Positions 1-64,000 of a stretch of DNA of 64,000 nucleotides are shown piece after piece (positions within the stretch are counted from its first letter, which is position 1; every line of letters starts with the position of its first letter). The stretch is from assembly GCF_040436345.1 (NCBI RefSeq), contig NC_133238.1, positions 613,501 to 677,500 of the forward strand, read 5' to 3'. Origin of the DNA: Pagrus major (Eukaryota; Chordata; Actinopteri; Spariformes; Sparidae). Made by a program: the position numbers and the translations under genes. The notes under the pieces were generated by a model. The model was not told the DNA's origin. It made no database searches and saw only the letters and a list, made by a program, of their open reading frames with translations.

Positions 1-1230
1 GGCAGCTCTTCATTTGTGACTGAGCAGATTGGTCCCCCCCTTGTTATGCCTCACAGTAGTCGGGTCCACTGCCTTTCAACCTGCAACTCACACACATTAG
101 CACTGAGTACCAGTGTCTGTGGAGCAGTCACTGGGAGTGTGGTGGTGCTGGCTGACCATAGTTAATAGTAAAAATAGCTACTCTGCAAAAGTTAACTTAA
201 AACAAAAAATGATATTTTTTGTGTTTTGGCTTAAATTAGCTACCTGTTTTGGTCGCAACAAACACAACTGTAGATGTCCTGACTTCCCATCAAAAACATC
301 CACTCTTTGTCACCACACAGACAGCTAGAAAGTGTCCTGAGGTCTCTTTAACAAATCTAGTCAAAACCTAGTACAGTATATGGTTGGTCAAAGTGCTGAA
401 ATGTGTCCAATTTGTTACTGAGGTAGTCAGCGGTAGAGTTTATGATTTGAATTATTGATTATTAAATGCAGGGGCAAACCTGGGTGCCTGCAAATGCAAG
501 GACGAGTGACAAACGTCAAGCAGCCAGTTTGCACTTGCTCACAGCTCCTCTGGGGTGGGTCGCCAGGTACCACAACACATATCCCACACAGAAACTGAGA
601 AACACCCATTTGATTTGTATCACTAGAAAATTAGGATGTTAACTGGAGAAATGATCAAACAGGAGGATAGAAGGAGAAAGTGCTGCCATTCACGCAAATT
701 ATTTTTGAAAGGGCATTGGTCAATGAAACATGACTCGACTGCCTGGACAAATTAAACTCTGTCACTTAGTCAACATGTTTGTAGGGCTGGCCCCGCTGTT
801 GTGGTCCTGCCAGAAATGTCCAGTGGTGTCAAGTTTTCAAATGTTGAAACACCCTCGTCATAAATATTCAGTTTATTATCCTGATTAATCTGGGATAATA
901 AATACTTGGATAATAAATCCTAAAAATTACCTATTAGATAACACATCTACTCGTGTTCTATGGCAGTTCAGATTATTCTGTTTCTATTTTCGTATTTTTT
1001 GTTTTATGTTTCAACTAAAAAATTACATCTTTCTTATCTCTATTAATGCAAAGGGTCTCAGGAACGTGGCAAAAAAAGCTTTTTATATTCTTTAAAAGGA
1101 AGAATGATAGTATTATTTTGGATGAAGGATAAAGACAGTTCATTTTTGTCTCAGCATTGGGGAGACAAAGCTTATTTGAGTCACAGCACTTCAAGAATAA
1201 AAAAGGCATCAAATTCTAATAATTATTGAA
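1..1230. other. non-coding stretch, nothing recognised
   Basis: AT-rich sequence. The short open frames here match no family I recognise and show no splice structure or codon pattern. I see no repeat boundary that can be defended. Confidence 0.5.
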
Positions 1231-1259
1231 GATAAATCTTAAAGGCTTTTGAAATAACA

Positions 1260-1420
1260 TTATACTGAAGTAAATGTGAACAATTTGCTATACTTGACAC
1301 ACCAGTAAAAGGTAATATCCCTGACAAGTCAGAAATCAAATACCTGGGAATTTATCTTATAAAGGGCTAAAAACTAAGTCAATCATTGAATGTAGAAAAC
1401 ATACGTAAAGCAAAGAGATG
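1260..1420 (+). mobile_element. L1/Tx1-like LINE reverse transcriptase fragment, left part
   Basis: A broken plus-strand reading includes the peptide SEIKYLGIYL followed by KAK-rich sequence. This matches the segment after the reverse transcriptase active site in fish L1/Tx1-type elements. The Tc1 insertion at 1421-3406 interrupts the fragment, and a weaker continuation follows from 3407 onward. Stops and frameshifts show that it is dead. The clade assignment is from memory of the family and is tentative. Confidence 0.45.
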
Positions 1421-3406
1421 TACACTCGTGGTCAAAAGTTTACATAAACTTGTAAAGAAAATGTGGCAGACTTGAGTTCCGGTGATTTCTACAACTCTCC
1501 ATTTTCTGTGATGGAATGAGTGGAAGACATACTACTTGTCATAAAAATAAAAATCTTAAAATTTGGTTCAATAATTAATTTATTATAGGTCTTCAAAAAA
1601 TGTGACCAAATCAAAAATGTACATACAGTAATTTTAATATTTGGTTAAATGTCCCTTGGCCATTTTCACCTCAATTAGATGCTGAATTTTTAACCACTCT
1701 AAACTAAATTTTAGGGCTGTCAATCAAATAAAATACTGAAGTGATGTTTTTCAAGTTTTTAATACTCTTATCAACATGGGAGTAGATAAATATACAGTAC
1801 TTGCTTTATGCAGATGTATGTTTATCATTATTGCAACAATCCAAAGCAATGACAAATACTGTCCACAATATTTTGCAGAATAACGTCAAAAGGTACTGCA
1901 TAATCAAAAAATATCCTGATAGCACAATAAGGCAAACTCAAGCCCAACAAGCAACAACAGATGGGTATATTGACCTGAATGTAGCATTCCATAGTAATAC
2001 TTACACAATGTAGCATCCAACTTTATACTTATAAAGGTTAACTAAACAATGTTAATCGGCCTGCAAGCTGTAGCCACCCATTTAGCTATCACTGTTGAAA
2101 GTTTGTTGTATGTAGAGTTGTCCAGGCGTCTCCGTCGCAAACTATACAGCATGGTCTGCCTTTGGCGAGGGGGAGGAGGCATCAGCTGTGTGCTTGGCCA
2201 GCAAGTGGTATTTGGGACTCGACGTACTCCGGTGGTAACCCAATTCACATCAACAGTAAATGCAAATAACTTCATCAACAACATCTGGCAGGGCTTTGAA
2301 GCTGAACTTGCCGTTCAAAATACTCTTTTCTTTCTCTTTCTTTCTGGCTGCCATCCACAACATTACTGCTGCATCGCTTCCTGAACTTTTTTTAATTTGC
2401 ATTTACGCGTTATTATCACGTTAACTTTGACAGTCCTCCCAAATTTGTTAGGTTACTGGCAAAGACTTGTTTCTCCAGCACAGTCCACATGTTCAAGTTG
2501 GGGTTTACTGGCAGCAAAACAGCCCAACAGCGTAATACTACAAACACCATACTTAACAGTTGCTATGGTGTTCTTAGGGTTAAAGGCATCACTTTCTCAC
2601 CTCCAAACAATTCAATTTTTGTTTCATCTGACCACAAAGTTTTTCTCCAGAAAGTTTTTTTCTTTGTCCATGTGATCAGCAGCAAACTCCTGTGGAGCTT
2701 TAAGGTGCGCCAGCTGGAGCAGGGGCTTCTTTCTTGCATGGCGGCCTCTCAGCCCATGGCAATGCTCCAGCAGCTTCTAATTTATTGCAGACTTGCTTTT
2801 GGGTGGTTTTTGGTTGACTCTTGACCATCCTTTTCTCTCAGCAGCAGGTGATCTTTTGCTTTTTCTTCTTGATTGTGGCAGTGACACAACTGTGCAATGC
2901 ACTTTATACTTATAAAACAATTGTTTGCACAGTTGATGCAGGGACCTGTAACTGCTTTGAAATGGCTTCAAGTGATTTTCCTGACTTGTTCAAATCAATA
3001 TGTGCTCAATCAATGTGCTCTTTCAGATACATGCTGAGCTCCTGAGATTTTCCCAATGTAGTGTTTGTAGCCAGTCTAATAGGTGTATCAAACAAGCCCT
3101 ATTAAAAAGGTTCCTAGAAGGTCATCAGCCATTATCAATCATAATTACTCAAAAGAAGTTAAAAGGCCATGCTACAAAGAAAATTTCTATAATCACCTAA
3201 ACTGATAGTTCAAGTTGCTGTATGTATATTTTCTATAATAGTTAATTATTGAACCAAACTTCATGAATGTTTTTTTGTGACAAAGTGGTATGTGTTCCAT
3301 TCATTCCATCACAAAAAAATGAGAGTTGTAGAAATCATTGGAACTCAAGACTGCTATGATATACATGCTCTTCACAAGCGTATGTAAACCTTTGACCACA
3401 ACTGTA
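1421..3406 (-). mobile_element. Tc1/mariner DNA transposon, decayed
   Basis: The ends are inverted repeats: the left begins CGTGGTCAAAAGTTTACATA and the right, read in reverse, begins GTTGTGGTCAAAGGTTTACA. TA lies at both edges. The transposase is antisense and broken by stops. The clearest part is 2777-2971 on the minus strand, which reads like the Tc1 helix-turn-helix region (KVHCTVVSLPQSRRKSKRSP, then AAERK). The C-terminal part survives near 1640-1712. An unrelated element (1713-2437) splits it. The element lies inside an L1-like fragment. A second partial copy of the same family is at 56987-57420. Confidence 0.85.
1713..2437. mobile_element. unclassified DNA element nested in the Tc1 copy
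   Basis: The outer ends are imperfect inverted repeats, AGGGCTGTCAA on the left and TTGACAGTCCT on the right. They sit where the Tc1 transposase reading is interrupted. The inside has overlapping open frames on both strands (2049-2384 plus, 2042-2284 minus) that I cannot assign. The target duplication is not clean. It is probably a non-autonomous DNA transposon. Confidence 0.5.
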
Positions 3407-4000
3407 TCAGCTCTGGGTCGAATTTATCTAACAAAGATGGAAAGCTTATCAAGGTGTATCCTACTCTATTGCCATCCCAAATAAATTGATTGTAGGAACA
3501 CATGTCCATCGCCTCTGCATTGCATTGAGGCCCTGTTTATTCTTGTTAACTCTTTCCATCTGCAAGAAGACTATTCACAGAAAGAAGGCGCCTTCCAGTC
3601 TGCCACCTTATCACCTGGCACTCTGCCAGGACAGTGTTTTCTCTAACCATAAAGCCTTCAGATGAAGACCCTTTTAATTAATTTACGACCTTTATTCCCA
3701 TTTGGACTTTCTTCCCCCTCCAAAACAGACAAATTCTTCTCTCACAGGTCACTCTGAGTCCAGTATGGAGTCACCTATTCTCTCCACCTCAGGAGGGACA
3801 GGAACTATTTTGTGACAAGGATGTGTAATATCAAAATGCCTTTGCAATTGCAAATTAGGTAATGACGTCTGATATCTCTCTCTCTCACCCTCTCTGCCTC
3901 TATGACTTCCAATCTACAAACACTTTTTAGAGTGAGAAGGACACCAGACACCTTCTGACTTGTTGTTTTATGCTCTCACCCTGTCTTTTGTTATTTACGA
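3407..4000 (+). mobile_element. possible right part of the L1-like LINE fragment
   Basis: Immediately after the Tc1 insertion the plus strand reads GRIYLTKMESLSRCILLYC in one frame. This is compatible with the region downstream of L1 reverse transcriptase. Similarity fades by about 4000. No intact frame remains. Confidence 0.35.
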
Positions 4001-6650
4001 CACATCTGGTCTCACTATCTGTGGGACATTGCACTCAAATGGCCTCTGTATTCTTCCAAATTTTAGACCAGTTCTAATTAACCATTAAACCAGGATTTAA
4101 ACTTTTCAATGTTAACATATTTGGAAACAATGAAAGAAGGTCATATAAATGACTTTTCTCAGGTATTTCTAAGATGAAGTTTTGCTGAGAAACCAATTTT
4201 TGTGTTTAATGTGCCTGTGTTCGGTGGAGCCACAGCGCCTCCTGCTGGTGAGTCCTGGTACAGTTGGACGAGCTGTTTAAGAAATATTCTGTTTAATATG
4301 TTTATTGTTATCACCAGTAAATGTCTCTGATATGTTTTGTTTTTAACAAGTATTAAGATAGAACTAGTAGGAATATGTATAAGTGATCAATTCTACCAGT
4401 TCTACGGTATATTCAAGTGTGTTTTTACTTTTGATCCAGTTTAATTCCTTTTAAATGTTCAGTGATTTTAATCATGTCATGTTAATTCATTGTTAGACGA
4501 AGTCCACCTATTTTGCTATGGTGAAATTGTGTAAAAGGTGAAACACGATCTTGAAACATTAAAAACGATAGTTTAGTTTAATTAAGTCCACGAGTTTAGG
4601 CTTATAATATTATTTAAAGCGTGAATGCTGTCAGCCGCCCTTTGGTTCCGCCTACCAGACAGGACAACAAAAAGGCAGACACCACTCGCGCTCATTCTCT
4701 TACTCTTGCTCTCTTCTTTTGAAACTTTCTTATTCTTGTAATGCTCTTATATTTTTCTATTAATTTTTAAACACTTTACTTTACTCTTTACTTTGCGACA
4801 TGCTCCAAGACAGCGATCTCCGCAGAATCAACCACGTGTTGATCTTTTTTCATTTTATAATCTGCGGTAGTCTATTGATGCACATTCTCTAAGTGCTTTC
4901 ATTTTTAATTCTTTTAAATATATCATTAAGTATCACGACCTTATTCAGTGGAAGTGAATTCAGTTTAAGTAATCTCATCTTAAGTAACCACGGAAGATTT
5001 GCCCGGCTAGCGGTCATCCTTTAGTTATTTTATTCAAGTAATTGAATTAATTCACGAATCAGAGCTTAAAGAACCACCACTCTGCAACGAAGAAGAACAT
5101 CTTTATTAAGACAATCATCAGTGATAAAGACTTGCAGTAACTGGCTGCCTCAACAATCCATGCAAACGGGTTGCAACGACAGAAAGACTTTGTGCCAAGC
5201 TAAGACCAGCTCTGCCCCCACGCTCGCTAGCGGTAGCTACCATCCCGCTGGGCATTGAGCCAAGATTGCCATCAGCTGAGTGCTGGACGAACTGCGCTCT
5301 TAATCCGACATCGGAACGAGGTTGTCACCCACCGGACATCGGACCGAGCTACAAATACCGGAGAAGAGACCCAAATTTGCGGACCTCCACTCTCCAAACA
5401 AAGTAGGACAAAGCTAACCCGCACACTACTGGTTGCACACATGAGATGGTTGGTGTCATTTTTAGCTCCTGGTTCTTAATTTTAGCTTAAGAGAAGTTCG
5501 ATTAGGGTCTCGTTAATATTAAAAATTACTCTCGTAATATTTGATTAATTACCTCACCCGAATCACGACTTCACCATCGTATAGCTTCACGTAACCCCAT
5601 TTATTTGATCATTATAGTCTCCACATTGTCTGTTAACTTTGTTGTTCATATAAATCGCCATTTTATTTATTCCATTTTATAGTAAATAAACATATTTAAC
5701 CGTATTTTGTTGTATGTGCAGGTTTCTTTTTAATGTGGAGAACCGATGGATCTGTGTAGAATTCACTAATTCATTTATGAGATTGAATAAATTGATCTGA
5801 AATTGATTAGAATTGATACAAGTTAACCTTGTCCAGTCGAATTTGATTAATTACCTCCGGATTATTCAAATAGATAAAACAACGGAGGTGGTGCCCCATT
5901 AACGAGTGTTTTATTAATCGCCAGTGATTAATAAATTACATTTATTATTAGTGTATCTCCTACATGATGAAATCAATTAACCACATTAATCTATATTCCA
6001 ATATGAGATATAGGGCACATTATATGAAAAAAGTAATATGGTTAAAGAAACAAAAGATTAAGGCCTCAAAATTATTGATTTTGATTGTATTAATGGAACT
6101 TTAAAAACAAATTGGCTGAAATCTTGAATGAAACACAGCAACTCTTTTCGGTACTGTATTCTAAATCATTTATACAGTAAAACTGTTTCATTATCTGAGT
6201 TCCATAAACAAATGTATTTTTATTTTGGAAATGTTATATGTGCATAACTGTACTGTACTAAAATAGATATATTGTACAGGAACAATATCTTTATTTTTTG
6301 AAGGTTGGTTTGAGAAAAATGGTCTTTAACTGACAGTGGTAATTTATTAGATTATGAACAATTCTGCACCAAACACAGCTCCATCCCCTTGAAATCAGAT
6401 TTTGTAAAACTATGAAAAACACTACCCTATGAATTTGTGTTTCTGAAAAAAAAAAAAAAAAATAGAGAGGTACACCAACTTGTACAACCACAACTGGCTC
6501 CACTTTCAATTCAAGGCATTTTAAATCCTATACAAGAAATTCAAAAAAATATTTAATTAGGAAAATGTATTCCCTGGAAGACAAAACAAAAACAACATTT
6601 TACACAAATTTGATAAAAAGAAACAAAAAAACAACAACAATAAAAACAAA
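4001..6650. other. gene-free stretch
   Basis: AT-rich DNA with no coding sequence I can defend. The open frames at 5255-5479 and 6291-6509 are short and match no family. The part from about 4210 to 5975 looks like it could be old LTR-type sequence (it contains TGGTGCCCC near 5892), but I found no matching repeat pair. A run of A lies near 6446-6462. Confidence 0.4.
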
Positions 6651-7084
6651 CAAACTACCAGTCAAAAGTTTGAACACACCTTCTCATTCAATGTTTTTTC
6701 TTTATTTTTATTATTGTCTAGACTGTAGATCAATACTGAAGACATCAAAACAACACTGCTATGAAGGGACACATATGGAATAATGCAGTAAACAAAAAAG
6801 TGTTAAACAAACCAGAATATGTTTTATATTTTATATTCTTCGAAGTAGACACCTTTTGCTTTGATGACAGCTTTGCTCTCTCTTGGCATTCTCTCAATCA
6901 GCTTCATGAGGTAGTCACCTGGAATGGTTTTCCAACAGTCTTAAAGGAGTTCCCAAAGGTACTGAGCACTTGTTGGCTGCTTTGCCTTCACTCTGCAGTC
7001 CAACTTATCCCAAACCATCTCAATTGGGTTTAGGTTGGGTGATTGTGGAGGCCAGGTCATCTGACGCAGCTCTCCATCACTCTC

Positions 7085-7363
7085 CTACTTGGTCAGATAG
7101 CCATTACAAAGCCTGGAGGTGTGTTTGGGGTCATTGTCCTGTTGAAAAACAAATGATGGTCCCACTAAGCGCAAACCAGATGGGATGGCATGTCGCTGCA
7201 GAATGCTGTGGTAGCCATGCTGGTTAAGTGTGCCTTGAATTTTTAATAAATCAGCAACAATGTCATCAGCAAAGCACCCCCACACCATCACACCTCCTCC
7301 TCCACGCTTCACGGTGGGAACCACACATGTAGAAACCATCCGCTCACCTTTTCTGCGTCTCAC
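7085..7363 (-). pseudogene. Tc1 transposase fragment
   Basis: This 92-residue minus-strand frame covers the core of a Tc1-type DDE transposase: the glycine-rich GGGGVMVWGCF segment and DNDPKHTS with the second catalytic Asp. The flanking parts are in other frames, so no full protein (about 340 residues in the family) can be made. It belongs to the element whose ends are at 6653 and 15711. Confidence 0.85.
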
Positions 7364-7795
7364 AAAGACATGGTACTTGGAGCCAAGTATGGATTTTCAC
7401 TGGTCTAATGTCCATTCCTTGTGTTTCTTGGCCCAAGCACTTCTCTTCTTGTTGTTGTTCTTCCTCAGTAGTGGCGTCTTTGCAGCAATTCGACTATGAA
7501 GGCCTGATTCACACAGTCTCCTCTGAACAGTTGATGTTGAGATGTGTCTGCTACTTGAACTCTGTGAAGCATTTATGTGGGCTCTAATCTGAGGTGCTGT
7601 TAATTTGTGGTTTCTGAGTCTGGTAACTCTAATGAACTTATCCTCTGCAGCAGAGATAACTCTTGGTCTTCCTTTCCTGGGGTGGTACTCATGAGAGCCA
7701 GTTTCATCATGTGTTTGATGGTTTTCGTGACTGCACTTGAGGATACATTCAAGGTTCTTGATATTTTCTAGATCGACTGACCTTCATGTCTTAAA

Positions 7796-7800
7796 GTAAT
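7796..7800. repeat. target-site duplication, left (GTAAT)
   Basis: The five bases GTAAT directly precede the 5' LTR and are repeated directly after the 3' LTR at 15248-15252. A 5 bp duplication fits LTR-retrotransposon integration. Confidence 0.85.
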
Positions 7801-8311
7801 TATAGAAGCCTAAATGCTATTTTTTGTTGATAAGTATTTAAATAATAATTTAAGTTGATATGTGAAAAAAGATTGTTGTTAATTATGGTAAAGAAGAGGT
7901 TATTTACAGGTGAACAGTTCATATTAATAAGTTAGTACTTAATTCATTTTACTTAAAAATGTGTGGATGTTTTTTGGTTTAAAAATCGCACATGTAACCT
8001 TTAATGCAGATGAGTGTGGGTGCGTGGTTGACGTAAAACAGGCAGTCAGGTCAGTGTCATGGAGTGGAGCCACACAGTTTTTTGACCTCTTTGCTCTTTG
8101 CTTTCACTTTACCTTTAGACTCCGCATTTTTTCTGTCTTTGGCTCTTACCTGTTTTTATTTTCATAATGCTGGACTATTGTATTGTGCCTTATTTCACGG
8201 AGTAAACGGTGAAAAGAAACGAAGGAATCGTGTGGAGTTTTTTATGTCGTAAAAGTGGACAACGAGGGAGGAGAGCGTCAAGCTCATGGCTTCGCCGATT
8301 AGGAACCTACA
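7801..8311 (+). repeat. 5' LTR of BEL/Pao retrotransposon
   Basis: This 511 bp direct repeat starts TATAGAAGCC and ends GGAACCTACA. The 3' LTR at 14730-15247 is the same sequence, except for one substitution near the start and an extra 7 bp (one more CTCTTTG unit) in a CTCTTTGC-type run. Near-identity implies recent insertion. The start is TA rather than the usual TG in both copies. Confidence 0.92.
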
Positions 8312-8630
8312 TTAGTCAAAAAACTCGCTCTTCGTGGATTTATGGAACGTGGAACTGCCTGACAAACACGGAGGACAAAAGAAGGAAATGTCACGGAGAC
8401 TTTTGGAAAAGAAATAATCACAAGCTGCGAGAGGGAGCTCACCAGCCTGGCGTCGGATCGTTAATTGATGCGAGTCTACTCGCCGACGCATGTGAGTAAA
8501 AAAAAAAAAAGGATCGTTGTTCGGCTGAATAACGAAGTGAGACTCTACGGTGCTTCGACTTCTTTATTGATTAAAAGTGGACATAATACCTTGTTATGGA
8601 TGAACAAGACAGTGAAAGCGGACAGTAAAG

Positions 8631-11600
8631 ATGACTGAGAAGGCCATAGAAGAACACACATCCAGACAGATCCAGGCACGCAGGTACAAGCTCTCCCAGA
8701 TAACTAGCTTAAAAAATCACATTGAACAATTAATGGAAGACGATGCAAATGTTGACACTGTAAAAAATAAGCTCCGTGTTGACTTCAGTGGCTTGCATCA
8801 GGAATTTTTGGAGCTTAATTCTGGCCTTCAGAAATTAATGAACGAGGAGGAATTTGCAGGAGATCAAAGGAACTGGTTTGATCCAAAGAATAAATCAATG
8901 GATGACTTTTTCTGGAAATGTGAGGATTGGATGAAAGAGGTTTTGAAGCGTGTTGAGCAGGCTGAAGAGTGTGACAGACAGGTTGCACCTGCAGACAGTA
9001 GGTCTACATCAACAAAAGTGAGCACTAGCGGTCAAAGTAAAGCTACATCACGGAGTGGAAACTCACGTTCATCAGCGTCTTCAGTCAGATTAAAGGCTGA
9101 AATGGAACAAGCATTATTAAGAGCAAAAGCTGCAGCTTTACAGGAGAAACTGGCCATAGAACAGGAAGAAGCAGAGTTTGAAGCCCAACAAAAAAGGATT
9201 GAAGCTTCAATAAAAGCTAGAAAAGAAATGCATGCAATGCAAACTGCACTAGCTGAGTCTGACGCTAAAATGGAGGTCTTACAAAAATATGAGAACACAC
9301 AAGAAGATGGTAGCACAGGTAAAACTGATGATAACGGTCAAACAGACACAAAACCCACCCTTCGACCACCATCAAGACCCACCTTACCAGCGCCCAGGGT
9401 TAAACAAAATACTCCAGCAGCAACTGATCAATTGGCTACGCCTGCGCCAAAGACTGAAATTAGAGAGCCACAGGGACCGGTGCTCGATGGGCTTTGCCAA
9501 GCCATCTCTCAGCAAGCCAACGTCACAGAGTATCTTGTGAGAAGTCACAAAGCTTCACTACTTCCTGATCTCACCATCCCAACATTTAAAGGAGACCCAC
9601 TGGAATACAATTCCTTTATTAGAGCCATTGAACATGGAATTGAAGGCCGCACAAGTGACAATCGTGATCGTCTTCAATTTTTGCTACAGTACACAAGTGG
9701 ACAACCACATGAGTTGGTTAAGAGCTGCATCCACATGGAATCTTCAGCAGGATATGCTAAAGCAAAACAAATGTTGAAAGAGTTCTTTGGTGACGACTTC
9801 AAGATAGCGGAAGCGTACATAAAGGAAGCTTTGGACTGGCCCACAATCAAGCCAGAAGATGGTGCATCCCTTCAATCCTTTGCACTATTCCTAACAGGCT
9901 GCTCTAACACAATGACAGATATTAGCTACATGGAAGACTTGGACAATACAGCTAATATAAAAGCACTGGCAAATAAACTTCCATACAAGCTCAAGGAATC
10001 CTGGAGGAAGTCCGCTTGCGACCTGCAAGAAAGAACAAAGAAAAGAGTCAAGTTCGAGGACTTTGTTGACTTCGTGAATAAGCAAGTTAAGTATCTTCTG
10101 CATCCACTCTATGGAAACATAAAAGAAAACACAATAAACACAAAAGAGCCTGTAAAACAGAAACCGAAACCACAATATGCAGAGACACTCAAATCAAGGA
10201 AAGTGTTCACAACAGTTGTTGTGCCCCCCAAGACGGAAAATGAAAAACAGACAGCAGCAAAAACACAACCTGTCTCAGTCGATGGTTTCAGCAAACCTTG
10301 TGTTTATTGTAATGGAGAGCAACACAGTCTCACAGTTTGCAAGAAATTCAAGAGCAAGCAACATAAAGACAAGATTGGTTTCTTGAGGAGCAAAGGTCTG
10401 TGTTTCGCATGTTTAAAGCACGGTCATATGAGTAGCAGCTGCAAACAGAAGCTTCAATGTGAAGAATGCTCCAGACCGCATCCCACATCATTGCACATTA
10501 CTAACAAAGACACAAGAGAAGACACAGGAAAAGACTGTTGTGATCAGCAATCTGTTTCAAGTGCCCTTGTACAAATGGCTGAAACCTTTGGAGTCTCAGG
10601 GGCCGGTAAAGACGATTGCGTTCTTTCCATCGTTCCAGTGTGTGTCAAGGCACAAAAAGGAACCAAGACAGTGACAACCTACGCGTTTTTGGATCCTGGT
10701 AGCTCGGCTACTTTCGCTACAGAGTCACTGATAAACCAACTGAACATGAATGGACGCAATGTAAACATCTCATTGCGAACTATGGGACATGAATCAGTCG
10801 TGAACACACGCATTGTGGCTGGTCTGGAGATCAGCAGTTTGGACAGCAACCAGTTTGTTGAACTTTCGGAGGTGTATTCACAGAAGGACATTCCTGTAGC
10901 TAAGGACAATATTCCCCGCCAAGAGGATATTGACAGTTGGCCCCACCTAAAAGAGGTGAAAATCCCCACTATCCAAGCAGAAGTTGGATTGCTCATTGGA
11001 GCAAATGTTCCCAAGGCGATGGAACCGCTACAAGTGGTCAACAGCGTGGACAATGGACCATACGCCGTGAGGACAATATTAGGCTGGACAGTGAACGGAC
11101 CACTCAGAGGTGAAAATGACACATTGGAGGCAAACACACTGACAGGAATTACTGCAAACCGAATCTCAGTAGCCAAGCTTGAAGAACTTTGGCAGCTACA
11201 ATTCAAGCAGGACTTTCCTGATGCTGGACAAGACGAAGACATCGAGATGTCTAAGGAGGACCATCAGTTTATCAGCATGGTGTCACAGTCTGCTGTACTT
11301 AAAGACGGTCATTACAATGTTTGTCTTCCAGTGAAGAAAAAATGTTTGTGTATGCTGAACAACAGAGCAGCTGCGGAGCAACGTGCACTGAACTTACAGA
11401 AGAGGTTCTCAAAGGACGGCAAGTTCTATGGAGAATATGTGGCGTTCATGGACGACATGCTCAAGAAAGGTTACGCCGTGAAGCTTGTAGGTGATGAGTG
11501 TGAACCTACTGAGGGGCGAACGTGGTATTTGCCTCACCATGGAGTCAGACATCCAACCAAACAGAAGTTGCGCGTTGTGTTCGACTGCGGCGCAAGCTTC

Positions 11601-14576
11601 CAAGGAATATCATTGAACCAGCAGCTCCTACAGGGTCCGGACCTTACAAGCTCGCTGGTGGGGGTCCTCATGAGGTTCCGCCAGGAGGCTGTGGCGGTCA
11701 TGGCAGACGTGGAGGCCATGTTCCACCAAGTCAAAGTGAGTAATGAAGACACGGATCTTCTGAGATTTCTATGGTGGCCTGGCGGCAACTATGAGCAGGG
11801 TCTCGTCGAACATAAGATGCTGGTGCATATCTTCGGCGCAACATCATCGCCAAGTGTCGCCACCTTTGCGCTCCAGAAATGTGCAACAGATTTCGCAGAG
11901 AAGTTTGGACAAGAGACGGCTAAAACAATCAGGAAAAATTTTTACGTGGATGACTGTCTTAAGTCGGCTTCCGATGAAGATACAGCTATCACACTGTGTG
12001 CTGAGTTGAGAAGCATGTTGGCAAAGGGAGGATTCCGGCTGACAAAGTGGTCAAGCAACAGCAGGAAGTTGCTTAATTCAATCCCAGAAGAGGAAAAGGC
12101 TCAAGGGTTTCAAGATCTGGACTTAGATGAGGACAACTTGCCCATGGAGAGAGCATTGGGTATCCAGTGGTGTGCCGATTCAGATCAGTTCAGGTTCAAG
12201 ATCAATCTTAAAGATCGACCACACACTAGGAGAGGCCTGCTTTCCTTGGTCAGCTCAATTTTTGATCCGCTGGGCTTTCTCGCTCCAGTAATATTGCCCG
12301 CCAAAAGAATCCTGCAGGATTTATGTCGGCAGAAGTATAGCTGGGACGAAGACCTGCCAGACACTGTGGTCAAAGGTTGGAATAAGTGGATCTCAAGTTT
12401 GCCACAGATTGAGAAATTTGGAGTTGACAGATGTGTCAAGTCGAAGCAGTTTGGTGCGCCAGTCTTTGCGCAGCTTCATCACTTTGCTGACGCTAGTGAA
12501 GATGCCTACGGCACCACAAGCTACTTACTGCTGCGCTTTTCAACGGGTGAAGCTCAATCCACCTTGATCCTGGCAAAGACAAGGGTCGCTCCCTTAAAGT
12601 CACCAACTATTCCCAGAATGGAACTGACAGCGGCCACAGTCGCAATAAAAATGGACAAGCTTCTGAGGAAAGAGCTTGAGTTGGAGCTTCACGAATCCAT
12701 CTTTTGGACCGATAGCACGGCTGTGCTAAAGTACTTGAACAGTGAGAGCACCAGATTCAAGACATTCGTTGCTAACAGGGTTTCAGCAATCCTGGATCAC
12801 TCTCAGACATCTCAGTGGAGATACATTAACACCACTCTGAATCCCGCTGACGTTGTCTCAAGAGGACAGACTGTGGAAGCATTTTTGAAAAATGAGAGCT
12901 GGCTTTCAGGACCAAGTTTCTTGCTTAGCTCACAAGACCAGTGGCCTAAAAATCCAGATCCAGGCATGCTGGATATCGACGACCCAGAGGTCAAACGAGT
13001 GACTCAAGTGCATGTCATTCAGGCACAAGAACTCGAGGATTTCATGGATCAGTGGATGAACCACTACTCTTCCTGGACGGCGTTGAAACGCGCTGTAGGC
13101 TGGTTTCTGAAACTTAAGGATTTGCTGAAAGAGCTAAAGGAAAAGAGAAAGGAGCTACGAGCAGTAGACGGAGAAAGCCGGATGACAGAGTTCAAGAAAG
13201 CCATTAAGGGAAAGTATCTGACTTGTGATGACTTGACTGAAGCAGAAACAGAAATTGTGAAATGCTGTCAGAAACAAAGCTTCAAAGAAGACTTGGCTAT
13301 GCTAAAGGAGCATCAAAGAGTGAAGAAAAGTAGCTCACTCGTTAAGTTAAATCCAGTGCTCCGAGACGGAGTTATGAGAGTTGGCGGAAGGTTGAGTCGC
13401 GCGGCTATGCCTGATGACTCCAAGCAGCAAGTCATCTTGCCTAAGGATTCACACGTCACAAGGCTTGTGTTGAGACACATTCATGACATTACAGCTCACG
13501 CCGGAAGGAATCACATGTTGGCTCAGCTACGGCAACGATTCTGGATCCCTGGAGCAAGTGGAGCTATCAGAAGGTTCCTGTCCAAGTGTGTCATCTGTAA
13601 AAGGCTACATGGAGCAGCTGGCAAGCAGCTCATGGCAGATCTACCAACATGCAGGGTCTTGCCAGATGACCCTCCTTTTACAAGAGTCGGCATAGATTAC
13701 TTCGGTCCATTCCTAGTGAAGAGAGGACGAGTCCAAGTAAAGAGATATGGCGTTATCTTCACGTGTCTTGCTATACGAGCAGTGCATCTGGAAGTTGCTT
13801 CTTCTCTCGACACTGATGCCTGTTTCAACGCAATCAGAAGATTTCTTGCAAGAAGAGGACAAGTCAGAGAGATGTATTCAGATAATGGAACCAACTTTCG
13901 GTCAGCTGACAGTGAGATGAGGAAATCAATCAAGGAATGGAACACCAACAGGATCGAGAAACATTTGCAACAGAGAGGTGTTCAGTGGCATTTCAATCCG
14001 CCAGCGGGTTCTCACCACGGAGGCAGCTGGGAGCGGTTAATTCGTTCAGTGAGAAAAATCCTGAACATCACGGTCAAGGAGCAACTGCTGGATGAAGAAG
14101 GTCTCCACACCCTACTTTGTGAAGCTGAGGCGGTCATAAACAGCAGGCCCATCACAAAGGCATCATCAGACCTCAACGATTTAGAGGCCCTCACGCCCAA
14201 CCACTTGTTGTTGCTCAAAGTCAAGCCCGAGTTACCACCAGGAGTATTTCATGAAGATGACCAGTACGTCAACCGCAGATGGAGACAGATTCAATACCTC
14301 GCGGATGTCTTCTGGAAACGCTGGTGCAAAGAGTATCTGACACAGCTCCAAGAACGTCAGCGATGGTCTTCACCTGGAAGAAACTTCTGTGTCGGCGACG
14401 TGGTGCTGATAGTGGACGATACATCACCCAGAAACTCCTGGCCACTTGGAAGAATAGTGGAGACTTTTCCTGATAGAAATGGTTTCGTTCGTCAGGTTAA
14501 AGTGAAGACCAAGACCAACGAGCTTTGTCGCCCTGTAACAAAGCTATGTCTTCTTCAAGAATCAGAGGATAACTGA
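8631..14576 (+). CDS. BEL/Pao retrotransposon Gag-Pol polyprotein
   Basis: One uninterrupted 1981-residue frame between two LTRs encodes everything needed to copy and integrate the element in the nucleus or cytoplasm. In order: an N-terminal Gag region with an Ala/Glu/Lys-rich coiled coil (about 150-220) and a DUF1759-like Gag segment (about 310-460); zinc-knuckle cysteines (CVYC near 556, CFACLKHGH near 590); an aspartic protease with DPGSS (Asp688); a reverse transcriptase with YVDD (1105-1108); a Pao-type RNase H with FADAS (Asp near 1287) and WTDST (near 1356); an H2C2 zinc-binding segment (about 1616-1660); an integrase core with the three acidic positions near 1687, 1750 and 1800; and a C-terminal DUF5641-like domain (about 1880-1980). 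No envelope frame is present. Catalytic positions look intact, so the copy may be competent. The start is the first ATG of the frame. Confidence 0.96.
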   Translation: MTEKAIEEHTSRQIQARRYKLSQITSLKNHIEQLMEDDANVDTVKNKLRVDFSGLHQEFLELNSGLQKLMNEEEFAGDQRNWFDPKNKSMDDFFWKCEDWMKEVLKRVEQAEECDRQVAPADSRSTSTKVSTSGQSKATSRSGNSRSSASSVRLKAEMEQALLRAKAAALQEKLAIEQEEAEFEAQQKRIEASIKARKEMHAMQTALAESDAKMEVLQKYENTQEDGSTGKTDDNGQTDTKPTLRPPSRPTLPAPRVKQNTPAATDQLATPAPKTEIREPQGPVLDGLCQAISQQANVTEYLVRSHKASLLPDLTIPTFKGDPLEYNSFIRAIEHGIEGRTSDNRDRLQFLLQYTSGQPHELVKSCIHMESSAGYAKAKQMLKEFFGDDFKIAEAYIKEALDWPTIKPEDGASLQSFALFLTGCSNTMTDISYMEDLDNTANIKALANKLPYKLKESWRKSACDLQERTKKRVKFEDFVDFVNKQVKYLLHPLYGNIKENTINTKEPVKQKPKPQYAETLKSRKVFTTVVVPPKTENEKQTAAKTQPVSVDGFSKPCVYCNGEQHSLTVCKKFKSKQHKDKIGFLRSKGLCFACLKHGHMSSSCKQKLQCEECSRPHPTSLHITNKDTREDTGKDCCDQQSVSSALVQMAETFGVSGAGKDDCVLSIVPVCVKAQKGTKTVTTYAFLDPGSSATFATESLINQLNMNGRNVNISLRTMGHESVVNTRIVAGLEISSLDSNQFVELSEVYSQKDIPVAKDNIPRQEDIDSWPHLKEVKIPTIQAEVGLLIGANVPKAMEPLQVVNSVDNGPYAVRTILGWTVNGPLRGENDTLEANTLTGITANRISVAKLEELWQLQFKQDFPDAGQDEDIEMSKEDHQFISMVSQSAVLKDGHYNVCLPVKKKCLCMLNNRAAAEQRALNLQKRFSKDGKFYGEYVAFMDDMLKKGYAVKLVGDECEPTEGRTWYLPHHGVRHPTKQKLRVVFDCGASFQGISLNQQLLQGPDLTSSLVGVLMRFRQEAVAVMADVEAMFHQVKVSNEDTDLLRFLWWPGGNYEQGLVEHKMLVHIFGATSSPSVATFALQKCATDFAEKFGQETAKTIRKNFYVDDCLKSASDEDTAITLCAELRSMLAKGGFRLTKWSSNSRKLLNSIPEEEKAQGFQDLDLDEDNLPMERALGIQWCADSDQFRFKINLKDRPHTRRGLLSLVSSIFDPLGFLAPVILPAKRILQDLCRQKYSWDEDLPDTVVKGWNKWISSLPQIEKFGVDRCVKSKQFGAPVFAQLHHFADASEDAYGTTSYLLLRFSTGEAQSTLILAKTRVAPLKSPTIPRMELTAATVAIKMDKLLRKELELELHESIFWTDSTAVLKYLNSESTRFKTFVANRVSAILDHSQTSQWRYINTTLNPADVVSRGQTVEAFLKNESWLSGPSFLLSSQDQWPKNPDPGMLDIDDPEVKRVTQVHVIQAQELEDFMDQWMNHYSSWTALKRAVGWFLKLKDLLKELKEKRKELRAVDGESRMTEFKKAIKGKYLTCDDLTEAETEIVKCCQKQSFKEDLAMLKEHQRVKKSSSLVKLNPVLRDGVMRVGGRLSRAAMPDDSKQQVILPKDSHVTRLVLRHIHDITAHAGRNHMLAQLRQRFWIPGASGAIRRFLSKCVICKRLHGAAGKQLMADLPTCRVLPDDPPFTRVGIDYFGPFLVKRGRVQVKRYGVIFTCLAIRAVHLEVASSLDTDACFNAIRRFLARRGQVREMYSDNGTNFRSADSEMRKSIKEWNTNRIEKHLQQRGVQWHFNPPAGSHHGGSWERLIRSVRKILNITVKEQLLDEEGLHTLLCEAEAVINSRPITKASSDLNDLEALTPNHLLLLKVKPELPPGVFHEDDQYVNRRWRQIQYLADVFWKRWCKEYLTQLQERQRWSSPGRNFCVGDVVLIVDDTSPRNSWPLGRIVETFPDRNGFVRQVKVKTKTNELCRPVTKLCLLQESEDN

Positions 14577-14729
14577 TGGACTGTTATGAAGATCTCATCT
14601 TGAATGGGACTAAGAACACCAAGCTTCTTTCACTAAGTGATAAGTAATGTTATTCAGGCTCCTTTAATTTAAGTTAACACTTTTGGAGTAATTGTTTCAA
14701 GGACATTGATAACAATTAGGGGCCGGTAA

Positions 14730-15247
14730 TATAGGAGCCTAAATGCTATTTTTTGTTGATAAGTATTTAAATAATAATTTAAGTTGATATGTGAAAAAAG
14801 ATTGTTGTTAATTATGGTAAAGAAGAGGTTATTTACAGGTGAACAGTTCATATTAATAAGTTAGTACTTAATTCATTTTACTTAAAAATGTGTGGATGTT
14901 TTTTGGTTTAAAAATCGCACATGTAACCTTTAATGCAGATGAGTGTGGGTGCGTGGTTGACGTAAAACAGGCAGTCAGGTCAGTGTCATGGAGTGGAGCC
15001 ACACAGTTTTTTGACCTCTTTGCTCTTTGCTCTTTGCTTTCACTTTACCTTTAGACTCCGCATTTTTTCTGTCTTTGGCTCTTACCTGTTTTTATTTTCA
15101 TAATGCTGGACTATTGTATTGTGCCTTATTTCACGGAGTAAACGGTGAAAAGAAACGAAGGAATCGTGTGGAGTTTTTTATGTCGTAAAAGTGGACAACG
15201 AGGGAGGAGAGCGTCAAGCTCATGGCTTCGCCGATTAGGAACCTACA
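14730..15247 (+). repeat. 3' LTR of BEL/Pao retrotransposon
   Basis: This 518 bp repeat of 7801-8311 carries one additional 7 bp unit. A purine-rich stretch (AGGGGCCGG) lies just upstream at 14718-14726 and may be the plus-strand primer site. GTAAT follows at 15248-15252. Confidence 0.92.
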
Positions 15248-15252
15248 GTAAT
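15248..15252. repeat. target-site duplication, right (GTAAT)
   Basis: This matches GTAAT at 7796-7800. After it the Tc1 sequence resumes. Confidence 0.85.
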
Positions 15253-15719
15253 CATGGACTGTCATTTCTCTTTACTTAGCTGAGTGGTTCTTGCCATAAT
15301 ATGGATTAGAACAGTAGTCAAATAGCGCTATTCCCTGTATTGAACTGTGTACCTTAACTCTGCACAACACAACTGATGGTCTCAAACACATAAAGAAGGC
15401 AAGAAATTACACAAATTAACTCTTGACAAGGCACATCTGTTAATTGAAAACCATTCCAGGTGTCTATCTCATGAATCTGATTGAGAGAATGCCAAAAGTG
15501 TGCAAAGCTGTCATCAAAGCAAAAGGTGGCTACTTTGAAGAATATAAAATATAAAACATATTCTGGTTTAACACTTTTTTGTTTAATGCATAATTCCATG
15601 TGTCCCTTTATAGTTTTGATGTCTTCAGTATTGATCTACAATGTAGAAAATAATAAAAATAAAGATAAACCATTGAATGAGAAGGTGTGTCCAAACTTTT
15701 GACTGGTAGTGTATGTATC

Positions 15720-16444
15720 TAAAATTTCCTATACCTACAGAAACAAAAGAAACACATTTCAAAATTATGAATGACATTTATACTTCCAAAGAATTGCTTA
15801 GGCTACGATTTAATATTGATTATAATATTTACTAATTTTGCAAAAATTATATTTAAACTACAGACCATATATTTTTCTCATGTAATGTAATTAATATGAT
15901 CTGGGTTGATATTCACAAATGGATAACACAAAAAGTCTTGTCAATTCCTCTTCTACCTCTAAAGACAATATTACAATCACTATCATCTTAAAAAAACAAA
16001 AATGATTAATTCTGTGTTAATGTGATTCTGTATCTAGCTAAATTTTTCATACACAAAAAATCGAGTTTTGAAATCATACCACAATATTGTTTTTTTCTGA
16101 ATGAATTTAAAAATTGTACCTTGAATCTTTAAAATTGATAAAAGAAAAAATGGCACAACAATTGTTACTGATAATCTGAAAAATTTCCCCATCGAATTAG
16201 AAAACTGGTGTAAAATTATATACCACCTTGTATGTTTATTTATTTTAGTTTTTCTTCTATGTTTCTTTTCTATTATATTCCACTATAATTGCACTTCAAT
16301 TCAATTGTCATTCTTATATTATGAGATTTAACATTTGTTTACCCTACATTTGTTGTATTGTCTGTGAAATCAAATGTTAATGCTGCCATACTTTTGTAGT
16401 TCTTTACATTTGTAGATTTTCAATAAAGTGAAGCCAAAAAAAAC
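15720..16444 (+). other. non-coding stretch ending in AATAAA and an A run
   Basis: AT-rich sequence without a coding frame. It ends CAATAAAGTG followed shortly by a run of A (16425-16444), which resembles the 3' end of a retroposed copy or LINE. The source is not recognised. Confidence 0.35.
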
Positions 16445-17269
16445 CCCAACTTTGCCAGTCTCCATTGCCTTACATCAATTCCGATTTGTTTTTTTGTTTC
16501 ATAATTTGTTTTAATGCACATATTGGTGGTGTGTAGGAATTGTATACTTGTAATTGTAATTGCTACTGAGGCAGAGGCACACAGAGAAATTGTTACAGCC
16601 ATTTGCAGATCTCTGCCATGGCAGAAGTGTAGCAAAAGTCACGTGTAAAAAGACAGTCAACTGACAGTTGGAACTGGTGACTTGTCTGTATTTCCAGCTC
16701 TTCAAGCAAAGCTACATAGACTTTTCAACCATCTGTAAATGCGTACAGATTTCAATGTTTCCCATAGGATTTTGTGAGACTATGGTGGGTTGACCTCAGA
16801 CCCTTTAGGAGGGGTCCGGGGGCATGCTCCCATGAAAGAAAGTTTTTCACATTTTCATGTTTTTTTCACATTTTCATCAATCTTGTGCACTCTAAGAGAA
16901 AAATTAAGACACTATATCATAAATAACATAAACATAAATGAGAAATTCTAGGAAAATATAAAATATAACACTGAACATTGCTGCCTGGCGATTAACCCAG
17001 TCCTCACAATAACACACAGCTTTGGCTATACAATATTAACACTAGCCTATAGGCTATAGTCAGTAGTCAGTATCAATCCATTGCTTTCCATCTTGACCGA
17101 TTGGGAGTGAAAGATGCTTTGCTGAAGCAACGAAGCAAAACAACATTTAGAGCTACTAGATTGAGTACATTTTATGTGAAGTGAAAAATATTTTTCAGAT
17201 CAATATGAGACTATAGAGGGGGAAATTAGACATGGCAGGCTGCCAGTGTCTAATTCATGGGAACAACTG

Positions 17270-17450
17270 GCCTTGTGTAAACACTCACAGATCTATGCAT
17301 TCATTTACAGATTTGTCTAAACATTCGCAGATCTCAAATGCACACACGCACTCTGAATACACATTTATAGATTCCTTTACACATTCACAAATCTAAGTAC
17401 GCATTTAGAGATTCTCGTACACATTTACAGACATGAATATGCACAGACGC
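17270..17450. repeat. degenerate tandem array with an ACAnATTnACAGAT-like unit
   Basis: Phrases such as cattcacagatct, catttacagattt and cattcgcagatct recur roughly every 20-35 bp across about 180 bp. The units are too uneven to be CRISPR-like, and this is a eukaryotic context. It is most likely a decayed minisatellite. Confidence 0.45.
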
Positions 17451-17697
17451 CTTGAGATACAGTTATACAACTCTCCACTCACATTACCAAATAGTTTTGC
17501 TACAATAATGGACCCATTCAAGGGTCCTTGGCATGTACTAACTGAGACAACTTTGATGGAGACTTGAATAACAGGGTCACTGCCATTACGAACTATATTA
17601 CCTTCTACATATGTATCAATATACCAGTCAAAACAATATAGAGATATCCAAAATCAACACCTTGGCTCTCGTTTCAAAACTGAACTTAAGTTTAGTT

Positions 17698-17698
17698 T

Positions 17699-17731
<33 letters not shown>
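17698..17731. repeat. (TAA)n microsatellite
   Basis: About eleven consecutive TAA/AAT units. Confidence 0.9.
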
Positions 17732-17733
<2 letters not shown>

Positions 17734-18119
17734 CAAAAACTAGCTCTGTATCGGTTCAAGCATTGGTATCAGCGGATATCCAATCGGATCTGGACTGAAA
17801 ATTATGAATAAGTGCATCTCTAGTTTGTGTGTGGATGAGAAAAAAATCAAAAGGCTCTGTGTGTTTTATTATTATTTCAATAATGTTTCCCTTATTCAGT
17901 TACAAATTACAAAGTTACAAATGTATGAAAAATAAGAGCATCAAAATGTTGTCTATTTGCTGTTTTTGTGTATTAACATATGTACTGCACCTACTTGCCC
18001 ATAGCGTTCAGTCCGACTGTTATATTTTCAACATCTGATGTTTCTGGATAAATATTACTGCTGCATTAATGTGTATGAGTTATTTTACTGCATAGATAAG
18101 ATACATAGTTGATACAAGG

Positions 18120-18590
18120 TTGAGCCTATTTTAACAACTTTATATACTGTTGGCTTGTTTAATCAACACCAATGCATCATAAAAAAATCATCTTATGTTT
18201 GTGGCGTGGCTGTCCTGTGAGAACTATATGTATCAGTAAAAAAGTCAGAAAACAGGCTATTTTTTTTTTTAGCTTTGTGACATTTTTTCAGCGAATCCAA
18301 GGGTTTTTTAAATAGTTTATTTAGTTTAAGGAGATTTCCTCAACACATAAAGAACATTTCATCCTTCAGTTTATCAGAAATGTTCAAAATCAACAAATCT
18401 GGAGATGCACAGTTTTCACTGGACAGGAAAAGGAGGAAAAATGTAATCGAAACAGTAACTAGTACCTAAACCATTTAGACAAATGTAGTGGAGTAAAAAG
18501 TAAAATATGTCTCTGAGATGTAGCTGAGTAGAAGCATAAAGTAGTATAAAACTGAAATACTCTAGTAAAGTGAGTAGGCATTTATATATA
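18120..18590. mobile_element. MITE-like repeat, copy A
   Basis: This shares long stretches with 33190-33640: TTTCATCCTTCAGTTTATCA, then TTTTCACTGGACAGGAA..GGAGGAAAA, then AAATGTAGTGGAGTAAAAAG-like sequence. Copy A carries an extra segment at about 18190-18350. No transposase is encoded. The superfamily is not certain. Confidence 0.6.
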
Positions 18591-19500
18591 TATATTTTTT
18601 TTAATGCACATTATTAGGCCGCTCTTTAGTCTGCTCCAATAAGTGGTTGCCTTTACATCCAAAGCTGTCTTGAGGGTGAACTTGTAAAATGCAATATGAC
18701 AATAGTCGCTGAATTAGGACAATTAACATATAATTATCATATTAGCCATCATCACAACAGTTGCCCCACAAGAGATTTGGCAGGAGCCACCAATGGTGTA
18801 AAGGCAAAGGAAGTCAGTAATAAAAAAAATTTTAAAAATAAAAAATTGTGTAAGGTATTGGATCCAACGTCATAAACTACACGTTCCGTCTGCTCCTCTG
18901 CCATTGCAACAATGATAAGAAAGAGACATTTTACTGAGACATTTCATTTAAGCACAAACTAAAAAATATCAGGCATTAGAGAGTGAGTGTGCATTAATAT
19001 GATTACGGAATTTTAAACTTGTTCAAAGGGATGTTTGTGCAAGTGTTTTTCGCGTTTCTAGTCCTCTGAAAAATCTGGTTCTGACTTGATCTGACTGGTT
19101 ATGAATTTTTATCGGACTGTTTAGCACTTATTAATAATATGTTGTTTGGTCGAGGCAGATGCTTTGTCAACTGCTTTCCTGATGGATGGGCACTACAGAA
19201 TGACGCACAGCCCGATGCTTTGACAGTTTAACAGCAAAAACAATCGCCGACGAAGAGAGTCAGTGTCAATTATTTGAGTCATGCGACATAACCGCGGTCT
19301 GACGCAAGAAACTCTCGCTGCAGACCCGGTTGTTCATTGGCATGTAATAGCGATAGGGTCTTCGACAACGCTTACCTAGGATCCAGCGACGGCAGGATCT
19401 CCGTGTAGATCACCGCACCACGGAATTACAATTCGATGGCAACACGAAGTCGGCCCAGCTCTTTGCCAGCCAGGCCTAGTTCTCTAAATGAGGAGGGGCT

Positions 19501-19502
<2 letters not shown>

Positions 19503-19562
<60 letters not shown>
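19503..19562. repeat. (CT)n microsatellite
   Basis: A pure CT dinucleotide run of nearly 60 bp. It makes the leucine/serine run in the overlapping frame at 19436-19621, which is therefore not a gene. Confidence 0.95.
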
Positions 19563-19565
<3 letters not shown>

Positions 19566-19769
19566 ATTCGATTCAATTCAATTGGCTTAATTGGCATGAC
19601 GTTTTGGATCAAACATTTTGACAAAGTATAAATTGTTTTATAAGAAGTAGAAAACATAGTGTCTAATCATTGAAATATGTCTTGCTTTGTGACATGCAAC
19701 ATCCTCCTGCCAGTTCTACTGTAGAGCTGTCTGAGGAGGGTTTGAATGAGTAAGTGTTTTGGGAAGGTA

Positions 19770-21329
19770 GGGGAGACTGGGGACAGTTGCAACACTTTTT
19801 ACATTACTCTCAGTTACTCAGAGACTATTTGGACTAGGCTCACCAAATCTTTACATATTAAACCTACATCTGTCTGCTAAATGCCCATACCATTTAAAAA
19901 AGGCTACATATAACATATCAATCACAATATTTATTTGAATAGAGGAATTCAGACGTTGCAACTGACCCCAAACCTGGGGACAGTTGCAACACGGATCAGG
20001 GATGGTTGCAACATATAAAAAAACCCATTCAATTTCACTAATTATCTTCTGCTTTTTGTCTAAATAAGCACAGTATACAATATTAAGGTATTTAATAAGT
20101 TTTGTTTTGTGTAAAACATAGGCCTACCTTGAGTCAATGTGCAGATGTTACAGAAGCTATAAAAACTCAATATTTCATTTTGGGACAAAAAGAATGGAAT
20201 AATTTGCAATACAAAAAACATTTATTAAACATATGAACAAACAGTGAACTGTTTTAGTTAACAAAATTCACATTGTTTTAAAACTCCAGTGAATATAAAC
20301 TTTGACTTTAAGTTTTATTAAAGGCACACAAATGTTTAAAAAATAAGAGAGCAACACTCGCCTCTCCCCAACAAATCTGCTGCCCTTTGTAAATATTCAT
20401 TGAGGCTCTTCTCTTGGTCCTCTGAGAATACTTTTCTGCTGGTCCAGTACCCTGCAAGCGGTTTATTTTTTGATGCCATGCTTGCAAGATTCTTTTTTTT
20501 CTTGTGGAACCTGAACAACATGGTGTGGCATATGTCAAAGGCCTTGGCCACTGCCCTCACTCATTTGCCCTCATCTGTTATTATATCTGAGGCTTGTTCC
20601 AAAATACTGAGGGGAACCCCTCTGTTAGTGACTCTCTTCCTCACTCTTGGCATACTGAAAACAAACAGAATACAATAGTATACAATTTCTATATTTAGAT
20701 GATTTATTCACTATATGACATGATGTTTATATGACACATACAACATACAACAATAACTAATTGCTCATTTTTGCTCAACAAGTTATTTGGGGAATTATTT
20801 TGTTTATAATTAGCATTAGTTTCTCATTATGATTGCCTGTTCTGTTCATCATGAGCAATGAAATATATTAATTGTGCCTATTTTGAACTAAAAATCTTCA
20901 AAAATACAGTTGTGTGGTCTGTTTTGATATGACTAGCCTAATTAGCATGGGGACAGTTGCAACAGTTGCAACCGTCCCCATGGTATCAGTCATGACAAAA
21001 CACCATGTGCTAGCTAGCCACATTGACATTGACACATGTAAACCATGTCATTTAATAGTCAACAAAACAGTGATTCAAACTAGGTAGGTTTGGATTAATT
21101 CATACAAAAGATCAGGACAGTATGACAAAAACACAGCTCATGAAAAAAGCTACTTTCATACCTCCAAAACAACTTTGTCTTGATAGAAGCAGGACCAGAT
21201 GCTCAATATGGCCTCTCTCTTCTTGGTGGGTTAGAGGGTCTAACTGAGCATGTGCAGTGTGAGTGTCATCACTCTAGCATGTTTCTGATTGGAGAAATAA
21301 GGCTTGTTACAACTGTCCCCAGTCTCCCC
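19770..21329 (-). mobile_element. pogo-like Tc1/mariner element, non-autonomous
   Basis: The ends are inverted repeats: GGGGAGACTGGGGACAGTTG on the left and ACTGTCCCCAGTCTCCCC on the right. TA lies at both edges (19768-19769 and 21330-21331). Internal copies of the GGGGACAGTTGCAAC motif occur near 19976 and 20950. The only protein remnant is a minus-strand helix-turn-helix (20336-20560) of the type found at the N terminus of pogo/Tigger-like transposases. The DDE domain is absent, so the copy cannot move itself. Confidence 0.75.
20336..20560 (-). pseudogene. transposase N-terminal helix-turn-helix fragment
   Basis: The 74-residue frame starts MRAVAKAFDICHTMLFRFHK and continues through a segment like FSEDQEKSLNEYLQ. 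This pattern is typical of the psq/CENP-B-type DNA-binding region of pogo-like transposases. No catalytic part follows. Confidence 0.6.
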
Positions 21330-21331
21330 TA

Positions 21332-22556
21332 TATTTAGTTGGGTTTGTCTTTTTTAAAGGATGTATTATTTAGGTACAACAAGGGGCTCCTTAAAATTCT
21401 CTGTCCAGTAAATTAGGTGCATTAGTGCATTTTCTGAATTTGCGTTGGGACGTAAACAGCAGCAAAAAGATGGTGATAAAAATATGGTCGGCATCTTCAC
21501 ATCAAAAGTTCGACATCTGAGTAACACTGTAGTCACTACAGTCTCTGATTTACCGTTGCTTGGCCAGCCTGAGATCCATTTGTCCATTTAATTTTCCTGC
21601 AACCAGACATAAACCAGGAGCAGCCATAAATCCAAACTGGATTATTATGGCTCCCATCCTGGATCTCTTCCCTCTCTTCTCTGGGGTGGTCCGGCTGGTC
21701 AGGCTCTATGGTCGAAAGATGCCCTGGGCAGTGTTCATCTCAAAGTCAGCTCTTCTTTATCCAAAGCCCAGGGTTTATTTTTCAACGCTGAAGAATGAAT
21801 TCTGTCATGGGTAAAAATTGTTTCAGCAATAATGCCGAAGAAATCTGAAGGAGATACCAGCCGTTGCATTTGCATGCACCGCCGTTTCATGGTTTTATAT
21901 TTATGGTAAATGGATCATATTTATATAGCTTAGCACTTTTCTATTCTCAGCAACCAGTGTTTTTAATTACGTATTTTCACAGTCCTATATTTGATTAGTT
22001 ATGACAAACTGCAGCTTTCTCAAGTTTAAAAATGATCTTTTTTATCAAAAATTGACAATCATATATGTAGTTCATGGCACAATTCAAGCGGTATCAAAAA
22101 ATTATTTGTCTTCCTCCATTCATTGCCAGGCATATTTTTTTCCAAAATAAGGTCCCATGAGGGAAACTGGAAATGGTGTGACTTCGACTTTCTATAGATG
22201 GTGTAGTTTGGAGTCCCAAAACCCGGAAAATAGTTAGCATTTTTACAAATGCGGTTCCCTTGTCTCAGAGTCTGAGAATGGGTTTTGTTAAAATACCTAA
22301 AATAATGTCTGTGGTTACCACGGGCTTAAGATATTTACACATTTTGTTCTATGACATAAAATTCATCATTAAGTGTCCGACAATTAAATTATGAAGGGCT
22401 TACATATCCTAAACACTTTGGTTGCTTACAAGTGGCTAAATGAGACTTTAGAGGTTGTCGGGGACATTAAACGCCATCACACCGAACACAGAAACTCATC
22501 TAGTCACTAGTCAATGCTATGGCCCCTCCAGGGATCAGCGAGAGTGAAAGTTTTGG
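21332..22556. other. gene-free stretch
   Basis: No frame or repeat boundary I can support. The frames at 21366 and 21560 are short and unrecognised. Confidence 0.45.
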
Positions 22557-25500
22557 GTGTCCTACCCATCCCAGACGGTCTGCAAAATTTACAGCCAAGA
22601 GACTTTACTAAAAATCAGGGTAACACAGGCTGCTAAATCTATGATGCTTGCATGTGATTTGGACATATTACGCCAGCACGGGATCCTATTGGAACCAGCC
22701 CTCTGTAAGAAGAGAAGGCGGAAGCGGTGCAAACGTAAACAAAAGAGGGGGAAGAGAGCCGGGATCCATGCTAGGTTAAAGACTAACCCCTCCAGACCAG
22801 CAGTACCATCGCTCCTACTCTCCAACGTCCGCTCCCTCAACAACAAGTTGGATGAGCTACGTCTGTTGAGAGAAACCCACAGAGAGTGGAAAGACTGCGG
22901 TGCGTTTGCTTTCACAGAAACATGTCTCCAGGACAATATCCCAGACACAGCCATACAGCTGGAGGGGATGACAGCTTTCCGGGTGGACAGAGATGCAGCT
23001 ACCTCCGGTAAAAGTCGAGGAGGGGGTCTGTGCATCTATATCAACAAAAGACTGGTGTGTAAACGCCACATTAGCCACTAAACACTGCTCTCGGCTGTCG
23101 GAATTCCTCATCATGAAATGCTGGCCATTCTATCTGCCGAGGGATTTCACCATAGTGATTGTGGCCATTGTTTACATAGCTCCTAGCGCAAATGCTAAAG
23201 CTAATGCTAACGAGGCACTTGGAGGGCTACATGATGCCATCAGTGAGCTCCTGACTAAACACCCGGACAGCTTTGTAGTGGTGGCAGGGGATTTCAACCA
23301 CACCAGTTTAAAGGCTGTTTTTAAGACAGCAGCCTCCCAGGGAGATCAGATAGACATTGAAGAGTATGCTGAGGCGGTAACCAGTTACATTGCAAAGTGC
23401 ACAGAGGATGTCACTGTAATTAAGACCTTCACTGCACATGGCAACCGAAAACCCTGGATGACTACAGAGGTGCACTCGCTGCTGACAGCCCGAGATGCAG
23501 CCTTCAGGGCGGGGGATATGACTGTTCTCCGCTCAGCCAGGTCTGCGCTCTCAAAGGGATTCAAGGCTGCGAAAGGCACCTATGCAGATGTGGCCATCTC
23601 AGTTGTACTGCGAGTGGCAGATCTAGAGAATCTATGTAACACCAACAACGCCACCTTAGGACTTGCACCTAAAGAGTATACTCCTTTAACTTTAACTTCT
23701 CAAAGAGGGTTTCCCAAAAACACAACCCATGCACAGGTCAGTACACAAATGAATACAGGCATGATGTAAGGTCATTTAACAGATTTTATTTATTACTCAC
23801 AATAAAATAATTTCTTTATTAAGTTATGTTTCTCTTTAAAAAAAACATGTATATAGTTCTTTTTATTTCCAAAGATGATTATGTTCAGCCAACACAATAA
23901 CCCACAGCGGTTCAGTTAGGAAGAGAGGCAACTTCAATAGCTAGCTGTGGCAGAGGTCACTGCACACTCAAATAATCAAAACGAAACCAAACAAAATATC
24001 TATATACAAATCAATTGCAAACTCAAATCAAAACAAAAGAAAACATACAACATGCATAAGTTTGGCAGGTCCTCCACTATAACTGCTGTACTAACCCCCC
24101 ACCAACGAGTCTGATTGGGGTTGACCACACTTAAACTACAACACACAACGTTAAGAGCGTCTAAACGACGAAGGCAGAGCGGCAGAGCGGCTACTCACTA
24201 TAAGCCTGAATGAGCGAGGCAAACGAAAAGAGAAAAGAAAAGGAGGCTAGAGGCAAGGCAGGGCAAACAGCAGCCTAACGCCAGGCAAGCTGTGTGGTTA
24301 GCTGTAGCCTGCTCACATCAATACTCTCGCTGCTAGCAGCCGCAGCGGCTAACCGGAAGGGGACACACACACACCATCTCGGCCCAACATGCCAACCTGG
24401 AGAACGAACACACGGCACATACCACGCCGGGATACCACGGCTCGGCGGAGCTGCACACCGGCCAGCACTCACTTCGGCAGAGGAGAGAGAGTGACTAAAC
24501 AAACAGTGGGGGTATATGAACAGGTCCGCATTAGCGGCCAATGACGCGGCTACACTACAGGTGCCGGTAAGGGGCATGCCACACACCTGCCGTGATCGTC
24601 ATGCCTGCTGCAAAATACATATAGACTGAGGGACACAGAAGAGAAATGAAATATATAGACAATATAAACAACCATCCAGTTACACAGAGAAAATCCAGGA
24701 ACACCTCTGCGACACAGGAAACACCAGGCGGATGTGGCAGGGAGTCCAAGCGCTGACGGATTAAGTCCAGGCAGGGGGTCAACGACGAAGATGCTTCTCT
24801 TCCAGACAGGCTCAACAATTTCTTTGCACACTTTGAAGCACCAAACCCGACAACCAGAGGGTGGGCTGGTCCTTCTCTACCATCTATCGGGCCAGCCCTC
24901 ACCATCAATGCAGCAGACACACGCAGGGCCCTGACCAGGGTCAACCCACGGAAAGCGGGACGCCCGGATAACATGCCGGGACGTGTCTTCAGAATCTGCG
25001 CCAGTAGCAAAGAAATCAGTTGTATCCTGTCTGAACGACTACCACCCCGTCGCACTGACACCAATTGTGATGAAGTGTTTTGAGTGGCTTGTCAAAACAC
25101 ACATCACAGCCAGCCTCCTCCCTGCATCACATGACTCACGATGCTTATGTTGCTCAAGTTCCACGGAGTGCAGATCTAGCAGGACCTAAGCTGAAATAAG
25201 AACACCTCAGGGATCACAAAACGGGCCCAGCAGAGACTGTACTTCCTGAGGAAGCTGAAACAAGCCTCTCTCCCCATCAGCATCCTCAGGACCTTCTATA
25301 GTGGTGTGGTGGAGAGCATTCTGACATATTGTATCTCTACATGGTACTCCAGCTGCAGTATGTCAGACAAAAAAGCCCTGCAGAGAATTGTTAGAGGAGC
25401 TGAGAGGGTCATTGGAGTTTCCCTCCCCTCTGTCCAAGAACTCTTCCTAAGCCGCTGCAGGAGCAGGGCACTGAACATCGTTAGGGACCCCTCCCACCCT

Positions 25501-25811
25501 CTCCACACATTCTTTGAACTGCTCCCATCAGGAAAATGGTTCCGGAATCTAAAAGGCCGAACAAACAGACTAATCAACAGCTTCCTTCCACAAGCTGTTA
25601 GATTGCTGAACTGCTGATCTGGCGCATGCACACTACTGCACTTCATGAGCCTTAGTCATAGTTTTAATTTTAAATTATTATAGTAATATATTGTGTGTAT
25701 TTATTGTGTTCGTGTTATGGGATCCCGGAGAAACGCAATCTCATTTTTGCTGCACTTCTTTTGTAGGTACAGCTAAATGACAATAAAGCTTTGATTGATT
25801 GATTGATTGAT
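22557..25811 (+). mobile_element. Rex1/CR1-like LINE, decayed
   Basis: The endonuclease start is in 22557-23081 (SNVRSLNNKLDELRLLRE, then FTETCL). It continues in another frame at 22993-23769 (VVVAGDFNH, then KPWMTTEV). Reverse transcriptase remnants run from 24780 to 25190 ([13 protein letters not shown]), and the C-terminal domain is 25200-25617 (TFYSGVVESILTYCISTWY). The 3' end is a (TTGA)n tail at about 25790-25811 after AATAAAG. About 0.9 kb between 23770 and 24640 does not read as LINE and may be an insertion. Stops and frameshifts rule out function. The exact clade is tentative. Confidence 0.8.
23770..24640. other. unrecognised segment inside the LINE
   Basis: The LINE reading stops after NTNNATL-type sequence near 23660 and resumes near 24660. 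The intervening DNA has no transposase or reverse transcriptase. Short frames on both strands at 24275-24586 are unrecognised. It could be a solo LTR or a MITE, but I could not find paired ends. Confidence 0.35.
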
Positions 25812-26485
25812 AGTCCGTCGTTACAGGCAGACTTTACTTTGAAACTGCTCTACCTCTAACTTTATAACTTGTAGATTGATGAGTTTATCGAAGACGTGTA
25901 TAGTAATTGTGTAGTAGGATGCTTAGTGGTGGTGACGTTTAAGTCATGCGATTGCAATGTAGTCTGTTTATAGCCTAGCATTAGCTTTTGACTTCTAGCA
26001 ACTTATTTTACGCTTTGAAAATCACAAAAATGGTATTCATCTGTGAAGATTATCTTGCTGAACAAAACGTGTAAGTATCATAAACCTCAGGGCTTATTTT
26101 TGGCGATATTCTATAATCCAATTAAACAATCCCATTGGCTTTTTGTTGAGGGGAACCAGGGCAATGCTAACTTCCAGGTTAGCCTACAAAAATATGTCAT
26201 CCCTAAATAACAATAAATAACCTACAAATAAATCGGACTGTATATGAGGGAGCATATGTCAGTGGGCCATAATTAACCTTCTGATCCTCTCTTCAATCCA
26301 GTTAGTGGTGGCACAGTGTCTTAAAGCTGTTTTCCAATCGCCCATAAACAACTAAAGCAGCAGTAGATAAGTGAAGACAACAAAGGCGACACTGTTGTCA
26401 AAAGAGTTGAAATCCCTACAGTCCTGCCATACACCATCTGCAAGTAAAAGGACATTTCACCTAGTCCTAACAGTGATTAAGTAAT
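25812..26485. other. gene-free stretch
   Basis: Nothing recognised in this segment. Confidence 0.5.
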
Positions 26486-26486
26486 A

Positions 26487-26590
26487 TACTATAAGAGATT
26501 CAAGATTTCTTTTATTGTCATTCAAACTCTATACCAGAGAGGTACACAGTAGAATGAAATTACATTGCATCTGGCTCAAGACGCTTAAAA
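26487..26590 (-). repeat. LINE/SINE 3' tail fragment
   Basis: Read on the minus strand, it ends GACAATAAAAGAAATCTTGA, closely like the 3' tails of fish CR1/Rex-type retroposons (compare GACAATAAAGCTTTGATTGA at the end of the LINE at 25811). Only the tail is present. Confidence 0.5.
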
Positions 26591-26637
26591 CTAAATAAAA
26601 AAATATATGTACATATTCAGATAGATATATGTATATA

Positions 26638-28075
26638 CAGTGCCGTGAAAAAGTATCTGCCCCCTTACAGATTTCTTTTGTTTTTGCTTTTTTGTCACAC
26701 TTAAATGTTTCAGATCATCAAACAAATTTTAATATCAGACAAAGATAACCTGAGTAAATACAAAAAGCAGTTTTTAAATGATGATTTCATTTATTAAGGG
26801 AAAAAAGCTATCCAAACCAACCTGGCCCTATGTGAAAAAGTAACTGCCCCCCCCCTTGTTAAATCATGAATTAACTGTGATTAACCACATTTTTTGGAAA
26901 GCTGAGTTCAATTTCACTAGCTCCACCCAGGCCTGATTACTGCCAGCCCTTTAGAATCAAGAAATCACTTAAATAGAACCTGTCTGACAACATGAAGTAA
27001 GCTGAAAGATCTCAAAAAGCAACACATCATCCAAAGAAATTCAAGAACAGATGAGAAACAAAGTCATTGTGAGAGCCATTATCCACAAATGTAGAAAACA
27101 TGGAACAGTGGTGAATCTTCCCAGGAGTGGCCAGCCAACCAAAACTACTCCAAGAGCGCATTGACAACTCATCCAGGAGAACAACTCAGAACAACAGCTA
27201 AAGCACTGCAGGCCTCACTTGCCTCAGTTAAGGTCAGTGTTTATGATTCAACAATAAGAAAGAGACTGGGCAAAAATGGCATCCATGGGAGAGTTTCAAG
27301 GCGAAAACCCACTGCTGACCAAAACAAAAAAAACACAAAGGCCCATCTCACATTTGCCATAAAACATCTTGATGATCCCCAAGACCTTTGGGAAAATATT
27401 CTGTGGACTTAGGAGACAAAAATGGAACTTTTTGGAAGGTGTGCGTCTCGTTACATCTGGCGTAAAACTAACTGTTCTGCTCTCTACCAGAAAATCCTGA
27501 AGGAGAATGTCTGGCCATCAGTTTGTGACCTTAAGCTCAAGTGCATTTGGGTTATGCAGCAGGACAATGATCGAAGCACACCAGCAAGTCCACCTCTGAA
27601 TGGCTCAAAAAAAAACAAAATGAAGGTTTTGAAGTGGCCTAGTCAAAGTCCGGACTTAAATCCGATTGAGATGCTGTGGCATGACCTTAAACAGGCCGTT
27701 CATGCTCGAAAACCCTCCAATGTGGCTGAATTAAAACAATTCTGCAAAGAAGAGTGGGCCAAAATTCCTCCACAGCGATGTGAAAGACTCATTGCCAGTT
27801 ATCGCAAACGCGTGATTGCAGTTGTTGCCAACAAGGGTGGCACAACCAGTTATTAGGTTTAGGGGCAATTACTTTTCAACATAGGGCCAGGGTGGTTTGG
27901 ATAGCTTTTTTTCCCTTAATAAATGAAATCATCATTTAAAAACTGCATTTTGTATTTTCTCAGGTTATCTTTGTCTGATATTAAAATTTGTTTGATGATC
28001 TGAAACATGTAAGTGTGACAAAAAAGCAAATACAAAAGAAATCTGTAAGGGGGCAAATACTTTTTCACAGCACTG
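26638..28075 (+). mobile_element. Tc1/mariner DNA transposon, decayed
   Basis: The left end is CAGTGCCGTGAAAAAGTATC. The right end, reversed, is CAGTGCTGTGAAAAAGTATT. TA lies on both sides (26636-26637 and 28076-28077). Inverted-repeat similarity continues for well over 100 bp. The plus-strand transposase is split over 27161-27412 and 27422-27856, with a stop between the two. Confidence 0.92.
27161..27856 (+). pseudogene. Tc1 transposase, broken
   Basis: The first frame (27161-27412) covers the bipartite DNA-binding region and the start of the catalytic domain. The second (27422-27856) holds the second Asp region (QQDNDRS) and SPDLNPIEMLW with the final catalytic Glu. An in-frame stop near 27410, a frame change and a missing N-terminal part make it a pseudogene. 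The family's usual length is about 340 residues. Confidence 0.9.
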
Positions 28076-28079
28076 TACA

Positions 28080-28539
28080 TATGTTAAAGGGGGTTTAATA
28101 AAAATAATAAAAAGGGTTAAGTACATGTCTAAAAACACTGATTCTTTGTTACACACACCCATGATGCAGATATATGGGTCATTCCATGCCAACTCACCTA
28201 TCCATGACATCAACTGGGAGGCCAGTTGATGTCGTGGATTTTCTTGGCCCTCTGAACTAAATGTCACCATTTTTGTGATTCTGTGTAGTGTATTCTAATC
28301 CTCACCAATCACTCACTTTTCACTGGATTGGGTTGAAATTTGTCCTGAACATCCAAGAGACCCTGAGGAAAATTGGCAACATGTTTTCATTTAAATAGTT
28401 GTTGCTGAATGGTTACAGTAATCAAATTAATAACAGGAAGTCATTTTTTTATCAGAAGTTATTTGATCCTGCATTAAAAAAATGAGTGCTACAGATCTTG
28501 CTAAATATAGCCACAGAGCCTGGTGATCCTGCTGACTTT
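28080..28539. other. gene-free stretch
   Basis: No coding sequence is supported. The minus-strand frame 27965-28270 overlaps the Tc1 end and is not a gene. Confidence 0.5.
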
Positions 28540-30300
28540 ATCTGAGTATTTCAAAACACTGGCAGGGTGGATCACCGTGATCCCGACCTGGCCGGATACG
28601 GATTTCCAAATCTCAAGTCTCCGCCTCCGGGATCTGAAACATGGCGGACTACTTCACGAAAGGAGTAGCTGAGCGCGACTTTCACGTCAAAAGTGTAAGT
28701 TTACCGTCGTCTAATGTGTAGCGGTTTTAAGACCATACGAACGCCAACCAACATATCATGCAAGCCAACTATTTGAATTGTCACCTTATTAAAACCAGGC
28801 CGTAGCGATCTCTAATTGAGCCGCGGCCGTGCTAACGGGAGCTAATCCGGCTCCATTGACTTGTGTGTTAAGCAGCTAGCGGGCTATCATTAGCGTCACG
28901 TCATTGGCAACACAGCAGACTTATAAATAGGCTACATGTGTACAGACCTGCTGCAGTACTTAGAAAACATAACGCTACACAGTATGAGTATTAACTATAC
29001 GGTTTGTTTAGAAGTGTCAGAATGCTACAGTAATGCTGGTGATGATATCATGTTTTTGTGTACATAAACACAATTTGGGATTGTGGATTAAGATACTCAT
29101 ACACCTTCTACTTTCAGAGTCCACTCACAGCCATGGACCACTCAGCTACAACAGGGCGAGTGCTGGAAATCTTTGGAAATGCTTTAATTGTATTGATACA
29201 TTTAAGGTTTTCAAGTAATTGGAGTTTGAATAAAGTGCTTGAAACTGCTCAAAATTGTAATAGCATTACTTTCATGGTATATACCTTGGTCAGTGACACA
29301 ATTAGAAACATTTTTTCAACCTAATTTCTCTCCCGTATATAGAAGGCTCTCACTTAACATAATTATGGTCATTTATAAAAGGATCTGATTTGATGAAGTA
29401 AAATAATCAGTGTGTACACAAACACTTATTGAAATACATTGCTGCATGTTTTAAAATCACATTCAAGCTATATCCAAACATTTTAAAAGTGCATTATTAG
29501 AGATGGAGACAGAAGAGGCATGCTGGTGATGAGGATGCCTATGAAAAGCTCCTCAAAATGGAGACCGAGAGGGCGGTCAAACAAATTGAACTGGCCAACG
29601 AACAAATAAAGCTGATGCTGCTTCAGCAAAGAAAAAACGGAATTGAAACTAAAGCTATTGGAGAAACAGCTCACTTCTACCCTCTGAGATGGGTTAGGTC
29701 CCTGTTTTACTTAGTGGCCACATTATTTGAAATGTCTTTGTTTTATTGGAATTTAACTTTGTTTGGATCCTGCATTCCTGTTGTCTTTCTCTGATGTTTT
29801 GGTACATGCAAGTTACAATGTTTGAACTAGAATTTGAGAAATAGGTCTGTAATTGTTACTTTTATTTACAGCAGTTTCAGAAAGTGTGGTCAAAAATATT
29901 TTACTATGCTTTAAATTTCTTACAATTACTTTAATTATTTGTTAAAAGTAAAACACTAACACTTTAGATAAAGTGTAATGAACATCTTGAGTAACAATAT
30001 CTAGGAGAAGTGGAGCTGAGACTTTGTCAATCCAAGTCAAATCCACCTCTGAGGTGGGATTCAAGTGATCCTGAAATTTTGGTATCAAGTTGATCCAGAT
30101 ATCTGCCTTGCGTTTTGAAATACCCAAATCCAGCCTTTTATCTGGATTCAAGGGAGGATTGGATTACCAGAGCTGAATCCTGATCTTCAGGATCAGGATT
30201 CTCTGGATCTGTGTTGAAATACCCAGTTTTCAGATCAGATCTAGATTTAATCCAATCCTACCAGGATAATCCTGTCAGATCACTTTTGAAATACTGGGCC
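28540..30300 (+). mobile_element. probable PIF/Harbinger-like remnant
   Basis: Left sequence GAGTATTTCAAAACACTGGC and right sequence, reversed, CAGTATTTCAAAAGTGATC are imperfect inverted repeats. Inside, 29555-29690 encodes MEMTERA-like sequence (METERAVKQIELANEQIKLM), similar to the C-terminal tail of Myb/SANT proteins encoded by PIF/Harbinger elements. A small exon candidate lies at 28641-28694. No transposase gene is found. The assignment rests on weak end similarity and one peptide. Confidence 0.45.
28641..28694 (+). CDS. possible small first coding exon, 18 codons, with splice donor
   Basis: An ATG in a good Kozak setting (AAACATGG) opens MADYFTKGVAERDFHVKS, followed by a consensus donor GTAAGT. 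A possible acceptor (CTTTCAG) lies at 29111-29117 and would continue in frame through SPLTAMDHSATTGR to a stop near 29324. It could be the first exon of a gene carried by the surrounding element or a chance arrangement. The product is not recognised. Confidence 0.3.
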
Positions 30301-32370
30301 CTGGAGATTATTTCCTTTTTATTGGTGACTTTTTGAAACTCTGAAAAACCTTTTTGGACAAACAAAGAATAAGAAGTCGAGACACGACACCACCATACGG
30401 AGCAGCTTCTTTACTCAGGCTGTGAGACTCCAAAGTCATCCTCCGCATTGCCACAATTATGCTTTTTGGTTTTTTTTGTGAAGTAGCATAAGAGGTCCTA
30501 CAACAATAAATATATTAACCTGTTAAAGCTGTTTTGTAAAATGACAAATTAACATTGTAACCATTTGATCTTATTTATTGAGATTAAAAAGTGATTGTGG
30601 ATCAGTTTTTGTTGATACTTGTATTATTTGATGCCCAATATTGTATTCTCATTCTAATGGGTGTTCAACTGGGATTTTGAAAGTAACACAAAACTAAAGT
30701 AATTCATGATCTTATTACGTTTTAGAAAGAATGATTGCTGAGTACCATTTGTAGAAATAAATGAGTAACTTTACTTGATTGATTTGGAGTAACTTGGAGT
30801 AAACAGTTTTCTTGAGTACTATCTTCATCATCCATCTAGATGTGAGGGTTACTAAACTTTACCTTCTGTAATAAAAATGAGTTTTACATGCTGCATTTTA
30901 GACAGTAATCCATTTTACAGTAATCCACTCCAGCAGGGCTGGGTGTGCTTTTGGACCGTACTGATGTTGTAGACCATGTCGCTGACCCACAAATCATGTT
31001 CTCCAGACAAAAAAATTATGCAATGTTTGTTGGTACACACCCAAGCACATCAGCATCATATTTTGTTAGTATGATGAAAAGTATGATCCAAAACATATTC
31101 CCTCTCAAACCTGCTGTCAAAATTATCAAATTGATTATCATTATTATTTATCTTACCATATTGCTCAGACCTACAAATCATAAACCCTTCTTTTCTCAAT
31201 TTTTTTTATGTGATTACTTGATAATGTGCATTAAATCAGAAGGAAATACATATAAAACTCTTTTTTTCTCTCTTCACAGAGCAACCAAAAATAGATCAAA
31301 TGCGTTGGGGCTTAATAGGTAGGAATTGCCAGTGATGCGGCAGCTCCTTATTTGTGCAATCTGTGCGCTCTATTTTATTTATTAGTCCACTGAATCAGGT
31401 AAAGCTGTTGACAAGAAATTACTTTTTTGCTGTGGCTCCTTTTCACCAGAGGGTGGTGCTGTTAGCACAATACTGTGCCTGCTTGAGAGGAATGTTTTTG
31501 AATCTAAATTTTGCTTATCACCTCATGAAACCTCAGTGGAAGCACCAACTGACACTTTTTGTGCTCAGCTCTTTAGTTTGTAGGGCGTACATCTTTCTTG
31601 TTTTCTAAAAAAATCGATGCCCTGTACCCTATAATTTTAACTCCTCTGCAACATTTCTTTAATTTAATAAGTAGTTATTAATAGTATGAAAACTGTATTA
31701 GATAGAAGTGTATTAGTGATTGAAGTGTCTGTCTCTCTTGTTGATCTCCAGCACGATAAAGAAGAAATACATGCTCCACCATTTCTTCCAGTCTGCCATG
31801 TTCACATCTTCTAAAAGCATGTTATGTATAATGTAGTGTACTGTTCCTACAGTAGTACTTGTGGCCTCTCATTTCTTGATTTTCGTAGAATTTTGTAGTA
31901 GTATGGGCCCTTATTTATCTCACTCTTCCTGCCATTTCTTTTTCATTCATTTCATTTGATTTTACTTTAACCTCAACCTCGCGATATTTTATGGCCATAG
32001 GCTACCACTTTTTCTTTTTCTTGTTGCTCCTTTTGTATATTTACCTGCCAGCTCATATCCATTGACACCAATATGTGCAGGAATTCACGACTTCAACTTC
32101 TGCCATCTTAATTCCGAATGTTGTTTGAGCTATGTCATTGTACATTGTAGTCTAAATGGATGCATATTAAATACTGGATAGCGTACAACTGGAAGGCAAC
32201 CTATTACCGACCTGTCACGTTTTAGATGCATCTGTATGTTCACACATTCAAATAATTTCGGCACTAAGCTTACCGACAATATCTTTGTCTGCATTTTTCC
32301 CTTTTCCCTTTTAACTGGTTTAATCTAACGTCCTTGGATTAAATTGCCCCTTGCTGTTCTAGAGTACATG
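30301..32370. other. gene-free stretch
   Basis: Several short open frames (30945-31322, 31354-31608) match nothing recognised and lack splice or codon support. No clear repeat boundary. Confidence 0.5.
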
Positions 32371-32374
32371 GTGG

Positions 32375-32525
32375 GATGCGTGACAACGTGGCACCGAATA
32401 GCCAATAAGAATTTATCACAATGTATTTTAATACGGTGTCCTGCTTTTTATTGGTTAGAATCCCCTTTAGGGATTTGCTGATTGGGTAGCTGAACAACAT
32501 GACCCTCCCTGACGTTGTTATTTAG
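32375..32525 (+). promoter_or_regulatory. inferred promoter of the reticulocalbin gene
   Basis: Within 150 bp there are a CCAAT box (32399-32405), inverted CCAAT boxes written ATTGG (near 32450 and 32482), an ACGTGG core near 32387 and TGACGTT near 32511. The ACGTGG and CCAAT combination recalls ER-stress-responsive promoters, but spacing and orientation do not match the standard ERSE. There is no obvious TATA box at a fixed distance. The call rests on position, just upstream of a donor-ended exon candidate. Confidence 0.4.
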
Positions 32526-32599
32526 AGAGTGCCAACGCGGACTGATATGCTGTTCACAAACTACAAAGGGAGGTGTCGCGAGAAGCACCAGAGAGACTG
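32525..32599 (+). other. rcn3: inferred 5' untranslated exon of the reticulocalbin gene
   Basis: The segment ends ACTG followed by the consensus donor GTGAGT at 32600. The start codon exon is preceded by a pyrimidine-rich tract and CCCCCATCAG at 34401-34410, a good acceptor, so a spliced leader is expected. The exact start is unknown. This is inference, with no transcript evidence. Confidence 0.4.
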
Positions 32600-33189
32600 G
32601 TGAGTTTGAATTGTATTTTTTTTGTCTTTCTTCTGAAAAGATATACGAGAATAATTGGTTTGCAGCATTTCAAGCAACACGAAGGAAAAGTCTAAAGGTG
32701 GGTTTAATGATGGGATTCATGTAGTTTGTGGGGCCAGGGGAAATTAAGTCATCACATGCTCATCTTATCACTGTAGTATATATGTGGATTTTAGCTCAGC
32801 TTTTCACTCTGTGATGACACACATCCTGTAACAGTAGTCTTGGAGTTTGGTGACTTGATTCTGTCAATAAAAGGTTTTCATTTTGTAGACCACAAAGAGT
32901 CCCTGTCAGTGGAGTGATGTTTGACTTTCTCAGAAAGTCCAATAGCTAGTCTGATTTTGTTTGTTTAAGTATCTTATGACATGCACAGTAAACAGTTATT
33001 AACTAATAAGTTCATAAATAAATACCATTAGGGTTTTTTTTATTGATAACTATAAGCAGAGGCAGAATGCAATTATTTTCACACAGTAATTATCATACAT
33101 CTGCCAACACTGCAATAGCAGAGGAATGCCAGGCCCACATCTGTTATCTTGTCATAACATATATTAAAAATGTAATTATCATTCGTGGG

Positions 33190-33640
33190 GGTGGGGGGTG
33201 TAACGGTATCCTTTACTTCTGTAAAAGTACTCGTACCACACTGAAAATACTCCACTACAAGTAAAAGTCCTCCATTTGAATGGTGTTTTGATGTTTTTTT
33301 ACTGTGTGTAATTGTACTGTGGTAGATGTTTAAAATTGAGCCTGCTTACTTGTTTAATCTACAGCAATGCATTGCATTCTATAACGTCATCATATGTTTC
33401 ATCCTTCAGTTTATCACAAAAATGTGAAAACAACAAAACAACAACACATCTGGACATACAGGGTTTTTACTGGACAGGAACGGGAGGAAAACTGAAATCT
33501 GAAAAGTAACTAGTAATTAAAGTTAATTACAAATGTAGTTGGGTAAAAAGTAGAGGATTTGCCTAAAATGTACTGCAGTAGTAAGTATAAAGTTCCATAA
33601 AATGGGTATAGTCAGGTTAAATATAAGTAACTTAAATTTT
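33190..33640. mobile_element. MITE-like repeat, copy B, in the first intron
   Basis: This copy is related to 18120-18590. It contains GTAAAAGTACTCGTACCACA-type sequence common in fish non-autonomous elements, then the shared ATGTTTCATCCTTCAGTTTA and GGACAGGAACGGGAGGAAAA blocks. It ends in a run of T (33641-33660). No coding capacity. Confidence 0.6.
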
Positions 33641-33660
33641 TACTTTTTTTTTTTTTTTTT

Positions 33661-34400
33661 ACTTTAATTTTATTTGCCCTCTGTATGATGAATAAGGCCA
33701 AAAATGCCATAATGTATGATGATTTGCATATTTTGTGATGCTTTCATTAGTATTTGGTTCTAGTCTACAGTGTCTCGTTCTAATTCACTTCCACATGATC
33801 AGGATAACAAAGTATGGATCTTAGGCCTCATGTGACCTCAGCCAATCATGCTTGGTGTAGGCTATGATGATGAATGTGATTCGTGAGCACAGCTGTTGTT
33901 TCCTCCTGATATGGATTTAATCTCCTCAGTAGATGCAATCTGGGTTAGATCGCCTGAACTGCAGGCTCAGGAAGAAGGTGGTTTGAATAGTTGGCATGAT
34001 CAGAAGAAGATTAAATAAACTCCAGATTATCTGAGTAAACTGTTTAATGACAAGAGAGAAGATGCCAGGAGACATCCAACAGTCTTTATTCCCTCAATTT
34101 GTAACTGACTAATGGTAGGCGCTGTGGTCTTTTATTCCCAGCATTCCAGTCAGTTTAAAGTAAAACTGAGCTGACAATCCTGCTCTACAGTAATTTAGTT
34201 TATGCCATTATGTTTTATGCTATAAGTATTATGTTTATGTTCTTACTTTAGTTAGACAATAGTTATATTCTACTCTTTAATGTTATATTGTATTCTATAC
34301 AGAGCAGTGTGTATTTTCACTCTCTGCATTCGTCTCTGTGCCTCCCCACCATGCTCACTCTGTTTTCCCTCCTTCTGTCATGGTTTTTGTCTTCACCACA
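33661..34400. other. intron sequence upstream of the start codon
   Basis: No gene or clear repeat. The last 90 bp are pyrimidine-rich, leading to the acceptor at 34409-34410. Confidence 0.45.
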
Positions 34401-34416
34401 CCCCCATCAGTCAGTT

Positions 34417-34634
34417 ATGTTGCTGCTGAAGTCACTAGCACCCCTTTGCATCCTGGCTGTTGTTGCCTTTGCTGTACCTGCTCAGGAGAAGCGCATTCAT
34501 CACCGCACTGATCTAAGTGATCACGCTCACAATGATGCTCACGGTTTCCAGTATGACCATGAGGCCTTCCTGGGCAAGGAGGAAGCCAAGACCTTCGACC
34601 AGTTGACTCCAGAGGAGAGCAAAGACAAATTAGC
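34417..34634 (+). CDS. rcn3: rcn3 coding exon 1
   Basis: This exon encodes the signal peptide and the acidic, His-rich N-terminal region including [10 protein letters not shown] and FDQLTPEES, both CREC hallmarks. It ends in phase 2 at donor GTAGGT. Sequence from 34411 to 34416 is untranslated exon after the inferred acceptor. Confidence 0.92.
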
Positions 34635-35671
34635 GTAGGTATTAGTGGCCCGTAGCATACTTTCTTTCTAAACTGTTCAGAAATTGCCGCTTCTAACACT
34701 TCAAGCTTTGTGTTTAGTTGTTTTCATTTAATCATCAGGTTTAATTTTGTACTGCAGACATTATTTCCATTGAGGTGTGTGTAGGTCAGAATTTGAGGTT
34801 GTATTTTCAAAAAGTGAAGGGAGCAGATGTTTTCAGTCAACTTTATATATTTATGCATAACCTTGACCCCATCTCTCCCCACAGAAAGATTGTGGACCGC
34901 ATTGATACTGACAAGGATGGCTACGTCAACCATGCAGAGCTGCACTATTGGATCAAACACCGGCAGAGGAGGTACATCGAGGAGAATGTGAACAAACACT
35001 GGAATGACTACGACATGAACCAAGATGGCAAGATAGGCTGGGAGGAGTACAAAAACACCACCTATGGCTACTATCTGGGTAACTCTGTGAAAGATGTACC
35101 TCAATTCTGATGTGTCTTACTGCAGCTTGGAGGTCTTCATCTAGAAATTGTTTGAGGAAACACAAGTTTCTCCTACAAAGGCACATTTTTAAAGCTATAC
35201 TCATTATTGAACAAAAACAACAACAACATGAACTCTGCTTCACTTAACCAGTGTGCTTAAATGCAAAATGTTCAAAGTAATCAGCCAAGATAGCAGCTAA
35301 TGACAGAGTAAAGCCTTGACAGGTTTCTTTCAGGTGATGATATGGATTTAAAAGCCCTCACTAGAAAACTCAAAGAATTAAGATTCTAGCCAGAAAAGCT
35401 TTTTTTCTGGACAAGTGAACTCTTCTAGGTGGAGCTTTAGTTCAAAGTTACCTTGACTATGCTCCCATCTCCTGGACTACAAGATAATCTAAACACCTTA
35501 AAAACAACCTACAAACGGCTCAAAATAAATTGATAAAGGTTATATTAAACGTTCATCCATGTACATATCTTGATCCAACAGATTTTAAAAAGCTTAAATG
35601 GTAGACAGTGGAAAAAAGAATCCTTTACAGTATATGAAGATGCTGCTCACTTAGGAAGAGAGTAATATAGA

Positions 35672-35715
<44 letters not shown>

Positions 35716-35812
35716 ATATATATATATGTATGTATATATGTGTGTGTATATATATGTGTGTGTATATATATATATGTATGTATATATGTGTGTGTATGTA
35801 TGTATATATATA

Positions 35813-35843
<31 letters not shown>

Positions 35844-38800
35844 TAAAAAAAGAAAAAAGAGGGATTATACACACACACACACATACATATGTATATATGT
35901 GTGTACATATGTTAATATATATATGTATGTGTATGTGTGTATAATCCCTCTTTATTCAGCAAATGGAACAGTTTAATTTGTCTTGGGTTGAGATTATTGG
36001 GCCACAAATGTCACAGAATGAAATTTCAGACTCACCTGGAAAATAAATTTAACGAAAACATGTCAACTCAAGATCCCTTTTTAGCTGTTCTGTAGATTTT
36101 CAAATAATGCTCTTAATAATGACTACTACATAAAGGAGACCCTTTTTAGGAATAGGCATCTGAATGATTAACCACACAGAAATACCTAAGGAAATGCGGT
36201 CGATAATGAACACTAGAATGCCTGTGTTGCTAAAAAATAAACCTTATTTTCAGATGAGGTATTTGATGACATTGAAGACAAGGCCACCTATAAGTTGATG
36301 CTCATCCGGGACGAAAGGCGCTTCAAGACAGCAGACCGAGATGGTGATGGTATTGCCACACGTGAGGAGTTCACTGCCTTCCTTCATCCTGAGGAGTTTG
36401 ACTACATGAAAGATGTGGTAGTGCAGGTAGGATCTACACTCAAACCACCAGAAACTTTGTTAATAAGTATTTTTAGCCATGCTAGCAATTTGGTGGACAT
36501 TGTACCTGGTAAACATCAGCATATCAGCACAAGTCAAATGGTAGGAAAACATACTGATAGGAAATCAGTGATAACTCATTAAGTATAGGGAACACAAGGA
36601 TGAAATTGGATAAAAGCTCATTTTGTTGAGCTAACTGCTGAGCTGCAGGAAAAAAATCATTCGACCACAACATTGCTTTACAAAATAGACAGGTCAGTGA
36701 CAGCAGCTGTACTGTGAAATTTTGTATTGACATTAAAAATGAGTACAAAGCATCTATTGCCACATCTAAATGAACTGCAAATATGTACTTACACTGCTTG
36801 CTGTGTTACGGTGGTAAAGTTTCATGTTTAATGCAGCAGTAATGCAGCAATCTCTATTAATCTATTCGCATTGATTTCCACATCAAGATTGTTTTATACC
36901 CTGGGGGTTAGGGTAGGCCCTGAACTTCAGCTCTTCTTAAGTGCTAAAATCAAACCAGGCACACAAATATAATTACAGTGGACATTACACATAGAATACT
37001 CTCTCTTTGGGGATTTAAGATACGCAGCCTTGTTTTCTCATAATGCGTATAGCCCGACAGCTTTGATACTGTTTTTGACAACAATGAAATGGTACACTGT
37101 CCCTTTCATCACCCCCTCCTCACAAAGCTCTTAATGTTCAGAAATCTTTAAAGAAAATTACTTGGTCAGTACACTGACTACTTTTTAGCAGAAGAAATGG
37201 ACCTCTATGAGAACTAATTCATTTTCTTTTTTAGGAAACTGTGGAAGACATTGATAAGAATGGGGATGGCAAGATCAATTTAGATGAATACATTGGTAGG
37301 TGACTCCCACTTTATGTCTGATCAACTATCCCCTCCACTTCTAACCTGGAGGCAGTCTGTCCTAAATGTGTGTGTACTGCTTTGGCTTGACAGGTGACAT
37401 GTATACACCAGAGAATGGGGAGAGGGAGCCTGACTGGGTCCAAACAGAGAGGAAACATTTTTCAGAATTCAGAGATACCAACAAGGTAAAAACTGCTCAG
37501 CTATTTTAAACTGAAGTGCTTTATCAGTTTTGGTAACTTTGTCAACACAGCAACATGAGATTGTTTCAGTCCCAGTAGTTAGAGCGGCTTGGACATGGGA
37601 GAGACCATAACTAGTGGCTTGTTGTTACTTCTATTTCTTTTGGAGTTTGACACTTTTTGAAAAATAAAACCAGCCCAGGAATGTCTGCTTCGCCTTTGAC
37701 ACTTCCAAGTTGTTACGCTATGTTAGACGAGGTGAGGACGCAAACGCAGACAACACACAGGAGGCAGGAAATGGGGAAACAAAAAGTGAGCTTTATTTAA
37801 ATAAAGCTGAAAGTACAAAACACAAGAAATCTAGACAAACCAAGAAGTATCAACTAAAACTTAAACAAAGTTCAACCAAAAAGCAAAAGTTCAAATCAAA
37901 CGAGAAACCAAAATCAGAAAACATACCAAACAGGAGACACGAGGAAACACTGGGGAAGAAATGCTGGGAGGCAACACAGGGGGGAGACGAACCAAGACAG
38001 AGAAACATCTAACCACAGGGACCTCATGGAACAAACTGACAAAGACATGAGGGAGAACAAAGGCTATATACACAGACACACTAACGAGGGGATCAGGAAC
38101 AGGAGGAGTGACAAGGGAAGAGGACAGGTGAGGGAACGAGGCCGGAAAAACACTGGGAGAGAAAAAACACACAGGAGGAACTGAAAAGCAAGAAGTGACA
38201 CAGAAGGGTGAAATTTCCAAATAAAACAGAAAACACAAGAACAAGACACTGAATCATGACACAAGTCATGTAAGCAGCTGTTGAGCCAAAGCGCAGGGCT
38301 GTTACTGGAGTATGTGACTTTTGCATCTTTTGCCGGAGCACTGCAATGAACGCTTGTGCTATGAGAGAGAAAAAAACCTGCTAATGACCAAAAACTCAGT
38401 GAATCTCTCTGTCTTAACAGCAGGGGCAAAACCAAATTTTTGCATTATATATTTTTTTTATTTAGTTTTCTTGGCAACATAGCTTATAGGTCACACAAAA
38501 TGTTTATATTTGATATGCTATTAATTAATTTAATTAATTTTTTTAATTTACATTTTGGCTGTTGATATTTTCATATAAGCCACTCCTCTCTGCTGTGTAG
38601 TTGTTGTTGTTTTTTTGGTGGTTTTTAGCTAGCATGCAGCAGTTTTCAGATAAGTAGTTCTAAAAACACACTGTCCACTACCTGCTTGGCACCAATCAGC
38701 AGACAGACAAGTTCATTCAATCATTGGGGGAAACTTCGACCATCAAATAACGTCCACTAAAAGTTGTTTTTTTTGACACAGACATTCTCAGATTGTTCTA

Positions 38801-41800
38801 ATTGTCTAAAAACATTACAGAAAGGATCCCTACAAAGATACTGTATACCTTTTTGTTTAAGAGTAAGATCCTTTTTGTTGAACCAGAAACAGCTGCTATG
38901 TCGCTCTCAATTTTAATTAAGGGTAATTTTATCAGCGTGTAACACAGTTCATACAAAGTTGACAGAAAAAGCACAAAATACACCCAAACTATCTGGGTTC
39001 ATCTTTTCAGTGTAAAACTCAGTCAAATCAGTAGGGACCTAGAGAGAGGTCAGACATTAGGCATGTAAAGGCAGAATATTTTCACATTTCGATATAAGCT
39101 GATGAAGGTTCTCAGTCATCCAGGTCATGGTAATTCTAAGTGCTGTATCCAAGTTGTCTACAATACAGCACTTAGGACATCCCGATATACACTGTCTGGC
39201 CCAAAAAAAAAAAAGTCACCACCTGGATTTAACTAAGGTAAGAGCCTTCCATTGGATAATTACTGCAGTGATTAAGATGTTTCAGCCTGTAACAAGTTAT
39301 TTAACCCTAACTGATGCAGTGAGTAGCTTTTAATTTCTTAAACAACTGTGTCAGAAGATATATCCTTTGTTCGTGGAAAAGATGTTACTCTGTTTCAGAA
39401 GGGTCAAATTATTGGCCTGCAACAAGCAAAGAAAACAACTAAGGAGATTGCTGAAACTACTAAAATTGGGTTAAGAACTGTCCAACACATTATTAAAATC
39501 TGGAAGGATAGTGGTGAACCATCATCATTGAGGAAGTAAATCTTGAATGATCGTGATGGGAGATCACTTGTACATTTTGTGAAATCAAATCATAAAAAAT
39601 TAACAGCAGAACTCACAGCTATGTTTAATAGTGAAAGTAATAGCATTTCCACATGCACACTGCGAGTCCAGAGTCCAGACCTTAACCCCTTTGAGAATCT
39701 TTGGTATGTGCCGGAGAAGACTTTACGTAGCAGCCCTACTCTCCCATCATCAATACAAGATCTTGGCGAAAAATGAATACAAATCTGAATGGAAAAAAAT
39801 GTTGTGACATTGCATAAGCTTATCAAAACGATGCCACGGCGAATACGTGCCATGATCAAAGCTAAAGGCGGTCCAACAAAATATTAGTGTGTGACTTTTT
39901 TTTTATGCCAGGCAATGCGTTCCTGTAATGAAGCTAGAAAGCTTCTTTCATTAGACCCTCCTTACGTTGTGAAATCCATGAAACTTCACGGCCCCACTTC
40001 GGAAGCCAGGCTTTCTGGTCAGTCTCCAAGCCCAAGCTGGGGAATCCCATGATGACATTACCATGACATATTGAGGGTTATTTCCTTGATAAAGCTCATC
40101 GACAGCGACAGAAGACATTATACAACTGTTTTCACAAGCTTAGTCTCACTAACCAAACTGATCTTGATGTGAAATAGTGATAAAATAATAAAAATAATAA
40201 CATTTACACACACACACATGCACACGCACGCACACACAAGAAAACAGAATTTGCAACCACACTTCCTCTGTCACAACTTCAGAAGAAAATTTTACAGCTC
40301 TGAAACACACTTGGATTAATATTTAGAGGTGTACATCTCTTTGTATGTGCGCTGTAGCAAAACTGCTAGTGAAGCTCATTGCTGCGATTTGTGAAGAAGT
40401 AGCTGGTGACAACATGTGATGTCTGTTACACAGGATGGCTACCTGGATGCTGATGAGGTGGCCCACTGGATTTTGCCGGGAGAGGTTGACCATGCTGACA
40501 ATGAAGCCAAACACTTGATCCATGAGACCGACACCGACAAGGTAGACTGCCAGTGCTTAAACCTGCAAAAGATGTGATATATTTAACACATCATAAAAAC
40601 TGAACTACATTTCGTTGTATTCTCACTGACCTCATGGCATACATTAAGTATGTATTTACACTGCTAGTAATTAATTCATTAGGGAACTTGCATTGCAAGT
40701 ATGTGGCAATGTAATTACTGATGACATGGCAAACATTAATGCTTGAAAAAAGATGAATCTTGTACTTTTAATTTTTTTACATGAAAGGTTTGTTGCAGAG
40801 TTCTAGATTGCAAATATAGATATAGATGAATGGAGACTAGCTTCCTGGAGGGTAATATAGAAGTATATAAACTTTAAGGATAAGGCTAGTTATATGTTAT
40901 ATTTTTCTTTTTGTCAACAAATCCTTTGCAGGACCAAATCAACAATGAGCAGATCCTACTAAAAAGTATTTTCTGTTAATCTTGATATATCTCTGTCTGT
41001 GCCATTGTTCTCCAAAGCACACCAGTGAGCCACACTGGGTTTTCACACTTAAAGGAATAGTTCACTCTAGAACGAAATTCAGTCATTATCGACTCACCCT
41101 CATGCTGATGAGAAATCCGGTGTAGTTTTTTATTCCTCAAAGTGCAGCTGGAGACCCGCGGGGGTACCGTCACGCAGCAAAAATCCATATAACGGGCGTC
41201 AATGGTGCCCGAGACGAAAAGGTCCATAAAACTACACAAAAACTTTGTAATATTCCTCCATGCTGCTCGCCCGCTGCAATCCAAGTGTCCTGAAATGGCG
41301 ACATCCAGAGTTTACTCGAAACGACGTGATTTAGTACGTTTTTATAGCCTAAACAGTCACTATACTATATTTGCCTGGAGGCATGCGAGTCTCCCTCACA
41401 CCCACTCGCACTACGGAAGCCGTAGTCCAAAGTCAAAGTCCTTGGACATTTTTCTTTTTTCTTTCAAAGTTTCAAATCACTAGTGCAGGCAGATCCCTCT
41501 GGTGTTTGTGTGTCGCGCGGTCGCTCACAGCTGGATGTAAATACCGGTGTGTATCTATCGCGAGTTCTCGTTGATCTTGTCTGGCGCGGCTTCCGTAGTG
41601 CAAGCAGGTGTGAGGGAGACTCACATGCGCACGCGAGCGTGCCTCCAGGCAAATATAGTATAGTGACTGTTTAGGCTATAAAAATGTGCTAAATGACGTT
41701 GTTTCGAGTAAATTATGGATGTCGCCACTTCAGGACACTTGGATTGCAGTGGACGAGCAGTATGGAGGAATATTACAAAGTTTATGTGTAGTTTTATGGA

Positions 41801-43214
41801 CCTTTTCGTCTCGGGCACCATTGACGCCCATAATATGGATTTTTGCTGCAGGGCGGTACCCTGGCGGGTCTCCAGCTGCACTTTGAGGAATAAAAAACTA
41901 CACCGGATTTCTCATCAGCATGAGGGTGAGTCGATAATGACTGAATTTCGTTCTAGAGTGAACTATTCCTTTAAGTAAATTTTGAGTCAATCCCATATAC
42001 ACCATCCTTCTGCTAGAAAGAAACTCCAGTGACTAGCTGGTTTAGGAAATTAACAAGCAATTTTTAATGAAGTGTTATATTTGTAAATATTTAGGCCTAC
42101 TACATACTACTACTTCATGGGATTTGTTAACAACAAGAAAAATAGAGAATATCACTAGCCTTATACTATTAAAGTATACGAAGAGTTATCCTTTTAAAAG
42201 CCAGCAGTAATGTAACACTTAATTGCCAATCTATCAGGTACACCTAGCTATCTTTCACACCATGTAAAATACTGTAACAGCATCTCTGTAGCTAAAGCTT
42301 ATATTTAGTGTTAACAGTAAATCAATGTAGTTTGTAATGGAAAGTCAGTGTAGATGTACTTAACCAGAAAAACAGAGACATCTTTATTATTCTCAAAATT
42401 CCTTTGTCATACAAGCAAAGTCTCATAATCAGACTAATGTAAGAAATAAAATGCATTAAAATGTTTTTATTTGATTTATATCTCTTTCAGCTCATTGGCT
42501 AATCTTCCAAGAGTCCATATTAAAAACACATTTAAGCATACCATAATTCATAAATATAAGGCATGATTGTTGACATACACATATTATATCATACAGTCTA
42601 CATGCACACATTTAATTTCCATACATTTTCAAGAATACTCTAATGTGAATATATACACATATTCATTTACATTGTTCACATTAATAGCATACCAATACTC
42701 CACAACATATGAACAACACAATAATATAATGATAACTAAAAAAAATAAAGTAAAATATGTAAGTATTAAAAATAACTACAACTTAATAAAAACTATGAAT
42801 GGAAACTGAACTGAAACTCGTTGGCAATGTACTGAATGTAATAATAAAAGTAGGACAGGTACAGGTATTTAGCACATTAGGTCAAAAGTGTACTGATCCA
42901 TGACTTTTCTGTGCTGTCAAGTATATCAATTAACATAGTGTAAATAATTGCAGGTCATTGTGGGTTAATTATTAACAAGCTTCTCTCTGTGTCTTGTTTT
43001 CTGTTACTCCTGTTGTTCTCCACCCTATGTTTTCCCTCCTCCTCTTTCTTTCAATCAAAATCCAATAAAAACCAATGTTGGATGGAATCTGCTGATCAAA
43101 CAACAGGATGAGAAAATAACCAGGAAGGAGATTCTGGCCAACTGGAACATGTTTGTGGGCAGCCAAGCGACCAATTACGGGGAAGATTTAACAAAAAGGC
43201 ATGATGAACTTTGA
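34417..43214 (+). CDS. rcn3: reticulocalbin, CREC-family ER calcium-binding protein (RCN3-like)
   Basis: Seven coding exons join to a 317-residue protein: 34417-34634, 34885-35078, 36254-36426, 37235-37295, 37394-37485, 40434-40541, 43107-43214. All junctions are GT-AG and phases agree. Residues 1-22 form a signal peptide ([20 protein letters not shown]). Six EF-hand loops lie at 80-91, 116-127, 165-176, 202-213, 243-254 and 279-290. Asn130-Thr-Thr is a sequon conserved in the family. The protein ends HDEL, for retrieval to the ER lumen, where the family binds calcium at low affinity and assists secretory proteins. [29 protein letters not shown] and HETDTDKD favour RCN3 over RCN1 or calumenin as I recall them, but RCN1 is not excluded. 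An upstream in-frame ATG at 34288 is rejected because it lies before the acceptor at 34410. Confidence 0.93.
34885..35078 (+). CDS. rcn3: rcn3 coding exon 2
   Basis: After CCCCACAG it encodes EF hands 1 and 2 (loops [12 protein letters not shown] and [12 protein letters not shown]) and the NTT sequon. The donor GTAACT leaves phase 1. Confidence 0.92.
35435..35640 (+). mobile_element. LINE reverse transcriptase C-terminal fragment in intron 2
   Basis: The plus strand reads [10 protein letters not shown], then [19 protein letters not shown] and FKKLKW, typical of the domain after the reverse transcriptase in fish LINEs. It is short and interrupted by a stop. The 5' part of the LINE is missing. 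Confidence 0.6.
35674..35945. repeat. (TG)n/(TA)n/(CA)n microsatellite block with inverted halves
   Basis: A TG run (35675-35710) passes into mixed TATG repeats. An inverted pair, AGAGGGATTATACACAC at 35858-35874 and GTGTGTATAATCCCTCT near 35935-35951, closes the block. Open frames here on both strands are repeat artefacts. Confidence 0.9.
36254..36426 (+). CDS. rcn3: rcn3 coding exon 3
   Basis: After TTTTCAG it encodes DERRF and EF hand 3 ([12 protein letters not shown]) and the family signature [10 protein letters not shown]. It ends in phase 0 at donor GTAGGA. Confidence 0.93.
37235..37295 (+). CDS. rcn3: rcn3 coding exon 4
   Basis: This short 61 nt exon after TTTTTTAG encodes EF hand 4 ([12 protein letters not shown]) and ends in phase 1 at GTAGGT. 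It is separated from exon 5 by only 98 bp. Confidence 0.93.
37394..37485 (+). CDS. rcn3: rcn3 coding exon 5
   Basis: After TGACAG it encodes [20 protein letters not shown] and the first half of EF hand 5, ending DTNK in phase 0 at GTAAAA. Confidence 0.93.
37711..38261 (-). mobile_element. solo LTR in rcn3 intron 5
   Basis: The 551 bp segment starts TGTTACGC and ends ATCATGACA, i.e. TG...CA. CAAGT flanks both sides (37706-37710 and 38262-38266), a perfect 5 bp target duplication. A TTTATTTAAATAAAG stretch lies inside. No internal retroviral-type genes remain, so recombination between two LTRs probably left this one. The minus orientation is inferred from the poly(A) signal and is tentative. 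Confidence 0.8.
38600..39090. other. intron 5 sequence without recognised content
   Basis: AT-rich. Nothing identified in this part. Confidence 0.4.
39093..39186. mobile_element. Penelope-like terminal fragment
   Basis: GCTGATGAAGGTTCTCAGTC and GTTGTCTACAATACAGCACT are typical of the ends of Penelope-like elements in fish. The second phrase also occurs as GTTGCCTACGATACAGCACT at 56555-56574 in this window. Only about 90 bp is left before the Tc1 insertion. Confidence 0.5.
39189..39917 (+). mobile_element. Tc1/mariner relic in rcn3 intron 5
   Basis: The left end has CACTGTCTGGCCCAAAAAAA and GTCACCACC. The right end, reversed, has CATTGCCTGGCATAAAAAAA and GTCACAC, which match imperfectly. The transposase is plus strand and reduced: the DNA-binding part at 39348-39539 ([18 protein letters not shown]) and the catalytic end [11 protein letters not shown] near 39680. 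Several hundred bases of the catalytic domain are missing. Confidence 0.85.
40204..40238. repeat. (CA)n microsatellite
   Basis: An interrupted CA run within intron 5. Confidence 0.8.
40434..40541 (+). CDS. rcn3: rcn3 coding exon 6
   Basis: After TTACACAG it completes EF hand 5 (DGYLDADE), encodes [20 protein letters not shown], and ends with the first four residues of the sixth loop (DTDK) in phase 0 at GTAGAC. The exon can join to any of three downstream candidates (40932, 43107, 60482). Confidence 0.93.
40932..40979 (+). CDS. possible short alternative or relic terminal exon of rcn3
   Basis: After a pyrimidine-rich tract and TCCTTTGCAG the frame reads [15 protein letters not shown] and then stop. 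Joined to exon 6 it would continue the sixth EF-hand loop, but one residue short of the canonical 12 compared with [10 protein letters not shown] of exon 7. Similarity to exon 7 ends after about ten residues. If used, the protein would be 297 residues and lack any ER-retrieval signal. A degenerate duplicate of the last exon is the more cautious reading. Confidence 0.35.
   Translation, partial: DQINNEQILLKSIFC
41047..41976. mobile_element. palindromic MITE with TTAA target sites, in rcn3 intron 6
   Basis: The ends are TTAA then AGGAATAGTTCACTCTAG on the left and the exact reverse on the right. The arms run about 41047-41424 and 41585-41976 and are highly similar; the spacer is about 160 bp. 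Duplicated TTAA is the hallmark of Kolobok and piggyBac elements. No transposase is present. Transcribed as part of the intron, the arms would form a long hairpin. Open frames on both strands here are mirror images of each other. Confidence 0.85.
41980..43106. other. rest of rcn3 intron 6
   Basis: AT-rich, no repeats recognised with confidence. It ends with AACAACAG, the acceptor of exon 7. Confidence 0.5.
43107..43214 (+). CDS. rcn3: rcn3 coding exon 7 (HDEL terminal exon)
   Basis: After CAACAG it encodes the rest of EF hand 6 and the conserved CREC tail [18 protein letters not shown], then KRHDEL and stop: 35 codons plus stop. The tail is very close to that of RCN1 and RCN3 of other vertebrates as I recall them. 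The 3' UTR follows to the poly(A) signal at 43764. Confidence 0.95.
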
Positions 43215-43763
43215 TGAACTTTCAGAAATCTCATTTGGGTTAATATTTCACTACTTTGGAGAATTTGGCTACAGTGGTTTTGAGGTTTGGAATTGGACTC
43301 AGTAAAGTCAATGAAGTAAACCCCTGGCTATCATGGACCCAGCACATCCACATCCACCCAGAAATACTAATCCATTCAAATTTAGCATGCACTCACATAC
43401 TGTGTATGTGAATACAGATGATACTGATGATCCTACACACACAGTTCTCATGCGATTTTTAACTGACATGCATATTCTCATAGATAACATACTGCTTTTG
43501 TCCAGTGAAAACTGTATCCCCAAAATATCATTGGCATCTAGCTGAAACAATGCCCTTTTTCCACAAGCCTAAGAGGTACAAAAGTACACTCAACACATGG
43601 GGTTGTAATTGTTCTGTGGGGATACAGAGTTTTCACCCTAGACAGACATGGTTACACAATATCTCAGAGGGCATATGGATTGTGAACATTTTCTGTCAAA
43701 ATCTGTATGAAATGCACAATTGGAAAAAAGGAAGAGGGTTACTTTTTTGGGTTTTTACTATAA

Positions 43764-43769
43764 AATAAA
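43764..43769 (+). promoter_or_regulatory. rcn3: poly(A) signal of rcn3 (AATAAA)
   Basis: AATAAA lies about 550 bp after the HDEL stop codon, followed by a T/GT-rich stretch. This is the first canonical signal downstream in the expected range. Confidence 0.65.
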
Positions 43770-43978
43770 GTCTTGTTTTTTCTAAGTGTTATTTTGTTTG
43801 CACTGACTACTCTCACATTGCTGTATTATATGATTGTTATTCTGATAGTACTATAAGGCGGTGTAGCTCTCTACTTGCGTTTGGTGGTTTCTGGCAGATT
43901 TTTGACTATTACAATAATTTCCTGCCGACAAGACATTATATGGGCTCACTCGGTTAATTACTTGAAGTGCAGCATTAA

Positions 43979-44753
43979 AGCTATAGTTGGTAATCCTGTT
44001 CAGAAACACTTTTTGTTATACTGGGTGAAATGGTCCTTCCATCCTGAGAGTAGTCAATACATAATGTGTTCAGAAAAAGGAACAAAAAAATCAGACCTCT
44101 GTGGCAGCTGCAGGCCTGTAAAAACTCTGACCAATCCCTGCCTCTCGGTCCGAGTGGAAAGAACGTCCTGCCCACGCCCCCCTCTGTCCCTCCTTCCTCC
44201 CTGCATGCACTCATCACGTGTCACCGTTGCCGGAAATATTCAGCACACTCCATACCAAGTTAGCAGGAGAGAACAATGGCAGAGAAAATGCAGCCAAAAG
44301 TAGCACTTCCAGCGTTACTTGTAACAGCTCGCCCCGCTAAACGGGCTAAGAAAAGAAAGCCGGAGGCAGAAAAGGCTGCAACGAAAAAGGCTTTGGATAA
44401 AGCCAGAGGAAAAACCAGAGTCAACATCAGTTCAGCTTTTGAACGGTGGAGACAACTGAGGGAGCTGAAGGGCCTAAGAAGTGATGCAGACGTTGCTGTC
44501 TTTCTGTTGGACAGGTAATTGTTTTGCTTCGGGGGGATTTGTTATTTTCATGAAATATGTAACGTTAGCCAACTTAGCTACTGAAACACTCGGCTCTCCT
44601 CTGCCCTGCTGACTCCTACTGTCAGATGCGCGTTCAAGTTTGTGGGGGCACGGCTTTGGACGGAGCACTGACGGGAGTGGGAAGAGGGGGTGGAGCTTAG
44701 AGGAGGTGCCACTTTCAGATCTTGCTAGCTCTCCAACATTACCAACTATCGCT
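43979..44753 (+). mobile_element. TTAA-flanked DNA element with one short intact ORF
   Basis: The ends are TTAA (43975-43978) then AGCTATAGTTGGTAAT, and ATTACCAACTATCGCT then TTAA (44754-44757). TTAA duplication points to the Kolobok/piggyBac type. Inside is the plus-strand frame 44276-44518. It looks like a shortened, non-autonomous copy. Confidence 0.8.
44276..44518 (+). CDS. short basic protein exon inside the TTAA element
   Basis: Eighty residues from an ATG in the context AACAATGG. The first half is very rich in Lys/Ala/Arg (MAEKMQPKVALPALLV, then RPAKRAKKRKPEAEKAATKK). The second half is SSAFERWRQLRELKGLRSDADVAVFLLDR. The second motif recurs in fish genomes, in my recollection as the N-terminal part of a transposon-encoded protein. 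GACAGGTAATT at the end is a splice-donor-like site just before the stop, so this may be a first exon whose continuation was lost. The function is not known. Confidence 0.45.
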   Translation: MAEKMQPKVALPALLVTARPAKRAKKRKPEAEKAATKKALDKARGKTRVNISSAFERWRQLRELKGLRSDADVAVFLLDR

Positions 44754-44759
44754 TTAATC

Positions 44760-46320
44760 TCCACCTCACTTACATATTATTACAGTGCCATGATGTGTTT
44801 GATTAAACATTACAGCTGCTGTAAGCATTATTTTCTTATTAAAATACGTGTTAAATGTCTGTCTATATTTCAACAGTTATCACTGTTATGGAGTGTTTGG
44901 TCAGTAACCCATATATCTCCTCCCCTTGCTCATGCAGTAAAAGAGAAAATAAATGTTCTGGTATATCTATCCACTTTATCCAATCAGGACAAAGAGCTCC
45001 AGAAAGAGGTGGTCCTGTCTGCTTGCGGAACAGGCAGGCAGGTCAGGGTTACTTGGATGAAATGGGCCACAGTGTAATACTTCTGGACAATTTCACACCA
45101 TCAAATTACATCCCTGTTTTGCCACTGTTAGTTAGTCTGAGATTTAGTCTAAAATAACTGATATAATCCCTACAGATCTTTTTATTAAGATTTTTGTTTT
45201 AGCACAAACAGCCTCGCCAAATGCACCAGACTCGATTGGCAGAAACAGTAAATTTATTATCATGAAACTTAAAGCCAGACCAGATCAAACTCAAACATTC
45301 TTGCTCATGTTTTCACTGTTCTAACAATCACTAAGTCTGATATGGTCGAGCTTAACCCTTATTTTACAGCCTAAGATGTATCAGGAGAGAAGCAAGATAC
45401 ATTTATCGGCTCTGTACAGGAAACAATCACTTAGTCCTGGTGCAGGGTCTGAGTGGTTGGAATAGTTAGCTAAAAGTATTTAAGAAATAGGCAGGTAAAA
45501 AGTAAAAGATACATGGGGCTGTCAAACTGGTTACATACCCAGTCAGGCTCAAGAGCTGCATTTTTCTCATCAACCTCTCGGACAAATTTGGCTCTTTGCC
45601 AGAGAGCTGCGCTTCAAAAAATGTTGGAATGGCGGATACATTTTTTCCCTTTTGTAATCTCTGTGCTGTCCCTCTCTCTTAGAACTTTAAGTTGTTTACG
45701 TTTTTGTTTCTGTTATGTGTTTGTTTCTGCTAATGTAGTCTACAACTGGTCTTGGCACTTTCTAATTCCCATGGTCACCTGACTTATCATCATCATGATA
45801 CGGACACAGCCAGCAAACCAATTAATTTATTTTTTCTTATTTGCAAATTAAGTTACTGTGCAGTCATTATTCACATTCCAACTCACACACACACTCAATT
45901 TATTTGATTTGAGTAAAAACCAAAAGCAAAGACAGAATGAGGCCACAGTTGATGGGGTTTTGGAGGCCCCCTAGAGGTCGGAGGCACCAGGGCACCGGCC
46001 CAAATCAGCCTGTTGGTTAATCCGTGCTTGGGAACAGGGTACCATTTACCAGAGCAAACGGCTCCTGTGAGACCTAGTTGACAGGGAATCTGCACCACTA
46101 CAATACAATAACAACTAGGTCCTGTAACCCTGTGACCCATTTTCTAGAGGGTCCCTGTGTAAGGGGTCTTGAAGGAGAAAGTTTGGGTATTAAAGTTTTC
46201 CTGCTTGTACAGCCTACCTACATGTACCAGGATACATAGCATGCAGCCTCCTGATGTTCCACCCCCAATACCTCCCAAACATGCCCAGCATGTGGAGATG
46301 GGTGTTTCAAATGGGGATGT
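44760..46320. other. gene-free stretch
   Basis: Frames at 44855-45157, 45513-45782 and 45895-46140 match nothing I recognise. A probable repeat lies around 45900-46150, but its boundaries are not visible. Confidence 0.45.
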
Positions 46321-46324
46321 TTAC

Positions 46325-46622
46325 TGTTATGGCCAGCTTGAAAGGCAACATGAAGAGACACAACAATGAACTGGATGCCAACAGAACATAACTTTATTTA
46401 AAAAAACAACAGCGTAAATTAAGAAGACAAAACAGGTCACTGGGTCTTCTGCCAGGAAGCAGAGACAAGAGGAAGCTTGTAGGGTAAGGAGCCCCTTTTA
46501 TAAACCCAGCCCACCACTTCACACAGGTGTCCTCCATGAGTCATCTTGGAGCTGCACCTAGAACAAAAAGACCTCAAAGACACGGACACACACTACAATA
46601 GTCGAGAGAATAATGCATAACA
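46325..46622 (-). repeat. LTR of a Ty3/gypsy-like element
   Basis: The 298 bp segment runs TGTTATGG...GCATAACA, i.e. TG to CA with short inverted ends. It is followed on the plus strand by CTCCCTCCCTTAAG (46623-46636), the reverse of a polypurine tract, placing it as the 3' LTR of a minus-strand element. An AATAAAG-type signal lies inside on the minus strand. Confidence 0.75.
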
Positions 46623-46636
46623 CTCCCTCCCTTAAG

Positions 46637-46917
46637 ATGACAACCATGTGGGTGTCATCCGAAGGTACGCTTGAAGCATCAGCCACAACATTATCACACC
46701 CCTTTTTGTGGTGGATTTCTACATTGAAATTCTGGGCCATAAGGGTCCAATGCCTGAGCCTTTGATTGCTGTTGTACATTTTGTTTTAAGAAAACAAGAG
46801 GGTTGTGAGCTGTAAAAACTTTCACCGGCTGTGGAGTTGAGCCAATGTACACCTCGAACTGTTGAAGGGCCCAGAGCATGGCTAAAGCTTCTTTTTCAAT
46901 AGTGCTATACTTAAGAG
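46637..46917 (-). pseudogene. Ty3/gypsy pol fragment: RNase H region
   Basis: Minus-strand peptides STIEKEALAMLWALQQFEVY, then VFTAHNPLVFL, then RLRHWTLMAQNFNVEIHHKK and CDNVVADA are typical of gypsy RNase H. A frameshift occurs near 46770-46790. The frame runs straight into the polypurine tract and LTR with no integrase, so the integrase was deleted. The rest continues at 48400 beyond an insertion. Confidence 0.8.
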
Positions 46918-48396
46918 GGGTGTGCAGCTCTCCCTTGCAAGACGATCAGATACATATCTAGATACATGGTCTACAAAATGATTTAGGGACGATTTGATGT
47001 GTATCGATTCCAATTTGGTACAATACGATACATTCCAATACAATTCTTTGTTTCATGTAGTCATTCATTTTCTATTATAAATTACAAAAAGCCAATTATA
47101 TAAAAGTGGCATTGTTTACCTTCAAATAGATATTTCAAAACTGACAAGGGAAGACCAGGGAATCCTATGTATTTTTCTTACTATTATGTACTACATATAT
47201 ACATACATATGTATATATACATACACACATACATATATACACATATATACATACGTATATATATGTGTATATATATACGTGTGTGTATATATATACACAT
47301 GCGTGTATATATGTATATATATACACACACATACATACATATATATGTAACCCAGGTCCCATGTAGTTATAAAGCTAGAGTGGTTAATACGATGAGACTG
47401 GGCCCGTTGTAGAAAAATACAACTATTTTATATATAACTTTAATAATGTATGTAATTTTAATAATGACCACCACAACTGTACTTTAAATGCAATAATCCT
47501 CACAGGTATTTATTTATACAAAATGAAATCAAATTTAAATGGGAAAATATTTTCTTATAAAATAAATGGCAAAATTATGTTTTATGTACTAATGAATAGC
47601 TTCCTTTTTCAAATAAAACTCAGTTTCTTAAAGTTGTTACTTCATTAGTAATAATAAGTGTATAAAATCACACCTATGAATAACAATCAGACAAATGTTT
47701 ATTACCAGTAATGAACTCAAAAGTTGAATTCCTTAACTAAGCAACTGTCAGTAGACAGCAAACAGTGTGCAGTGTGGTTCAATTTAGTACATAATTTCAG
47801 TAGACAATGACAGTTAACAGTGTGCAGTACTACCAGCAGTCACAGAATACAGCTAATGATAGCAATACGTTCAAAAGCAGAAAGTTCATAAGTCCTTAAA
47901 AATAAAATGAGCTATAGGTGCCATGACTACCTTAGACCTTGCTGAGTTGTGGCTGGAAAAAGTATTTTATCTCCATGTCTTTGTCTTGCGTGTTCTTGCT
48001 AGTGCTAGCTTAACAGGTCTCACCATGCCATCTCACCAGGTGAACATTTGTTGCGCTACCACTGTAATTAAACGCTGTTCAACAGAGCTAACAAACAGCC
48101 TGCTTTTTTTCTCCAACTTTTTGTCCTCATTAGAAAATCCAAATCTCTTCCAAAAGGTGCATTGTAAAACTTACCGACGTTATCAGACTTTTGTTTTTAC
48201 CTGGCAGGCAATGTTTCCCTTACATTACTGTGACGCATCTCGTGACAGTCTCACGCTGACCTTTGAACTTTTACGAGAGTTTGAAGACGCTGTGAGGAAG
48301 TAGCAGCATAGGTCCGCCAGAGGTCCGCATATTGGTGAAGTAGTATCTTTAACTTTAAAACCATTTTCCGATTCATATAGGTTAATTGTTACACCC
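46918..48396. mobile_element. hAT-like non-autonomous element inserted in gypsy pol
   Basis: The left end AGGGGTGTG and right end GTTACACCCC are inverted. The bases ATACTTA occur on both sides (left 46908-46914, right about 48400-48406) and duplicate one stretch of the gypsy RNase H reading. This fits a 7-8 bp target duplication as in hAT elements. No transposase is recognised. The left part has GATACATATCTAGATACATGG-type repeats, and a microsatellite is inside. Confidence 0.6.
47185..47348. repeat. (TA)n/(CA)n microsatellite
   Basis: Mixed TATACATA and ACACAT repeats over about 160 bp. The Tyr/Ile/His-rich frames on both strands come from this. Confidence 0.92.
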
Positions 48397-48579
48397 CAAA
48401 TACTTATATTGGGCTGCAGAGAGCTTCTTAGAGAAGTACCGCACTGGGTGATCAGTACTGGCGGAATCTTCCTGTAGCAGTATAGCACCAGCCCCAGTGC
48501 CACTAGCGTCGACCTCCAACTTACTGCAAAGTCTGGAGCTGACAGCACTGGGCAGCTACAGAGAAGAGCTTTGACAGTA
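48397..48579 (-). pseudogene. Ty3/gypsy pol fragment: end of reverse transcriptase and start of RNase H
   Basis: The minus strand reads KALLCSCPVLSAPDFA, then (other frame) VDASGTGAGAILLQED, then HPVRYFSKKLSAAQYKY. It is the N-terminal neighbour of the fragment at 46637-46917, so the two are one element split by the hAT-like insertion. The upstream part ends where the L1-like LINE begins. Confidence 0.8.
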
Positions 48580-49155
48580 ACCAATAACCACGAGAGCCGC
48601 ATGGAATGTGAGAGGTTTGGATCATATAATGACACGTGCCAAAGTGTTTTCACATTTGAAATCTCTATTGGCAGACATTATTTCTTCAAGAAACCCATGT
48701 CAAACGTAAATTTGAAAACAAATTGAAGGTCAACTGGATAGACCAGATATACCAGGCTAACTTTAGTGCCAAAGCAAGAGGACTGGCCCCTTTATCCATT
48801 CATCCACTGTCGCTGACCCTGAAGGGAGGTTTTTAATTGTATCTGGCTCTTTAAATTCTATTCCAATTACACTTGTAAATGTATATGGCCCCAACTTCGA
48901 CAGCCCACTCTTCTTTTAAAAGGTTTTCAATAGCATATCAAACTTGTCTGATAATGTTGTGATCGGCGGAGATTTGAATTGTATAATGGATCCTCTCCTG
49001 GATAAACAATTTTCAAAAATGCTTCAAAAATCAAACTCAAGCATTCGCTTAAAAACATTAATGGAAAGCTTGAATTTAGTAGACATATGGAGGCTCTCAC
49101 ATTCGATCGACAGAAACTACTCTTTTTTTCTCCCCAGTCAACAATGCATATGCTT

Positions 49156-50372
49156 GAATCAGAATCAGAATCAGAAATACTTTATTATCCCCTAGGGGAA
49201 ATTGTTTGTGTACAGCTGCTCCCATTCAAAGCTCAGAATATGTAGAAATAACAATAATAATAATAATAATAGTAATAATATCAATATCAACAAAAACAAA
49301 AGAAAAATACAAGAAATGTACATATACAGAGCAATAATGACACACTCAGAGCGAGGAATTAAACAGTTTGATAGCCACAGGCAGGAATGATTTCCTGTGG
49401 CACTCTGTGGTGCACCTTGGTGGGATCAGTCTAGTGCTGAATGTACTCCGGTGGCTGACCAACACGTCATGGAGTGGATGAGAGCCATTGTCCAAGATGA
49501 CATGTAACTTGGACAGCATCCTCCTCTCTGACACCACCGTCAGAGAGTGCAGCTCCACTCCCACGACGTCACTGGCCTTGCGGATCAGTCTGTTCAACCT
49601 TTTTGCGTCCGCTACCCTCAGCCTGCTGCCCCAGCACACAACAGCAAAGAGTATAGCACTGGACACCACAGACTCATAAAACATCCTGAGCATAGTCCGG
49701 CTAGATGTTGAATGACCTCAATCGTCTCAGAAAATAGAGACGACTCTGTCCCATCCTGTAGAGGGCATTTGTGTTCTTAACCCAGTCCAGTTTATTATCA
49801 ATGTGGCCTCCCAGATACTTATAATCCTCCACAATGTCCACACTGACCCCCTGGATGGAAACAGGGGTCAACGGCACCTTGGTCCTCCTCAGGTTCACAA
49901 CCAGTTCCTTGGTCTTTGTCACATTGAGCTGTCAATGGTTCCGCTCACACCATGTGACAAAGTTGTCCACAACAGTCCCGTACTCATCCTCAGCACCTTC
50001 GCTGATACATCCAACTATTGTTGAGTCATCCGAGAACTTCTGGAGATGACAGGTCTCTGTGCAATAGTTGAAGTCTGTCATGTAAATGGTGAAGAGGAAG
50101 GGAGAGAGGACAGTCCCCTGTGGGGCCCCAGTGTTGCTGACCACTCTATCTCTAACTCTAACTCTATACTGTGTGAAGTTGGGCAGCACTGTATCTATGG
50201 TGACGTGGTTGAAGTCACCTGAGATAGCAATGTCCTGGTGCAGCCATGTCTCCATAAAGCACATTAAACTACACTCCCGGTACTCCCTCTGACTCTTGGC
50301 TAGTGCCGTTAGCTCCTCCATCTTGTTAGCTAGCAATCTCACGTTACCCATGATGAGAGAGGGGACACTCGG
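49156..50372 (-). mobile_element. Rex1/CR1-like LINE, 5'-truncated, inside the L1-like element
   Basis: On the minus strand: VVSNTGAPQGTVLSPFLFTIYMTD and KFSDDSTIVG (reverse transcriptase, 49932-50351), then VVNLRRTK and DYKYLGGHID, then FYESVVSSAILFAVVCWGS and PLHDVLV (49346-49922). The 3' end is the CTGATTCTGATTC tail at 49156-49180, preceded by ATAATAAAG. Endonuclease parts are mostly missing. A frameshift occurs near 49700 and 49930. Confidence 0.85.
49250..49273. repeat. (AAT)n microsatellite
   Basis: A short AAT run in the 3' region of the Rex1-like LINE. Confidence 0.85.
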
Positions 50373-50733
50373 CTTAAATATAAATAAAGAACAGACTACT
50401 TTCTGCTGGATTCAAAATTGATATCAATATACAATTATGTACCACCCCATTTTAATATCTGACCACGCCCCACTGTCAATGAGGTTAAAGTTAGGTGAAC
50501 AAACATTTAAAAATGTTCAATGGCGATTTGATGCAATGCTGCTAAAAGATATGGAATTTAAAAATTACCTAGACAAACAGATCTCCCACTTCATTTCTGA
50601 AAATGTAAATGTTGAGGTCAATGATTCAGTCCTATGGGAATCACTGAAGGCAGCTACAAGATATTTGTAGCTAAGAAAAAAGATAATAATCGGCTTAGAG
50701 AAATAAATCGGGACTTAGAAAACCCTTATAAAG

Positions 50734-51064
50734 AAGAATCTTTATTTTGTCAGTTGTCTTTTACATGCGACATGCAAACACACCCGAAATTAGTCCTCTG
50801 CATTTAACCCATCACTAGCTACACATTGTATGTACACACACTGCAAACTAGGAGCAGTGGGCTGCCATGACAGGCGCCCGGGGAGCACATGGGGGTTTTG
50901 GTGCCTTGCTCAAGGGCACCTCGGCAGTAACCCAGGAAGTGAACTGGCACCTCTTCAGCTGCCATATTATTACCACTTCCATATTATGGTCTGTAGCTGG
51001 ACTTGAACCGGCCACCCTCCAGTCCCCAAGCCAAGTCTCTACCGACTGAGCCACTGCCGCCCCT
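50734..51064 (-). mobile_element. tRNA-derived SINE
   Basis: On the minus strand, the head carries an A box TGGCTCAGTCGGTAGAG (plus positions 51037-51053) and a B box GGTTCAAGTCC (50999-51009), about 28 bp apart as in a tRNA gene promoter. The body has the common fish segment GCCCTTGAGCAAGGCACC. The tail reads GGGTTAAATGCAGAGGACTA. It splits the L1-like linker reading. It is not a functional tRNA, since the cloverleaf is not intact and the rest of the sequence follows without a gene end. Confidence 0.82.
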
Positions 51065-52660
51065 AAAGCAAATCCCTCTGATGCAACTCTGGAAGCAATC
51101 ACCAAGTTGAAATTTGAGCATAACACCATATTAACAAAACGTCTTGGCTCCATGCTCTGCAAAACACAACAGAATTTCTTTGAATTTGGGGACAAGCCAC
51201 ATAGCCTTTTAGCTAGACAACTAAGGCAAACACAAGCATCCTGCGCCATCCATAAAATCAGAGACAAGAATGGCAAATTAATAACGTCCCTAGGTGAGAT
51301 TAACAAATGCTATGCTAAATTCTACCACAACTTACATAAATCTAAATGTTCTGTCACTCCAGAAAGTCTCAATGAATTTCTAGCAAAATTGTAGCTTCCT
51401 ACGCTGGATGCTGAAGCAGTGCAGGCTCTAGAGGCCGCGATAACCCTAGAAGAGATCACATCTGCTACTACGCAATTCCCAACTAACAGAGCCCCTGGGC
51501 CAGATGGGTTTAAAATTAAATTCAATAAATCATACTTTGCATAGCTGTCATACTGAAAAAAACAGGGACCCTCTAAATATGTCTTCCTACCGCCCCATAT
51601 CCCTGCTCCAAATTGAAATGAAGATCCTGAGTAAAGTGTGTCCAACAGGCTGTGTAAACACATTCACAAACTAATACACCCTGACCAATCAGGCATTGTA
51701 CCTGGTCACCATATTTACTCTAACCTACGCCGTCTTTTCAACATAATGTATCATGACCACAAAGAGGAGTGTGCTATCATCGCTTTGGATGCAGAAAAGG
51801 CATTTGATCATATAGAATGGAAATGTATGCTATCAACCTTAAACCAATTTGGCTTTGTCAAAAAATGTATAAATTGGATTATTATCATCTATACTCAACC
51901 CCAAGCCTCCATTATTACCAATGGAGAGACATCGCACCCATTTGACCAACAGAGAGGTGTCCGGCAAGGCTGCTTGTGCTCCCCACATGTATTTAATTTA
52001 TGCATCGAAGTGCTTGCCAGCCAAATAAGAGCAAACCCAGATTACAAACCCATTCAAATACATGAAACAAACCACCACCTGTCGCTTTTCGAGGATGACA
52101 TGACATTGTATTTATCGTGCCCCGAGGTGACCCTTCCCCCTCTATTATGCTTAACTGAAAAATTCGGCAGCCTCTCAGGATACACTATTAATTGGGACAA
52201 AAGTTAATTGCTTCTATTGTCGGATAAAGTAGATCTAGAGTTTCTACACACAATGCCCTTCAAGATTGTATACAATCAAATCAAGAGCTTAGGTGTTATT
52301 GCTACGCGAAAATATGGAGATCTCTTAAATTCCAACTGGGAAAGTCAGATCCAACAATTGCGCCATAACATTGAATTCTGGGATACATTACCAATCTCCC
52401 TAGTTGGTCACATTAATGCCCTAAAAATGGCTACTCTCCCTAGATTCCTATATGTTCCAATGCTTACCGGTCTATATTCCCCTATACTGTACTTCAGGAA
52501 ACTGGACTCCATCATCTCCTCATTTATCTGGAACAACAAGATAGCGAGAATATCAAAGAAGCATCTATGCAAGGACAAATTAAGGGTTTGGAGAGAGAAA
52601 AGAAAAAGTTTTGCTATTCCAGACAGCTCCCTCTGCATGAGGCATTGAAACGTAGCCGGG

Positions 52661-53482
52661 GGCATTGCACGTACCAAATGCCATAACTATGTGATCCATG
52701 ACTGCAGGAATCTGTCTCGGGCTGTTGAATTAACTATAGATTTTTGTCCTGCATTTTGTTAGCGTGTGTCCACGGACACAAAGAGCACAGACAGATCTCG
52801 AAAGGGAGAGCCACAGTTCGTGCTCTCTAAACTCTGCTTAAACTGTCTAAACTTGGCTGTGCTGATAAAATACAAACCAAGAATCTGTTACTACACTGCC
52901 TATAGAAGTAAAAGTAAGCCTACTCATTATAAGTTTCGTCAGAGTTTTTTTAGCCTTGTTAGAAGGATGCCCTAACATGCTATGAGGAACACTTTAAGTG
53001 TAGTTCTTAGCTAAAATAGAGAAAGCGTGTGTACCAGAAGTCCCCGCCATTTCGTTTATACGATGAAAACGGATGCTAAAAAACTCTGATGACACTTTTA
53101 ATGAGTAGGTTTACTTTTACTTTTATGGTACTTTTAAGATGGCCCTTGCATAAAAGTAAGTTGTCTATTCAGTAGAAAGAAACAAATATTTTTGAAACTG
53201 AAGCTACATAACCAGATAAAACAGAGAAAGGGGGCTGTGTTTTTCCCCAGCTGGTATCAAGCAACATATTACAGCAGGCCAACAGGCCACTACACTATGT
53301 TTCTGAAAAAGCTGCAGGTAATGTCATATATATTTTCCTCATTTAGGAGGTATTTCACCCTCTCATCCCACCTGTTAGTGATCAGGATGATACTTTCTAT
53401 GACCATCCCGCCTGATTCACGGACCGAGAATCATGCACACAGAGGGGTGGGCAGCAGCGCTTCTCCTTCTCCCTGATAGGCT
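52661..53482. other. non-coding stretch with an inverted repeat
   Basis: No gene. AAGTAAAAGTAAGCCTACTC (52907-52926, continuing to 52951) is repeated in reverse at about 53078-53125 with a spacer of roughly 125 bp. This is a small fold-back structure, perhaps a MITE. Confidence 0.55.
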
Positions 53483-54048
53483 CAGGGGCGGTTCCTCGTA
53501 TGGGCAGCCGCCCAGGGCAGCATTCATGGAGGGGCGGCATGAGCACCCGCACAAAAAGGTGCGTCTAATGCTGCTGAGAAAGACTCATATACAGAGGTTG
53601 TGGAAGAAGGGGAAGGGGGAGGGGGGCGGCGGAAAGTTTCACCTACTGAACCTCAGCTCTCCCTACTGGTGCGGGGGAGCGGTGAAGCAATTTGTGTGTC
53701 ACAGCAGCCAAAGGATAGTTCAATATAACAATAAGCAATAGTAATAGTAAAAAATAAAAAATATAATAAAAAGGTAAGAAATAGAATTGTGTAAACATAA
53801 TATGTACAAATATAAACAGTGTAACTGTAGACAGTGTGGGCAGTGTATTGTTATTAATAAATAATAAATATGAGTATGAAAATTGCCCAGTTAGTGCAAA
53901 CCAAAATGAGAAATGAGTTATGTATACATTCATATTAGATTCATCTAGTGCACAACTAAGGCGAAAGTAGTAGGTGAAAGTCAATCACATCACGAATTGC
54001 TGAAGGTGAGGTTCGCCCAGGGTGTCGTGCAAGCTAGGAGCGCCACTG
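53483..54048. mobile_element. hAT-like non-autonomous element
   Basis: The left end is CAGGGGCGGTTCCTCG and the right end, reversed, CAGTGGCGCTCCTAGC, typical hAT-style ends. The left part has GGGCAGCCGCCCAGGGCAGC-type sequence, and the right part CGCCCAGGGTGTCG. No transposase is seen, and the eight flanking bases on the two sides do not match. Confidence 0.55.
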
Positions 54049-55435
54049 GGACAGATGATTGTGAAACGGCGGGGCAGAGGGTCCAGCAGCCGAGGATCAC
54101 ATCCCTGTCCCTCAGCGAAGACGAGTGCCACTGTTTAATATGTGTCCTGGCACACCTGGCTCTTAAAGGGAATGGGAGACTACACTCAGGTTGGTTTGAT
54201 GTACGCCCTAAACACACTCGCGCACTGTGCTTTAGACCATGCACTATAGACCGTCTAAATAGGGCCCATAGTCTGTTTCGCTCTGCTTTCCTCAACCACA
54301 TAGGGACCTTCAAGCTTAGCTTGCAGTGCTGAACCAGACATGGGAAGAAATGCCAGCACAGAGTCTCCAGTCTGAAAGCTTTGTTCATCATCATTCTTAT
54401 CAAAATGAGCATTTTAGATTGGGAGATTGTCACAAGCCCAATTCACACTGCCCTTGGAGTGCGGGAATCATGCCCGATTCTCCGCATCGTCATCTGTGTG
54501 AAAGGTACAGATGCAGAGAGGGGGGACAGTTTCGCTGTGGCTCTGATGCGTCTCTGGAGGTAGTATCAGAGCCGCAGCAGAGGTGAGTCAGCGTCTGTGT
54601 AGATGGATAAGCTGGAGGCGGGGAGCGGGGGCATGTCGATCTGATGGTGTTCACAGTCTGACAGCTAAACAGATCCTTCACTCATCAAATAAAAGAGAAA
54701 TCACCTGCAAAGCAACATTACAGGACCAAACAACAGTACTGTGGTAACTGGTAGTGTCTTTGGCAACTTACATTAGGAAAAAAATACTGCAGTTGTACAT
54801 GGAAAAGCCTCTGTCATCCTGTCTGTCCTACTGACTCCGTCACATTTCTGCATGAAAAACAGTGTCTGTCCCCGACCAAAAACTTAACTAACTCACCATG
54901 GGTTGTCTCCTTCCACTATTGTGTTGTTGTAGTTACTGAACTGAAAAAAATCACTGCGACGATCAGCCCTCCTGACCAAGACTTCAGTGAACTCAGACAG
55001 CGTAATTTAGAGTGACAAACTTTGTCACTTTCCAGGATGCATGGTGGGTCAGGATCTTGTCGTGTATCGACTTCTTAATCTTTGTTTGTCCAAAAAAGTT
55101 TTTCAGAGTTTCAAAAAGTCACCAATAAAAAGGAAATAATCTCCAGGAGTCCTCCAAAGCTGAGTGCAGTAATGTTTAATTGTCAACAATTAAAACATGA
55201 GGTCATACAGACAAAAGTTCATCCGATACAACCCAACTTCTCAATACAAAACATATTCCTTTTATTCACTAAAACGGGGGCTGGGCACCATGGTTTGTCT
55301 AATCCAGGTTCGTCCTTTTGTTTTTGTATCAAATTTTGCTGACTTGGGAATTTTCCTGCATGAGGCAAAAACACGTGCCAAAACCATGTCTGCATTTGTC
55401 GACATTCGGCATTTCCTTTGATCTTCCTTGCTCGA
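54049..55435. other. gene-free stretch
   Basis: The opposed open frames 53997-54332 (+) and 53990-54433 (-) overlap the hAT end and have no recognised match, though the sequence looks repetitive. Frames at 54326, 55082 and 55197 are unsupported. Confidence 0.4.
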
Positions 55436-55439
55436 CAAA

Positions 55440-56590
55440 AATCTACATCAGGGTGCCCCTTGAGGGGAGTTTGCAGGCTTTTAAACTCTGTGTGGGTGTG
55501 TCCTTAGAGGGTCATTTAGGACACGTGTGAGCTCTTGAGTTTCAGAGTCATTAGGGCCACTTGTGGGTCGTTGACCCAACCAGCCTTCATGTGGGTTGCT
55601 AGGGCTAGGGGAGCCCAGGTGTAAATGGTTGTTAAGCTGACTGGGGAGGGAACTCAGTACTGCATTGTAGGTGGGTGATAAGTAATGTCTTAGGCCACCT
55701 CCTCTTTTCAAAGACGGCCGTTCCAGTTTGACATAGATGGATTATTTTACTCCTCTTTCAAACCATCTGTCTTCTCTGGCCAAGATGTTTACATTGTTAT
55801 CCTCAAAGGAATGATTTGTCTTCTTCAGATGTAAGTGGACAGCAGAGTCTTGACCTGAGGAGTTGGCCCTCCTGTGTTGTGCCATTCATTTATGGAAAGG
55901 TTGTTTTGTCTCCCCAATGTAAATCCGTGCATTCCTGGCTGCATTGAACAACATAAAGTACATTACTCTCTTTATGCCTGGGTGTTTTGTTCTTAGGATG
56001 GACATGTTTCTACCTCAGTGTGTTGGTAGGTTTGAAGTGAACTGGAATATGATGTTTATTGAAGATCCTCCTGAGTTTCTCAGATGTTCCTGCGACATAG
56101 GGAATGATGATGTTACGTTTTCTCGTCTCCTCCTCTCTGTCTGCTCTTGATCTTTTAGAGGTTTTGACAAAGGTCCAGTTTGGGTAACCACAGGTTTTAA
56201 GTGCTCCCCTGATGTTCTTCTGTTCTTTCTCCTTCCCCTCTTTGTTTGTGGGCACGGTGTCAGCCCGATGGTTAAGGGTTCTGATGACCTCCAGCTTGTG
56301 CTCCAGTGGGTGATGAGAGTTGAACAGCAAGTATTAATCTGTGTGTGTAGGTTTTCTGTACACATCAATGTTGAAGTTTCTGCTTCTTCTGTTGAAGGCC
56401 GGTTGGGTCAACAACCCACACGTATCCTTGACGACCCTGTAGGGACATGCCCATACAGATTTTAAAAGCCTGCAAACTCCCCTCCAGTTAGTTAGAACTG
56501 AAGAAGCCTCTTGGATGAGAGGTGAAACATCTTCAAGAAACTGAAAAATGTCCAGTTGCCTACGATACAGCACTGAGAAGTAGTAGTAGT
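55440..56590 (-). mobile_element. Penelope-like element, truncated
   Basis: Minus-strand peptides include FNIDVYRKPTHTD and HHPLEHKLEVIRTLNHRAD (end of reverse transcriptase), FVKTSKRS, GTSEKLRRIFNKHHIPVHFK, then VLYVVQCSQECTDLHW, MAQHRRA, DSAVHLHLK, REDRWFERGVKESIYVK and GGGLRHYLSPTYNAVLS. The last group is the GIY-YIG endonuclease of Penelope elements. The frame is broken across the YIG motif and again elsewhere. About 24 bp inverted repeats flank it (55462-55485 and 56461-56484). The reverse transcriptase core and N terminus are missing. Confidence 0.88.
56497..56576 (+). ncRNA. candidate hammerhead-like motif of a Penelope terminal repeat
   Basis: GATGAGAGGTGAAAC (56514-56528) lies between complementary GAAG and CTTC-type arms. 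This is the arrangement reported for minimal hammerhead ribozymes in Penelope terminal repeats. The first core bases do not exactly match the standard CUGAUGA. Self-cleavage is not shown by the sequence. Confidence 0.4.
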
Positions 56591-56599
56591 ATTAGTAAC

Positions 56600-56986
56600 T
56601 AGGAACCAGTATGCTTAACCTACTGTGGCAGAGGCATGAGCATAGATCATATGCAGAGTAGAATGGGTCAGTAGTGGGGCATGTTATTTAGCATGGATAA
56701 ATAGGGAATAGGGAACGCAACAGACATTTCTCTGTGTAGCTTTAAGTTTCACTTTGGTTCACTCTTGTCCCCCAGTTGAAAACACAGCAACGACCTGCCT
56801 CATCCTGGTTGTTTACTGTTATTTTTATTGTAAACTGTTATTTAGGACAAACAGTCACTAGTATGATCAGTATGACAGTAGCATAACAACATTGTAGCTT
56901 CACCTTTTGGCAAACTGATCAGCGGGGTTTCCCAACACGTCACACACACCGACCATGGAGTGACTCCCACACCACAAGTGAATTTC
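56600..56986. other. gene-free stretch
   Basis: Nothing recognised. Confidence 0.5.
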
Positions 56987-57414
56987 CTGACTTGTTCAAA
57001 TCAAAAATGCACTTTTTCAGATCAATGCTGAGCTTCTTAGACTTTCCCATTGTGGTGTCAGTGGCTGAGTCTAATGGGTGTATCAAACAAGCCATATTAA
57101 AATAGGCCCAGAAAAGTCATCAGCCTTTATCAATCATAATCACTCAGAAGAAGTTAAGAAGCCATGCTACAAAGCAAATTTGATTGACACAACTTTGTAT
57201 TATTACCAAAATTGATCATTCAAGTTGCTTTATGTATATTTTTGACCCAGCAGATTTGGTCACATTTTCAGAAGACCTAGGATAAATTCATTATTGAACC
57301 AAACTTCATGAATGTTTTTTTGTGACAAAGTGGAGCATGTTCCACTCATTCCATCACAGAATAATGAGAGTTGTAGAAATTACTGGAACTCAAGACGGCC
57401 AAGATATATACATG

Positions 57415-57420
57415 GTCTTC
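57415..57420. repeat. target-site duplication, left (GTCTTC)
   Basis: The same six bases follow the right arm at 59948-59953. With one mismatch the duplication could be extended to eight. Confidence 0.65.
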
Positions 57421-59947
57421 TATGAAGGTAGATTTGTGTCTTTATTATTCAATCAAAAAAAGGTTGCTTCAATCAAAAAATATATTTTCAATCAAAAAAA
57501 CCCGTTTCAATCAAAGAAAAAAAGTGTTTGAATGCAAAAATATATTTGAGACTCAAAAAAATGCATTTGAACACTATTTTTTTTTGCTTGAAAATGTTTT
57601 TTTTGATAGAAGTGAAGGTTTTTTTGTTTGAAGCAACTTTTTTGATTGAAGTATTGTTGTTTTTTGTTTGGGCCATATTATGGGTAGGACATTTGTGTCT
57701 TTATAATTCAATCAAAAAATAAGTTGCTTCAAACAAACAAAAAATATTTTCAATAAAAAAATCACTTCAATCAAAAAATAAACCTTTTCAATCATAGAAA
57801 AAATGTTTTTGAATGCAAAAAAATATTTGAGACTCAAAAAATTGCACTTGAACACTTTTTTTTTGATTGAAAATGTTTTCTTTGATTGAAGTAATCTTTT
57901 TTGTGTTTGGAACATGTTATGGGTAGGACATTTGTGTCTTAATTATTCAATCCCAAAAAAGTTGCTTCAATCAAAAAAAATATATTTTCAATCAAAAAAT
58001 ATATATTTTCAATCAAAGAAAAAACTGTTTAAATGCAAAAAAAAAAAAATCATTTGAAGTGTTTTTTTTTTTAATTGAACTTTCTTTTTTTGAATGAAGT
58101 GAAAAAAGTTTTGAAGTCGTTTTTTTTAAAAATCATTTTGACACAAACGTACCGCAGTGGGCGGTGCTTCCCCATTGGTCAGACATGTTTGAGTGACAAG
58201 TGTCTACACCAACGACGTCTTTCTGACAAGCAAGTCATGGTCGCCAGCAGCCAGGAAGCAGTGGCGGAGTTGTTGTATATGTCTATGGCATGAATCTATA
58301 ATAGATCCATGGTCTATGGTGGTTAGTAGATAAAACCATAGACATAGATACAGAGACGCCTCATTGAGCGGGTTGTTCCGCTGCTGCGATACGTCGACGT
58401 CGCCGACATATTGGAGGAGGCAGCTCTGCCCCGTCAACTAATACAAGTGAATGGAGTGAACTTTACAAAGCTCCTTCTGCAAAGTGCTATAAGTTAATGT
58501 CTCTCATTTACACATTCACACACGTACGAATATATTCAGGAAACAGACAGGAACCAGAAACAACGTCTGTAACGTCCTCGGATGATTATAAACGTTAACT
58601 ACTCCTGACATGTTCAGTTTACAGGTGGGCACCAAACCACCGGATGTATTTTTATAATGTTTTTATGAGTGTTTACAGCTGCCAACGTGTGTAACGCTGC
58701 TACTGTGATGATACATGACGGTAACACAAGCAATTTCCCGTCAGGGCTTAATGAAGTATTTCTGATTCTGATTAATATATGATGCAGTCAGTTGTCCATA
58801 TTTAAGTTGACAGTATGGTAGACAGACATCACATTTACGTGTCAGGATCTGGTTATTATAGACACAGAGTCAATATTTAACCGTCATGTATCATCACAGT
58901 AGCAGCGTTACACACGTTGGCAGCTGTAAACACTCATAAAAACATTATAAAAATACATCCGGTGGTTTGGTGCCCACCTGTTTACTGAACATATGAGGAG
59001 TAGTTAACGTTTATAATCATCCGAGGACGTTACAGACGTTGTTTCTGGTTCCTGTCTGTTTCCTGAATATATTCGTACGTGTGTGAATGCGTAAATGAGA
59101 GATATTAACTTATAGCACTTTGTAGAAGGAGCTTTGTAAAGTTCACTCCATTCACTTGTATTAGTTCACGGGGCAGAGCTGCCTCCTCCAATATGTCGGC
59201 GACGTCGACGTATCGCAGCAGCGGAACAACCCGCTCAATGAGGCGTCTCTGTATCTGTGTCTGTGGTTTTATCTACTAACCACCATAGACCATGGATCTA
59301 TTATAGATTCATGCCATAGACATATATACAACAACTCCACCACTGCTTCCTGGCTGCTGGCGACCATGACTTGCTTGTCAGAAAGACGTCGTTGGTGTAG
59401 ACACTTGTCACTCAAACATGTCTGACCAATGGGGAAGCACCCGCCTACTGCGGTACGTTTGTGTCAAAATGATTTAAAAAAAAAACGACTTCAAAACTTT
59501 TTTCACTTCATTCAAAAAAAGAAAGTTCAATTAAAAAAAAAACACTTCAAATGATTTTTTTTTTTTTGCATTTAAACAGTTTTTTCTTTGATTGAAAATA
59601 TATATTTTTTGATTGAAAATATATTTTGTTTGTTTGAAGCAACTTATTTTTTGATTGAATTATAAAGACACAAATGTCCTACCCATAATATGGCCCAAAC
59701 AAAAAACAACAATACTTCAATCAAAAAAGTTGCTTCAAACAAAAAAACCTTCACTTCTATCAAAAAAAAACATTTTCAAGCAAAAAAAAATAGTGTTCAA
59801 ATGCATTTTTTTGAGTCTCAAATATATTTTTGCATTCAAACACTTTTTTTCTTTGATTGAAACGGGTTTTTTTGATTGAAAATATATTTTTTGATTGAAG
59901 CAACCTTTTTTTTGATTGAATAATAAAGACACAAATCTACCTTCATA
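57421..59947. mobile_element. 2.5 kb fold-back (palindromic) element
   Basis: The left arm 57421-58722 (1302 bp) and right arm 58880-59947 (1068 bp) are reverse complements with few differences. They are separated by a 157 bp spacer. The outer ends are TATGAAGGTAGATTTGTGTC and its reverse. The outer half of each arm is A/T-rich with repeated units starting GTAG...TTTGTGTCTTTA (at about 57427, 57684 and 57923 on the left). The inner half is GC-richer with CGTCGACGTCGCCGACATA. No transposase is encoded. The type is unknown; fold-back/MITE-like with a 6-8 bp target duplication. Confidence 0.88.
58723..58879. other. spacer of the palindrome, containing a retroposon tail
   Basis: The spacer begins AACACAAGCAATTTCCCGTC and contains AAGTATTTCTGATTCTGATT, the same tail as the Rex1-like LINE end at 49156-49204 (there on the opposite strand). 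This suggests a retroposon fragment inserted at or near the hairpin tip. Confidence 0.6.
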
Positions 59948-59989
59948 GTCTTCACATGTGTATGTTAACTTTCAATTTGAAGATATATG

Positions 59990-60470
59990 CCTAGCTAATG
60001 GAGACTGGGGTACACATCCCCATTTAGGCTCACCAAATCTGCTTTTCTGACATTTTTTATATATCCTGCCCTAATTTAAATAAGAACATTTTAGTTAAAA
60101 TGAAAGTCTAAAATCTCATTTGAAGTGTTAAGAATACATTCATACCAATTATGATGTGTTTGTTTAATTTTTAATGTCAAAAGTCTGGCATGGGCTTAAA
60201 ATGGGTACCTAATTGACATTTTAAGCCCATGAATGTTCATAATAAGCCCGCCTCATTATTTGTTGAGAGACTTTAGAACCCTACAGAGAAAATTGTCTAA
60301 AAAAGTCTAAAGGGGTAGGAAGTGATTCAATAAATGAATATAAGATATGTACATTTTATACATAATTCTTAAGCCATAACCATGATTTGTGCATTGCAAA
60401 TAGTTTTGCAAATATGTGAGTGCTAAAGTTACCTATCTACTCATATCTACCTATCTACCTGCCCTCTGTT
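59990..60470. other. non-coding stretch upstream of the distal exon
   Basis: No EF-hand-like exon or other gene seen. The last 40 bp are pyrimidine-rich. Confidence 0.5.
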
Positions 60471-60481
60471 TTGCATGTCAG

Positions 60482-60589
60482 GATGGCCATCTAATACTGT
60501 CTGAGCTGCTCGACAAGATTGACCACATCAAGACCAGCACCATCACTGACTATGGAGGCCTGAGGATGGACAGCCATGAAGAACTGTGA
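60482..60589 (+). CDS. rcn3: candidate alternative terminal exon of the reticulocalbin gene (HEEL)
   Basis: After TGCCCTCTGTTTTGCATGTCAG the frame opens DGHLILSELLDKIDHIKTST, then ITDYGGLRMDSHEEL and stop: 35 codons plus stop, exactly the length of exon 7. Exon 6 ends DTDK in phase 0, so joining gives DTDKDGHLILSE, a textbook 12-residue EF-hand loop with Gly at position 6. The end aligns with exon 7: TDYGG..SHEEL against TNYGE..KRHDEL. HEEL fits the ER-retrieval pattern. The spliced protein would again be 317 residues. The [10 protein letters not shown] block is replaced by KIDHIKTS-type sequence. The alternative reading is a relic of a tandem duplicate gene. Confidence 0.7.
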   Translation, partial: DGHLILSELLDKIDHIKTSTITDYGGLRMDSHEEL

Positions 60590-60833
60590 AAATTTACCAC
60601 AGCACAGGAGGAAATATGCTTTTCATAGGCATAAGTAGGTTTAAATAAGTCCAACTTAAATGAATGTGAATGTGTTCTTAAGCAGAACAAGTAAATTATG
60701 ATCTTGCCAACAAGCCAAAAGGGGCAATTCAATCTTAATAAGAAAAGAACCTCGAAGATAAATTTTCAGAGATGCACCCATTGGAATTTGTTTGACATTG
60801 CATATGGATACAGACTATTTTCTTACTACATAT

Positions 60834-60839
60834 AATAAA
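60834..60839 (+). promoter_or_regulatory. poly(A) signal for the distal exon (AATAAA)
   Basis: AATAAA lies about 245 bp after the HEEL stop. It would close a short 3' UTR if the distal exon is used. Confidence 0.5.
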
Positions 60840-60844
60840 AACAG

Positions 60845-63800
60845 GCAGCCATTGGTGTCCTTATATCTGATGTAACAACATAAAACTTACTTGATTTACT
60901 ATTTTACTATCAAAACAATTTAATATGAATGGGTTGAATGAGTCAAAGGTGGAATGACTCACAAATACATTAACACAAACACATTTTACAAATCTAACAG
61001 GCTCGCTAGTAGCTAGCTAGTATGACAAACAGGGATTGCACCAATATACTAATATGTTACTCTCTGTGGAAGTCTGATTTAAAAGATCAAAATAAATAAT
61101 TAAAAACAACTACCAAGTGGTTTTCTTTAAAGAAAAATGGATGGTTTTATTATACTTACTCAGTATACTACTAATACTATACTGTATAGTATACTATAAT
61201 ACATACAAGCGATGATTATATACCTATACACTCTGTAGTCTCACTCAATGTCCCACCCACAGCACTAACTAATTGGTTAAACTTCAGGAGTAATAGCCAA
61301 TCAACACTGAAGGCTATGTCACAGACAAGCAGGTGGCTCTGATCAGTGAAGAGCATCACTGAATTTACAATAAACATCACAATCTCATGATCTACTTCTG
61401 TAATAGAAAGTATGTCTGGTTCCCAGTTACACCACTGAAGAGTCATAACGTATGGGATTCCACCATATGAATGCGTGTCACACAGTGGTCAGAGTAAAAC
61501 ACAGTGCATCTGTCTTGTCTTTTCACTGCAGCTCTGCATTGACGTTAAGGGAATTAATAATATTAAAGTAAGAAAGATGGTAAAACTGTATTTCACTATG
61601 TGATGGTTAAAAAACTTAAGTTAGACTCTAAAGTTCGGGTTGAGTTTGCTCAGAGTATTAACTGCCACTGACTTATCAGTTTATCAAAACATACGTCAAC
61701 CCCTTTACTAGTTAAATTAAGTCGAGTCTTTAACGAGGCACCCACCCACTATGAGACGCCACTTCAAAACTTAAACATTTCATATTGTAAGGCAGTTCAA
61801 AATAGAGAAATTGTTCCCTGCCCCTCCTCCTACACGATGTGTTACTTGTTACTAGATGTAGCATGTTGATTGGTTCATGAATGTGACACATAGGGGCGTG
61901 GCGAGATTACTCAGGAAATAGTCAGTTGAGGTTGAACTGCGCTCGTGAACGGCTTGTTGCATGGACAGCTCTGGCTTGCTGTTCTGTGCCTGAGCTGGAG
62001 CCCTCAACCCAGCATAACTGTGTACAGTTTGTGGCTGTATGATGTAACTCTCCTACCCAAGTTCATTAAAGTCCATAAACTGAAGGTTCCTTGTTGTGTG
62101 AAGGATTTCCACTCACGTACACCCAGACAAGCTAGCCTAGCTCACTCGAAAAGGTGAAAGCACAACAATATCATGTTACGGCCCATTTACCATAACTGTA
62201 GAAAATACTCCCACCTGCCCAGGCTTACATGGCTCAACCTAACAGGCCCCACCTGAGGTGATAAACTCTCAATCAGCCTCTTCTCTGTCTGCTGGAGCAT
62301 GCTGCATGGATGTGGAGCTGCCAGTTTTTCAGTCGATTGTCAACCTTGTATGCATTATTTTGAGTGAGTTTATGTTTTTTTCCTTAGGTATTGAAGTAAC
62401 TTATTTTCTGAGAGACTATTTACTCTTGTATGTTAATTTATAATTTCTCTTCTTTATTTTTTAGTAATCAAATCATCTGTGTAATGCAATCGACTGAATG
62501 AAGAAATAAATGGTTGAAAGGCACTCCTCTGGTCCTCATATTTTGACTGATATGCCAATGTATAGGCTATATGTGTAATCCAGCTGCCAACAACAGTCAA
62601 GTTTCTACAATAACAGTGCAGCATTGTGTTTGAAGAGACAATACTAGCAAAGTGAAAAAGTACTGTTAGCCAGTATTTAGCCATTGTTTGATTTGCATAC
62701 AGTTGGGCTGCCATTCATAATTTTAACCCTGGCGTCACATTCATTATCATCAAACTCTCTGTACAATGCCCAACACATATTTGAAACCATTGTTCCTAGC
62801 CACAATTCAATCACAATACTTAAATCTTTGCAGGCAATACAAGCTAGCGAGAGTGGCAACTTTAGCAACCGAACCAAACATGCTAATCAATTTGAAATTA
62901 TTCAACAAGATGGGAAGAAAGTAATGTTAATCTGTAAACCTAATAAAACTACCAGATGTATGGTAATGTAACATTAACATTATATCAGTGTGCCTACAGG
63001 TGCTACTGTGTAATGTGACTTGGGGTGTGTTTCCAGCATGCAGCCTATTCAAAATACATTACCATTTGAACGTTAATATGATCCTTAACTTAACCCTTTT
63101 AGTTGAGAAGGTCATCCATTTTGGGGAGCTCTGATAGAAAAAATAGGAAAATGCTTAAATAAATTTCCAGGACAACACAAGATTGTCCAGGACATTTTGC
63201 TTTTTCTCTCATTTTCCATGACTGGAAAATTGGTCAACCTTTTCCAGGTTTTCCAGGACGGGTGAGAACCCTGACAGACCATGAAACACTGCATCATTTG
63301 CCAAGATAAGCTCCACAGAAATAATTTATGGAATAATCGGTCTCTTTTTTTATTCTGAAATTTTATTTTAACCCCCTGACCCCCACCCACACACATCAGT
63401 ACTAGCCATATCATTTTTGGGGTTTTTTGTTACAGACCTGAGCTTGAAATAATAATAAGAAATAATAATGATTCTGTCTTTTACGGACAGTCAGTGAAGC
63501 CACAATCAGCCTTTTAAAGAGAAAATGACATCTCAGAAGGAATTGGATATTTCACATAAATGACAAAACATCTATGATGGAAAAAGCAATTATCAGTTAC
63601 ATATATGGGAACAAGAAAAGTATGCAAGCAAACAACAGAGTCCTTCAAAATAGATGAAAAGTTTTCGACACGCTGGGGGGAGTATGTTACAAAAAATATT
63701 TCACCCTTTGCACTCCACAGAACTACAGTTAGGATGTACATAAACTTTTTGAGATAATGTTATGCAGTCCTCAGATCCTACATCGTCTCACACTTGCATC

Positions 63801-64000
63801 ACTGGACGAGCCTCTTTGGCACGGAGGTCAACCCCGGAGGCAGCAAAGCCAGTTCCACCCTGTCAAAACACATGGCAGATCATCAGCATCATTTTAACTT
63901 TCTTTGACAAGTTTACCTACATTAGTGTGCAGCATACAGCTAGCCTGGCATTGCCTGACTAGATTCTAAATGTGTGTTAGTTTGGAACCCCTCAGTTCAT
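60845..64000. other. gene-free stretch to the window end
   Basis: No coding sequence supported. The frames at 61945-62157, 62684-62971 and 63112-63414 are unrecognised. A repeat with TTTCCAGGTTTTCCAGGACG lies at about 63160-63300, a type common in fish introns. Confidence 0.5.

Follow-up and report, generated by a model that had tools for sequence, protein, structure and literature searches.

The window, a stretch of 64,000 nucleotides from the sea bream Pagrus major, contains on its forward strand the gene rcn3, which encodes a reticulocalbin, a calcium-binding protein of the ER from the CREC family. Coding exons 1 (34417..34634, encoding the signal peptide), 2 (34885..35078), 3 (36254..36426), 4 (37235..37295) and 5 (37394..37485) were placed by exon joining and by identity to a deposited protein. 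Exon 6 (40434..40541), of 108 nt, ends on DTDK in phase 0, has the donor AAG|gtagac without a G at +5 and is the shared branch point for two last exons. The standard one (hereafter exon 7A; 43107..43214, forward strand), placed by exon joining, has 108 nt and encodes a 35-residue tail, and AATAAA occurs 3' of it at 43764..43769 and again at 44948. The alternative one (exon 7B; 60482..60589, forward strand) sits 17 kb beyond exon 7A, and the span from exon 6 to exon 7B is 19.9 kb. On the reverse strand, 63788..63859 holds the last coding part of a convergent neighbour, the translation of which ends in GGTGFAASGVDLRAKEARPVMQV followed by a stop; judging by the C terminus of NOSIP, we take this gene to be nosip, and it likely bounds the rcn3 unit on the 3' side. 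Rcn3 and Nosip adjoin in several vertebrates according to the available part of one report (PMC3554528), a neighbourhood that supports the name rcn3.

Exon 7B is preceded by an AG at 60480–60481 and comprises 36 codons including a TGA stop (60587–60589), i.e. 108 nt, encoding the tail DGHLILSELLDKIDHIKTSTITDYGGLRMDSHEEL. Its acceptor, ctctgttttgcatgtcag, has a pyrimidine fraction of 0.74 at positions −22 to −4, and the nearest upstream AG lies at −55; the pyrimidine fraction is 0.42 for the acceptor of exon 7A and 0.47–0.79 for the five other acceptors of rcn3 (0.47 for exon 3). The 3' splice site of exon 7B is in phase with the exon 6 donor, and the exon has its own stop and a candidate poly(A) signal, AATAAA at 60834..60839, which lies 245 nt past the stop (with further occurrences at 61091 and 61369). 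Joined to either last exon, exons 1–6 yield a protein of 317 residues, and the 7B form is identical at 317/317 residues to the deposited ‘reticulocalbin-3 isoform X2 [Pagrus major]’ (P0002). This form has the signal peptide (recognized by eye), EF-hand repeats and C-terminal retrieval signal of a CREC (RCN3) protein, and its precomputed Pfam accessions are presumably those of EF-hands.

Since exon 6 ends on DTDK in phase 0, the loop of EF-hand 6 can be completed by either last exon. Via exon 7B, this loop reads DTDKDGHLILSE (DTDK|DGHLILSE) and is canonical, with Gly at position 6; via exon 7A of Pagrus major, position 6 is Glu. Further on, exon 7B replaces an 18-residue segment of the 7A tail by one that contains STITDYG, and the protein terminates in HEEL. 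The first-pass annotation had described 60482–60589 as a second last exon of the reticulocalbin gene with an acceptor and a poly(A) signal of its own, equal to exon 7A in length, phase and position of the EF-hand junction, similar to it in the shape of the C terminus, and exchanging the 18-residue segment while keeping an ER-retrieval type of end. All of this is borne out, by the acceptor, phase, AATAAA and identical deposited isoform for the exon itself, by exon joining for its match to exon 7A, and by an ungapped alignment and a shared [DE]EL end for the C terminus, HEEL being a signal of the KDEL-receptor type.

We asked how readily such a pattern arises by chance. Among 3528 frames on both strands of the window that are preceded by AG and reach a stop after 12–60 codons, only exons 7A and 7B, together with starts nested within them, end in [DE]EL. 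A more specific pattern, a phase-0 half EF-hand combined with a [KRH][DE]EL end, was composed after both exons had been seen; it matches the window twice, at 43107 and 60482, and is absent from all 150 simulated 64-kb windows (first-order Markov).

The same tail is present in other fishes. At least 36 distinct proteins, each assigned to a fish, carry a 7B-type tail on an rcn3 exon 1–6 body. They stem from three tail-restricted protein searches (E ≤ 10), of which the best 12 of 15, 22 of 24 and 36 of 1186 candidates, respectively, were considered. The query of the first was the last 40 residues of the 7B form, with Pagrus major isoform X2 as the top match; that of the second was the Toxotes tail, which added Denticeps; and three tails together, used in the third, added Danio, Labeo, Carassius, Tachysurus, Clarias, Gadus and Boreogadus. 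A search by tail favours species that keep the tail, and, the database being clustered at 90% identity, the number 36 is a minimum and little can be read into absences. Among the matches listed, none outside teleosts had a 7B tail, and the same held for gar, bowfin, arowana and tetrapods, in this 90%-clustered database and with shared 5-residue words needed for a match. The carriers range from Otomorpha (Danio, catfishes and Denticeps) to Euteleostei (cods, Centroberyx and percomorphs). A taxonomy look-up assigned Danio, Clarias and Denticeps to Otomorpha and Gadus, Centroberyx and Pagrus to Euteleosteomorpha, all within Clupeocephala; the remaining tail-carrying species beyond these six are placed by their usual classification. 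Conversely, the zebrafish and Pacific cod proteins, when searched against the window by tblastn, match 60479–60586 and not exon 7A (E 5.5e-6 and 4.2e-6). Both results show, at the protein level, that the frame is kept in other teleosts.

The deposited 7B isoforms are, by name, mostly automatic models: the word ‘isoform’ occurs in 30 of the 36 database names, the exceptions being P0012, P0013, P0016, P0017, P0033 and P0037. Two proteins, from Labeo (P0031) and Carassius (P0032), are labelled reticulocalbin-1-like and calumenin-like and are apparently misnamed. The model of Etheostoma spectabile (P0013) has 168 residues beyond HDEL and an insert in the body, both most likely annotation errors.

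The conserved residues of the tail cluster in three places: the EF loop, the STITDYG motif and the C-terminal retrieval signal. Residues 283, 284, 286, 290, 301, 305–307, 316 and 317, as well as residue 279 at the end of exon 6, are identical in 36/36 proteins. These include EF-loop positions 1 (residue 279, from exon 6), 5, 6, 8 and 12 (residues 283, 284, 286 and 290), whereas position 3 is D in 23/36 and N in 13/36. Within STITDYG, residues 301 and 305–307 are identical in every protein and residues 302, 303 and 304 each in 35/36. The C-terminal signal is HDEL in 32 proteins (including the Etheostoma model that reads past it), HEEL in 2 and RDEL in 2; the final EL is found in all 36, and 35 tails end in H/R-D/E-E-L, with the Etheostoma model continuing past HDEL. 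The claim that exon 7B ends in HEEL holds in this fish, but HEEL is a local variant of what is mostly HDEL. Tail length is 35 residues in 30 proteins, 34 in 4 and 33 in 1, with the Etheostoma model as the exception. Between Otomorpha (6 proteins) and Euteleostei (30), mean identity is 0.61 in the tail, 0.75–0.83 in body segments within residues 21–282 and 0.33 in the signal peptide, which indicates that the tail changes more quickly than the body, yet less quickly than the signal peptide. Its middle (residues 291–313) has a mean identity of 0.51 between the two groups, with a lowest pair of 0.30. For Danio and Pagrus, the values are 0.57 for the tail versus 0.82 for the body.

These figures bear directly on the proposition that exon 7B arose from exon 7 by duplication and is now decaying, its frame still open by chance and its inclusion by gene-prediction software due to in-frame splicing. 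Such a history would suit the automatic look of most model names (30/36 with ‘isoform’), the Etheostoma model that continues beyond HDEL, and a tail that changes more quickly than the body, particularly in its middle (0.61 and 0.51 vs 0.75–0.83). It fits poorly with a frame kept in 36 fish proteins and a tail of 33–35 residues in 35 of them. In Otomorpha as in Euteleostei, EF-loop positions 5, 6, 8 and 12 are invariant, STITDYG varies little and the end is of the KDEL type, and one would not expect a neutral exon to have kept an open frame and a similar sequence since these lineages split. We consider decay very improbable. Similar tails from zebrafish to cod to sea bream make exon 7B most likely a real, long-kept alternative rather than a decaying copy, and the earlier argument against simple decay, which had drawn on the intact frame and the canonical loop, is reinforced by the loop positions and the STITDYG motif retained across fishes. 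As far as sequence comparison can tell, conservation makes the case for exon 7B stronger than first claimed.

A position 17 kb beyond exon 7A could also point to a different gene, with exon 7B terminating an independent CREC gene or a tandem rcn gene between rcn3 and nosip, and two database names deviate (reticulocalbin-1-like in Labeo and calumenin-like in Carassius). This proposal was rejected, and we regard it as the least credible of those considered. The tail stands on an rcn3-like exon 1–6 body in 36 proteins, and the Pagrus protein corresponds exactly to this gene; moreover, tblastn with four rcn3 proteins recovers exons 1–6 and the matching last exon, and its best E within 43215–60481 is 1.9, so that no upstream exons of another gene were found in that interval. 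A pattern scan for whole EF-hand loops returned three in the window, all inside rcn3 exons. A frame ending in REEL at 48560 is unrelated.

Exon 7B is thus almost certainly a true alternative last exon of rcn3, and its resemblance to exon 7A speaks to its origin. The two tails align without gaps over 35 residues, of which 10 are identical (10/35), a score reached by 0/20000 permutations; with the Toxotes 7B tail, 12/35 residues are identical to exon 7A. When the first residue and the last four are left out, the score is reached in 64/20000 permutations for the Pagrus tail and in 2/20000 for the Toxotes tail. When the whole EF-hand half is omitted as well, these numbers become 121/20000 and 86/20000, and the similarity there is modest. 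General EF-hand likeness may be part of the similarity between the exons. An origin of exon 7B as a copy of exon 6 is not supported: that alignment scores −7, which 1223/20000 permutations reach (11466/20000 beyond the loop). The simplest origin is likely a duplication of exon 7, which by parsimony would have taken place at the latest in the common ancestor of Otomorpha and Euteleostei, and the pattern of retained residues suggests selection on exon 7B since then.

A third last exon was sought at 40932–40979, where a good acceptor (tttgcag) is followed, in the phase of exon 6, by 15 residues and a stop. The candidate was not accepted, its similarity to exon 7A ranking 417 of 3528; the open stretch may reflect the decay of a third last exon, or simply chance.

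Alternative splicing is an established source of diversity among CREC proteins, above all in calumenin (CALU1/CALU2 and CALU15), with variants also of Cab45 and ERC-55, as described in the available parts of two articles (PMC12516920, PMC4498735). The calumenin variants in those texts differ from the 7B form: they have another exon 2 or lack the signal peptide, whereas exon 7B changes the last exon, and the same portions describe no CREC variant with an alternative last exon that retains ER retrieval (PMC12516920, PMC4498735). Compared with standard RCN3, the fish 7B form draws its last 35 residues from another exon, has an EF-hand 6 loop with Gly at position 6 and carries the STITDYG-bearing segment instead of the 18-residue one. 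The teleost entries named ‘reticulocalbin-3 isoform X1/X2/X3’ represent the same form, that of Pagrus major being identical, but offer names only; we found nothing with them on the tail itself, how well it is conserved or how it arose. The first-pass annotation knew of no described alternative end of this kind. In the databases, however, the form is listed (NCBI, UniRef and nr), under mostly automatic isoform names; in the literature, no description of a second rcn3 last exon was found in the open-licence texts, in the portions available, most subscription papers being outside this scope. The splicing diversity of CREC proteins and the database entries of the 7B form are accordingly known already, and the conserved fish 7B tail is apparently undescribed in the accessible portions of the open-licence literature.

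We assign a probability of about 0.93 to the reading that exon 7B serves rcn3 as a functional alternative last exon and arose long ago when the last exon was duplicated. Use of the acceptor of exon 7A and of the poly(A) site of that exon (AATAAA at 43764) would give a transcript for the standard tail; one that passes both and has exon 6 spliced to exon 7B would encode a protein of equal length with a different set of last 35 residues. The choice would be set by the polymerase and the splicing machinery, either committing to exon 7A or continuing for 17 kb. The pyrimidine-poor acceptor of exon 7A (0.42) and the exon 6 donor without a G at +5 would suit a regulated choice, and exon 7B may well be used and chosen in such a manner. 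As exon 7B completes EF-hand 6 with a textbook loop, a switch of tails would alter EF-hand 6 and the C-terminal surface while ER retrieval is kept.

HDEL and RDEL bind the KDEL receptor and mediate retrieval, and HDEL or HEEL is found on human FKBP proteins, as stated in the available part of one study (PMC8248988). Ending in HDEL, RDEL or HEEL like these KDEL-receptor ligands, a likeness known for the fish tails from their sequences, the 7B protein would be expected to return to the ER. As the exchange affects EF-hand 6 and the residues leading up to the retrieval signal, it is likely to act on calcium response and partners: with exon 7B, EF-hand 6 may respond differently to calcium, and the surface offered to ER partners may differ.

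An AlphaFold model of the 7B protein, built from the 36-row alignment, has a mean pLDDT of 50.6, too poor to judge the tail. With the bare 7B tail as the query, a Pfam scan matched no family and a search of solved structures gave no match. The full 7B protein matched 212 solved structures, the best 60 of 212 being mostly calmodulin, with top stretches ending at residue 215 or 291–298.

A real exon 7B could also act mainly as a regulatory device, through its different 3' UTR, with the change in protein being incidental. This idea is compatible with a functional alternative last exon and draws on the separate 3' flanks, each with its own AATAAA, and on the ER-retrieval type of end of both proteins; we nevertheless deem it unlikely as the principal role, for residue conservation beyond the retrieval signal, in STITDYG and the EF loop, points to selection at the protein level.

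Reporters under the rcn3 promoter are expressed in the notochord and fin mesenchyme of zebrafish, according to the available parts of three reports (PMC7012607, PMC9170247, PMC8566576). We tentatively suggest, at somewhat less than even odds, a teleost tail switch that predates the Otomorpha–Euteleostei split, in which the duplicated last exons would give two client or calcium settings at one ER address, perhaps divided between tissues (notochord and fin mesenchyme vs the rest). If teleosts make both tails, knockouts, antibodies and tagged constructs based on a single tail would capture only part of the rcn3 output. To our knowledge, the role of the CREC C terminus is little understood; two tails of like length and ER address, with a different EF-hand 6 and a different stretch ahead of the retrieval signal, would allow it to be tested directly in zebrafish.

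The 17-kb gap between the two last exons looks largely repeat-derived. By eye, a broken LINE-like reverse transcriptase with other repeats inserted occupies 48600–52700, between exons 7A and 7B, and a remnant of a Tc1/mariner-like transposase lies at 27000–28080, upstream of rcn3. A large palindrome at 57455–59912, probably a fold-back mobile element, has arms of ~1.1–1.3 kb that are 92–100% complementary, in six pieces and two registers ~240 nt apart, around a 157-nt centre, and stops ~0.6 kb upstream of exon 7B. A second palindrome, in the intron between exons 6 and 7A (41047–41976), has 340-nt arms that are 94% complementary and separated by 250 nt.
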